The notes beneath the pieces are model-generated. The model made no database searches. It was not told the origin of the DNA and saw only the letters and a list, made by a program, of their open reading frames with translations. A program made the position numbers and the translations under genes. Of a DNA stretch of 39,490 nt, positions 1 to 39,490 are shown in pieces. Origin of the DNA: Seleniivibrio woodruffii (GTDB lineage Bacteria > Chrysiogenota > Deferribacteres > Deferribacterales > Geovibrionaceae); NCBI RefSeq assembly GCF_004339245.1, contig NZ_SMGG01000008.1:1-39490 (forward strand), given 5' to 3'. Each line of letters starts with the position of its first letter. Position 1 is the first letter of the stretch.

Positions 1-137
1 CCGGGAAGCATCAGAAGAACGAAAGCCGCTGACACAAGAAGCCATGCTGTGTCGCCTGTGTCGGGTGCGGGCGCCTCATCGGCAAATGCCGAAAAGGCAA
101 ATGCAAAAGTAGTTAATGTTAAAAGAAGTTTACGCAT
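1..137 (-). CDS. amt: Ammonium transporter (Amt family), N-terminal part only
   Basis: This is the first 45 codons of a minus-strand gene that leaves the window at base 1. The start codon is the ATG ending at 137. The protein opens with a hydrophobic signal-like stretch ending FAFSAFA, then DEAPAPDTGDTAW and a second hydrophobic segment. Known Amt/MEP transporters begin this way: a cleaved leader, an acidic or proline-rich linker, then a TAW..V..A motif at the first mature membrane helix. It lies 19 bp downstream of the P-II gene on the same strand. This is the standard glnK-amtB arrangement, in which P-II binds the transporter and blocks it when nitrogen is plentiful. The catalytic core is outside the window, so the call rests on the N-terminus and context. 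Confidence 0.85.
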   Translation of the reverse strand, partial: MRKLLLTLTTFAFAFSAFADEAPAPDTGDTAWLLVSAAFVLLMLP

Positions 138-156
138 TTTTTTCCTCTCTGCTCAC

Positions 157-495
157 TTAGATTGAATCGTTGCCGGTTTCGCCGGTACGGATTCTGACAG
201 CTTCGATGATATCGAGAACAAATATTTTACCATCGCCTATTTTGCCTGTTTTAGCCGCTTCAGAAATAACGCCGATTGCCTGCGCAACTATTTCATCCGG
301 AACAACCGTTTCAAGCATGATCTTCGGCACGAAATCGATCTGATACTCTGCGCCTCTGTAAAGCTCGTGGTGGCCTTTCTGACGTCCGAAGCCCTTCACC
401 TCGTATGTCGTCATGCCGCTGATTCCCAGCCCGTTCAGCGCCTCTTTAACGTTGTCAAGCATATGGGGCTTGACTATGGCTTTGATTAACTTCAT
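157..495 (-). CDS. glnB: Nitrogen regulatory protein P-II
   Basis: A 112-residue P-II signalling protein that senses 2-oxoglutarate and ATP/ADP and controls nitrogen assimilation partners. It begins MKLIKAIVKPH, the family N-terminus. The T-loop is present with the uridylylation tyrosine at position 51 (RGAEYQ), followed by the C-terminal TGKIGDGKIFV nucleotide-binding segment. The reading frame is open further upstream, but the start at 495 has a GGAGG site 5-6 bases before it and gives the normal family length. The longer version would also extend across the sigma-54 promoter. It is followed after 19 bp by the amt gene, so glnK is an equally suitable name. Expression is probably nitrogen-controlled through that promoter. 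Confidence 0.96.
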   Translation of the reverse strand: MKLIKAIVKPHMLDNVKEALNGLGISGMTTYEVKGFGRQKGHHELYRGAEYQIDFVPKIMLETVVPDEIVAQAIGVISEAAKTGKIGDGKIFVLDIIEAVRIRTGETGNDSI

Positions 496-532
496 GTTTT
501 CCTCCGTTAGAAAAGCAGTTGTCATGTATTCA

Positions 533-547
533 ACAAAAGTTGTGCCA
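533..547 (-). promoter_or_regulatory. Sigma-54 (RpoN) promoter for glnB-amt
   Basis: On the minus strand the sequence reads TTGGCAC, then five bases, then TTGT. The -24 element TGGCAC is perfect. The -12 element is TTGT instead of TTGC, and the GG to GT spacing is exactly 10 bases, as sigma-54 holoenzyme requires. Transcription would start near 522, leaving a leader of roughly 27 bases containing the GGAGG site of glnB. Known glnK-amtB operons are often NtrC/RpoN dependent, which fits. I did not identify an NtrC site with certainty. Confidence 0.8.
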
Positions 548-709
548 ATTTCGACAAAACGCCCATTTTCATTGAACAGAGGCATATAACGCATGAAATG
601 TGAAAAATACCCGAGTCGGTGTTTAAAATATATTCATTGGTGATTAATTTTTCAGCAGATTCCGGTTAAAGGTGCTATAGTTTGATATTGAATATTTTGA
701 GGGATTTAT

Positions 710-2959
710 TTGAGCTCGGAATTTAAAGATTTTGATTTGTTGGGGCATCCTGTTGCCGTGGTCGGTTCATGCTCGGAAATAGCATATTCCAACAAAGAGT
801 TTAAAAGACTGTATCAGGCGGGGAACTTCAAAAATGCGTGCAGGAAGGATGATTCCCGCTCGCTCCATTTCTGCACCGACAAAGGAGAGATACGCTGTTA
901 CACCGCTTCTGTCGCCGAGCACGGCGAATATTCCGTCTGGTCATTTTCTGACGTAACAGCACTCATCAGCCGCAAGGTTATGGTGGAAGCGGCATCCATC
1001 GATGAGTCAAAGCTCACCGGAGACGATCTCAGAAAAGTTATCGAAAAGAACAAACGGTTGACCGAGGTTGTTGAGGCAATGGAATCGGGCGTCATGGTTG
1101 AGGGCGAATCCGGCAGTCTGGTCTACATCAACAACAGTTTTCTTAAAATAGTCACAGCATCCGGCCTTTTCAGTCCTGAAGGCAACATCGACAATGCGGG
1201 ATTCTATCACGATATCCTTGAAAACATGGATCTGTCGGGAATGTACCGTAAGAAAACGGACTACATTCTTCAGGAGAAAAGGGACAGAGTGCATTCCGAT
1301 GAGTTCCGCTGCAAGGACGGACGCATATTCACAAGGATACACACACCATTATATATTGACGGAAAACCCAAAGGCCATCTCTGGCGGTTCAGGGACATCT
1401 CTGTCCGCAAGCAGATGGAAAATTTCAAGAACGAGCTTGAAGCCATGCTCACCGCTCTGGAATCCAGCGGAATGGTGGGGCTTTATCTCGACTATGAGGG
1501 ATTCAGGTTTGTTAACGGCGGACTTTTGCAGATTCTGGGCGTAAGGCGTGAGGAAATCGTCAGAAACGGTCTGACCTATTATCTGGGCGACAAGGTATAC
1601 GACACCACCGAGGGCGGGGAGCACATCATGACCTATTATTCCCCCGCAGGAGACAGAAGCACGCTTCAGGTGATCTCCGACACCATGCGCATAGCCGGAA
1701 AGACTGCAGAGATTGCCAGTGTGATTGATATAACGGATAAGGTGCGGCTGCAGAACAGTCTTAAGCGGAACGAGGCGAAGTTCCGCAGGTTTTTTGCGGA
1801 CAACACTGCGGTGATGCTGGTGTTCGAACCTGCCACCATGTCAATAATAGATGCCAACAAGGCGGCGGCCGAATATTACGGCTGTCCCATTGATGCTCTG
1901 AAATCCAGAAAGATGAGCGATATAACGGTTCATAACAGCTACGGAGACTGTCTGACCCTTGTGGGCAGTATCCTTGAAACACGCCGTGGGGCAAAGATCC
2001 CAGTGCGGCAGTATACGGCAGGAAGCGTAGTCCGTGACGTGGAACTGTTAATCACACCTGTGGAGACCGACGGCTCGGTCTATATGTTCATCATTGTTGA
2101 GGACGTTTCCCAGAGGCTGAAATATCAGCAGGAACTGGAGGACGTTAACAAGAATCTCCAGTTCATTGTGGAGGAGGAGATAGCCAAACGCCGCAGAAAC
2201 GAGGAACTTCTGATGGAGAAGATGCGTCTGGCGGAGATAGGGGAGATGATAGGCAGCATAGCCCATCAGTGGCGTCAGCCTCTGAACACGCTGGGGCTTC
2301 TGGTGCAGGATGTTCAGGATGCCTCCGAGTTCGGCGAACTGACAAAGGAATATGTCAGGGATACCGTCGGCGGAGCCATGAGACAGATAGACTACATGTC
2401 CAGAACCATTGATGATTTCCGTGATTTCTTCAAACCATCCAAATCCAAAGAGATTTTTGATATAAAAGGCACTGTGGAACAGGTGCTTTCCATCGTCCGC
2501 GCGCAGCTGGTCAGCAACAGCATCCGCTGTGTGGTGGCCTGTGAATGTCCAGATACTATGAATTTTAAATCGGAAGAGAACAGTCTGACCTATTGCGGGC
2601 ATCACGATATGCGGGTGCGGGGATATCCCAATGAGTTCAAGCAGGTGCTTCTGAACCTGATATCAAACTCAAAGGATGCTCTGATGCAGAGACGTGACAG
2701 GGAGATATGCATCAGCATAAAGCATATCGGCAAAAAGATACGGCTGGATGTTGAGGATACGGGCGGCGGGATACCCGAAAATATTCTCCACAGGGTATTC
2801 GATCCCTATTTCACCACCAAAAGCGACAAGGGCGGCACGGGGATAGGGCTTTATATGTCCAAGGCGATAATAGAGACGAATATGCGGGGCAGCCTCACCG
2901 TTGAAAACACCGATTCCGGCTGCCGTTTCAGCATACTTATGGACAGGATAGACAATTAG
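710..2959 (+). CDS. Soluble multi-PAS sensor histidine kinase (orphan)
   Basis: A 749-residue histidine kinase without membrane segments, so a cytoplasmic sensor. PAS-like domains lie at roughly residues 105-235, 240-345 and 350-470. A coiled-coil linker follows (about 470-508), then the phosphoacceptor region with H519 in AHQWRQPLN. The HATPase domain has the N box around N649/N653, the DTGGGIP G1 box (D683) and GGTGIGL (708-714). The HQWRQPLN version of the H box is typical of PAS-rich kinases related to NtrB. The start is TTG at 710 with GAGGGA just upstream, and no better ATG keeps the N-terminus. No response regulator is adjacent. Divergence from glnB-amt suggests, but does not show, a nitrogen or redox role. 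Its TAG stop overlaps the stop of the convergent phage-type gene. Confidence 0.9.
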   Translation: MSSEFKDFDLLGHPVAVVGSCSEIAYSNKEFKRLYQAGNFKNACRKDDSRSLHFCTDKGEIRCYTASVAEHGEYSVWSFSDVTALISRKVMVEAASIDESKLTGDDLRKVIEKNKRLTEVVEAMESGVMVEGESGSLVYINNSFLKIVTASGLFSPEGNIDNAGFYHDILENMDLSGMYRKKTDYILQEKRDRVHSDEFRCKDGRIFTRIHTPLYIDGKPKGHLWRFRDISVRKQMENFKNELEAMLTALESSGMVGLYLDYEGFRFVNGGLLQILGVRREEIVRNGLTYYLGDKVYDTTEGGEHIMTYYSPAGDRSTLQVISDTMRIAGKTAEIASVIDITDKVRLQNSLKRNEAKFRRFFADNTAVMLVFEPATMSIIDANKAAAEYYGCPIDALKSRKMSDITVHNSYGDCLTLVGSILETRRGAKIPVRQYTAGSVVRDVELLITPVETDGSVYMFIIVEDVSQRLKYQQELEDVNKNLQFIVEEEIAKRRRNEELLMEKMRLAEIGEMIGSIAHQWRQPLNTLGLLVQDVQDASEFGELTKEYVRDTVGGAMRQIDYMSRTIDDFRDFFKPSKSKEIFDIKGTVEQVLSIVRAQLVSNSIRCVVACECPDTMNFKSEENSLTYCGHHDMRVRGYPNEFKQVLLNLISNSKDALMQRRDREICISIKHIGKKIRLDVEDTGGGIPENILHRVFDPYFTTKSDKGGTGIGLYMSKAIIETNMRGSLTVENTDSGCRFSILMDRIDN

Positions 2960-3180
2960 ATTATCTCGTCCACCCTCTCGTGGATCCTCGAAATGTCCGA
3001 GTGCAGAAGCTGATGCTTGTGCTTGCACTCGTTCTTTGCCACATAGTCACGGGCGAGGATTATGTTTGTCCGCTCCTGACCCTTTCTCAGTTCCCCGATC
3101 GAACGCCAGAGCGGCAGAAGAACCATCGCCGAGAGACTGCCCAGATTCTGGATTATGTCTGAAAATGAAATCTCCGTCAT
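2956..3180 (-). CDS. Small phage-type protein with one hydrophobic segment, last gene of the structural block
   Basis: A 74-residue protein of unknown family. Residues about 12-27 form a hydrophobic segment (LGSLSAMVLLPLW), followed by a charged helical tail rich in His, Lys and Glu (residues 30-74). Its ATG overlaps the TGA of the tail fibre gene (ATGA), so it is translationally coupled to it. Small bitopic proteins at this place in phage late operons are often holin-like or XhlA-like accessories, but no such family is recognisable here and no endolysin follows. Its TAA stop overlaps the stop of the convergent histidine kinase, with no terminator in between. Confidence 0.7.
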   Translation of the reverse strand: MTEISFSDIIQNLGSLSAMVLLPLWRSIGELRKGQERTNIILARDYVAKNECKHKHQLLHSDISRIHERVDEII

Positions 3181-4949
3181 GCCAGTCTTACCTCCTCTGC
3201 TGTAAGTGCACGGTCGTATATGCGCAGGTTTGATATATATACATAGCCATTACCACTGGTGCCGTTTCGTGAGCCAATAAAAAGATTTGCTTGATTAGCT
3301 GGCGGGTTTGAAACACTCTTTGATTCTTTCAAGTCTCCGTTTACATAAAAATAAATCAATGTACCCTTTTTTATCAAACACACTCTGTATGTAACTGTTG
3401 CGCTTACAAAGATTGATGCTTTAAGAGACACCCCGCCCAGAGTGGCATAAATAACACCATCAGTTTCAATATATAACTTTAATCCTGTGGATAGATTTGC
3501 ATCTCCCATAATATATTGCGTTCCTGCAATACCGAGAGGCACAATATCGGTAGATATGGTGAAATCTTTTGAGTAGGATGGGATGTTATCCGTCTGAGAT
3601 ACCTGACAATAATTAGCCACTCGTGTTGCACTTGCTGTTGTAGTGGGTATATAAGATGTCGCAAAGGGCATGGCCTCAAGCTGTGCGCCGAAGATGTACA
3701 GGCCAGATGTGCCGTCACCGACATAGCTTGTGTTTCCCAAAACTGTTGAGTAGAAGTAATTGGCTCTTGTCGCGGTTACGATTGCCGTGAATACTATAGA
3801 ACATCTGAACCATCCGTTTGATAATTTTTTAATTGATGCTGTCACCCCGGAGTCACAAGAAAGGATTAAGCCATTAGATAAATCAAAAAGCGCACCTTTT
3901 GCACCTCCGCTTGAATATATTTTCAGCTGAGTTCTTTCCGCAGATTGAGCAAAAACTGAAAGACAGTAAGTTGTTCCGTTGGTATATGCGGATTGCTGAT
4001 AGATATAATGTTCTCCGTTCGAAGCATCGTCATACAACTTCTCCGCCAGATTGGTTCCAAAAGGGTCTGTAACCGCCGCTGTGTTTGTCGTTATACTTGT
4101 ATTAGTTTTAACCCAGGCTCCGTTCTCGAACTGCTCTGAATATGTCAGAAGGTTTGTTGATGTGCCTTCAATGAGCAGCCCGTCTGCTGTGAATCTTGGT
4201 ATGTCAGCCGCAACGGATTTCAACATGCCATAGCGGTCAACATAGGTCGCCGCTGATGCCCGTGTGAATGTGCAGACGCTCTGCCCCTGAGCCGTCAGGA
4301 GATTCTTTTTTAATGGTAAATGCAGTAGGGGCGAGTCGAGATTTCCGAAAGCACCCGTGTATGCAGAAGCTGTCATTTTTGTGTCCAGTGCCGTCTGAAC
4401 GGCGGCTGAAACAGGCTTTGCGGCATCTGCGGTGTTGTCCACATTGCCAAGCCCTATCTGGGCTTTGGTCACACCGTGGGGGTTTGATGCGTTGGATGAA
4501 TGTGCGGCAACGGAGGATGAGTTCACATCGGACATCAGTTTCAGCGTTTCCAGTGCATCCTGAACGTTCCCTGCGTGGACTGTTCCTGAGTAATAGACCT
4601 TATCCGCCTGAAGGTCGGTATCCAGCAGATTCCATGAGATCCCGTCACTGCGGTACATTCCCGCCTGCTTCCTGCTGACCAGCGGAATCCCCGATGCTGT
4701 TGTGACAATATATATTTCGTTCATGTGCTCTGCGGGGTTGGGCAGGTCTGCGTATACGGCCGCTTCGCCGTCTATGATGCTTGTAACAGGCTGAAAGTCC
4801 ACAAGACGAACCCGCAGAGCAGGCGCTTCCCCTGTTTCGTCCAGAACCATGTTCAGAAGTTCGCCTTCGGTTTTAAGAGTCGCCCTCAATGCGGAATCTT
4901 CGCTGTCAAACACCGAACTGAGAATCTGTCTTACGTCTTTATAACTCAT
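3177..4949 (-). CDS. Phage tail fibre / receptor-binding protein with lectin-like C-terminus
   Basis: A 590-residue fibre. Residues 1-150 are a particle-proximal region. Residues 156-181 carry the collar motif NPHGVTKAQIGLGNV followed by DNTADAAKPVS, found in many tail fibres. Residues about 205-460 resemble a carbohydrate-binding jelly-roll (NLLTYSEQFENGAW segment). Residues about 465-590 resemble a LamG/concanavalin-like domain (YFYVNGDL, FIGSRNG, YISNLRIYDRALT). The ATG at 4949 has GGAGGAG directly upstream. The DNA for the C-terminal two thirds (about 3190-4200) is visibly more AT-rich than the first third and the genes upstream, suggesting a swapped host-recognition module. Its 3' end is coupled to the 74-residue gene. 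Confidence 0.88.
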   Translation of the reverse strand: MSYKDVRQILSSVFDSEDSALRATLKTEGELLNMVLDETGEAPALRVRLVDFQPVTSIIDGEAAVYADLPNPAEHMNEIYIVTTASGIPLVSRKQAGMYRSDGISWNLLDTDLQADKVYYSGTVHAGNVQDALETLKLMSDVNSSSVAAHSSNASNPHGVTKAQIGLGNVDNTADAAKPVSAAVQTALDTKMTASAYTGAFGNLDSPLLHLPLKKNLLTAQGQSVCTFTRASAATYVDRYGMLKSVAADIPRFTADGLLIEGTSTNLLTYSEQFENGAWVKTNTSITTNTAAVTDPFGTNLAEKLYDDASNGEHYIYQQSAYTNGTTYCLSVFAQSAERTQLKIYSSGGAKGALFDLSNGLILSCDSGVTASIKKLSNGWFRCSIVFTAIVTATRANYFYSTVLGNTSYVGDGTSGLYIFGAQLEAMPFATSYIPTTTASATRVANYCQVSQTDNIPSYSKDFTISTDIVPLGIAGTQYIMGDANLSTGLKLYIETDGVIYATLGGVSLKASIFVSATVTYRVCLIKKGTLIYFYVNGDLKESKSVSNPPANQANLFIGSRNGTSGNGYVYISNLRIYDRALTAEEVRLA

Positions 4950-4962
4950 GTCTCCTCCTTAT

Positions 4963-6036
4963 TTATCTTTTCTTGCGGTAGATGCTGTTTTTCGGGTCGG
5001 CGTATATGCCTTCGCCAAGTCTGATATCCCCTGAGTCGTTGCACCCGTATGCTCTGTCCGCCGAATATGTGCCTTCGGGCATGGACACGGCTGTAAATCT
5101 TAAAAACTGTTCATAATCGCCGGTATCCACAAAGTTGTTGGAGGCGGATGCACTGAAAGATTCCGCTTTGCAGATGTATAACCCGCAGACCAGAACCGAC
5201 ATGCCTTCGCTGTCCTCTGCGAAGAAACCTGTTGTGTCATAACCTATGCATTGCCCTGTTGCGGGCGATATAACCCCTGCAATGTCGCTGTAGCCTCCGC
5301 ATATCCTCCGGCTCAGCCCCGTTGACGACCAGATGAAGAAATCGAAATCCACCCTGCCCGATTTGAAGGGAAGCCAGTCGGTGAAGGTGTTTATCTGATA
5401 AATGATGAATGCGGTGCCGCTTTCGGGGTCTCTGTATGCGGCGATTATGTTTGAACGGGTTCCGTTGAAAACGCCTCCGAAAGTCTCCTCGTTGTATGTT
5501 TCGTAGATGAACTCTTCGTTGTAGTAGAACTTTGAAAGCCTTGAGAATACGCTGCCCGTTGTGTGGGTCTGAACGGACACCAGTCTGCCCTCCATATCCG
5601 GTACAGGTTCGTTGACGTATGAAGTGAAACCTATTTCGCATTCCTTCTCCGGAAGTTTTTCATAGGCCGACAGAAACATCGACCTGTCGGATTCGATTAA
5701 AGGAGTCTCCTGAAACAGGCTTGATGAAAATACCCTGTCGGCGGAAATGCTCACCTCGGCGGGAATGGGAATGAACGGCCAGAGCCTGTCTTCAAATCCC
5801 GCAATGTGGGTCGGCAGACCTTCATAGGTTCTGACGGCGACAACATCCCCTGTGGAGAAGGCATAGGCAGATGGTCTTGTATCTGCGGAATCATAAGCCG
5901 CAGGCAGGGTGTATTCGAAACCGTTCACCGCCACACGGATGCTGTTTTCGATATAATCCGAATATAAGACCCTGCCCCTTGCATAGGCTATGCGCTCGGC
6001 AGGGTACATTGCGTTCAGTGATGATATTTCTGTCAT
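4963..6036 (-). CDS. Putative phage tail/appendage protein, unknown family
   Basis: A 357-residue protein that I do not recognise as a named family. Residues about 10-85 look like a small beta-barrel: RGRVLYSDYIENSIRVAV, then STGDVVAVRTYEGLPTHIAGF. That pattern (GDVVAV followed by a conserved ..IAGF) recalls OB-fold modules in phage baseplate or spike proteins. The remainder is beta-rich with many aromatic residues. There is no signal peptide or membrane segment. It lies directly upstream of the fibre gene, 13 bases apart, and downstream of another unknown structural gene. A role at the distal end of a tail or as a fibre adaptor is inferred from position only. Confidence 0.6.
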   Translation of the reverse strand: MTEISSLNAMYPAERIAYARGRVLYSDYIENSIRVAVNGFEYTLPAAYDSADTRPSAYAFSTGDVVAVRTYEGLPTHIAGFEDRLWPFIPIPAEVSISADRVFSSSLFQETPLIESDRSMFLSAYEKLPEKECEIGFTSYVNEPVPDMEGRLVSVQTHTTGSVFSRLSKFYYNEEFIYETYNEETFGGVFNGTRSNIIAAYRDPESGTAFIIYQINTFTDWLPFKSGRVDFDFFIWSSTGLSRRICGGYSDIAGVISPATGQCIGYDTTGFFAEDSEGMSVLVCGLYICKAESFSASASNNFVDTGDYEQFLRFTAVSMPEGTYSADRAYGCNDSGDIRLGEGIYADPKNSIYRKKR

Positions 6037-6046
6037 ATAAAACCTG

Positions 6047-7036
6047 TCAGCTGTAGAATTTTTCCGGAACTATCCGGTCGTTCGCTTCGGAGAGGGTCGT
6101 TTTAACGCATGAGCTGTCGATGTCCGGATCGCAGTCTCTGGGGAGCGAAAAGTTTTTGGCCACAGCGGCGAAACTGCCGTTGGCCAGCCTGCACGGATAT
6201 GCGGATTTCAGCCAGTAGCGCTTCCCGAAATATTCCACGCACCAGCGCAGATTCTTGTCGAACAGCCATTCGTCCTGAAGACTGCTCTCTATGCCGCCTT
6301 TAATCGGAACATATTCATAGGTATAGCCTTTTTCAGGTCTGCTTTTGTCTTTGTAGACCTTGCGGCGGGTGACCACCCCGCAGCCTATGACCGTTGCTCC
6401 GGTGAAGATGTCTGTCTGAAAGTTGAACGAACCGAGATAATACTCCTCCGGCAGGTCGTACATGCGGAAGAAAACCGAGGCAGTCCGCCCCGGAATGAGC
6501 AGACCTGATGTCAGCTGTGTTTCAAGGGGGATATGCCCGTCTTCGTTATGGGTATATTCTGCGAAGGCGGATCTTATCTCACCTGTGGGACTGACCCCTG
6601 TTACGGCGAATCCGCTTCCCGTGTAATAGGTTGTGAAAGACGTCACCCCGCAGGTGCGTATCTGGGGCAGATATGCCCTTATCCTGTAGCCCGTGCGCTC
6701 CCAGTCTGAGTTTACGTCTGCATCCGCATAGTCGGCACAGGGCGGGGTGAACTCTTTTTCTGTTTTGTCCGAAGGGAGAAGGAAAACGTTCAGAACGTAT
6801 TCGCCGCTGTCCTCTTCGGTGATATAGGCTGAGACTGCCAGAGTTTCGTGGCTGTAGGAGAAGCCCGACGGCAGACCGTTTACTACGGCTGTCAGCGGCG
6901 GTTCGTCCCTGATGACAGACGTGCGGATGTGCGCCGAAACGCACTTGTCCGGATAGCATATGCCCGATGGAGTATACTCCGCAGGAGCCAGCCATACGTT
7001 AATTGTCGAGTAATCTTCGGCTATGTATCTGCCCAT
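6047..7036 (-). CDS. Putative phage structural protein, unknown family
   Basis: A 329-residue beta-rich protein without recognisable domain motifs. It begins MGRYIAEDYSTINVWLAPAEY and contains many Tyr/Thr strands and several cysteines (for example in CADYADAD and DIDSSCVKT). Its ATG overlaps the TGA of the upstream gene, and the next gene starts 10 bases after its end, so it belongs to the same polycistronic unit. Residues about 120-260 include short repeated strand patterns, which fits a particle surface or adaptor protein, but nothing is diagnostic. The open frame is intact, with no sign of decay. Confidence 0.55.
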   Translation of the reverse strand: MGRYIAEDYSTINVWLAPAEYTPSGICYPDKCVSAHIRTSVIRDEPPLTAVVNGLPSGFSYSHETLAVSAYITEEDSGEYVLNVFLLPSDKTEKEFTPPCADYADADVNSDWERTGYRIRAYLPQIRTCGVTSFTTYYTGSGFAVTGVSPTGEIRSAFAEYTHNEDGHIPLETQLTSGLLIPGRTASVFFRMYDLPEEYYLGSFNFQTDIFTGATVIGCGVVTRRKVYKDKSRPEKGYTYEYVPIKGGIESSLQDEWLFDKNLRWCVEYFGKRYWLKSAYPCRLANGSFAAVAKNFSLPRDCDPDIDSSCVKTTLSEANDRIVPEKFYS

Positions 7037-7758
7037 CAGCTCACCGTGAAAATATCGTTGTTGACGTTGTCCTCATCCGTGCGCTTATAGCCGGATTTTT
7101 CAACCAGCAGGCTGTAGGTTCCGGTCTTCATACTTCCCAGCCGCACTCTGCCCTCGCTGTCGCTTTTGCCCATGTATTTTCCGTTCACATAGATGTGAGC
7201 GTCTTTAAGCGTCTTTTTCGTGCATGCGTCTCGGACGGTCAGAATGACAGTGCGGGTGTAGGTTCCGGTGGTTAGGTCATCTGTGAAATCCAGAGCGAAG
7301 ATTCCGCTTTGTCCCGCCTTTTCAGCGGATACCAGACAAAAGACGCTGTCCGGACAGGTGACATCCACAAGGTCGTATACTGTTTCGTACACCAGTTTCA
7401 GAACGGACGTTGCCGCCTGCGGCAGATAGATATTGCTGTCGGTAAATACGGGGTTTCCGCCGTCCTCCCCTTGCCATTCGGCTGTGAGAGCAAGAGCCAC
7501 GGGGAAGGTTGCCGAAGCCTTGCGGCTGTTTTTGAATATTATAAACTCGGTTATCTGCTGTCTCAGCCCCGATGCATAGGTTTTCACCGTGCCTCTGGTG
7601 ACTGACAGAGAGGGTGACTGTCCGCCGGGATAGAGTTTCAGGCGGGCAGTGAAACCTGCCGGAAAAACGGTGGTTCCGTTGTTCTCCTCGGGTTCCAGAA
7701 AGAATTTATATGCGCCGTTTTCCGCATATTTACCAAATGTTATGCTTCTGTCAGCCAT
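7036..7758 (-). CDS. Putative phage structural protein with C-terminal Ig/carboxypeptidase-regulatory-like domain
   Basis: A 240-residue protein. The ATG at 7758 is chosen over the upstream in-frame ATG because GGAGG sits 7 bases before it. Residues about 1-150 are beta-rich and unknown. The last 75 residues look like a carboxypeptidase-regulatory or PEGA-like beta-sandwich: LTVRDACTKKTLKDAHIYV, then NGKYMGKSDSEGRV and GTYSLLVEKSGYK. Such domains decorate phage tails and capsids and bind surface sugars weakly. The gene overlaps the end of the upstream ORF by 8 bases and is coupled to the next through ATGA. Confidence 0.65.
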   Translation of the reverse strand: MADRSITFGKYAENGAYKFFLEPEENNGTTVFPAGFTARLKLYPGGQSPSLSVTRGTVKTYASGLRQQITEFIIFKNSRKASATFPVALALTAEWQGEDGGNPVFTDSNIYLPQAATSVLKLVYETVYDLVDVTCPDSVFCLVSAEKAGQSGIFALDFTDDLTTGTYTRTVILTVRDACTKKTLKDAHIYVNGKYMGKSDSEGRVRLGSMKTGTYSLLVEKSGYKRTDEDNVNNDIFTVS

Positions 7759-8254
7759 TGAGAGCCTCCGCATAGACCAGAACGGGGTAGGTGTCCCTGT
7801 TCTTCGCTGTCAGTTTCAGCCCGAAAAGTGCATAGGCGGTGCGGTAGCTTATCAGCGCAGTGCCTATCCTGCCTTGCGATGGTCTGGGAGTTTCGGAACA
7901 TGTCACTGAATAGGGACTTCTGCGGGTTATGGCTCCAAGCTCCCTGCCCAGCCATGTGAAGCTGTTCAGTGTGAGAACCGGCTTACCGGATGGTGCCGTT
8001 GATTCCTCTATGAACGAAACGTTCTCGTCCGCCACCTCTTCGGTGAATATTCCGTGGGAGGTGAGGGAGCCATCCGTAGCGAACACTGCAAGCCTGTCGG
8101 GGTTTTCGGCATAGATGCGGAAATATGCCGTTTCTCCGTAGGTGAAAGATGTTTTTTCTCTGCCTGCGGAGTCGGTGTTCCGCTCGCTGTCGGCGGCTAT
8201 TATAATTTTTGCTCCGCCTGTTGAGGTCACAAAGCTGATGGTTGCGTTGGTCAT
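7751..8254 (-). CDS. Putative phage structural protein, unknown family
   Basis: A 167-residue protein starting MTNATISFVTSTGGAKIII. The first half reads like an Ig-like beta-sandwich (FTYGETAYFRIYAENPDRL, then a FATDG strand). The second half contains a block with Leu-Gly-Arg-Glu-Leu-Gly and Thr-Arg-Arg and no clear signature. The ATG overlaps the TGA of the preceding large gene (ATGA), and its end overlaps the next gene by 8 bases, a strong sign of translational coupling. No function can be given beyond membership in the late structural operon. Confidence 0.55.
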   Translation of the reverse strand: MTNATISFVTSTGGAKIIIAADSERNTDSAGREKTSFTYGETAYFRIYAENPDRLAVFATDGSLTSHGIFTEEVADENVSFIEESTAPSGKPVLTLNSFTWLGRELGAITRRSPYSVTCSETPRPSQGRIGTALISYRTAYALFGLKLTAKNRDTYPVLVYAEALNG

Positions 8255-9876
8255 GGATGTACCTCGATGATATTTTTAACCGCCAGAGGATCGGCATTGA
8301 CCTTGATCTTTGCCGAAGCCACCCTGCCTCTGCCGAAACTGCTTTTGCAGAAAAGTCCGGCGGGTGTGTTCAGTCCGTCCGTGCGGGTTGTTTCCAGTGT
8401 TATTGTTTCAGGGGTCGCCGCCAGTGTGTGCGCCAGCCTGAGAGCTGTTACGCAGTCGAGCACAGCGGGAGCGTCTACGGTGAGTGTCTCTCTGCCGCCT
8501 TTGAAGAAAACTGTCACTGAGCTGTCGGTGACGGCACGGACGTATCTTTTCACTTCCGCCGTCTCCGAAAGGGTGTAAAGGTCGTAAACAGCTGTGTAGG
8601 CTGCCTCCCTCCATCCGTTCAGTCCTTCGGCTGATACTTTTTTGCCGTCGGCCGTCATCCCTTCGGTCAGCACTTTCACTGCGGGAAGCGACAGAACCCC
8701 TTTGCCGTTTTGGAAAAGGACGTTTTCCGTAACAGTCTCCGTAATTCCACCTGCCGTTTTCGCAAGCCCTGCGGAATCCGATAGCAGGCGGGAGCTTCCG
8801 CCGTGGTACAGACGTATTTTCACATCTGTGTTCAGCCCCGCTTCTGCGGGTGCTTCTATGTGAACGTGATTTGAGGTGTCGCCTCTGTAATTAACTGTTA
8901 CAGCTCTGTATTTTTGTTCATGCTTTTTGAATGTGCGTGCGAACACCCCTTCGGGTCTTATGCCGTGTGTTGTGCCGCCGCCCGTTACGGCTATGTAGCC
9001 GTTCGGCAGAAGTCGGGCTGAAAGCCCTGCGCTGTCGGCCAGATACGATGCCAGCGACCAGTGGGTGAAGGTTCCTTTGATGCGGGCGGTGAAATCCTCT
9101 GCCGCCCAGACTATCTTTCCGGAAAGGAGCATGACCGCTTCGGACGCTTTCATGGCGTCTATGTCGGCGGTGAAACTCCCTTCAGGTTCCGGCATTATGC
9201 CGCTCATAACAGTTTTTCCTCCCCCTTCAGAACAGGTAATGATATCGAAGCTATAGAAATCGCCGTTCAGATCTATGCTGACAAGGCGGGGACAGGAGAT
9301 TTTTGCCTCAGCTTTCAGCGTCGGAATGCCGTTCAGGGATATTTCAAGGGATATGAGGTCTTTAGTACGGTCTTTGCCGTCACATATGAATGTTACGGAA
9401 TCGTCAGCCGCCGATGAGGTCACAGGCGGACGGACAATGCTTACTTTTCCGCTCTGGGAGGTTTTGAGGAGGGGATTATTTATGCGGGTAAGTCCTTTAA
9501 GACCGTAGTCCCCTATTGTGCTGAGGATGTCGCATCCGCCACTGATTCCCGCTCCTGTGACAGCGGGCAGGATAAAAAATCCGTTTTCACTCAGGCTGTT
9601 GGCGATCGTCAGACCTGCGGTGTCGCTGTCCATCGCCGAGAGGGTGTTTTTCAGCACGCATTCCCCGCCAACGGGCAGAGCAAAATCCGCCGTCAGAACA
9701 GAGGCTGAATCCTGACCCAGTGAAGACAGTATGGCGGTTGAGCCGCCGGCCGAATTTGAAGTCATCAGCAAATCTCCTCCGTAAAATATGAATGGAGCCT
9801 TAAGGCCGACCATTCCGCTGTGTGCGGCTTCTGCGGCGAAGCCTGCGCCTGTGTATTCTCCTGCGCACGTTTCCAT
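8251..9876 (-). CDS. Putative tail hub/baseplate-like structural protein
   Basis: A 541-residue protein. The open frame extends to 9915, but the ATG at 9876 follows the upstream gene's stop by one base (TGA-C-ATG), so I use it. The central part (about residues 165-330) has the pattern ISLEISLNGIPTLKAEAKI, then IVWAAEDFTARIKGTFTHW and LLPNGYIAVTGG. This recalls hub or late-control type tail proteins in its alternating strands and a small helical insert. The C-terminal 200 residues are rich in Thr and Val. It is the largest protein between capsid and fibre. A hub assignment is inference from size, position and fold impression; no catalytic motif is seen. Confidence 0.55.
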   Translation of the reverse strand: METCAGEYTGAGFAAEAAHSGMVGLKAPFIFYGGDLLMTSNSAGGSTAILSSLGQDSASVLTADFALPVGGECVLKNTLSAMDSDTAGLTIANSLSENGFFILPAVTGAGISGGCDILSTIGDYGLKGLTRINNPLLKTSQSGKVSIVRPPVTSSAADDSVTFICDGKDRTKDLISLEISLNGIPTLKAEAKISCPRLVSIDLNGDFYSFDIITCSEGGGKTVMSGIMPEPEGSFTADIDAMKASEAVMLLSGKIVWAAEDFTARIKGTFTHWSLASYLADSAGLSARLLPNGYIAVTGGGTTHGIRPEGVFARTFKKHEQKYRAVTVNYRGDTSNHVHIEAPAEAGLNTDVKIRLYHGGSSRLLSDSAGLAKTAGGITETVTENVLFQNGKGVLSLPAVKVLTEGMTADGKKVSAEGLNGWREAAYTAVYDLYTLSETAEVKRYVRAVTDSSVTVFFKGGRETLTVDAPAVLDCVTALRLAHTLAATPETITLETTRTDGLNTPAGLFCKSSFGRGRVASAKIKVNADPLAVKNIIEVHP

Positions 9877-9877
9877 G

Positions 9878-11053
9878 TCAGCCCGCCCTGAACCATTTTG
9901 TCCCGCTGCATGCAAACGAGGCGTAGTCCCCTTCGGCGTTCAGAAAATATTCGCCGCCGCTCAGTCCGCCCACCATAACTGGGTTTGGTGTGCTGTCGGT
10001 GCGTATGACGGTGACCTTCTGCCCTGCCGTCTGGGAAGCTGAACCAAGGGAGACGTATGCGTATCCGTTTGAAGTGTCTGCGAAAACGAGGGATACTTCT
10101 TTGGACAGCTGAACAAAACCTGTGGCTGTGATGTGCAGGTTTGCAGAGCCGGAAGAGCCGCCGCCGGAGGCAGAGAGAACCTCCACTCCGCCGGAGCCGT
10201 TCAGCATCAGCCATGCGCATTCCCCTTTTTTTGAAAGTTCCGATACCACAGAACCCGTGGACTGGTGATAAAGGGTTATTTTGTTCGCCGAACTGTCGGA
10301 TTTCAGCACCGGAAACGGTACGTTTCGCATTGCTGGATTGTCGGCTATGTACAGGCTGAGAGGATACTGCGATGCATCCGCATACACGACGGTTCCGCAT
10401 GCGTTCAGCTGTCCGCTGGTGCTGATCTGCTGAAAGGATCGGGGGGAGAACGCTTCCGTTCCGGTTATCTGCCATATGCCGTTTATGACCGATATTCGCA
10501 GGGTGCATCCTGCGCCGACTATCACCTGCGTCTGCCCGTCGAACCCTATGACATCATTTTCGGCAGTGCTCAGAACTGCAAACTGAGTCATGCCCCTTCC
10601 GCAGTTCATGATGGTCAGCATATTTCCGCTGAAGAGTGCGGCCTCCGGCAGAGTGAAGGTCTTTACGGATTCATTCTCAGCATATGAGAGCAGAACAAAA
10701 CTGTCGGAAGGCTCAATGGCCCCGCTTTGGGTCAGAGTGCGGGCGGCTATGAAGGCCGAAATGGAGTTCAGAGTATCCGCCGTAACAACGTTTGCGATGA
10801 GGCTTCCAGTGTTCCAGTCTGCCGCTTCTGTGCCCTCAAGCCCTCGCTGAATGGTCATACCTGCTTCGGTTCTGGTCACGAGGACAATTTCTCTGCCGTC
10901 ATCCTCCGAAGGAGCCGCAAATCCTTTGTTCCAGATAACCGCCGTGAAGTTCCCGTAAGGAAACCTTTCCGGATGCTCAACTGAAAGCTCCGTTGCGTCT
11001 GCGGGAAGATACTCCGAAAGTGATGATCTTGCGAAGTTTGCGAACCTGTTCAT
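9878..11053 (-). CDS. Putative tail-fibre-like / neck structural protein
   Basis: A 391-residue protein. Residues about 1-95 contain a pattern I associate with phage tail proteins: ...REIVLVTRTEAGMTIQRGLE, then GTEAADWNTGSLIANVVTAD. The RG.EGT..A.W..G motif recurs in fibre-like and neck-like proteins. Residues about 95-300 are beta-repeat-like, followed by a Gly/Ser linker (SASGGGSSGS) and a C-terminal beta domain. The ATG overlaps the TGA of the upstream gene. The ORF is intact. The motif supports a tail-associated role, but the exact position in the particle is unknown. Confidence 0.65.
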   Translation of the reverse strand: MNRFANFARSSLSEYLPADATELSVEHPERFPYGNFTAVIWNKGFAAPSEDDGREIVLVTRTEAGMTIQRGLEGTEAADWNTGSLIANVVTADTLNSISAFIAARTLTQSGAIEPSDSFVLLSYAENESVKTFTLPEAALFSGNMLTIMNCGRGMTQFAVLSTAENDVIGFDGQTQVIVGAGCTLRISVINGIWQITGTEAFSPRSFQQISTSGQLNACGTVVYADASQYPLSLYIADNPAMRNVPFPVLKSDSSANKITLYHQSTGSVVSELSKKGECAWLMLNGSGGVEVLSASGGGSSGSANLHITATGFVQLSKEVSLVFADTSNGYAYVSLGSASQTAGQKVTVIRTDSTPNPVMVGGLSGGEYFLNAEGDYASFACSGTKWFRAG

Positions 11054-12003
11054 CAGTCTATCTGCCAGTCCAGAGTTATCCTGTTATCAGGTTCATGGGG
11101 ACAGCCTGCGGGCACGACCTCTTTCAGCCAGAAACCCTTTGCCGAAGGGAGAGTGACCAGCGTAACGCTGTTGCCCGCTTCAAATGCCCCCGACCAGCAT
11201 GCGGAGGGGATTGTGAAATAGGGCTTTCCTGTTTTGGGGTTAACGGGTGAATACTGGGCGGTTATCTGGCCGGAGGGGAGGTTTCCGGCATAAAAGCCCG
11301 ATGCGGTGAAAGCGAATGCGGATGTGAAGGTCAGCGAGAAGGTGTCGAATTCCGTTCCGCCGTTTGACAGCACCACCTTTGTCCGGTCAAATCCGCCTGT
11401 GAGACTGCTTATCTCCGCACTTTCAAGCTCTGGGGCGAGATCGCCCAGTTCCAGCATTACCCCGACGTATGTATCTTCGGAATCGAAAGAGTGGGGGAGC
11501 TGACCTTCGAGGGTGACGGCCGCCGTGTTCACGTTTTTTGTAACAGATGCAACCCTTGCATTGCAGGATTTTTCGTCATCCTGAATGAGAAGCAGTGCCC
11601 CTTCGGGGATGCTGTAGTCCGAGGATTTGAACAGCACAGAAACGGAGGTGTCGCCTGCGGATGCGCTGAGGCTCAGTCTTCCGCATCCCGTCCACTGGGA
11701 GGGAACATCCGCCTGTGTGTCTTCATGGTCTGCAGGAGCAATGTAGAACCTGTCCTGACCGCTGCCGGGCATCCCTATGCCAACGCATGCGCCGTATGCA
11801 GTTTCGCCGTTTGAGTTTTTGTTCAGAATGTATGCCTTGCGGTATCTGGTGATGCCTGATTCCCGCTCAGATGAGGTCACTCTGGGGAAGAGATTGAACT
11901 TAACCCCCGAAACCACAGTGGAGGCAAGGTCACACCTGCCGCCGTTTGAATCCGTGTCGTTTATGCTTACGCTTCTGATGATGCTTATATCCGTCTGATT
12001 CAT
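11053..12003 (-). CDS. Putative phage structural protein, unknown family
   Basis: A 316-residue protein with no domain that I can name. It contains DRFYIAPADHEDTQADVPSQ and a segment rich in small strands (LSLSASAGDTSVSVLF), then GALLLIQDDEKSCNARV. The latter resembles a module common in phage structural proteins that describes an attachment or flange. The C-terminal half has FTASGFYAGNLPSGQITAQY and ends in a Pro/Trp-rich strand. It starts 2 bases after the previous gene ends and its stop overlaps the next start. A virion role is inferred from the operon. Confidence 0.58.
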   Translation of the reverse strand: MNQTDISIIRSVSINDTDSNGGRCDLASTVVSGVKFNLFPRVTSSERESGITRYRKAYILNKNSNGETAYGACVGIGMPGSGQDRFYIAPADHEDTQADVPSQWTGCGRLSLSASAGDTSVSVLFKSSDYSIPEGALLLIQDDEKSCNARVASVTKNVNTAAVTLEGQLPHSFDSEDTYVGVMLELGDLAPELESAEISSLTGGFDRTKVVLSNGGTEFDTFSLTFTSAFAFTASGFYAGNLPSGQITAQYSPVNPKTGKPYFTIPSACWSGAFEAGNSVTLVTLPSAKGFWLKEVVPAGCPHEPDNRITLDWQID

Positions 12004-12005
12004 CC

Positions 12006-12374
12006 TTAAACCTCCAAAAGCCTTATTGTTCCGTAATAGCTGTCGTCGCCCGCCTGTGTCTGCTTTGCCCTGACGGGTTTCAGCTCAATGGCTGAACTGT
12101 CGGATGCAAAACGCACCGAAAACTCTCTGCCGTTTATCTCCGCATGCACTGCGGATCTGTCCGCCGCTATGCGGCAGAGGGCTATAACATCGTCACGCTT
12201 CATGCCGCTCTCTGTGGCGGGAATGTATATTTCCAGATTTCTGTTCTCCGATCCGTAATAAACCCTGTCTGTGCCCGCAAGGTCGGTCTCAACGGCCGCC
12301 ATAGGCTGTCCGTATGCTGTTTCGTTTGCCCAGACCGCCGTTTCGGGCAGTGTTATTCCTGCTATTGTCATCAT
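12006..12374 (-). CDS. Small putative tail-completion/minor tail protein
   Basis: A 122-residue protein. I prefer the ATG at 12374, because AGGTG lies 6 bases before it and the upstream gene's TGA just precedes it; a GTG at 12383 is also in frame. The sequence has a compact alpha/beta look: ITLPETAVWANETAYG, then EIYIPATESGMKRDDVIAL and EFSVRF near the C-terminus. Small proteins of this size following head-tail connectors are often tail terminators or distal tail proteins. No family is recognised with certainty. Confidence 0.55.
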   Translation of the reverse strand: MMTIAGITLPETAVWANETAYGQPMAAVETDLAGTDRVYYGSENRNLEIYIPATESGMKRDDVIALCRIAADRSAVHAEINGREFSVRFASDSSAIELKPVRAKQTQAGDDSYYGTIRLLEV

Positions 12375-12376
12375 GT

Positions 12377-12730
12377 TCAGCACCTGTATCCGGCTTCGAT
12401 GACAAAGGTCATCGTTCTGGTGTCTGTTGTGTGTATTGAGCTTGAAACCGACACCGCCGGAGTGTTTGTTATGGCCTCCACAGCGGTGTGGAGGGGTGAC
12501 GTGTCGGCACTGCCCACCGAGAGCAGACGGACGTAAATCTTCAGCCGATGCTCTGTGACCTGCACACCGCCGTCGGACAGTGTTTCAAACCCCGCATAGG
12601 CGACCGCCGCCAGCGGCTCCTTTCCGGTCATAACCTCCGTACTGCCGTCTTTCAGCAGAACACGGGTGAATACCCCGCATCCGGAGAGCACCTCAACTGT
12701 GTCAACGATGAGCTGTGCCGCCGTTCTCAT
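12377..12730 (-). CDS. Small putative head-tail joining / tail terminator protein
   Basis: A 117-residue protein starting MRTAAQLIVDTVEVLSG. The start at 12730 overlaps the upstream stop as ATGA, and the longer open frame above it is antisense noise. An N-terminal helix is followed by strands (VFTRVLLKDGSTEVMTG), a helix (PLAAVAYAG) and EHRLKIYVRLLSVGSAD. The helix-strand layout and the position after the connector candidate resemble tail terminator proteins (lambda gpU / HK97 gp10 style). That assignment is structural analogy only. Confidence 0.55.
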   Translation of the reverse strand: MRTAAQLIVDTVEVLSGCGVFTRVLLKDGSTEVMTGKEPLAAVAYAGFETLSDGGVQVTEHRLKIYVRLLSVGSADTSPLHTAVEAITNTPAVSVSSSIHTTDTRTMTFVIEAGYRC

Positions 12731-13092
12731 CTGTAGCCCTGCCAGTCGGTTCTGCCCGCCGCAGTGTAGCCTGCGGATTTTGAAGCAAGGATGCCCTCCG
12801 CAACGGGCGCAAGGGGTGACAGAATCTGCGCCGCCTGGGATTTGTACTGTTCGGCGGTGGTCCATTCCGCCGCATAGATGTAAAGTTCTGCCAGTGCACG
12901 TTTCTTCACCGCAAGACGAAGGACGGAATCCGCCTCGTCATACTCGATGCCGTAGCTCTCAGCCACCGCCTGAACATAGATACGGGCGTTCTCCAGAGCC
13001 TCTTCCGCCACCGAATCGTCACCCTGACATATGGCCAGATACTCCTCTTCCCGCATAAGCTCCTGAATCTCTTCTATGTCGATCGTTTCCAT
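12727..13092 (-). CDS. Putative head-tail connector protein
   Basis: A 121-residue, mostly helical acidic protein (METIDIEEIQELMREEEY..., then ALENARIYVQAVAESYG and LRLAVKKRALAELYIYAAEW). HK97 gp6-like head-tail connectors have the same character: an N-terminal acidic helix, A.....I....G, and a long helix before a disordered end. The ATG at 13092 is preceded by AGGTG, and a GTG nine bases upstream is less likely. It is the first gene after the intrinsic terminator that follows the capsid gene, the expected connector position in lambda-type head modules. Confidence 0.65.
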   Translation of the reverse strand: METIDIEEIQELMREEEYLAICQGDDSVAEEALENARIYVQAVAESYGIEYDEADSVLRLAVKKRALAELYIYAAEWTTAEQYKSQAAQILSPLAPVAEGILASKSAGYTAAGRTDWQGYR

Positions 13093-13104
13093 AGTGTTCA
13101 CCTG

Positions 13105-13141
13105 AAAAAAGGCGGGGGGATGCCCCGCCCTGTATTTTTTT
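13105..13141 (-). terminator. Intrinsic terminator behind the major capsid gene
   Basis: A perfect 7-bp GC stem (GGCGGGG at 13111-13117 paired with CCCCGCC at 13123-13129) has a 5-base loop. It is followed in the minus-strand direction by six T residues (13110-13105) and preceded by an A run. It lies directly behind the capsid stop codon and before the connector gene. Phages often place a leaky terminator here so that capsid transcripts outnumber those of downstream genes. Confidence 0.85.
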
Positions 13142-14123
13142 AGAGCACTGTTGCCCAGCAGATCCCTTTTGTGAAAGGAACGGGGAGGGGTTTGCTCTCG
13201 GCGATGATCTCAATGCTGGATGAGCGGGGGTCACGCACCTGCTTAACGAAGAAGGGCATGGCGGTGAGGTTGCTGTCCAGATCGTCGATCACTGAGTAAA
13301 CAAGCTCAAAGGGAGCGTCGGCGGCGAAGGCCATCAGCTTCTGACTGTCGACGACCTTAACCTGCGAACCCGTGGCAAGGTCTGTGTATGAGCTGTTCAT
13401 AAGTTCAACACGGAACCCTGCGATGTTGATGGTCTTGGCGTCGATCATAGCCGTGAATGATGTGTTGCCTGTGTCCTGAACTATTTTTGCCAGAGCCATG
13501 AAGGCCGACTGTCCCGCCCAGAAGCGTATATCGGAGCCGTAGTGGCTGCTGTTCTGAATCTGCGCCTCCATGCCGATGAGGTCGGCGAGGATGTCGTCAA
13601 GGCTGATTGATGATTCGTTCCAGACCTCTTCGGGGGTATGGGAAAGGGTTGAGCCGAAGTCCACGCCGTAGGTTGCGAACCCGCCGTCCATAGCCATGGG
13701 ATAGGCGATGCTTCCTTTAAGCGACTGTGCGGCCATGGCCTCGGTGGACGCTCTCACGATTCTGCGCAGACGGTCTATCTTGTTGTTCACAAGGAGCTGA
13801 ATGCCTGATTCGTCAAGGAGCTTGAGGTTGTTGACATCGACGCCGTTCAGTCTCTCCGAGGGACGGAAGGGCTGGGGTTCGATGTGGGTTATGCTTCCGT
13901 TCTCCTCATACACGGGAACGGGGTCGCCGCCCCTTCTGGTGACAGCTATGTTTGAAACGGGCTGCTGAAGGTCTGCCACAGATACCGTGGGCAGGGGGTG
14001 GCTGCGCCTTTTTGCTTCGGGGTAAACGCTGTCCAGCACGGGTGATTTCAGCTCCGGCATGGACGAAAGGGTGCGTACTATCGCATCTGATGTAAAATAT
14101 TTACCGAGATCAAACTGTATCAT
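13140..14123 (-). CDS. Major capsid protein, lambda gpE family
   Basis: A 327-residue capsid protein, close to the lambda gpE length (341). Features of the gpE family: an N-terminal region with PKxKRRS-like residues (YPEAKRRSHPLP), a VSVADLQQPVSNIAVTRRGGDP segment, EPQPFRPSERLNGVDVNNL, then the spine helix and a central A-domain. The C-terminal part has VVDSQKLMAFA and FVKQVRDPRSSSIEI. The ATG at 14123 has AAGGAG upstream. The order decoration then capsid matches lambda D-E. No truncation is visible and all conserved blocks are intact, so it should be able to fold. Confidence 0.9.
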   Translation of the reverse strand: MIQFDLGKYFTSDAIVRTLSSMPELKSPVLDSVYPEAKRRSHPLPTVSVADLQQPVSNIAVTRRGGDPVPVYEENGSITHIEPQPFRPSERLNGVDVNNLKLLDESGIQLLVNNKIDRLRRIVRASTEAMAAQSLKGSIAYPMAMDGGFATYGVDFGSTLSHTPEEVWNESSISLDDILADLIGMEAQIQNSSHYGSDIRFWAGQSAFMALAKIVQDTGNTSFTAMIDAKTINIAGFRVELMNSSYTDLATGSQVKVVDSQKLMAFAADAPFELVYSVIDDLDSNLTAMPFFVKQVRDPRSSSIEIIAESKPLPVPFTKGICWATVL

Positions 14124-14135
14124 TTTTAAAACTCC

Positions 14136-14498
14136 TTAGTAGACCCAGACAGGGGTGTTCGCCTCAAGGGCGGCTATGTCTGCGGAAGATGCTTCCGTGC
14201 CTTTAACGGTGAGGCTCTTTTTCATAACAGTTCCGTGGACGGCAACGCTTCCTGCGGTGTCCTTTGCCGTGTCGATGTCCTGAATGCAAACGCCCACAGG
14301 GGTCTTTTTGCTGTCAGATGCTGCGGGGTCAAAGCTGACCGCTTTGCCTGCCGTGCTCAGGGCGATTATTTCGCCCGCTCTGATGATTCCCGCACCGGAT
14401 GCAAACTCCATCGTGCGGATGACGGCGGGGTGTCTGCCGTCTGTGACTGTTTTTCCGGTGATGGTCTGTGTGCCCACCACTCCGTTGACTGTTGCCAT
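14136..14498 (-). CDS. Head decoration protein, lambda gpD-like
   Basis: A 120-residue protein that matches head decoration proteins in size (lambda gpD is 110). It has an N-terminal extension with a GRHPAVIRTMEFASG block, then IIRAGEIIALSTAGKAVSFD, and a hydrophobic GTVMKKSLTV strand near the C-terminus. Such proteins trimerise on the expanded capsid and stabilise it after DNA filling. The ATG at 14498 has GGAGG seven bases upstream. It lies between the scaffold/protease and the capsid gene, as in lambda-type head clusters. Confidence 0.82.
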   Translation of the reverse strand: MATVNGVVGTQTITGKTVTDGRHPAVIRTMEFASGAGIIRAGEIIALSTAGKAVSFDPAASDSKKTPVGVCIQDIDTAKDTAGSVAVHGTVMKKSLTVKGTEASSADIAALEANTPVWVY

Positions 14499-14510
14499 TG
14501 ATTTCCTCCT

Positions 14511-15197
14511 TTAAATTTTTGAGAAGATAGATGCCGCAGGGGCTTTTGATGTGCTGAGGGCGTGTGCGCCCTGTGCGACGGGGTTTTTTACCCTGCCGAA
14601 GATGTCCGCAAGGGTGTCGGCCGCATTAAGAGCGGGATGCTCCCTCTCCAGACTGTCGGCAAATGCCATGAGCGAGCCGTATGCGGCGGCGGGAAGTTTT
14701 CCTGCGGCGGCGTCCTTCAGCTTTGTCAGCTTCGCATCGAGGTTTTTCGCCTTCAGACGTGAAAACTCCGACAGTTCGCTGTCGGACAGCACAAATCCGC
14801 AGTTAAGGGGTGAGAAGGTGACGATCTTCGACCTGTCGCCCATGCTGATGAGCTTCAGGTTTTTGATCATGGGGGGCACAGCGCCCAGAAACGCAACATG
14901 GTGAAGATAGAGCGAGTCCTCTTCGTTGCGTGCGGCACCAATGCTCCAGTTTTTGAATCTGCCCTCTGAAAAGGCCTCGGCCAGTTCCGCTCCAAGCTCT
15001 ATTTCGCCCAGAAGCACGGAGCCGTCCGCAGACACCTCGACGGACGTTACCCAGCCGTATGCGGGCATGCTGTCGTCCGACTCGTGCCCGATGGTCACGG
15101 GAACCTGCGGCGCAAAATTCCCGGCCATGCTGAGGATATCTTCGGGGGTTATTACCACTCCGTTGTGATTCCCTGCTCTGGCAAGTTCCAGTTTCAT
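14511..15197 (-). CDS. Putative prohead protease fused to scaffold
   Basis: A 228-residue protein, first gene of the structural block. Residues about 10-120 show the layout of prohead proteases: a candidate catalytic His38 in TIGHE, a strand pair, a candidate catalytic Ser85 in NWSIGA, then LHHVAFLGAVPPMIKNL. The LGA.PP motif is typical of the phage protease/scaffold group. Residues 130-228 are helical, Ala/Lys-rich and charged, as expected of a scaffold. It precedes decoration and capsid genes like lambda C/Nu3. The start at 15197 has GGAGG. The catalytic residues are inferred from pattern. Confidence 0.7.
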   Translation of the reverse strand: MKLELARAGNHNGVVITPEDILSMAGNFAPQVPVTIGHESDDSMPAYGWVTSVEVSADGSVLLGEIELGAELAEAFSEGRFKNWSIGAARNEEDSLYLHHVAFLGAVPPMIKNLKLISMGDRSKIVTFSPLNCGFVLSDSELSEFSRLKAKNLDAKLTKLKDAAAGKLPAAAYGSLMAFADSLEREHPALNAADTLADIFGRVKNPVAQGAHALSTSKAPAASIFSKI

Positions 15198-15287
15198 ATT
15201 TCCGCCTCCTATTGTTTTCGGATTGGGGAAATATACAGAAAAAATATTTGCAATATGTTTAAGAAGGCTTAAGAAACAGATATTATT

Positions 15288-15315
15288 TGTATAAAATCTC
15301 TTTCAATATATTCAA
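15288..15315 (-). promoter_or_regulatory. Candidate sigma-70 promoter for the phage structural operon
   Basis: On the minus strand TTGAAT (15315-15310) and TATACA (15293-15288) are separated by 16 bases in an AT-rich gap upstream of the scaffold/protease gene. It would give a leader of about 85 bases. The spacing is one short of ideal and the region is AT-rich, so chance matches are likely. It matters because it would let the block be transcribed on its own despite lacking upstream packaging genes. Confidence 0.4.
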
Positions 15316-15356
15316 ATAGAGTATATGCTTTAGAAAAAATGACGGGGGATGTCCCT

Positions 15357-16316
15357 ATGCTTAAAAGAGCTTTGATTGTCTGCTCCTGTTTCTCGCTCAT
15401 GGCCTGCGCCGGGCAGAATGCGGCCGTGTATTACGATGCGGCGGCGGTGTCCGCAAAACAGCCCGGAATAGAGACCGCTCTGAGAACCTATGACAGCACG
15501 GTTAAAAAGAGCGTCCACTCCCAGCACTATTACGGAGCGAGGGGAGATATCTTCTTTGCATATAAAGACTACGGCTCGGCAGTGAACGAATATACCAAGG
15601 CGCTCAGAAATGCAGATTCCGCCGAGCTGCATATGAAAAGAGCACAGGCCTATATGAAGCTGGGGTTCTACCCAGATGCGGCCTACGACTTCGGGATGGC
15701 GGCGGAGAGCGGCGGCGAACTGAAATACAGAGCCTATGCCGGACGGGCGAAGGCGTATATTGAGCTTGGGAAATATGCGGAAGCACTTAAAGATATAGAC
15801 AGGGCGAAGTCCGGAGCTGATACCTCCGCAGAACTTGAAAAAGCCATGGCTGAGATTTTCTTTAAGACAGCCGACTATGCAAAGGCGAAAGAACACGTTC
15901 AGCGTGCGCTTGCTTCAGATCCGGACAAGGGGGAGCTTTATTTTCTCAGAGGCAGAATATTCTATAAGACCAAGGATGCAAATCAGGCTCTGAGCGACTA
16001 TGAGAGAGCCGTTGCCATGCAACCTGAAAATACTGCGGCAAAGTATGAACTGGCCAGAGTGCTTTCCACCTGTCCCGTTTCAATGTACAGGGACGGACAG
16101 AGGGCGGTCAGAATTTCTCAGGAACTTTTCAGTACTGATCCGTCTGCCGACAACGCAATGATACTTGCGGCCTCCTATGCTGAAACGGGTGATTTCGACA
16201 AAGCATCCGACATTCTTAAAAATGCGGCTGATAAGGAAAAGGATCTTGTTAAGCAGGACGATATGCGGGTCTATCTTAAAGCATATCAGGAGAAAAGAAC
16301 CATAAATACCTGGTAG
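15357..16316 (+). CDS. TPR-repeat lipoprotein
   Basis: A 319-residue predicted lipoprotein. The signal peptide is MLKRALIVCSCFSLMAC with lipobox LMAC and acylated Cys17. The ATG at 15357 is chosen because GGGGGA precedes it, while the ATG at 15339 has no ribosome site. About seven tetratricopeptide repeats follow (for example GDIFFAYKDYGSAVNEYTKA, then LYFLRGRIFYKTKDANQAL). These form a superhelical scaffold for protein partners. It is a single gene between the structural block and the subtilase operon, read in the opposite direction from both. Similar lipoproteins include PilF/PilW-like and BamD-like assembly factors, but no specific identity is supported. Confidence 0.88.
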   Translation: MLKRALIVCSCFSLMACAGQNAAVYYDAAAVSAKQPGIETALRTYDSTVKKSVHSQHYYGARGDIFFAYKDYGSAVNEYTKALRNADSAELHMKRAQAYMKLGFYPDAAYDFGMAAESGGELKYRAYAGRAKAYIELGKYAEALKDIDRAKSGADTSAELEKAMAEIFFKTADYAKAKEHVQRALASDPDKGELYFLRGRIFYKTKDANQALSDYERAVAMQPENTAAKYELARVLSTCPVSMYRDGQRAVRISQELFSTDPSADNAMILAASYAETGDFDKASDILKNAADKEKDLVKQDDMRVYLKAYQEKRTINTW

Positions 16317-16328
16317 AAAATTGTTACG

Positions 16329-16350
16329 GGCGCACCGTAAAAAGTGCGCC
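16329..16350 (+). terminator. Stem-loop after the TPR lipoprotein gene
   Basis: A perfect 7-bp stem (GGCGCAC with GTGCGCC) and an 8-base A-rich loop start 13 bases after the lipoprotein stop. No T run follows, so it may stop RNA polymerase only weakly or instead protect the 3' end of the mRNA. Confidence 0.45.
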
Positions 16351-16457
16351 ATTCCTGCTAAAAAATGACCACTGTAAAAAATTTTTACTCATTATCAGAT
16401 GGTCAAAAAAATGCCAACCCAACGGAAATTCGCTCTGACAAAGGGTTCATAATAACA

Positions 16458-16629
16458 TTTCAACAGATTTCCCACATTTTTGTTGATAAAAAAGTGCTTG
16501 ACAGCTGAAATCCCCTGAATTTAGGGGTTGGTGATAAAAGCTTATTTATTAGGTCTTTACAGGGTAGGTTTAAATTAATATTGATAAACTTAGGTTTTTT
16601 CCTGCAAAGTTTTCAACAGGTTTTCCACA
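16458..16629. other. Cluster of DnaA-box-like nonamers in an AT-rich non-coding region
   Basis: The stretch 16317-16612 holds no gene. Within it and just past its edge are nonamers close to the DnaA box TTATNCACA: TTTCCCACA (16468), TGTTGATAA (16481, reverse of TTATCAACA), TGGTGATAA (16529), TATTGATAA (16579), TTTTCAACA (16610) and TTTTCCACA (16621). TTTCAACAG followed by a CCACA-type nonamer occurs at both ends, as an imperfect repeat about 150 bp apart. AT-rich tracts lie between. This is the look of a replication origin or a DnaA-controlled site. The best boxes have one mismatch and others two. Confidence 0.45.
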
Positions 16630-18790
16630 TCTTTGACGCAGGTTCAAGTATTCCGTCGTACTCACCGTATTTCTCAAGCATTTCCGAAAACATATTTTTG
16701 CTTTCGTGACTGAAAGATAGGACAATACAGTACCGGATATCGGTGTTTTCCGTATAAAAATCACGTTTATAGGGAGTTATCCGCAAAGTCAGTTTTGACG
16801 GTATTCTTGCACTTGTCAGTTTAGTTTGGTAAAGCTTAACCGGCTGCCATTTAAAGGTTTCCCGAAGTTTCTGCCTGCTGATGCCGGGCAGATCCGGCGC
16901 CAGAAGGTTCTTTGATGTGATTATGCTCTTCCACTCGCCGTTTCTGTGGAACCCCAGTGATGGTTCCAGATTGGTGCAGGAATAGAAATGGGGAAAGTTC
17001 ATGTTGGTTTTTGTTTTGTATACCAGCGTCAGCTCTATGCTTCCCGTAGCCTTGTGTTTTTCAAAAAATCCCGCAGGAACGGGTATCCCCTCAATCTCTA
17101 TTATATTGCCGTGGCGAACTGTGCCTTCGTGCAGATATACCAGACTGTTCGGCATATCCTCAAAGCCTTCGTGGTCGTCCGGAACGATACCGTATCCGGT
17201 GAATATATCGGGTGATGTCCGGTTTCTCAGACGGGTATAGTGCAGAAGGATCGCTTTTGCCATATCCGGGCTCTGAAAGAAGTGTGAGTATTTGTGATAG
17301 AGCTTTGCGGCCAGTGCAGACACTCTGGGGGCTGCATGGGATGTGCCCGAGTCCTCCGCCAGTTCGTTTCTGGTACCTATGGAGAACACCCCCACAGGAT
17401 AAAGCCTTCCCATCCGCTTTTCGTGGGTTCCTCCGTATGCGCAGACGTCCGGTTTTACGGAATAACCCGCTGCGGGGCCGTGTCGTGTGAAAAGGGAGGG
17501 TGTGTGAATGGACTGCACGTTCGTTTCCTTGTGGGTCACGGAACCAACAGTCAGCGCATGTATGCTCTCAGCAGGGGACGCAACCCTTGAACCTTCCGAT
17601 ACGGAGAAAGGATCGGAGCGGAGCGGCTCATAGTTTCCGGCTGAAACCACGAAGAGCACGTCATATTTCTCCTGAAGAATATCCAGAACATGTGCGGCGG
17701 CGGAGAATGACTCCGTGTCGGCTGGAATGTCCGAACCGAGGGAGATGTTGTAGATCTTAACGGTTTTGTGGAATTTTTTAAGCAGGATGTCCATTCTGTC
17801 GTGGAACTCATCCAGCGTGATCGAGCCTTCCGAAGGGAGGATACCTGCGTTAAGATAGAGGATGCCGCCGAAGGTCTCGCCCTCGTTGAGGAGTCTGCCT
17901 GCAACGAAGGTTCCGTGTTTCGGATTTCTGTCGCTCCGGTTGAAAAAGCTGAAACTGTCCAGTTCCCACTCTTTGAGATATGAAAAATCGGCAATTCCAG
18001 AATCCACAACTGCGGCTCTGGGGTATGATTTTTCGGTGTCTCTGACAGAGATGCACTCAAGGGGCAGGTCGCCGTGGCGGACGTAGTTCTCTCGGAATAT
18101 GAAGGTGCTGACAGGTGAAACAGAGCGCACCAGACTGTGGGTGGTCAGGGTGTCCAGACGGGATTTCAGGTCGTCTATTTGTGTCTGGATTATGGTGTAG
18201 CCGCCCAGATCATGAATTTTCAGATTCTTTGCCGCCATGTTCTCTTTCAGAAAGCCGACAAGCATGTCGTGCCCGTCTGCGCAGGGAAGGGTGTGTATAT
18301 AAACGTTCTCATCGGGCTTCAAGTCAGAAAGCCCGCATTCAAAAGGGCTGCTGAGTTCAATCTTGACCGATGGAAGCAGAGGAGCTATGCCCTCTATGTG
18401 GCTCATGGATGAGAGAAAATTTCTGCCCTGTCCATACACCAGCTGGTTGTTGAGCCTGTTCAGTGCTTCGCTGTCTGAAAGGGCGAACACCAGACGGTTT
18501 ATCTCCAGACTGGCTGTGGGGCGGATTCCGGTGGTGGACAGAAAATGATAACGAAGGGATTTTGAAAGTGAAAAATCGCGCAGGGTCAGCGTGTTGAAAA
18601 CCGGAAGTCCGAAGTTGTACTCAAATTTGCGGTAAAAACCGAACCCCTTTGTCAGCTCCGCCGCCATAACTTTTCTGTCGGGCAGTCCGAATGGCGAAGG
18701 CTTCGGCATTCCTCCCCTTACGATTCTGGGGTTTTGCCTCTGCATTGATCTGGAAAAACGAAGAATGAACGGGCAGCAATCGCTGTTCAT
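16613..18790 (-). CDS. Cytoplasmic subtilisin-like serine protease (S8 family), co-transcribed with a repressor
   Basis: A 725-residue subtilase. The triad is D263 (VVDSG), H292 (KHGTFVAG) and S484 (SGTSHAAP), with oxyanion N386 (SAGN). The order and spacing are normal, so it should be active. Residues 1-245 are a large N-terminal domain without signal peptide, and 500-725 a C-terminal beta-rich domain. This points to an intracellular enzyme, not a secreted degradative one. The ATG at 18790 has GGGAGG about 9 bases upstream. It starts 28 bases after the XRE repressor gene, in one operon. By position it parallels ImmA beside ImmR, and also recalls the IetS subtilase of the IetAS defence pair, but no AAA partner is present. 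Substrate unknown. Confidence 0.88.
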   Translation of the reverse strand: MNSDCCPFILRFSRSMQRQNPRIVRGGMPKPSPFGLPDRKVMAAELTKGFGFYRKFEYNFGLPVFNTLTLRDFSLSKSLRYHFLSTTGIRPTASLEINRLVFALSDSEALNRLNNQLVYGQGRNFLSSMSHIEGIAPLLPSVKIELSSPFECGLSDLKPDENVYIHTLPCADGHDMLVGFLKENMAAKNLKIHDLGGYTIIQTQIDDLKSRLDTLTTHSLVRSVSPVSTFIFRENYVRHGDLPLECISVRDTEKSYPRAAVVDSGIADFSYLKEWELDSFSFFNRSDRNPKHGTFVAGRLLNEGETFGGILYLNAGILPSEGSITLDEFHDRMDILLKKFHKTVKIYNISLGSDIPADTESFSAAAHVLDILQEKYDVLFVVSAGNYEPLRSDPFSVSEGSRVASPAESIHALTVGSVTHKETNVQSIHTPSLFTRHGPAAGYSVKPDVCAYGGTHEKRMGRLYPVGVFSIGTRNELAEDSGTSHAAPRVSALAAKLYHKYSHFFQSPDMAKAILLHYTRLRNRTSPDIFTGYGIVPDDHEGFEDMPNSLVYLHEGTVRHGNIIEIEGIPVPAGFFEKHKATGSIELTLVYKTKTNMNFPHFYSCTNLEPSLGFHRNGEWKSIITSKNLLAPDLPGISRQKLRETFKWQPVKLYQTKLTSARIPSKLTLRITPYKRDFYTENTDIRYCIVLSFSHESKNMFSEMLEKYGEYDGILEPASKMWKTC

Positions 18791-18818
18791 CGGGCCGAAC
18801 CTCCCGGAGATTGGCAGC

Positions 18819-19178
18819 TCAGCTTGAAAATTCTTTCAGCAAGGCCCTGACAACTGTTTCAATGAATCTGATCTTATCCTGTTCAAGGGACGAAACGTCG
18901 TCCAGAAGCTCATGCCAGCCGGCGGGAATATCCGGCCCCTGTGTGCTGTTCGGGCGGAGAACGGCTGTTTTAAAATCAGAAAGAGGTCTCTCTTCGTAGA
19001 AATATCTTATGTCGATATTATATCTTTTTGATATAGTTGAAAGTTTTGATGCATCGATACTGCCTGAGCACTCATAATGGCTTATCACCTGCTGAGTGAC
19101 GTTGAGCAGATTTCCCAGTTCTTTCTGGTTAATTTTCAGTTCTTTACGAAGTTCTTTGATTCTGTCGCCTATGTTCAT
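18819..19178 (-). CDS. XRE-family (Cro/CI-type) transcriptional repressor
   Basis: A 119-residue regulator. The HTH occupies residues about 6-60 (IKELRKELKINQKELGNLLN, then VTQQVISHYECSGS). The C-terminal 55 residues are acidic and helical, probably for dimerisation. It lacks the LexA-like self-cleavage domain of lambda CI, so induction would need an outside protease or anti-repressor. It is divergent from the excisionase-like gene across 110 bp that hold four operator-like repeats. No ribosome site precedes the ATG, and the predicted transcription start falls at the ATG itself, so the mRNA is probably leaderless. The subtilase gene follows after 28 bases. Confidence 0.88.
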   Translation of the reverse strand: MNIGDRIKELRKELKINQKELGNLLNVTQQVISHYECSGSIDASKLSTISKRYNIDIRYFYEERPLSDFKTAVLRPNSTQGPDIPAGWHELLDDVSSLEQDKIRFIETVVRALLKEFSS

Positions 19179-19183
19179 GCTTA

Positions 19184-19212
19184 GTTATACAGATTATTTG
19201 TGTCAGGTTCAA
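19184..19212 (-). promoter_or_regulatory. Sigma-70 promoter of the repressor-subtilase operon
   Basis: On the minus strand TTGAAC (19212-19207) and TATAAC (19189-19184) are separated by exactly 17 bases. The expected transcription start, about 7 bases past the -10 box, is near 19177, at or next to the repressor ATG (19178). Operator repeat 1 covers the spacer and part of the -10 box, and repeat 2 touches the -35 box, so the repressor probably regulates itself. Confidence 0.75.
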
Positions 19213-19273
19213 ACAGAAAATATTTGTTGAAAAATACAGACAATTTGTGTATAAGGATACAAATTATTTATGT
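19187..19273. promoter_or_regulatory. Four tandem operator-like repeats between repressor and excisionase-like genes
   Basis: Four related 17-base elements begin at 19187 (ATACAGATTATTTGTGT), 19211 (AAACAGAAAATATTTGT), 19234 (ATACAGACAATTTGTGT) and 19257 (ATACAAATTATTTATGT). Each is a partial palindrome with ATACA and TGTAT-like half-sites; the third extends to a full ATACA-N9-TGTAT. Their starts are 24, 23 and 23 bases apart, close to two helical turns, which suits cooperative binding of dimers. They overlap both divergent promoters and are the likely binding sites of the XRE repressor. Confidence 0.75.
19227..19255 (+). promoter_or_regulatory. Sigma-70 promoter of the excisionase-like gene
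   Basis: TTGAAA (19227-19232) and TATAAG (19250-19255) have a 17-base spacer. Operator repeat 3 fills the spacer and the -10 box, and repeat 4 lies across the start site, so bound repressor should shut this promoter. Transcription would start near 19262, giving a leader of about 27 bases with an AGGAGGAG ribosome site. Confidence 0.75.
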
Positions 19274-19288
19274 TTGCAGGAGGAGCAC

Positions 19289-19540
19289 ATGGCAGCACCT
19301 TTTAAGGTTTGGGAGGAGGAGAGTATTTCGAAACAGATCGAGAAACTGGCATCAAAGAACCTGACAATATATCAGGTGGCCAGAATGCTTCAGGTGAGTC
19401 ACATCACTGTGCGCAGGTGGATTAAGGAGGCGAAGCTTATTGCATGGAACACCAGCATCGAAGGAAAGGGGCGCTGGCGTGTGCCAAAGGAGAGCCTTGA
19501 AGAGTTTCTGCAGGCGAGGAACTCTATGAATATAGACTAA
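19289..19540 (+). CDS. Excisionase-family / MerR-like HTH DNA-binding protein
   Basis: An 83-residue protein. The ATG at 19289 has AGGAGGAG immediately upstream; the open frame above it is not needed. Residues about 10-75 form a winged helix of the excisionase/HTH_17 kind: LTIYQVARMLQVSHITVRRW, then KGRWRVPKESLEEFL. Such proteins bend DNA as recombination directionality factors or act as small regulators. It is the only gene on the right arm of the switch, and directly after it comes repeat-rich DNA. Any integrase or early genes it once controlled are therefore missing here. It could also be an ordinary regulator. Confidence 0.8.
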   Translation: MAAPFKVWEEESISKQIEKLASKNLTIYQVARMLQVSHITVRRWIKEAKLIAWNTSIEGKGRWRVPKESLEEFLQARNSMNID

Positions 19541-19542
19541 AT

Positions 19543-19657
19543 GAGATCCTTCGGCATTCGCCTCAGGATGACGTTGAATTGGCGTCATTGCGAAGCCCGA
19601 AGGGCTGTGGCAATCTCAGCAGATGTGACTGCTGCGGGCTAAACCCTCGCAGTGACG
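19543..19657. repeat. Dispersed intergenic repeat units (two families)
   Basis: The spacer between the HTH gene and ftsY (19541-19827) holds no gene. Unit 1 (19543-19572) runs from GAGATCCTTCGG to CCTCAGGATGAC and recurs inverted at 25108-25136. Unit 2 is an inverted pair: 19583-19617, from CGTCATTGCGAAG to GGCAATCTC, and 19627-19657, ending CTCGCAGTGACG. A degraded unit-1 copy lies around 19675-19695. Short repeats of this look are, to my recollection, scattered in many bacterial genomes; their origin is uncertain. Confidence 0.7.
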
Positions 19658-19710
19658 AGAAATGTATTACGTACGGCATGTGCCTCAGGATGTCATTTGT
19701 GAGTGGATTA

Positions 19711-19767
19711 AGGTGCATGGATGCACCTCATGGAGAATTATATCAGTAATTTATACTGATATAATTC
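19711..19767. repeat. Two perfect inverted repeats (hairpins)
   Basis: 19711-19728 is a perfect 8-bp palindromic pair (AGGTGCAT, two bases, ATGCACCT). 19735-19767 is a perfect 14-bp inverted repeat (GAATTATATCAGTA, five-base loop, TACTGATATAATTC). Neither is followed by a T run. They could be an insertion remnant, a binding site or structured RNA. Confidence 0.7.
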
Positions 19768-19812
19768 GGAATGTGAGCGCAGTGAGGGCTTTGCCCTGAC
19801 GGAGCGTTGCGA

Positions 19813-19835
19813 AAAAATGACAGGATGTCATTTTT
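19813..19835 (-). terminator. Terminator hairpin at the end of ftsY
   Basis: A perfect 10-bp inverted repeat (AAAAATGACA, three bases, TGTCATTTTT) overlaps the last codons and TGA stop of ftsY. Its AT ends give a T run in both directions, so it can stop transcripts from either side. Confidence 0.65.
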
Positions 19836-20826
19836 GAGTGTCAAATAAAGCGTCAACGAAGTTTTTGGCGTCAAAAGGTTTCAGGTCGTCAATGCCTTCG
19901 CCGAAGCCGATGAATTTGACGGGAACTTTAAGCTCGTCAACGATGCCGATGATGGAACCGCCTTTGGCTGTGCCGTCCAGTTTGGTGAGCACTATACCCG
20001 TGAGGTTAACGTCCTCATGGAACTTGACCGCCTGAGAAAGAGCATTCTGTCCGCTGGTGGCATCCAGAACCAGAAGCACCTCGTGGGGTGCGTCGGGCAG
20101 TTCCTTTTTTGCCACACGGATGATTTTTTCCAGCTCTTTCATAAGGTTGACCTTGGTTTGCAGTCTGCCCGCAGTGTCGCAGATGAGCACGTCCATTTCC
20201 TTTGCTTTGCAGGACTGGATGGCATCGAAGATAACGGCTGCGCTGTCGCTTCCGGCGGACTGTTTCACCACGGGAACGTCCACTCTGTCCGCCCATACGC
20301 AGAGCTGGTCAATGGCCGCCGCACGGAAAGTGTCTCCTGCGGCGAGGCAGGTTTTAAGTCCCTGCTCCTTGAACATTTTTGCCATTTTTGCGATGCTTGT
20401 GGTCTTGCCTGTTCCGTTCACGCCCACAACTATCATCACATAGGGGCGGTCGGTGGTCTGCACAAGGCTGTTGTCTATATTGAGAATGTTAAATATCTGT
20501 TCTTTAAGGGCAAGTTTCAGCTCTTCCGGGCTTTTCAGAGTCTTCCTGTCCACCTGCTGACGAACGGAATCGATTATCTTCATGGTGGTTTCAACGCCCA
20601 CGTCGGACGTTATGAACAGTTCCTCAAGCTCTTCCAGAAGGTCTTCGTCGATCTCTTTGCGGCCGAGGAAGATGTTCTCCATACCGCCCACAAGTTTGCC
20701 GGATGTCTTTGAAAGTCCCTCTTTCAGCTTCTGAAAAAATCCCACGGAGGCTTGGGAATCCTGCTGTTCCTGCGTTTGTTCCGGCTCTGTTTTGTCCGAT
20801 TTTTTAAAAATACTGAAAAATCCCAT
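19828..20826 (-). CDS. ftsY: Signal recognition particle receptor FtsY
   Basis: A 332-residue SRP GTPase that docks ribosome-SRP complexes at the inner membrane. It has a short acidic linker (residues about 10-30, Gln/Glu-rich), the N domain helical bundle (about 35-115) and the G domain. G1 is GVNGTGKTT near residue 135; DTFRAAA, DTAGR and TKLDGTAKGG follow, then the C-terminal GFGEGIDDLKPF closing motif. The N-terminal MGFFSIFKK is the amphipathic membrane-targeting start. The short A domain is typical outside the enterobacteria. It is a single gene with its own promoter and a 3' hairpin. Confidence 0.97.
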   Translation of the reverse strand: MGFFSIFKKSDKTEPEQTQEQQDSQASVGFFQKLKEGLSKTSGKLVGGMENIFLGRKEIDEDLLEELEELFITSDVGVETTMKIIDSVRQQVDRKTLKSPEELKLALKEQIFNILNIDNSLVQTTDRPYVMIVVGVNGTGKTTSIAKMAKMFKEQGLKTCLAAGDTFRAAAIDQLCVWADRVDVPVVKQSAGSDSAAVIFDAIQSCKAKEMDVLICDTAGRLQTKVNLMKELEKIIRVAKKELPDAPHEVLLVLDATSGQNALSQAVKFHEDVNLTGIVLTKLDGTAKGGSIIGIVDELKVPVKFIGFGEGIDDLKPFDAKNFVDALFDTQK

Positions 20827-20851
20827 GATGCCTCCAATGTTAAAACGGGCT

Positions 20852-20881
20852 ATTATAAGCAGAAACAGAAGATTAATACAA
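20852..20881 (-). promoter_or_regulatory. Sigma-70 promoter of ftsY
   Basis: On the minus strand TTGTAT (20881-20876), 18 bases, then a perfect TATAAT (20857-20852). It sits 25 bases upstream of the ftsY ATG, whose GGAGG site is just inside the transcript. The toxin gene stop is at 20887, so the promoter fills the gap. Confidence 0.7.
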
Positions 20882-20886
20882 GCATT

Positions 20887-21156
20887 CTATCGTTTCAGGT
20901 CACGATAGAAATTTTCATGAGAGCCCACTGAAAGAAGGGTTATGCAGCTTTCATCAAAAATGTATGCAATGAGATGAAGCTGACCGGAAAGGCGGCATTT
21001 ATAAACAAATACGGAAGCCAGATCACCTTTTTTCTGTTCTCCGGATTCAGGGTTTTTCATTATTATCCTGATTGCTTCATCAAGGTCGGATATTTGATTT
21101 TTGTGCAGCCTTTTCTTTTGTTTTGAGAAGTTTGCAGTCTGCAATACCCTTCTCAT
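20887..21156 (-). CDS. RelE/ParE-family toxin
   Basis: An 89-residue basic protein with the RelE/ParE fold pattern: an N-terminal strand and two basic helices (FSKQKKRLHKNQISDLDEAI), then a sheet with KCRLSGQLHLIAYIF and LLSVGSHENFYRDLKR. The SHENFYRDLKR end is common in RelE-type mRNA interferases, which cleave ribosome-bound mRNA; some relatives instead inhibit gyrase. It follows its antitoxin by 3 bases. The frame is complete, so the toxin is probably functional. Which target it hits cannot be read from the sequence. Confidence 0.88.
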   Translation of the reverse strand: MRRVLQTANFSKQKKRLHKNQISDLDEAIRIIMKNPESGEQKKGDLASVFVYKCRLSGQLHLIAYIFDESCITLLSVGSHENFYRDLKR

Positions 21157-21159
21157 GAA

Positions 21160-21381
21160 TTATTCTCCGAATTTATATTCTTCGGTCTCACCGTTTCGGG
21201 CTTCTTCAAGAGAAATCAGAATATCCTTTATCATTTTGTAGTTCAGTTCAGGATTCTCTTCAGCAATTTTCCCTATTTTTGCCCAATGTTCAATTTGGCC
21301 TCCGAGGGATCTGTTTTCAACTTTTGCCAGAACTCTTGCCGGAGTGACGATATCGTCGGAAATTCTTACTGCATGTGCCAT
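21160..21381 (-). CDS. ParD-like antitoxin
   Basis: A 73-residue antitoxin of the ParD-like family: MAHAVRISDDIVTPARVLAK, then ENRSLGGQIEHWAKIGKIAE and a C-terminal acidic helix ending YKFGE. The N-terminal strand and two helices form a ribbon-helix-helix-like DNA-binding unit, and the C-terminal part should wrap the toxin. The ATG at 21381 is chosen for its GGAGG site; the open frame upstream runs into the neighbouring gene. It precedes the toxin by 3 bases and probably represses the pair through the palindrome upstream. Confidence 0.88.
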   Translation of the reverse strand: MAHAVRISDDIVTPARVLAKVENRSLGGQIEHWAKIGKIAEENPELNYKMIKDILISLEEARNGETEEYKFGE

Positions 21382-21403
21382 AGTCGCCTCCATACAGTAA
21401 TAT

Positions 21404-21418
21404 ATTGCATAGTGCAAT
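21404..21418. promoter_or_regulatory. Palindromic operator of the toxin-antitoxin operon
   Basis: A perfect inverted repeat ATTGCA-TAG-TGCAAT lies 22 bases upstream of the antitoxin ATG. Another ATGCAATT half-site follows at 21422-21429. Antitoxins with ribbon-helix-helix folds bind such short palindromes over their own promoter. Confidence 0.6.
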
Positions 21419-21427
21419 GAAATGCAA

Positions 21428-22456
21428 TTATTTGTTTTTTGCGCAGGGGAAGCGTTTTTCAAAGTCCTCGCGTTCTCCGGGGTCGAAGCTGAATATACGT
21501 TTCCAGACGCTCTCGTGTTCCATGCAGAAATAGATGAACACATCCGGCCAGTATTTCCTGACCTCTTTCACGAAAAACTCAAGCATATAAACTCTTTGAG
21601 ACTTGAAATAGCGCATCTTGCCATCCAGAGATTTCACATATGAGCTTTGCAGAAGCAGGGACGAGCCGAATTTCTGCCGCACTATGTCCAGAAGCTCCGG
21701 AATGAAGCGGAAGGTGGAAACGCTGATGTATTTAACGGAAGCTTCGGGAACGGATTCCGCCATCATCTTTATGACCTCTGCGTAGTCCTTTTCAAAGTTA
21801 TCCGACCAGATGAGCGGATCGAAGTGGAACCCTATGCCAAGCCCGTGGGCGGCGCAGTCCTTTGCGGCTTTCAGCCTGTCCTGAATGCGTGCCGTTCCGT
21901 GCTCTTCGGCCTCCATTACGGAGGGCGGGTTAAGGCTCCATGAGGCCATGAGGTTCTTCGGATTGCAGTTCAGCAGGTTGCCGATGTTTGCGGATTTTGT
22001 CTTGAACTCGAACAGAATGTTATCTGATTTATTCACAACCTCTGCGATATAGCCGCTGAAATTGAAAATATGGTCGAGGGCGAGACTGTCGGTCAGCTCT
22101 CCCGTGCCCACACGGTAGAACCTGTCTTTGGGAAGATTGCGTATCTCCTGTGCGGCCTCTTCAAATCCTGCATAAACCTTTATGTAGTCGTGGTTCAGAT
22201 AGCTCTGGAGGATGCAGTAGGTGCAGTCGAAGGGGCAGCCTTCGGAGATGTCCGTCACATAATAATCACAGCATCTGTAAATCTTTGTGGCTGGGCATCT
22301 GTGGACAAAGGTGTTGCGCTCGTCGGCTATGTATATTGATGTTTTTTCGTCAGGCACTTCCGATACAGAATCCACAAGGGTGACGTCACGGTCTTTCATG
22401 ACCGCTTTTGCGGGTACGCTGTTCAGAGCGTTGCGGTCAAGATATATTCTGCTCAT
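21428..22456 (-). CDS. splB: Spore photoproduct lyase-like radical SAM enzyme
   Basis: A 342-residue radical SAM protein of the SplB type, which repairs UV-induced thymine dimers without light in spore formers. The iron-sulfur cluster motif is CPFDCTYCILQSYL near residue 94. Family blocks follow: YRVGTGELTDSLALDH, LFEFKTKSANI, ASWSLNPPSV, GIGFHFDPLIW and VSTFRF. Length agrees with SplB (about 340). Nothing in the window suggests sporulation, so it is likely one of the SplB relatives in non-sporulating bacteria, with an unknown lesion. The start overlaps the end of the upstream gene by 20 bases, suggesting joint translation. Confidence 0.9.
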   Translation of the reverse strand: MSRIYLDRNALNSVPAKAVMKDRDVTLVDSVSEVPDEKTSIYIADERNTFVHRCPATKIYRCCDYYVTDISEGCPFDCTYCILQSYLNHDYIKVYAGFEEAAQEIRNLPKDRFYRVGTGELTDSLALDHIFNFSGYIAEVVNKSDNILFEFKTKSANIGNLLNCNPKNLMASWSLNPPSVMEAEEHGTARIQDRLKAAKDCAAHGLGIGFHFDPLIWSDNFEKDYAEVIKMMAESVPEASVKYISVSTFRFIPELLDIVRQKFGSSLLLQSSYVKSLDGKMRYFKSQRVYMLEFFVKEVRKYWPDVFIYFCMEHESVWKRIFSFDPGEREDFEKRFPCAKNK

Positions 22457-23246
22457 CCAGAAACCCGTATATTTTTTTTAGCTTCGACGTATTTGATTCC
22501 TCTGAGGTTTTTGTGATTATTTCCATAAACTCCTCTGCGGATTCAGCAGTGAAGCTGAAAACCAGCCTGCCTGTTTCAAAATTGTCCGGCGAGGAAACGG
22601 TAAGAGGGAACCTCTCCGTCAGTTCCTTCAGCTTATCTGAAAAAGCTGTTCCGGCTCTGTCCTTTTTCGCCGACAGGTTTTTAATTATATTGCCCTGCAT
22701 ATCTTCGGGTTTTATCTTCGGCATCATGTCGAACAGGAGATTCACCAGATTTCTGAAATCGCCCACAGAAAGTTCTCTGGCGGCGACTGCATCGACAACG
22801 TATTTTTTGCAGTCTTCATTCAGCTTGTTGAACACGGCAAGTGTTTTTAACGGAATATCCTTTGCTGTCAGATATTTTTTTAATGCTTCCGGGTATGCGT
22901 CAACGGCCTCCAGTGTCTGAAAGCCCTGCCTGCCCTTTATATTATATTGAGAAAAAGCGTCTATCTGTGCCGTGTCGATACTGTGCTCTTTGCAGATAAC
23001 GGCGAGTTTTGCAAGCTCGGTGATGCAGAGCGCCCCGTGAAGTATCACTGCCATGTTAAGTGCTCCGGCGGTGCTTTCCGCCTGAACAATGTAGTATTCC
23101 TCAGCCTCACTTCCGCTTAAAAGGCAGTATTCGCCGTTGACCAGAGCGGCAGCCGGAGGAAATATATTGTCATTCTCTTCAGCAGTGCTTTTCAAACAGA
23201 AATTTTTAGATGGTTTGATGCCTGATACCAGACTTCCTTTGGACAT
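22437..23246 (-). CDS. Protein of unknown function coupled to the SPL-like gene
   Basis: A 269-residue cytoplasmic protein. The ATG at 23246 is chosen for its AGGAGA site; the open frame begins earlier without one. Residues about 40-60 contain a PPAAALVNGEYCLLSGSEAE pattern that faintly recalls the ParB-type N-terminal fold. The middle (about 95-190) is helical with a possible HTH (YLTAKDIPLKTLAVFNKL, then ELSVGDFRNLVN). The last 60 residues are alpha/beta. This could be a ParB-like DNA-binding subunit for the SPL-like enzyme. That is inference from weak pattern and a 20-base overlap with it. Confidence 0.72.
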   Translation of the reverse strand: MSKGSLVSGIKPSKNFCLKSTAEENDNIFPPAAALVNGEYCLLSGSEAEEYYIVQAESTAGALNMAVILHGALCITELAKLAVICKEHSIDTAQIDAFSQYNIKGRQGFQTLEAVDAYPEALKKYLTAKDIPLKTLAVFNKLNEDCKKYVVDAVAARELSVGDFRNLVNLLFDMMPKIKPEDMQGNIIKNLSAKKDRAGTAFSDKLKELTERFPLTVSSPDNFETGRLVFSFTAESAEEFMEIITKTSEESNTSKLKKIYGFLDEQNIS

Positions 23247-23426
23247 AATTTCTCCTGTGAGGGGCACTCTACAGAAAAGATTTTGCGTTGTCCAGAGCAC
23301 CAATGAGTAAAATTTTTTTACATATTTTTGCGCATATATTTTGCATATATCCGAATACGCAGCCCCATCAGTGCCTTAACCTCTGAAACCCTGTAGTGAT
23401 GCTATTTTGAGCAGTTTCAATATCCC

Positions 23427-23455
23427 TTGACTACATAAATATAATTTGTTAATTT
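23427..23455 (+). promoter_or_regulatory. Candidate sigma-70 promoter of the mraZ/dcw cluster
   Basis: TTGACT (23427), 17 bases, TAATTT (23450). Transcription would start near 23462. The leader holds a TTGTAC (23466-23471) and a GTACAA (23490-23495), a possible inverted site. The gap 23247-23505 otherwise shows no gene. I see no clear TGGG-type MraZ repeats. Confidence 0.55.
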
Positions 23456-23505
23456 TGGCATAAATTGTACGATAATGTCATCAATAGGTACAAATTGGTT
23501 TAAAA

Positions 23506-23952
23506 ATGGCAGGAAGTTTCAGAGGTCAGTACCAACATAAAATCAGCGACACCGGACGTATCTCGGTTCCTTCAAAGTTCCGTGAGATACTTAAGGTCAA
23601 ATATGGCAGTGACGAGCTTACACTGTTGTCCATGGGAGACCATCTGAGGCTGTACCCTTCTGCCGAATGGGACAGAGAAGAAGCCAGGCTGGAGTCAGAA
23701 TCCACCGACAATGACGAGTTTCAGGAGTTTCTGAGATACCTTTATTCCGATATGGACGAAGTTGCCATAGACGGAAACGGACGTATCCAGATAACTGCTG
23801 ATGTCAGACAGCGAAACGGCATACAGGGAGATTGCATCGTGAACGGTTTCAGAAACCATTTCGAAATCTGGCCTGCCGTTGTCTGGGGCGAAAAAGCCTC
23901 GGAAGAGAGAAAGGACGAACTGTTTAAAAAGTTCGCCTCAAAGATCAGGTAA
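23506..23952 (+). CDS. mraZ: MraZ, transcriptional regulator of the division cluster
   Basis: A 148-residue MraZ with two AbrB/SpoVT-like halves: DTGRISVPSKFREILK (residues about 15-30) and DGNGRIQITADVRQRNG (about 88-104), the DxxGR motif being the family mark. MraZ binds DNA as a ring-shaped multimer and controls its own operon. The ATG has no recognisable ribosome site, only an A-rich leader. It starts the cluster, as in most bacteria. Confidence 0.95.
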   Translation: MAGSFRGQYQHKISDTGRISVPSKFREILKVKYGSDELTLLSMGDHLRLYPSAEWDREEARLESESTDNDEFQEFLRYLYSDMDEVAIDGNGRIQITADVRQRNGIQGDCIVNGFRNHFEIWPAVVWGEKASEERKDELFKKFASKIR

Positions 23953-23992
23953 GGGCAGGTCGGCTCACCTTTTTTAGGTAAGGAGTGGAAAA

Positions 23993-24217
23993 ATGCACAT
24001 ATTTTCCCGGCTGACCCAGATTATGTTCATGCGCACGGATCTTTCGATGTTCGACCCGCACAGTCGAAACGATGAAGATCTGGCGGCGCAGTGCAGAGAG
24101 TTTATACAAAAAGGCAGATTCGTCGAACTTGATTTCGGCAGAAAGCCAGGGGCGGTAAGAGGAAATGAAGCACGTGCCGGTAATGATAAGGGAGGTGCTC
24201 AAGTATCTGCCGGTTGA
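23993..24217 (+). CDS. Small unknown ORF between mraZ and rsmH
   Basis: A 74-residue ORF with AAGGAG seven bases before its ATG and codon use like its neighbours over the first 57 codons. It overlaps the start of rsmH by 53 bases in another frame, so its last 17 residues are constrained by both. The sequence (MHIFSRLTQIMFMRTDLSMF..., then CREFIQKGRFVELDFGRK) is helical and basic-acidic mixed, with no known family. It may be a genuine small protein or a leader that couples translation into rsmH. Confidence 0.5.
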   Translation: MHIFSRLTQIMFMRTDLSMFDPHSRNDEDLAAQCREFIQKGRFVELDFGRKPGAVRGNEARAGNDKGGAQVSAG

Positions 24218-25091
24218 TCCGGACGGAATAACTCTGGATATGACAGGCGGAGGCGGCGGTCACTCGGCGGCCATGCTGAAGGAAATATCGGCGAAGGGAC
24301 GGCTTATCGTTCTGGACCGTGATCCGGATGCGGTGGTGCGGCTGAAGGAGCGTTTTGCCGAAAATCCCAACGTTACCGTTGTGCACTCCAACTTTTCCGA
24401 CTTCGACACAGTTCTGGACGAACTGGGCATCAGCAGTGTGTCTTCGATTCTGGCTGACTTCGGCGTGTCGCTGTTCCACCTTAAAACGGCGGAGCGGGGA
24501 TTCTCCTTCCGCAGTCAGGGACCTCTGGACATGCGGATGAACCCTGCGGACAGACTTACTGCGGCTGAAGTCGTTAACAGCTACTCCCGTGAAACTCTTG
24601 CCAACCTTATCAGAAAATACGGCGAAGACGACTTCGCATGGAATATTGCAACCGCCATTGTTGCGGCCAGGGCTATCAAAAGGATAGAAACCACCGTTCA
24701 GCTGGCGGATATCATTGCGTCCGCAGTGCCCAGAAAAGCTCAGAAGCCGGGCATCAGCCCTGCGACAAAGACCTTTCAGGCTCTGCGCATATACGTTAAC
24801 GGAGAGCTGGACGCCATCGAAAAGATGCTGGGCAAGCTCGAAAAATATATGGACAAGGGCGGCAAGGCCGTCTTTATCTCGTTTCACTCCCTTGAGGACA
24901 GACTGGTGAAAGACTATTTCAGGGAGTTTGAAAAGGAATGCGTCTGCCCGCCGGGGCTTCCGGTCTGCACATGCGGCAAGGTGCGCACCTTCCGCCAGAT
25001 CACCAGAAAACCGCTGACGGCAAAAGAGGACGAGATAGAAATGAACCCTCTGTCCCGCAGTGCAAAGCTGAGAGCGGCGGAGAGAGTATAA
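24165..25091 (+). CDS. rsmH: 16S rRNA (cytosine(1402)-N4)-methyltransferase
   Basis: A 308-residue RsmH (MraW), which methylates N4 of C1402 in the ribosomal decoding centre. SAM-binding blocks: HVPVMIREVL, DMTGGGGGHSAAML, DRDPDAVVRL, LADFGVSLFHL with SFRSQGPLDMRM, then KTFQALRIYVNGEL and ISFHSLEDRLVK near the end. Length is normal. The ATG at 24165 has AGAGGAA upstream. The next gene, ftsL, lies 106 bases away because a repeat is inserted in between. Confidence 0.97.
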   Translation: MKHVPVMIREVLKYLPVDPDGITLDMTGGGGGHSAAMLKEISAKGRLIVLDRDPDAVVRLKERFAENPNVTVVHSNFSDFDTVLDELGISSVSSILADFGVSLFHLKTAERGFSFRSQGPLDMRMNPADRLTAAEVVNSYSRETLANLIRKYGEDDFAWNIATAIVAARAIKRIETTVQLADIIASAVPRKAQKPGISPATKTFQALRIYVNGELDAIEKMLGKLEKYMDKGGKAVFISFHSLEDRLVKDYFREFEKECVCPPGLPVCTCGKVRTFRQITRKPLTAKEDEIEMNPLSRSAKLRAAERV

Positions 25092-25107
25092 AGGATTTTC
25101 ATTTGTT

Positions 25108-25169
25108 GTCATCCTGAGGTGTAACCGAAGGATCTCACATCAGAGATTCTTCACTACGTTCAGAATGAC
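25108..25169. repeat. Hairpin-forming dispersed repeat between rsmH and ftsL
   Basis: Two inverted copies of the same unit, left 25108-25136 (GTCATCCTGAGG to GAAGGATCTC) and right 25143-25169 (GAGATTCTTCAC to TTCAGAATGAC), are separated by 6 bases. They can fold into a long imperfect hairpin. The left copy reversed matches the unit at 19543-19572 almost throughout. It does not contain an ORF. Confidence 0.75.
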
Positions 25170-25197
25170 GATTAGTACGAATAAAGGAGAGAAGATT

Positions 25198-25503
25198 ATG
25201 AAAGCGCAGACAATGACGGCAAATCCTTCCCAGAGCGTAACGGGAATCAGACTCAGCACACTTTTTCTGGGTGCTTTGATAATGCTTCTTCTGTTTTCGA
25301 TAGTTTATGTGAGGCAGATGTGCATCAGGGCGGGATACGACATAAGCAGCATGACGCAGAAGATTGAGCAGTCAGAGATAGACTACACCTATCTGCTGTC
25401 GAAAAAATCCGAAGCCTACGATGCAGAGAACCTTTATAAAAAAGCCAAGGAGATGGGGCTGACCATGCCCGATGTAAGGCGCACCTATTATGTTAAAAAC
25501 TGA
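25198..25503 (+). CDS. ftsL: Cell division protein FtsL
   Basis: A 101-residue bitopic protein: a short cytoplasmic N-terminus, one membrane helix (residues about 23-43, LSTLFLGALIMLLLFSIVYV), then a periplasmic coiled coil with a heptad look (SSMTQKIEQSEIDYTYLLSK, then YDAENLYKKAKEMG). Size, topology and position before ftsI identify FtsL despite low sequence conservation in this family. The ATG at 25198 has AAAGGAG eight bases upstream. Its end overlaps ftsI by 14 bases. It joins FtsB and FtsQ in the divisome. Confidence 0.85.
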   Translation: MKAQTMTANPSQSVTGIRLSTLFLGALIMLLLFSIVYVRQMCIRAGYDISSMTQKIEQSEIDYTYLLSKKSEAYDAENLYKKAKEMGLTMPDVRRTYYVKN

Positions 25504-27181
25504 GAACAGCCGGCTAACGTTCTTTTCATGGTTCGCCGTTTTCATCTTCTGCCTTATGGGGGCGAAGGTGGTTTACCTTCAGACGGCGCAAAACGACTTT
25601 TATGCGGGTAAGGCAACCCGACAGTCGAAAGGCGTTATGGAGAGCACAAAGGGAAGGGGGCTTATTCTGGATGCGAACGGCAGCCCGCTCGCACTGAATA
25701 AGAAGTCCGCTTCCCTTTATGTTTTTCCGGAAGAGCTGAAAAACCGTCAGGCCTTTATAGACAGGCTCCGCAGGGAAGGAATAAAGATTTCCGCCGGCAA
25801 AAAACGCAGGATAATGAACGGCAAAGGGTTTGTCTGGATAACCAGAAACGTTGAGGTAGCCGACGCAAAGAGGATTCAGGAGGAGATACCCGAGATAGAG
25901 TATGTCCTTGAAGAACAGAGATTCTACCCCGAGCGCAAGCTTGCGGCTTCTATAGTGGGCTTCACCGGAATAGACAACGAAGGCCTTAACGGCGTTGAAT
26001 ACAGATATAACGATGTGCTTGAGGGGAGCAAGTTTCAGCTCCTTGCAATGCGGGACAACAAGGGTAAAAGGATAATCTTTGAAGATCCGCAGAAGAAAAA
26101 AGACGTTGATACGGTAGTGTACCTTACAATAGACGAATACCTACAGGGTCTGTCAGAAGAGATTCTCCGGCAGGACACGGCTGAGTTCATGGCCGACAAG
26201 GGCATGGCTATCGCAATGGATGCACAGACAGGGGAAATAATATTTGCCGCGTCCTCCGGAGGGTTTGATCCCAACGAGTTCCGCAAATCTCCCCAGAGCG
26301 AATGGAAGAACTATCCGGCCAGTTTCCTTTACGAACCGGGTTCAATCTTCAAGCCTGTTCTGTTCTCGCTGCTTCTGGACAAGCACAACCTGAACACAAA
26401 CAGGGCGATAGACTGTGAGAACGGGATGTACACCCTTTACGGACACACCATTAAAGACGTGTCCAAAAGCGGGATACTGAGTGTTGAGCAGGTGCTTATC
26501 AAGTCCAGCAACATAGGTATGGTAAAACTGTCCGACGGAATCAGCAAAAAGGAATTTTACGAATATATCAAGTCTCTGGGATTCGGCGACAAAACCGGAA
26601 TTTCCGGTGTAATCGAGGAAGAGGGGCTTGTGCGCAACTATAAAAGATGGTCGGGGCTGAGCAAGCCTTCGATATCCATAGGTCAGGAGATTCTGGTAAC
26701 ACCGCTCCAGATGGTGAGGTTCTACGGAGCCATAGCCAACGGCGGAATGCTTATGAATCCCAAAATAGTTAAGAAGGTTGAGAAGGGCGGCGAAACCTTT
26801 ACCCCCAAGAACAAAGAGGAGAGGGTTTTCAGCGAAGCAACTGCCAAACGCATTCAGGGACTGCTTGAGAAGGTTGTTAAGGAAGGAACCGGAAAGAACG
26901 CTTACTCAGACTATGTCGAGATAGGCGGAAAGACCGGAACCGGACAGAGAATAGACACGGAAACAGGAACATACAGCAAGACGGGATATGTCGCCAGCTT
27001 TGCGGGCGTTTTTCCCGCCGACAATCCGAAGATTGCCATGGTTGTTGTGTACAAAGAGCCGAAAAGCTCCATCTACGGCGGTGTAACAGCCGCAAGGACT
27101 TTCCGTTCGCTGGCAGAGCAGGTTTCCATGCATCTCGGACTTAAAAGGAGCTATGTATATGAAAGCGTCCCAACTTCTTGA
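25490..27181 (+). CDS. ftsI: Septal peptidoglycan transpeptidase FtsI (PBP3)
   Basis: A 563-residue class B penicillin-binding protein. One N-terminal membrane helix (about 10-30) is followed by the pedestal domain (50-200, with RGLILDANGSPLA). The transpeptidase domain has the acyl-acceptor S285 in SIFK (285-288), S339-S340-N341, and K481-T482-G483. It crosslinks septal peptidoglycan together with FtsW. The end overlaps murE, whose start lies inside its last codons. Confidence 0.96.
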   Translation: MLKTENSRLTFFSWFAVFIFCLMGAKVVYLQTAQNDFYAGKATRQSKGVMESTKGRGLILDANGSPLALNKKSASLYVFPEELKNRQAFIDRLRREGIKISAGKKRRIMNGKGFVWITRNVEVADAKRIQEEIPEIEYVLEEQRFYPERKLAASIVGFTGIDNEGLNGVEYRYNDVLEGSKFQLLAMRDNKGKRIIFEDPQKKKDVDTVVYLTIDEYLQGLSEEILRQDTAEFMADKGMAIAMDAQTGEIIFAASSGGFDPNEFRKSPQSEWKNYPASFLYEPGSIFKPVLFSLLLDKHNLNTNRAIDCENGMYTLYGHTIKDVSKSGILSVEQVLIKSSNIGMVKLSDGISKKEFYEYIKSLGFGDKTGISGVIEEEGLVRNYKRWSGLSKPSISIGQEILVTPLQMVRFYGAIANGGMLMNPKIVKKVEKGGETFTPKNKEERVFSEATAKRIQGLLEKVVKEGTGKNAYSDYVEIGGKTGTGQRIDTETGTYSKTGYVASFAGVFPADNPKIAMVVVYKEPKSSIYGGVTAARTFRSLAEQVSMHLGLKRSYVYESVPTS

Positions 27182-28607
27182 CGGGCTGGAAATTAAGGGA
27201 TTCGATCTGGATGTGGACTTCGAGGCTGAGATCAAAGATATCAGTTTCGACAACAGAGACACTAAGAAAAAGTGTCCTTTTTTCGCATTCAAAGGTACGC
27301 ATTTCGATTCACACTCATTCGCAAAAGAGGCGTATGAGGTGAAAAAAGCTCCTTTCGTAGTGGCCGAACGACCCATAGAGGGTGTTCCCACGGTTGTTGT
27401 TGAGGACGGCAGACAGGCGATTGCACTGGCCTGCAGAAACCTTTTCTTAAGACCCGATGAAGACATGCTCAAGGTGGCTGTTACCGGAACAAACGGAAAG
27501 ACCACCACGACATATATAATAGAATCCATAATGAAAGAGGCGGGTATGAAGCCCGTGCGCATCGGCACAACAGGCGTTGCCTATGCGGGACAGACAATTG
27601 ATCTCGATTCCACCACACCCTCGCCCTATGAATACTACAAGGCGCTGAGGGCGGCGGCGGATGCCGGATGCAACGCAATGGTGATGGAAGTTTCCTCCCA
27701 TGCGCTTGATCAGCACAGGGTATACGGCACAGTGTTCGATGTTGCCGCCTTCACAAACCTGACAGGCGACCATCTGGACTATCATAAGACAATGGACGAG
27801 TACTTCAACGCCAAGAAGAGACTCTTCACACCCGTCTACTCAAAAGTAGGCGTTATAAACACCGACCACGAATTCGGAAAGCGTCTGGCGAAAGAGAGTG
27901 AGGTCGATAAGGTGACCTTCGGTCTGGGTCCCAAAACGGACATAGGAGCAGAGGACATCTGGTTCGGACTGGACGGAATAAGAGCAAAACTCAACTGCCC
28001 CGCAGGCAGGATAGAGATAGATTCCCGGCTGGTGGGACTGCACAACCTCGAAAACCTTCTGGCGGCTGCTTCGGCCTGCATAATGCTCGGAATAGATTCC
28101 GGGCATATAAGGGAAGGAATTGCGAAGATGGTCAACGTTCCCGGCAGGCTGGAGAAATTTAAGAAGCCCAACGGCGCATTCATTTTTGTGGACTATGCCC
28201 ACACGGATGATGCTCTGATAAACGTTCTTTCTGCTCTGGGCAACTTCAGAGAGAACAGAATAATCACAGTGTTCGGATGCGGCGGCGACCGTGACCGCAC
28301 AAAGAGACCCAGAATGGCAAAGGCTGCGGAGAGGAACTCCGATGTGGTGATAGTCACCAGCGACAACCCCAGAACCGAAGACCCTAAACAGATATTCGGC
28401 GATATTCTTCAGGGGTTTGAGAATGCTGAGAACGTTATACTCACCCCCGACAGACGCCATGCCATACAGCAGGCAGTGGCCATGGCTCAGGACAAGGATA
28501 TCGTTCTGATAGCCGGAAAAGGTCACGAAGATTACATGATAATCGGCAGAGACAAAATACATTTCGACGACAGGGAAGAGGTTAAAAAGTGTCTGGAGGC
28601 GGAATAA
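27159..28607 (+). CDS. murE: UDP-MurNAc-tripeptide synthetase (meso-DAP adding)
   Basis: A 482-residue MurE, which adds the third residue to UDP-MurNAc-L-Ala-D-Glu. The ATP loop is VTGTNGKTTTT, the central domain has EVSSHALDQHRV and TNLTGDHLDYH, and the C-terminal domain carries DNPRTEDP. That DNPR motif marks the meso-diaminopimelate-specific enzymes; lysine enzymes have a different one. The ATG at 27159 sits 8 bases after AAGGAG, better than the ATG at 27153. It overlaps ftsI by 23 bases and murF by one. Confidence 0.97.
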   Translation: MKASQLLDGLEIKGFDLDVDFEAEIKDISFDNRDTKKKCPFFAFKGTHFDSHSFAKEAYEVKKAPFVVAERPIEGVPTVVVEDGRQAIALACRNLFLRPDEDMLKVAVTGTNGKTTTTYIIESIMKEAGMKPVRIGTTGVAYAGQTIDLDSTTPSPYEYYKALRAAADAGCNAMVMEVSSHALDQHRVYGTVFDVAAFTNLTGDHLDYHKTMDEYFNAKKRLFTPVYSKVGVINTDHEFGKRLAKESEVDKVTFGLGPKTDIGAEDIWFGLDGIRAKLNCPAGRIEIDSRLVGLHNLENLLAAASACIMLGIDSGHIREGIAKMVNVPGRLEKFKKPNGAFIFVDYAHTDDALINVLSALGNFRENRIITVFGCGGDRDRTKRPRMAKAAERNSDVVIVTSDNPRTEDPKQIFGDILQGFENAENVILTPDRRHAIQQAVAMAQDKDIVLIAGKGHEDYMIIGRDKIHFDDREEVKKCLEAE

Positions 28608-29965
28608 TGCACGTTACTCAGGCAATTAACGCAATGGGCGGCGTTCTCCGGTCGGCAATTGTAACCGACTGCGAGATAACCGACTTTGTTATCGACAGCA
28701 GAAAGGTGGTTGAAGGAAGCTGTTTCGTGGCGTTCAAAGGGGACAACACGGACGGAAATCTCTATGCTGAGCAGGCTCTTAAAGACGGAGCTGTTCTGGC
28801 GGTTCTGGAAGACGAAGAGGTCTTCAACAGAATGTCGGGCAACAGGGTGCTTGTTAAAAGCAGTCTGGATGCTCTGAAAACCGTCGGGGCTTACAACCTT
28901 GGAAAGTTCAAGGGAGTAAAAGTTGCAGTGACCGGAAGTGTGGGCAAGACCACAACAAAGGAGCTTATCTCCTGTGTGCTTGCGGCCAAAAAGAAGGTCT
29001 ATACGGCATACGGAAACTACAACAATGAACTGGGAGTTGCCATTTGTGCAGCGAACCTGAAAAACAGAAGCGGCTTTGCCGTTTTTGAGATGGGAACCAA
29101 CAGTGCGGGCGAGATAGCGGCACTGTCGAAATACATTAAGCCGGACGTTGCCGTGGTGACCCTTGTGGGACATGCCCACATAGGCCGTTTCGGCGACATA
29201 GACGGCCTCGCCGCCGAAAAGCTGTCAATAATTGACGGCATGGCGGATGGCGCAACCCTCTGGGTGCACGATTCATGCAGACGCTTCATAGGCGAGCGTG
29301 AGCTTTCCAGAGTGAACGTCAGATACTTCGGAACGGACATGATGTCCCATGTGATTCTGGCAGAGAAGAACAGGACGGCAAGCGGCGATTTCTATTTCAC
29401 CGCCGTAATGCGCAACACGCCCTATTGCTTCAAGCTGAACCACATCTACAGCCATTTTGTGGAAAACAGCCTCGCCGCCATCGGCATAGGCATGAGCCTC
29501 GGACTCTCCTACACGGAAGTTATGAAAGGCATAAGAAACTTCCAGCCCGCAGACGGCAGAGGAAAGATAACCGAATACGGTGAATACAAGATTATAGACG
29601 ATACATACAACGCAGGATTTGAGTCCGTAATGGGCGCAATGAACAATCTGGCCGAAATACCCGCGTCACAGAAAACAGCGGTGATAGGTGAGATGGGCGA
29701 GATCGAGGGATTTGAAGAGCAGCTCTATCAGAAGCTGATAAAGCGTGCTCAGGAACTTAAGGGTGTGAATTTCATATTCGTGGGAGGCGGCTTCAAAGAT
29801 TTTAAAGAAGCCGACAATATCAGGATTGTGGCCGAGAAGACAGATGCCATGAAAAAAGTGGCGGACGTTGAAGGCGGAATAATGCTGTTTAAAGCCAGCC
29901 GTTCCCGCAGGTTTGAAGATTTCATAAATCATCTTCAGAAGGAGAAAGAACAGCGTGCTGTATAA
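28607..29965 (+). CDS. murF: UDP-MurNAc-tripeptide:D-Ala-D-Ala ligase
   Basis: A 452-residue MurF, which attaches D-Ala-D-Ala. Blocks: DSRKVVEGSCFVAFKG in the UDP domain, VTGSVGKTTTKELI as the ATP loop, GNYNNELGVAI, FEMGTNSAGEI, DDTYNAGFESV in the C-terminal part and IGEMGEI. The ATG at 28607 shares one base with the murE stop and has GGAGG upstream; a GTG at 28589 is also in frame but would overlap more. It overlaps mraY by 11 bases. Confidence 0.96.
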   Translation: MHVTQAINAMGGVLRSAIVTDCEITDFVIDSRKVVEGSCFVAFKGDNTDGNLYAEQALKDGAVLAVLEDEEVFNRMSGNRVLVKSSLDALKTVGAYNLGKFKGVKVAVTGSVGKTTTKELISCVLAAKKKVYTAYGNYNNELGVAICAANLKNRSGFAVFEMGTNSAGEIAALSKYIKPDVAVVTLVGHAHIGRFGDIDGLAAEKLSIIDGMADGATLWVHDSCRRFIGERELSRVNVRYFGTDMMSHVILAEKNRTASGDFYFTAVMRNTPYCFKLNHIYSHFVENSLAAIGIGMSLGLSYTEVMKGIRNFQPADGRGKITEYGEYKIIDDTYNAGFESVMGAMNNLAEIPASQKTAVIGEMGEIEGFEEQLYQKLIKRAQELKGVNFIFVGGGFKDFKEADNIRIVAEKTDAMKKVADVEGGIMLFKASRSRRFEDFINHLQKEKEQRAV

Positions 29966-31040
29966 CATTTTAGTTCCGTTATCGGAATACCTCAGTTTTC
30001 TTAACGTATTCAGGTATATCACCTTCCGAACGGCCTATGCCGCAATTACGGCGCTGGTGATAACCCTTGTGTTCGGGCCGTATGTTATACGCAAGCTGAA
30101 AGAGATGTCATTCAGCATGAAATCCAAAGGCTACGAGCCTGAGCGTCATAAGGTTAAAGAGGGAACCCCCACAATGGGCGGAGTCATGATAGTCGGTTCA
30201 GCCGCAATATCGACCCTGCTCTGGGCGGATCTTCGCAACCCTTATATCTGGATAGTGCTTCTGCTGTTCATGGGCTACGGGCTTATAGGCTTCGTGGATG
30301 ACTATAAAAAGACGATACTGAAGAACCCAAACGGCATATCTCCACGCCAGAAATCAGGCGGACAGCTTTTCTTTGCGGTGATAGCAACCTTCCTTGTTCT
30401 CTATGTTGACAAGACGGGTGTCTCCACAAAGCTTGCAATGCCGTTCTTTAAGAACCTTGTGATAAATATGGGCTACCTCTACTGCCTGTTCGCTGTTTTC
30501 ATCATGATAGGAACATCCAATGCGGTGAACCTGACCGACGGACTGGACGGACTGGCTATTACGCCCAGTATAATAGCTTTTGTGACAATAGGTTTCATGA
30601 CCTATCTGACAGGTAACTATAAGTTCGCCAACTACCTGAACATAATCTTTGTTCCGGGAGCGGGCGAAGTGGCCATATTCTGCGGAGCCATGGTCGGTGC
30701 GGGGCTGGGATTCCTCTGGTTCAATGCACATCCCGCAAGCGTCTTTATGGGCGATGTGGGTTCGCTGTCAATCGGCGGTGCGCTGGCGGGTGTCGCCATC
30801 ATCGCAAAACACGAGATTGCGCTGGCCATCGTTGGCGGAATATTCGTAATGGAGACCTTCTCCGTTATCCTTCAGGTGGGATATTTTAAAATGACCAAGG
30901 GCAAAAGGCTGTTCAGGATGGCTCCCATACACCATCATTTCGAGCTTGCCGGATGGAGCGAAACCAAGATAACCGTGAGGTTCTGGATCATATCGTTCAT
31001 TCTGGCACTCATTGCTCTGTCCACGCTGAAACTGAGGTAA
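29955..31040 (+). CDS. mraY: Phospho-MurNAc-pentapeptide transferase MraY
   Basis: A 361-residue membrane enzyme with about ten helices that makes lipid I from UDP-MurNAc-pentapeptide and undecaprenyl phosphate. Catalytic and Mg-binding blocks: GFVDDYKK (the DDx2K motif), NLTDGLDGLA, and HHHFELAGWSE on the cytoplasmic face. TPTMGGVMI near the N-terminus is also typical. The start is GTG at 29955, inside the end of murF. Confidence 0.97.
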   Translation: MLYNILVPLSEYLSFLNVFRYITFRTAYAAITALVITLVFGPYVIRKLKEMSFSMKSKGYEPERHKVKEGTPTMGGVMIVGSAAISTLLWADLRNPYIWIVLLLFMGYGLIGFVDDYKKTILKNPNGISPRQKSGGQLFFAVIATFLVLYVDKTGVSTKLAMPFFKNLVINMGYLYCLFAVFIMIGTSNAVNLTDGLDGLAITPSIIAFVTIGFMTYLTGNYKFANYLNIIFVPGAGEVAIFCGAMVGAGLGFLWFNAHPASVFMGDVGSLSIGGALAGVAIIAKHEIALAIVGGIFVMETFSVILQVGYFKMTKGKRLFRMAPIHHHFELAGWSETKITVRFWIISFILALIALSTLKLR

Positions 31041-31044
31041 TTTG

Positions 31045-32304
31045 ATGAAAGCGGCAATATTAGGCTACGGAAAAAGCGGCAAAGCGGCTGAAACGCTTCT
31101 GAAACTGGAAGGATACAGTGATATCACCGTCTACGACGACGGTGATAACGCATTTAAGAATATAAGCGAGTTTACTGATACTTACGACATAGTGGCGGTG
31201 AGCCCCGGTGTCAATCTGAGAAAGTATCCCAATGCGCCTAAGAGCTTTACCAGCGAGATTGAGCTGGCGCAGAAGAGAAAACCCGCAGGCGCAAGGGTTG
31301 TCGGGATAACCGGAACCAACGGAAAATCTACCGTGACAGCTATTACCGCACAGGTACTCACAAAGGCTGGCATAAAGTCCGAGGCGTGCGGAAACATCGG
31401 CCTGACATACGGCGAATGTGTTCTGGGGGAACCGCAGGACTGCTACGTTGTTGAACTTTCGAGCTTCCAGACGGGAATGCTCCATGAGTTTCAGGCGGAC
31501 TGCGCAATAGTCACCAATCTGGCCGAAGACCACATGGACAGATACCGTGACATGGACGACTATGCCGACGACAAGATGAATCTGGTGAAATACATTAAAG
31601 AGGGCGGCAGGCTGATAATCGAGGATGAAGCGTACCTCGTGAAGAAAACCTCCTTCTACAAGGGCGAAACGGTTAAAATTGACCCTGCTTTGAAGAGTTT
31701 CCCCGTTCTTGACGGAACGAAACTTGATTTCGGCAGGTTCTATGCTGATATATCAAAATTCCCGCTGAGCGGCGGGCATAACATAATGAACCTTTCGTAT
31801 GCCCTGCTTGCGGCGGATGCGCTCTGCAAATTTAACGGAGATGTAAGCTATCTGGTCGCAGATTTGAAGGGGCTTGCACACAGATGTGAGTATGTGGACA
31901 CCATAAACGGTGTGGACTGGATAAACGATTCCAAAGGAACAAACCTCCACAGCACGCTGACGGCTCTGAAAGGCTTTGAAAAGGGCGTGAACGTTATTCT
32001 CGGCGGAAAGGACAAGAACGGGGATTTCTCGGTTCTTGTGGATGTGCTCAATGAAAAAGCATCGCTCGTGGTTGCTTACGGCAAAGCGGGCGAAAAGATA
32101 GAAAATACTCTGAAAGATGCGGTCAAAGTGCCCGTTATCAGGGTTAAGGATATGGTTGAGGCGGTTGACGTGTGCTTTAAGCATGCGAAGGCGGGCGAAA
32201 AGGTGGTTCTGTCACCTGCATGCGCCAGCTTCGATCTTTACAGAGGCTTCGAACACAGAGGCGAACACTTCTGTGAGCTTGTAAAAGCACTTAAAAAAGG
32301 GTGA
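31045..32304 (+). CDS. murD: UDP-MurNAc-L-Ala:D-Glu ligase
   Basis: A 419-residue MurD, which adds D-glutamate to UDP-MurNAc-L-alanine. It has an N-terminal Rossmann start (AAILGYGKSGKA), VVGITGTNGKSTVTAIT as the ATP loop, NIGLTYGE, ELSSFQTGML, NLAEDHMDRY, NDSKGTNLHST and ILGGKDKNGDF. The ATG at 31045 follows GAGGT by 6 bases; a TTG just before it is less likely. Only one base separates it from ftsW. Confidence 0.97.
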   Translation: MKAAILGYGKSGKAAETLLKLEGYSDITVYDDGDNAFKNISEFTDTYDIVAVSPGVNLRKYPNAPKSFTSEIELAQKRKPAGARVVGITGTNGKSTVTAITAQVLTKAGIKSEACGNIGLTYGECVLGEPQDCYVVELSSFQTGMLHEFQADCAIVTNLAEDHMDRYRDMDDYADDKMNLVKYIKEGGRLIIEDEAYLVKKTSFYKGETVKIDPALKSFPVLDGTKLDFGRFYADISKFPLSGGHNIMNLSYALLAADALCKFNGDVSYLVADLKGLAHRCEYVDTINGVDWINDSKGTNLHSTLTALKGFEKGVNVILGGKDKNGDFSVLVDVLNEKASLVVAYGKAGEKIENTLKDAVKVPVIRVKDMVEAVDVCFKHAKAGEKVVLSPACASFDLYRGFEHRGEHFCELVKALKKG

Positions 32305-32305
32305 T

Positions 32306-33400
32306 ATGCACGATTTACAGGACAACAGACTTAAAATTCTGATAATCACCTCTGTTCTGGTGATTCTGGGGCTGATCTTTCTGCTGTCTGCGGGCAGTAT
32401 GCAGGCGATGCAGCTTGGCCGTCAGGAGCTGTATTTCTTCCAGAAACAGCTTATCAGTGTCCTTGTGGGTGCTTTCGTAATGTACTCTGCATATAGGGTT
32501 CCCCTTGATACATGGAGGAAATTCGTCCCGATATTCTATTTCGGAACGCTGATCCTGCTCGTAGCAGTCTTTTTTTACAGACCCATCAACGGTGCGCACC
32601 GGTGGGTTCTTCTGCCCGGATTCAGCCTCCAGCCTTCGGAGCTGGCAAAGTTTACGGTGATACTCTATCTGGCGCACTACCTTGAGAAGAAAGAGGACAA
32701 GCTCAAGGACTTTTCAAAAGGATTTTTACCCGCTTCCATCATGCTTGGTATGATGGGCGCTTTGATACTTATGGAGCCTGACTTCGGAACGACCTTCCTG
32801 CTGATAACCGTGCTTCTGGCAATGTTCGTCATAGGCGGGGCGAGCGTTCTGCATATCGGCGGCATGCTGGGGTTCATCTCTCCCATACTCATTGCGGGTA
32901 TGATGATGGGCTACCGCAAGGCGAGGCTTCTTAACTTCCTTGATCCCTGGCAGGACAGCCACGGGGTGGGCTATCAGCTCATCCAGTCGCTCATAGCCGT
33001 GGGCAGCGGAGGACTCTGGGGCAAGGGACTTGGCAACTCAACGCAGAAGCTCTATTTCCTGCCTGAGGCGCACACCGACTTCATCTATGCCATCATAGCG
33101 GAGGAGACGGGAATGTGGGGCGCACTTGGGGTCATAGTGCTGTTTATCCTGCTGTTCTATGTGATGATAAAAGTTGCGAAGATGCACACTGACAAGTTCA
33201 AGCGTCTTCTGACCTTCGGACTTGCATACTGTCTGATAATACAGGCCATTCTCCACGTCGGAGTGGTTGGCGGCGCACTGCCCACAAAGGGTATCGGTCT
33301 GCCCTATATGAGCTACGGCGGTTCGAGTATGATACTCGCACTGTTCATGACGGGGGTGCTTCTCAGAAGTGCTGAGGAAGCGCAGAGGAAGGAAGCATGA
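32306..33400 (+). CDS. ftsW: Septal peptidoglycan glycosyltransferase FtsW
   Basis: A 364-residue SEDS protein with about ten membrane helices. Blocks include GAHRWVLLPGFSLQPSELAK, the acidic segment LMEPDFGTTFLL, GYQLIQSLIAVGSGGLWGKG, PEAHTDFIYAIIAEETG and GLPYMSYGGSSM. It polymerises lipid II at the septum in complex with FtsI. The ATG lies one base after the murD stop and its end overlaps murG by 4 bases. Confidence 0.96.
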   Translation: MHDLQDNRLKILIITSVLVILGLIFLLSAGSMQAMQLGRQELYFFQKQLISVLVGAFVMYSAYRVPLDTWRKFVPIFYFGTLILLVAVFFYRPINGAHRWVLLPGFSLQPSELAKFTVILYLAHYLEKKEDKLKDFSKGFLPASIMLGMMGALILMEPDFGTTFLLITVLLAMFVIGGASVLHIGGMLGFISPILIAGMMMGYRKARLLNFLDPWQDSHGVGYQLIQSLIAVGSGGLWGKGLGNSTQKLYFLPEAHTDFIYAIIAEETGMWGALGVIVLFILLFYVMIKVAKMHTDKFKRLLTFGLAYCLIIQAILHVGVVGGALPTKGIGLPYMSYGGSSMILALFMTGVLLRSAEEAQRKEA

Positions 33401-34440
33401 AAAGGCTTGTAATAGCGGGTGGGGGAACAGGCGGACACCTTTATCCGGGTATCGCCGTTGCGCAGTATCTTAAAGATAAGGATGTCGAGTGTTTTTTTAT
33501 CGTGTCCGACAGAGGACTTGAGCGCAAGGTGCTCTCAGGTCTGGGATACGGCTTTTATGAGCAGAAGGAGACCCCTTTGAAGGGTGTCAGCCTCGGAACA
33601 AGGGTAAAGTCACTGTTCAGACTGCTGGGCGAGATAAAAAAATGCTTCTCACTGATAAAAAAGGGCGACACAGTTCTCCTTACTGGCGGATTCGCATCTG
33701 CGGCTGCGGCTTTCGTTGCCGTGGTTAAGAGGAACAGGCTCTACATCCACGAGCAGAACAGTGTGATGGGGCTTACCAACAGAATATTCGCAGGATTCTG
33801 CGACAAGGTGTTTTTATCGTTTCCTGAAACTGCTAATGCGGCGGGAAACACTGTTGTGGCGGGCAATCCCGTCAGAGCGGAATTTAAGAATATAAAACCC
33901 CTTGAGAAGGGCGGAAAACGCATTCTGGTCATGGGCGGTTCACAGGGTTCCAGACTGGTTAACAACCTTGTGGCGGGTGCGGCCGGAGCACTTCTTGACA
34001 AAGGATATGCGATATATCATCAGGCGGGCGGGAAACTGCTGGATGAAACAAAGAAAAAATACATCGAGTTTGGGCTTATGGATCATGAGAACCTGACCCT
34101 GGCCGGATATATAGACAACGTTGCGGAAGCTCTTGAGAACTGTGACATAGTTATCGCCAGAAGCGGCTCAGGGACAGTGTTTGAAGTGACAAACGCCGGA
34201 CGTTACGCCATATACGTTCCCTTTAAGGCGGCGGCGGACAACCATCAGTTCTACAATGCTCTGTATGCTGAGAAACAGAAGGGCGCAAAAGTTATTGCCG
34301 AAGATTCGGCAAATATCGGAAAACTTTTAGAAGCCATTGAAGATTATGAGAATAACTGCGATTTATATATAGAATCAGTTAAAAACATGAAAAAGTATGA
34401 AAGTGCCGTAATTATGGCAGGGGGAATGAACATTGGATAA
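33397..34440 (+). CDS. murG: Lipid II synthase MurG
   Basis: A 347-residue glycosyltransferase that adds GlcNAc to lipid I on the inner face of the membrane. It has GGGTGGHLYPGIAVA at the N-terminus, HEQNSVMGLTNR, VMGGSQGSRLVN and the C-terminal UDP-binding block ARSGSGTVFEV. The ATG overlaps the ftsW stop (ATGA). The last 8 bases overlap the TTG start of murC. Confidence 0.96.
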   Translation: MKRLVIAGGGTGGHLYPGIAVAQYLKDKDVECFFIVSDRGLERKVLSGLGYGFYEQKETPLKGVSLGTRVKSLFRLLGEIKKCFSLIKKGDTVLLTGGFASAAAAFVAVVKRNRLYIHEQNSVMGLTNRIFAGFCDKVFLSFPETANAAGNTVVAGNPVRAEFKNIKPLEKGGKRILVMGGSQGSRLVNNLVAGAAGALLDKGYAIYHQAGGKLLDETKKKYIEFGLMDHENLTLAGYIDNVAEALENCDIVIARSGSGTVFEVTNAGRYAIYVPFKAAADNHQFYNALYAEKQKGAKVIAEDSANIGKLLEAIEDYENNCDLYIESVKNMKKYESAVIMAGGMNIG

Positions 34441-35830
34441 GGTGTTCGGTTCGGTTAAGAACATACATTTTGTCGGTATCGGCGGAATAGGCATGAGCGG
34501 TATTGCTGAGGTTCTGCACAACATGGGATTCACAGTGAGCGGCTCCGACCTTTCCGAGGGCGGCAACGTAAAAAGACTTCAGAACATGGGAATAGATGTC
34601 CGCACGGGACACAGATACGAATATGCGGAGAATGCGGACGTTGTCGTTTACACATCCGCCGTTAAAGAAACAAACCCCGAGCTTGTCTGCGCTAAGGACA
34701 GGTTCATTCCTATAATAAAAAGGGGCGAGATGCTTGCCGAGCTTATGCGCCTCAAGTTTTCGGTCGCCGTTGCGGGGAGCCACGGAAAGACCACCACAAC
34801 CTCAATGGTTGCGGAGATTCTGAGCGAAGCGAAGCTCGACCCCACGATAGTTGTGGGCGGGATCCTTAACACCCGTGACACGAACGCATCACTGGGCAAG
34901 GGCAATGTTATAGTTGCCGAGGCGGACGAGTCCGACAGAAGCTTTTTGCTGATGTCGCCCAGCGTCGCACTGATAACAAACATAGACTATGAGCACCCCG
35001 ACACCTATAAAGACCTTGAGGATGTCACCCAGACCTTTATAGACTTCGCATCCCGTGTGCCCTTCTACGGCAGCGTAGTTCTGTGTCTGGAGGATATGAA
35101 CACCGCCGACATAATCCCCCATATCGGCAGGAAGTTCATTACATACGGATTCAAGGCTCAGGCGGACGTTCATGCTGTTAACATTGAGCAGAAGGGATTC
35201 GGAATGCATTATGACGTTGTTGTCAAGGGTCAGAAGATGGGCAAGATAAAGCTCGGATTCCCCGGCGAACACAACGTGCTCAACTCTCTGGGCGCAATAG
35301 CCATCGCACAGGAATTCAACATTCCTTTCAAGAGCATAAAGCGTGCGCTGGAGAAGTTCAAGGGCGTGCAGAGAAGACTTACCGCAAGATATGACGACGG
35401 CTGCTGTATCGTTATGGACGACTACGGCCACCACCCCACAGAGATAAAGACAACCCTGCGTGCGGTCAGGGGAGCATACGGCGACAAAAAGATAATAGCC
35501 GTGTTCCAGCCCCACAGATACACCAGAACGCAGGCACTCATAAAAGATTTTGCAATGGCGTTCTTCGATGTGGACATGCTGTTCATAGCGGACATTTATG
35601 CCGCAAGCGAAGACAAGATCGAAGGCGTGGACTCCGAAACCCTCGTGCGTGAGATAAAGCGCAGAGGCTTTAAGAACGTAAACTATATCGGCTCCTTTGA
35701 AGAGGTATACGACTATCTCGAAGACGGCGGATGTGACGACACGGTCATAATTACTTTGGGCGCAGGTTCCGTTACGAAGTTCTCGTTCGAGCTTGCATCA
35801 AAAGTGAGGGAAAAACGTGAAGGCAAATAA
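34433..35830 (+). CDS. murC: UDP-MurNAc:L-Ala ligase
   Basis: A 465-residue MurC, the first Mur ligase, adding L-alanine to UDP-MurNAc. The N-terminal HFVGIGGIGMSGIAEVLH is diagnostic; then AVAGSHGKTTTTSMVA, EADESDRSFL, NIDYEHPDTY and MDDYGHHPTEI. The start is TTG at 34433 with a G-rich site (AGGGGGA) upstream. Any later ATG would cut into the glycine-rich motif. It overlaps ddl by 14 bases. Confidence 0.96.
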   Translation: MDKVFGSVKNIHFVGIGGIGMSGIAEVLHNMGFTVSGSDLSEGGNVKRLQNMGIDVRTGHRYEYAENADVVVYTSAVKETNPELVCAKDRFIPIIKRGEMLAELMRLKFSVAVAGSHGKTTTTSMVAEILSEAKLDPTIVVGGILNTRDTNASLGKGNVIVAEADESDRSFLLMSPSVALITNIDYEHPDTYKDLEDVTQTFIDFASRVPFYGSVVLCLEDMNTADIIPHIGRKFITYGFKAQADVHAVNIEQKGFGMHYDVVVKGQKMGKIKLGFPGEHNVLNSLGAIAIAQEFNIPFKSIKRALEKFKGVQRRLTARYDDGCCIVMDDYGHHPTEIKTTLRAVRGAYGDKKIIAVFQPHRYTRTQALIKDFAMAFFDVDMLFIADIYAASEDKIEGVDSETLVREIKRRGFKNVNYIGSFEEVYDYLEDGGCDDTVIITLGAGSVTKFSFELASKVREKREGK

Positions 35831-36701
35831 GGTAGCCGTTCTTTACGGCGGAATGTCGGCAGAGAGAGAGGTTTCACTCAGAAGCGGCAAAGCGGCATAC
35901 GATGCCCTTGTGCGTCTGGGATACGACACTGCCCTAATAGACATGGACAGGGACGTGGCTTTCAAGCTGCGTGAGGCGGGCGCAACGGTCTGCTTCATAG
36001 CTCTCCACGGAACCTACGGAGAGGACGGACGCATTCAGGGACTGCTGGATATCATGGGACTGCCCTACACAGGGTCTGACTTTCAGGCGAACATGATATC
36101 TTTTGATAAACTGCTCTCAAAAGAGCACTTTGTTAAGGCGGGAGTACCCACTCCGGCATACGTTGTCCCCGTTGACAACAAGATGCCCTTTGCAAAATGC
36201 GTTGTGAAACCCTGCCGTCAGGGATCTTCAGTGGGTATCCACATAGTCGACAACGAAGCGGACTATGCGGCGGCTCTTGAGGATGCGGCGAAGTTTGACA
36301 GCAAGCTGATGGTGGAAGAGTGCATCACAGGAAAGGAGCTTACTGTCTCAATCCTGAACGGCGAGGCACTTCCTGTCATATGGATACGCCCCAAAAAGGG
36401 TGTTTACGACTACGAGTCGAAATACACCAAAGGAATGACAGAATATGTGTTCGAAACCGAAATGACGGACGAGCACTATAAATATGTACAGAAAGTCGCT
36501 CTGGATGCGTTCAACGCAACAGGGTGCTCGGGATACGGAAGGGTGGATGTTATATTCGACGGAACGGAAGGATACGTTCTGGAGGTGAACACACTGCCCG
36601 GAATGACCGAAACAAGTCTTCTGCCGAAGGCCGCCGGAAAAGCCGGGATGACCTTTGACCAGATGGTGGAAAAAATGCTCGAAGGAGCATTTAAGAAATA
36701 A
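35817..36701 (+). CDS. ddl: D-alanine--D-alanine ligase
   Basis: A 294-residue ATP-grasp ligase making the D-Ala-D-Ala dipeptide used by MurF. Blocks: AVLYGGMSAEREVSLRSG, ALHGTYGEDGRIQGLLDIMG, PYTGSDFQANMISFDKLLSK, VVKPCRQGSSVGI, GYGRVDVIFD and LEVNTLPGMTETSLLPKAA. The start is GTG at 35817 within the end of murC. In many genomes murB sits between murC and ddl; here it does not. Confidence 0.96.
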   Translation: MKANKVAVLYGGMSAEREVSLRSGKAAYDALVRLGYDTALIDMDRDVAFKLREAGATVCFIALHGTYGEDGRIQGLLDIMGLPYTGSDFQANMISFDKLLSKEHFVKAGVPTPAYVVPVDNKMPFAKCVVKPCRQGSSVGIHIVDNEADYAAALEDAAKFDSKLMVEECITGKELTVSILNGEALPVIWIRPKKGVYDYESKYTKGMTEYVFETEMTDEHYKYVQKVALDAFNATGCSGYGRVDVIFDGTEGYVLEVNTLPGMTETSLLPKAAGKAGMTFDQMVEKMLEGAFKK

Positions 36702-36756
36702 TTGTGATGAGGAATGCCAATACCCAAGGATGGGGTTGCTTGAACGGAGTTAGGTA

Positions 36757-37440
36757 ATGGCAGGTAAAAAAGGAATAGGACGTTTTATTCTCGTGTCTGT
36801 GCTGGCGCTGGCAACAGTGGGTGCGGTGGGCATGGGGCTTAAAAAAGGTGCGGACGCATTCACCGAGAGCGGATATTTCAAGGTGAAGAGCGTCAACGTT
36901 AAAGGCATCATAAAGGCGGACAGCAAAAAAGTTGAGACCATGGTCCGCAGTATGGTGGGGCGGAGCATCTTTGATGTTAAGCCTGAGACCGTTGATTACA
37001 ACGGCGACTCATGGGTGGAACGCATGGAGATACGCAAGGTCTTTCCGGACAAGCTGGACGTTGTTGTATTCGAGAAGAGACCCGTTTTCAAGCTGCAATA
37101 CACGAAAGGGTGCTTCACGGCAACTTCAACAGGTTTAATGATAAAAGATACCTGTGACGGTGCTAGAATAAGAATGGAACAGCAGGTCAAGGAAGAGGAC
37201 TTCAAAGAGTTCATAAAGATGTATGAACAGGCCGCAGTGCTTAAAAATAAGGATATCAACCTCAAACAGTTCTACTTCACAATGGTTGAGAACGGGGTTG
37301 AGCTTAGAGCCTCATACAGTCAGGCGGATTTTGAGAAGATGTACAGCACATATCAGGACATCATCAGAAAACGCTACAAAGAGATCGAGTATGTGGACAT
37401 GAGGATACCTGACAAGATATTCGTGAAAGGGGTGATGTAA
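36757..37440 (+). CDS. ftsQ: Cell division protein FtsQ
   Basis: A 227-residue bitopic protein. A short basic cytoplasmic tail (MAGKKGIGR) and one membrane helix (about 10-28) are followed by a POTRA domain beginning FKVKSVNVKGIIKADSKKVE (about 41-110) and the beta domain. The ATG has a GGAG site (CGGAGTTAGGT). It connects FtsL/FtsB to the early divisome. Sequence conservation is low in the family, so position and topology carry much of the call. A 55-base gap precedes it. Confidence 0.9.
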   Translation: MAGKKGIGRFILVSVLALATVGAVGMGLKKGADAFTESGYFKVKSVNVKGIIKADSKKVETMVRSMVGRSIFDVKPETVDYNGDSWVERMEIRKVFPDKLDVVVFEKRPVFKLQYTKGCFTATSTGLMIKDTCDGARIRMEQQVKEEDFKEFIKMYEQAAVLKNKDINLKQFYFTMVENGVELRASYSQADFEKMYSTYQDIIRKRYKEIEYVDMRIPDKIFVKGVM

Positions 37441-38684
37441 TGATACAGGATAATATCTACGTCGGGCTTGATTTCGGCACAACGAAAATTTGTGTCGTGG
37501 TGGCAAGCAAAAACAGCGACGGCAGTATCGATATAATCGGGCTGGGAAAAGCCCCCAGTGACGGAATCAGACGTGGTGTGGTGGTGAACATCGATTCCAC
37601 CGTTCAGAGCATAAGAGACGCCATAGCCGAAGCCGAAAGGATGTCCGGCGTGCAGATCAAAGCCGTTACGGCGGGAATCGCAGGCGGACACATAAAGAGC
37701 TTTAACCAGAGAGGAACCATTGCAGTTAAAGGCGGAAGGGAGATAACTTCCAAAGACGTCGAAAGGGTGATCGAAACTGCGGCTGCAACAAACATGACAG
37801 TCGGCAATGAGATACTCGCAATCCTGCCCCAGCAGTTCATTCTGGACGGTCAGAGCGAGATAAAAGACCCTGTGGGCATGACAGGCGTACGTCTGGAAGC
37901 GGATGTGCATATCATTACGGGTGCTGTTTCCAGTGCCCAGAACATAATCAGAAGCTGTGAGAAAGCGGGCATAATCGTAAACGATATCGTTCTCGAACAG
38001 CTTGCATCTTCCGAATCTGTTCTCAGCGAAGACGAGAAGGAGATAGGCGTGTGCCTCATCGACGGCGGCGGCGGAACAAGCGACATGGCTGTTTTCAAAC
38101 AGGGAGCAGTGTTCCACACGGCGGCACTTCTCATCGGCGGACGGAATTTCACAAAAGACCTTGCCATAGGGCTTAACACTCCCGAATCGGAGGCCGAGAA
38201 ACTGAAAGTGAGGAACGGATGCGTCTGGATGCCTCTGGTGGAAGAGGACGAGCGTATCGAAGTTCCAACGGTAGGCGGACGTCCCCCCAGACTTGTCAGC
38301 AAGGCAACTGTTACCCAGATCCTTCAGGCCAGAGCCGAAGAGGTTTTCCAGATATTCAAAGGCGAGCTTCAATATAAGGGGCTTCTTGACCATCTGGGCG
38401 CAGGTGTGGTCATCACAGGCGGACTTTCAAATCACGAAGGCATTGAAATGCTGGCGGCCGAGATACTCGGTGTTCCCGTGCGTGTGGGCAGACCCCACAA
38501 CGTGGGCGGCCTGAGCGACTACGTTCACGACCCGAAATATGCAACGGGCGTGGGGCTTGCGATCTGTGCTGCCAAAAAGGGCAAATCATCCGGCGCAAGA
38601 CTCTCCTCATCCACAGACAGCGATGAGAAACAGTTCACAAATGTGCTCGGAAGGATGAAAGGCTGGTTTTCTGAATTCTTTTGA
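37440..38684 (+). CDS. ftsA: Cell division protein FtsA
   Basis: A 414-residue actin-like ATPase that anchors FtsZ to the membrane. Blocks: YVGLDFGTTKICVVV (phosphate 1), GVVVNIDSTVQSI, GIAGGHIKSFNQRG in the 1C region, IDGGGGTSDMAVF (phosphate 2), VVITGGLSNHEGI, and a C-terminal amphipathic helix (GRMKGWFSEFF) that binds the membrane. The ATG shares one base with the ftsQ stop. Confidence 0.97.
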   Translation: MIQDNIYVGLDFGTTKICVVVASKNSDGSIDIIGLGKAPSDGIRRGVVVNIDSTVQSIRDAIAEAERMSGVQIKAVTAGIAGGHIKSFNQRGTIAVKGGREITSKDVERVIETAAATNMTVGNEILAILPQQFILDGQSEIKDPVGMTGVRLEADVHIITGAVSSAQNIIRSCEKAGIIVNDIVLEQLASSESVLSEDEKEIGVCLIDGGGGTSDMAVFKQGAVFHTAALLIGGRNFTKDLAIGLNTPESEAEKLKVRNGCVWMPLVEEDERIEVPTVGGRPPRLVSKATVTQILQARAEEVFQIFKGELQYKGLLDHLGAGVVITGGLSNHEGIEMLAAEILGVPVRVGRPHNVGGLSDYVHDPKYATGVGLAICAAKKGKSSGARLSSSTDSDEKQFTNVLGRMKGWFSEFF

Positions 38685-38777
38685 TAATGATACGAGCGGG
38701 TTATCCGATTATATATCGATGCCCTGAATTTAAAGAGCTTTAAGGTAATTTTTTTCAGCTTTGACAGGAGGTTTAAG

Positions 38778-39490
38778 ATGGACAAATTGCAGTTTGACTT
38801 TGCGCCGCTTCCTCAGAATGCGGTAATCAAAGTCGTAGGAGTCGGCGGAGCAGGCGGCAACGCCGTAAACAACATGATCCGTGCAGGGATAGCAGACGTT
38901 GAGTTTATCGCTGCAAACACGGATGCTCAGGCACTGGCATCCAACCTTGCACCCGTAAAAATTCAACTGGGAACAACCATAACCCGCGGCCTTGGTGCCG
39001 GCGGAGTTCCTGAAGTTGGTAAAAAATCCGCAATCGAAGACATGGAAGCCATCGAACAGCACTTAAGAGGGGCGGACATGGTATTCGTTACTGCGGGAAT
39101 GGGCGGCGGCACAGGCACAGGTGCGGCTCCCGTTATCGCAAGCATTGCAAAAGACCTCGGCGCTCTCACAGTTGCCGTTGTTTCAAAACCCTTCGCTTTC
39201 GAAGGCAGAAAGAGAAACGACAACGCAGAGCAGGGGCTTAAATTTCTGAAAGACCATGTGGACACATATATTGTTGTACACAATGATAAAATAATGGATC
39301 AGTGCAAAGAACACACCCTTTTCGAAGAGGCATTTAAAATGGCCGACGACGTTCTGCGTCAGGGCGTTCAGGGTATCAGCGACGCAATCAACTCCAACGG
39401 CGTCGTTAACGTGGACTTTGCGGACATCCGCACAATTATGAGCTGTAAAGGTATGGCGCTCATGGGTATCGGTACTGCCGAAGGCGAAAA
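38778..39490 (+). CDS. ftsZ: Cell division protein FtsZ, N-terminal part (cut by window end)
   Basis: The first 237 codons of FtsZ, open to the window end. The GTPase signature [12 protein letters not shown] and the start block [18 protein letters not shown] are intact, followed by [20 protein letters not shown] and [11 protein letters not shown]. FtsZ polymerises into the Z ring. The ATG at 38778 has a perfect AGGAGGT seven bases upstream, so strong translation is expected. The 93-base gap after ftsA holds only a short palindrome (TTAAAGAGCTTTAA near 38730). Confidence 0.97.

Follow-up and report, generated by a model that had tools for sequence, protein, structure and literature searches.

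A repressor-subtilase module as putative control switch of a gene transfer agent-like element in Geovibrionaceae

The analysed window, a stretch of 39,490 nucleotides of Seleniivibrio woodruffii (contig NZ_SMGG01000008.1, positions 1 to 39,490), contains a gene for an XRE repressor followed by that of a subtilase. A preliminary description had dealt with these two genes; to them our analysis adds a divergent gene encoding an HTH_17/excisionase-family protein (hth17), an adjacent phage-type head operon and the conservation of all of them across the host family. This locus apparently serves to control an element that is inherited vertically, is spread over several loci and resembles a gene transfer agent (GTA). 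We consider it highly probable that XRE controls this element and probable that the element is GTA-like, that is, a domesticated phage. For the complete reading, in which the control switch of the GTA-like element combines repression by XRE, activation by HTH17 and inactivation of XRE by the subtilase, the chances appear to be about even.

The xre-subtilase-hth17 module

The XRE gene (18819-19178, minus strand) encodes 119 amino acids comprising an HTH (residues 3-60), a disordered linker (62-87) and a C-terminal helical hairpin (88-118) like those of DdrO, SinR and ImmR. HTH_3 was identified at an E-value of 1.3e-9 and the domain search found neither a cleavage nor a peptidase domain in this protein. 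After a gap of 28 bp (18791-18818), in which no terminator-like site was found, comes the gene of an IetS-type subtilase of 725 amino acids (16613-18790, minus strand), whose ATG is preceded by the Shine-Dalgarno sequence GGGAGG. The subtilase matches Peptidase_S8 (E 6e-29) and alignment showed that its triad D263/H292/S484, together with the oxyanion Asn386, is invariant across 11 family homologues. The architecture initially described, a 119-residue XRE protein without a self-cleavage domain followed after 28 bp by a 725-residue subtilase with a full Asp-His-Ser triad, is thus borne out. The absence of a signal peptide, also claimed at that time, agrees with the lack of a hydrophobic N-terminal segment as judged by inspection. 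In the opposite orientation to xre lies hth17 (19289-19540, plus strand), which encodes an 83-amino-acid DNA-binding protein that is the candidate activator. The list of open reading frames gives GTG at 19247 as its start, but the ATG at 19289 is the better one as it stands behind GGAGGAG.

The AlphaFold model of XRE consists of the HTH, the disordered linker and the C-terminal hairpin. Among its nearest solved relatives Foldseek returned DdrO, SinR, ImmR-DBD and CapH, with modest E-values of 0.003-0.05, and the repressor is accordingly modelled as a DdrO/SinR/ImmR-like protein, a class with protease-cleaved members. The model of the subtilase shows a propeptide-like fold (residues 163-226) before the catalytic domain, which is partly of low confidence; its best matches were ProN-Tk-SP and KP-43.

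Conservation was studied in 51 genomes of the phylum, 12 from Geovibrionaceae, the host family (Seleniivibrio, Denitrovibrio and two further genera, here called third and fourth), and 39 from elsewhere. The hth17, XRE and subtilase genes are kept in all 12 family genomes and in none of the other 39, and a full-length subtilase was present in exactly 12 of the 51, all of the host family. In each of these 12 genomes XRE lies upstream of the subtilase and hth17 is divergent from XRE, a linkage far beyond chance. The recurrence of the XRE-subtilase pair in other genomes, proposed beforehand as a test, therefore holds down to ~36% identity. Identity declines as relatives become more distant, being 53-64% within the genus, 45-48% with the second genus and 35-38% with the third and fourth genera. 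In the first two genera the module is flanked by ftsY and a TPR gene; the flanks differ in the others, where the three genes are still together.

Some particular features of individual genomes were also noted. In the metagenome assembly of Denitrovibrio G019 (L009) a GGA-to-TGA change places a stop in the catalytic GTS motif of the subtilase, and the operator of the head promoter is missing too. A recoded residue in the position of the active Ser was rejected, as the in-frame TGA results from a change in the Gly codon. In the window, a ParE-like toxin and ParD-like antitoxin pair (20887-21543, minus strand) lies between ftsY and a spore-photoproduct-lyase-like gene. In relatives, the tblastn matches of the ParD frame map to the terminal part of the lyase gene; among the genomes compared, the pair therefore looks specific to this one.

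Phage-derived loci, operators and shared promoter element

The whole head operon extends from 3177 to 15197 on the minus strand. Its first gene encodes the head maturation protease (14511-15197; phrog_976, E 5e-25), and it is followed by those of a lambda gpD-type head decoration protein (14136-14498; PF02924, E 3.6e-9; phrog_49) and of the major capsid protein Phage_cap_E (13140-14123; PF03864, E 4e-50). The capsid gene is single copy in all 12 family genomes, with identities from 92% down to 64%; elsewhere one distant capsid (40% identity) was found. Since the head operon encodes its own maturation protease, such a role for the subtilase was set aside. The remaining 11 head/tail genes (3177-13101, minus strand) are syntenic in relatives. 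The last one (3177-4949, minus strand) encodes a GTA_spike_fiber/laminin-G fibre protein in which conservation between the genera is mostly confined to the initial ~50-80 residues and the laminin-G/fibre part is variable, a pattern as for a receptor-binding protein. A TPR lipoprotein-like gene (15339-16316, plus strand) is divergent from the head operon in the 12 genomes, including those with a distant switch, and may be part of the element.

A second operon, present on another contig and in the 12 family genomes, was located by a search for the Mu-type portal and encodes a putative small terminase subunit, TerL and that portal. No DNA-binding domain was detectable in the putative TerS, which agrees with what is reported for GTAs (PMC11841831). 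A GpA-type terminase (PF05876) was rejected as the packaging enzyme because it occurs in 3 of the 12 genomes only, and scattered. The third operon, which carries a phage lysozyme (endolysin), was found in 8 of the 12 genomes; no homologue of the endolysin of the first and second genera was identified in 3 of the 4 genomes of the third and fourth. Head, terminase-portal and endolysin genes are three loci on three contigs, and in relatives the cluster has host genes on both flanks. Near these operons, the first two genera have a Fic/DOC-family gene (L058:13085-14176, plus strand) in divergent orientation to the terminase operon, and an 85-aa ORF without Pfam match (L088:5562-5819, plus strand) overlaps the end of the endolysin gene and is a possible holin or spanin-like partner.

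Vertical descent was read from the agreement among the trees of the subtilase, TerL and capsid genes: those of subtilase and TerL have 8 of 9 splits in common, and those of capsid and TerL 7 of 9. The dN/dS values lie between 0.02 and 0.17 and are mostly below 0.12. TerL matches thousands of phages with identities up to 50%. No phage relative of the capsid was found in the phage records or the IMG/VR scan, and those homologues of the subtilase that occur in phages or plasmids are only distantly related (<33%).

The xre-hth17 intergenic region contains four 15-bp palindromes of the form ACA-N9-TGT, all of them conserved across the family. Operator A (ACAGATTATTTGTGT, 19189-19203) overlaps the −10 and lies inside the spacer of the proposed xre promoter; operator B (ACAGAAAATATTTGT, 19213-19227) extends to the initial nucleotide of the hth17 −35; operator C (ACAGACAATTTGTGT, 19236-19250) falls within the spacer of the proposed hth17 promoter and is followed by operator D (ACAAATTATTTATGT, 19259-19273). 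The palindromes follow one another in steps of 23-24 bp in most genomes, the last step being of 19-21 bp in the third genus; in genome G024 they are kept only in part. The promoters proposed are TTGAAC-N17-TATAAC for xre and the subtilase (19184-19212, minus strand), read by eye and absent from the consensus-scan list, and TTGAAA-N17-TATAAG for hth17 (19227-19255, plus strand), read from the sequence. In a generic promoter scan, matches were no more frequent than in shuffled sequences, so these assignments are based only on conservation and position.

Another palindrome, operator E (ACAGATATTATTTGT, 15276-15290), is located upstream of the head operon. With a matrix trained on the switch sites only, it outscored all 9068 background windows (651 kb). 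The head-operon promoter scored high in 10 of the 12 genomes, each value being reached by only 0-18 of the 9068 windows; the matrix scan did not find the palindrome at the head promoter of Denitrovibrio G018 and G019. The head operon adjoins the module in two genera and is ~70-80 kb off in the other two, the third and fourth, and the presence of the same site at such a distance from the switch points to a trans-acting protein. We infer that XRE is the protein which binds the ACA-N9-TGT palindromes, a function that HTH17 could have instead. At the terminase and endolysin promoters the palindrome was not found, except for one match in one genome, and consequently XRE would reach these operons only via HTH17.

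These operons are joined by a different sequence. The promoter element of the head operon, TTAAACATAT-N17-TATATT (15230-15262, minus strand), is common to the terminase and endolysin operons, and CTTAAACATAT-N17-TATAAT-like sequences are common to the head and terminase operons. In the 2.9-Mb genome TTAAACATAT-N17-TANNNT occurs at two places, both phage operons (zero with the reversed control), and 15 of its 18 matches across the 12 genomes belong to the head, terminase or endolysin operons. When up to two mismatches to the full consensus were allowed in the Seleniivibrio woodruffii genome, the top three matches were the terminase (0 mismatches), endolysin (1) and head (1) operons; the endolysin operon was in fact discovered via this element. 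In the third genus it has drifted to YACAY-N3-RTAACAA-N19-TATATT, whose zero-mismatch matches in each of three genomes fall at the head and terminase operons and nowhere else; as this form was derived from those same promoters, the informative result is that no further match without mismatches occurs. The shared element is probably read by HTH17, the second conserved DNA-binding protein encoded in the module.

Origin and predicted role of the subtilase

The likeness to IetS suggested in the preliminary description was confirmed, since the subtilase matches the PADLOC IetS profile (PDLC02197) with an E-value of 2.7e-96 over residues 53-706, nearly its full length; with the NCBIfam IteS equivalog it obtained 260 bits, below the cut-off of 900. 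The AAA partner, noted at the same time as missing, was not found either: in this genome the best match to the IetA profile, a protein of 617 aa, reached 124 bits vs 459-485 for true IetA, and no bona fide IetA was identified. Among the best 80 homologues of the subtilase across 84,980 species, 7 belong to the host family and have XRE upstream. In the other 73 a Walker-A ATPase lies directly upstream in 64 and XRE in none; two of the upstream ATPases were checked and both are IetA. In viral contigs the homologues have an ATPase upstream in 35 of 37 cases. The simplest history for this distribution would be that an IetS protease was recruited into the switch, with the repressor replacing the ATPase. 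Separate IetA-IetS loci, independent of the XRE-linked subtilase, are present in genomes G018 (C1:265123-267987) and G021 (C1:247384-249791), the latter with an in-frame TAA in the IetA-profile match.

In the proposed mechanism, XRE would bind ACA-N9-TGT and repress its own operon, the divergent hth17 and, directly, the head operon; as far as sequence data allow us to judge, repression by XRE is well supported. HTH17, once freed, would probably activate the head, terminase-portal and endolysin operons at the shared element of their −35 region. The subtilase, formerly an IetS that would have lost its AAA partner and gained a repressor, would most likely inactivate XRE by cleavage, as ImmA does with ImmR, presumably in response to some inducing signal. 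ImmR is cleaved by ImmA in its hairpin region (PMC8960796), and DdrO is cleaved by PprI (PMC10904395); in XRE the predicted cut is probably in the linker or the C-terminal hairpin. Cleavage of XRE is favoured because of the position of the subtilase gene, the operon structure and the class of the repressor. That the subtilase acts on XRE has, in our opinion, slightly less than an even chance, and the particles produced would be expected to transfer DNA. We only tentatively suggest that a subtilase from an antiviral defence pair has become an anti-repressor and turns on a hitherto undescribed GTA fixed in a whole family of Deferribacterota.

The main rival explanation, which we find rather unlikely, is that the subtilase is a release or cell-death effector, silenced by XRE together with the particle genes, which helps to kill or open the producer as LypA and LypC do in Caulobacter. 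IetS belongs to the proteases of a defence family, in Caulobacter CARD-NLR peptidases take part in GTA lysis under CdxB (PMC13236601), and this role would fit the genomes of the third and fourth genera in which the endolysin homologue was not found. However, the phage lysozyme on the shared promoter gives the first and second genera their own lysis gene, and a place on the transcript of the repressor would be unusual for a late effector.

XRE control is common among defence genes, and this, along with the strong match to the IetS profile, would suit a stand-alone defence protease lying by chance beside the phage-derived cluster. Such a protease would not account for the vertical fixation in the whole family, the lack of IetA, the same operator at a head promoter tens of kb off in two genera or the exact co-occurrence with the phage-derived loci, and we regard it as very improbable. 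Even though XRE, a divergent HTH gene and adjacent head genes are the typical layout of a phage immunity region, it is most improbable that the locus belongs to an ordinary or decaying prophage, given its single copy in 12 species, the congruent trees, the purifying selection, the distribution of the operons over three or more loci and the location of the cluster between host genes in relatives. It is likewise improbable that the protease targets HTH17 or another regulator, thereby limiting rather than triggering the element. The operon layout indicates co-expression with the repressor, and HTH17 is equally conserved, but in ImmR/ImmA, DdrO/PprI and similar pairs it is the XRE partner that is cleaved (PMC8960796, PMC10904395).

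Comparison with known systems

GTAs are recognized by particle and packaging proteins derived from caudoviricetes, by endogenization, often at several loci, and by vertical inheritance with co-diversification with the host; further criteria are the packaging of mostly random host DNA, a head too small for the own genome and the delivery of DNA to other cells (PMC9662315). In the element described here we found the first three, that is, caudoviricete-type proteins (capsid, decoration, maturation protease, TerL and portal), several loci and vertical descent. These it shares with RcGTA, BaGTA, VSH-1 and Dd1 (PMC9662315), from which it differs in having a Mu-type portal alongside head genes of lambda type, in belonging to Geovibrionaceae/Deferribacterota and in being known from its genes alone. 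In the open-access literature, to which our search was limited, we found no report of a GTA in Geovibrionaceae or Deferribacterota, nor of a subtilase acting as anti-repressor. If the proposed reading is true, it would place a GTA-like system in a phylum for which none was found reported, add subtilases to the metallopeptidases as proteases that control repressors and give a hint at the function of an IetS protease without its ATPase. In addition, the small size of the circuit and the possible existence of cultured members make it feasible to study the system by gene deletion, by transcript analysis and by assays for particles.

GTA lysis in Caulobacter is driven by a defence-like system of the CARD-NLR kind in which two peptidase domains are needed; this system and gafYZ are both under the control of the repressor CdxB (PMC13236601). 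The control of CcGTA (RogA, GafYZ, CdxB, LypABC) resembles the one proposed here in that a repressor governs a dispersed phage-derived system via a DNA-binding activator and in that defence-type proteases were recruited (PMC11150451, PMC13236601); ours would be the second case, after LypABC, of such proteases in a GTA, now in the control circuit. LypABC has CARD-NLR and trypsin-like peptidases for lysis, unlike the single IetS-type S8 subtilase found here in a repressor operon of another phylum. The LypABC set of CARD, NLR-type ATPase and trypsin-like peptidase is not present at this locus, whose subtilase has no ATPase partner. With IetAS the system has in common a full-length IetS-type subtilase with an intact triad; it differs in the XRE gene that occupies the slot of IetA, in the lack of a convincing IetA elsewhere in the genome and in its vertical inheritance within the family.

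The closest layout is that of ImmR-ImmA of ICEBs1, and also of DdrO-PprI/IrrE and CapH-CapP, with a small XRE repressor bearing a C-terminal hairpin and a co-directional protease gene. The pairing with ImmR/ImmA advanced in the preliminary description stands as regards this layout, to which the divergent xis-like, excisionase-family HTH gene and the several operators serving both promoters, as in ICEBs1 (PMC8960796), can be added; it does not as regards the setting, which is neither an ICE nor a lone defence gene. The protease here is a Peptidase_S8 subtilase of the IetS family and not an ImmA/IrrE-type metallopeptidase, its cleavage of XRE is our proposal, and the element controlled is not an ICE but a phage-derived system inherited vertically.
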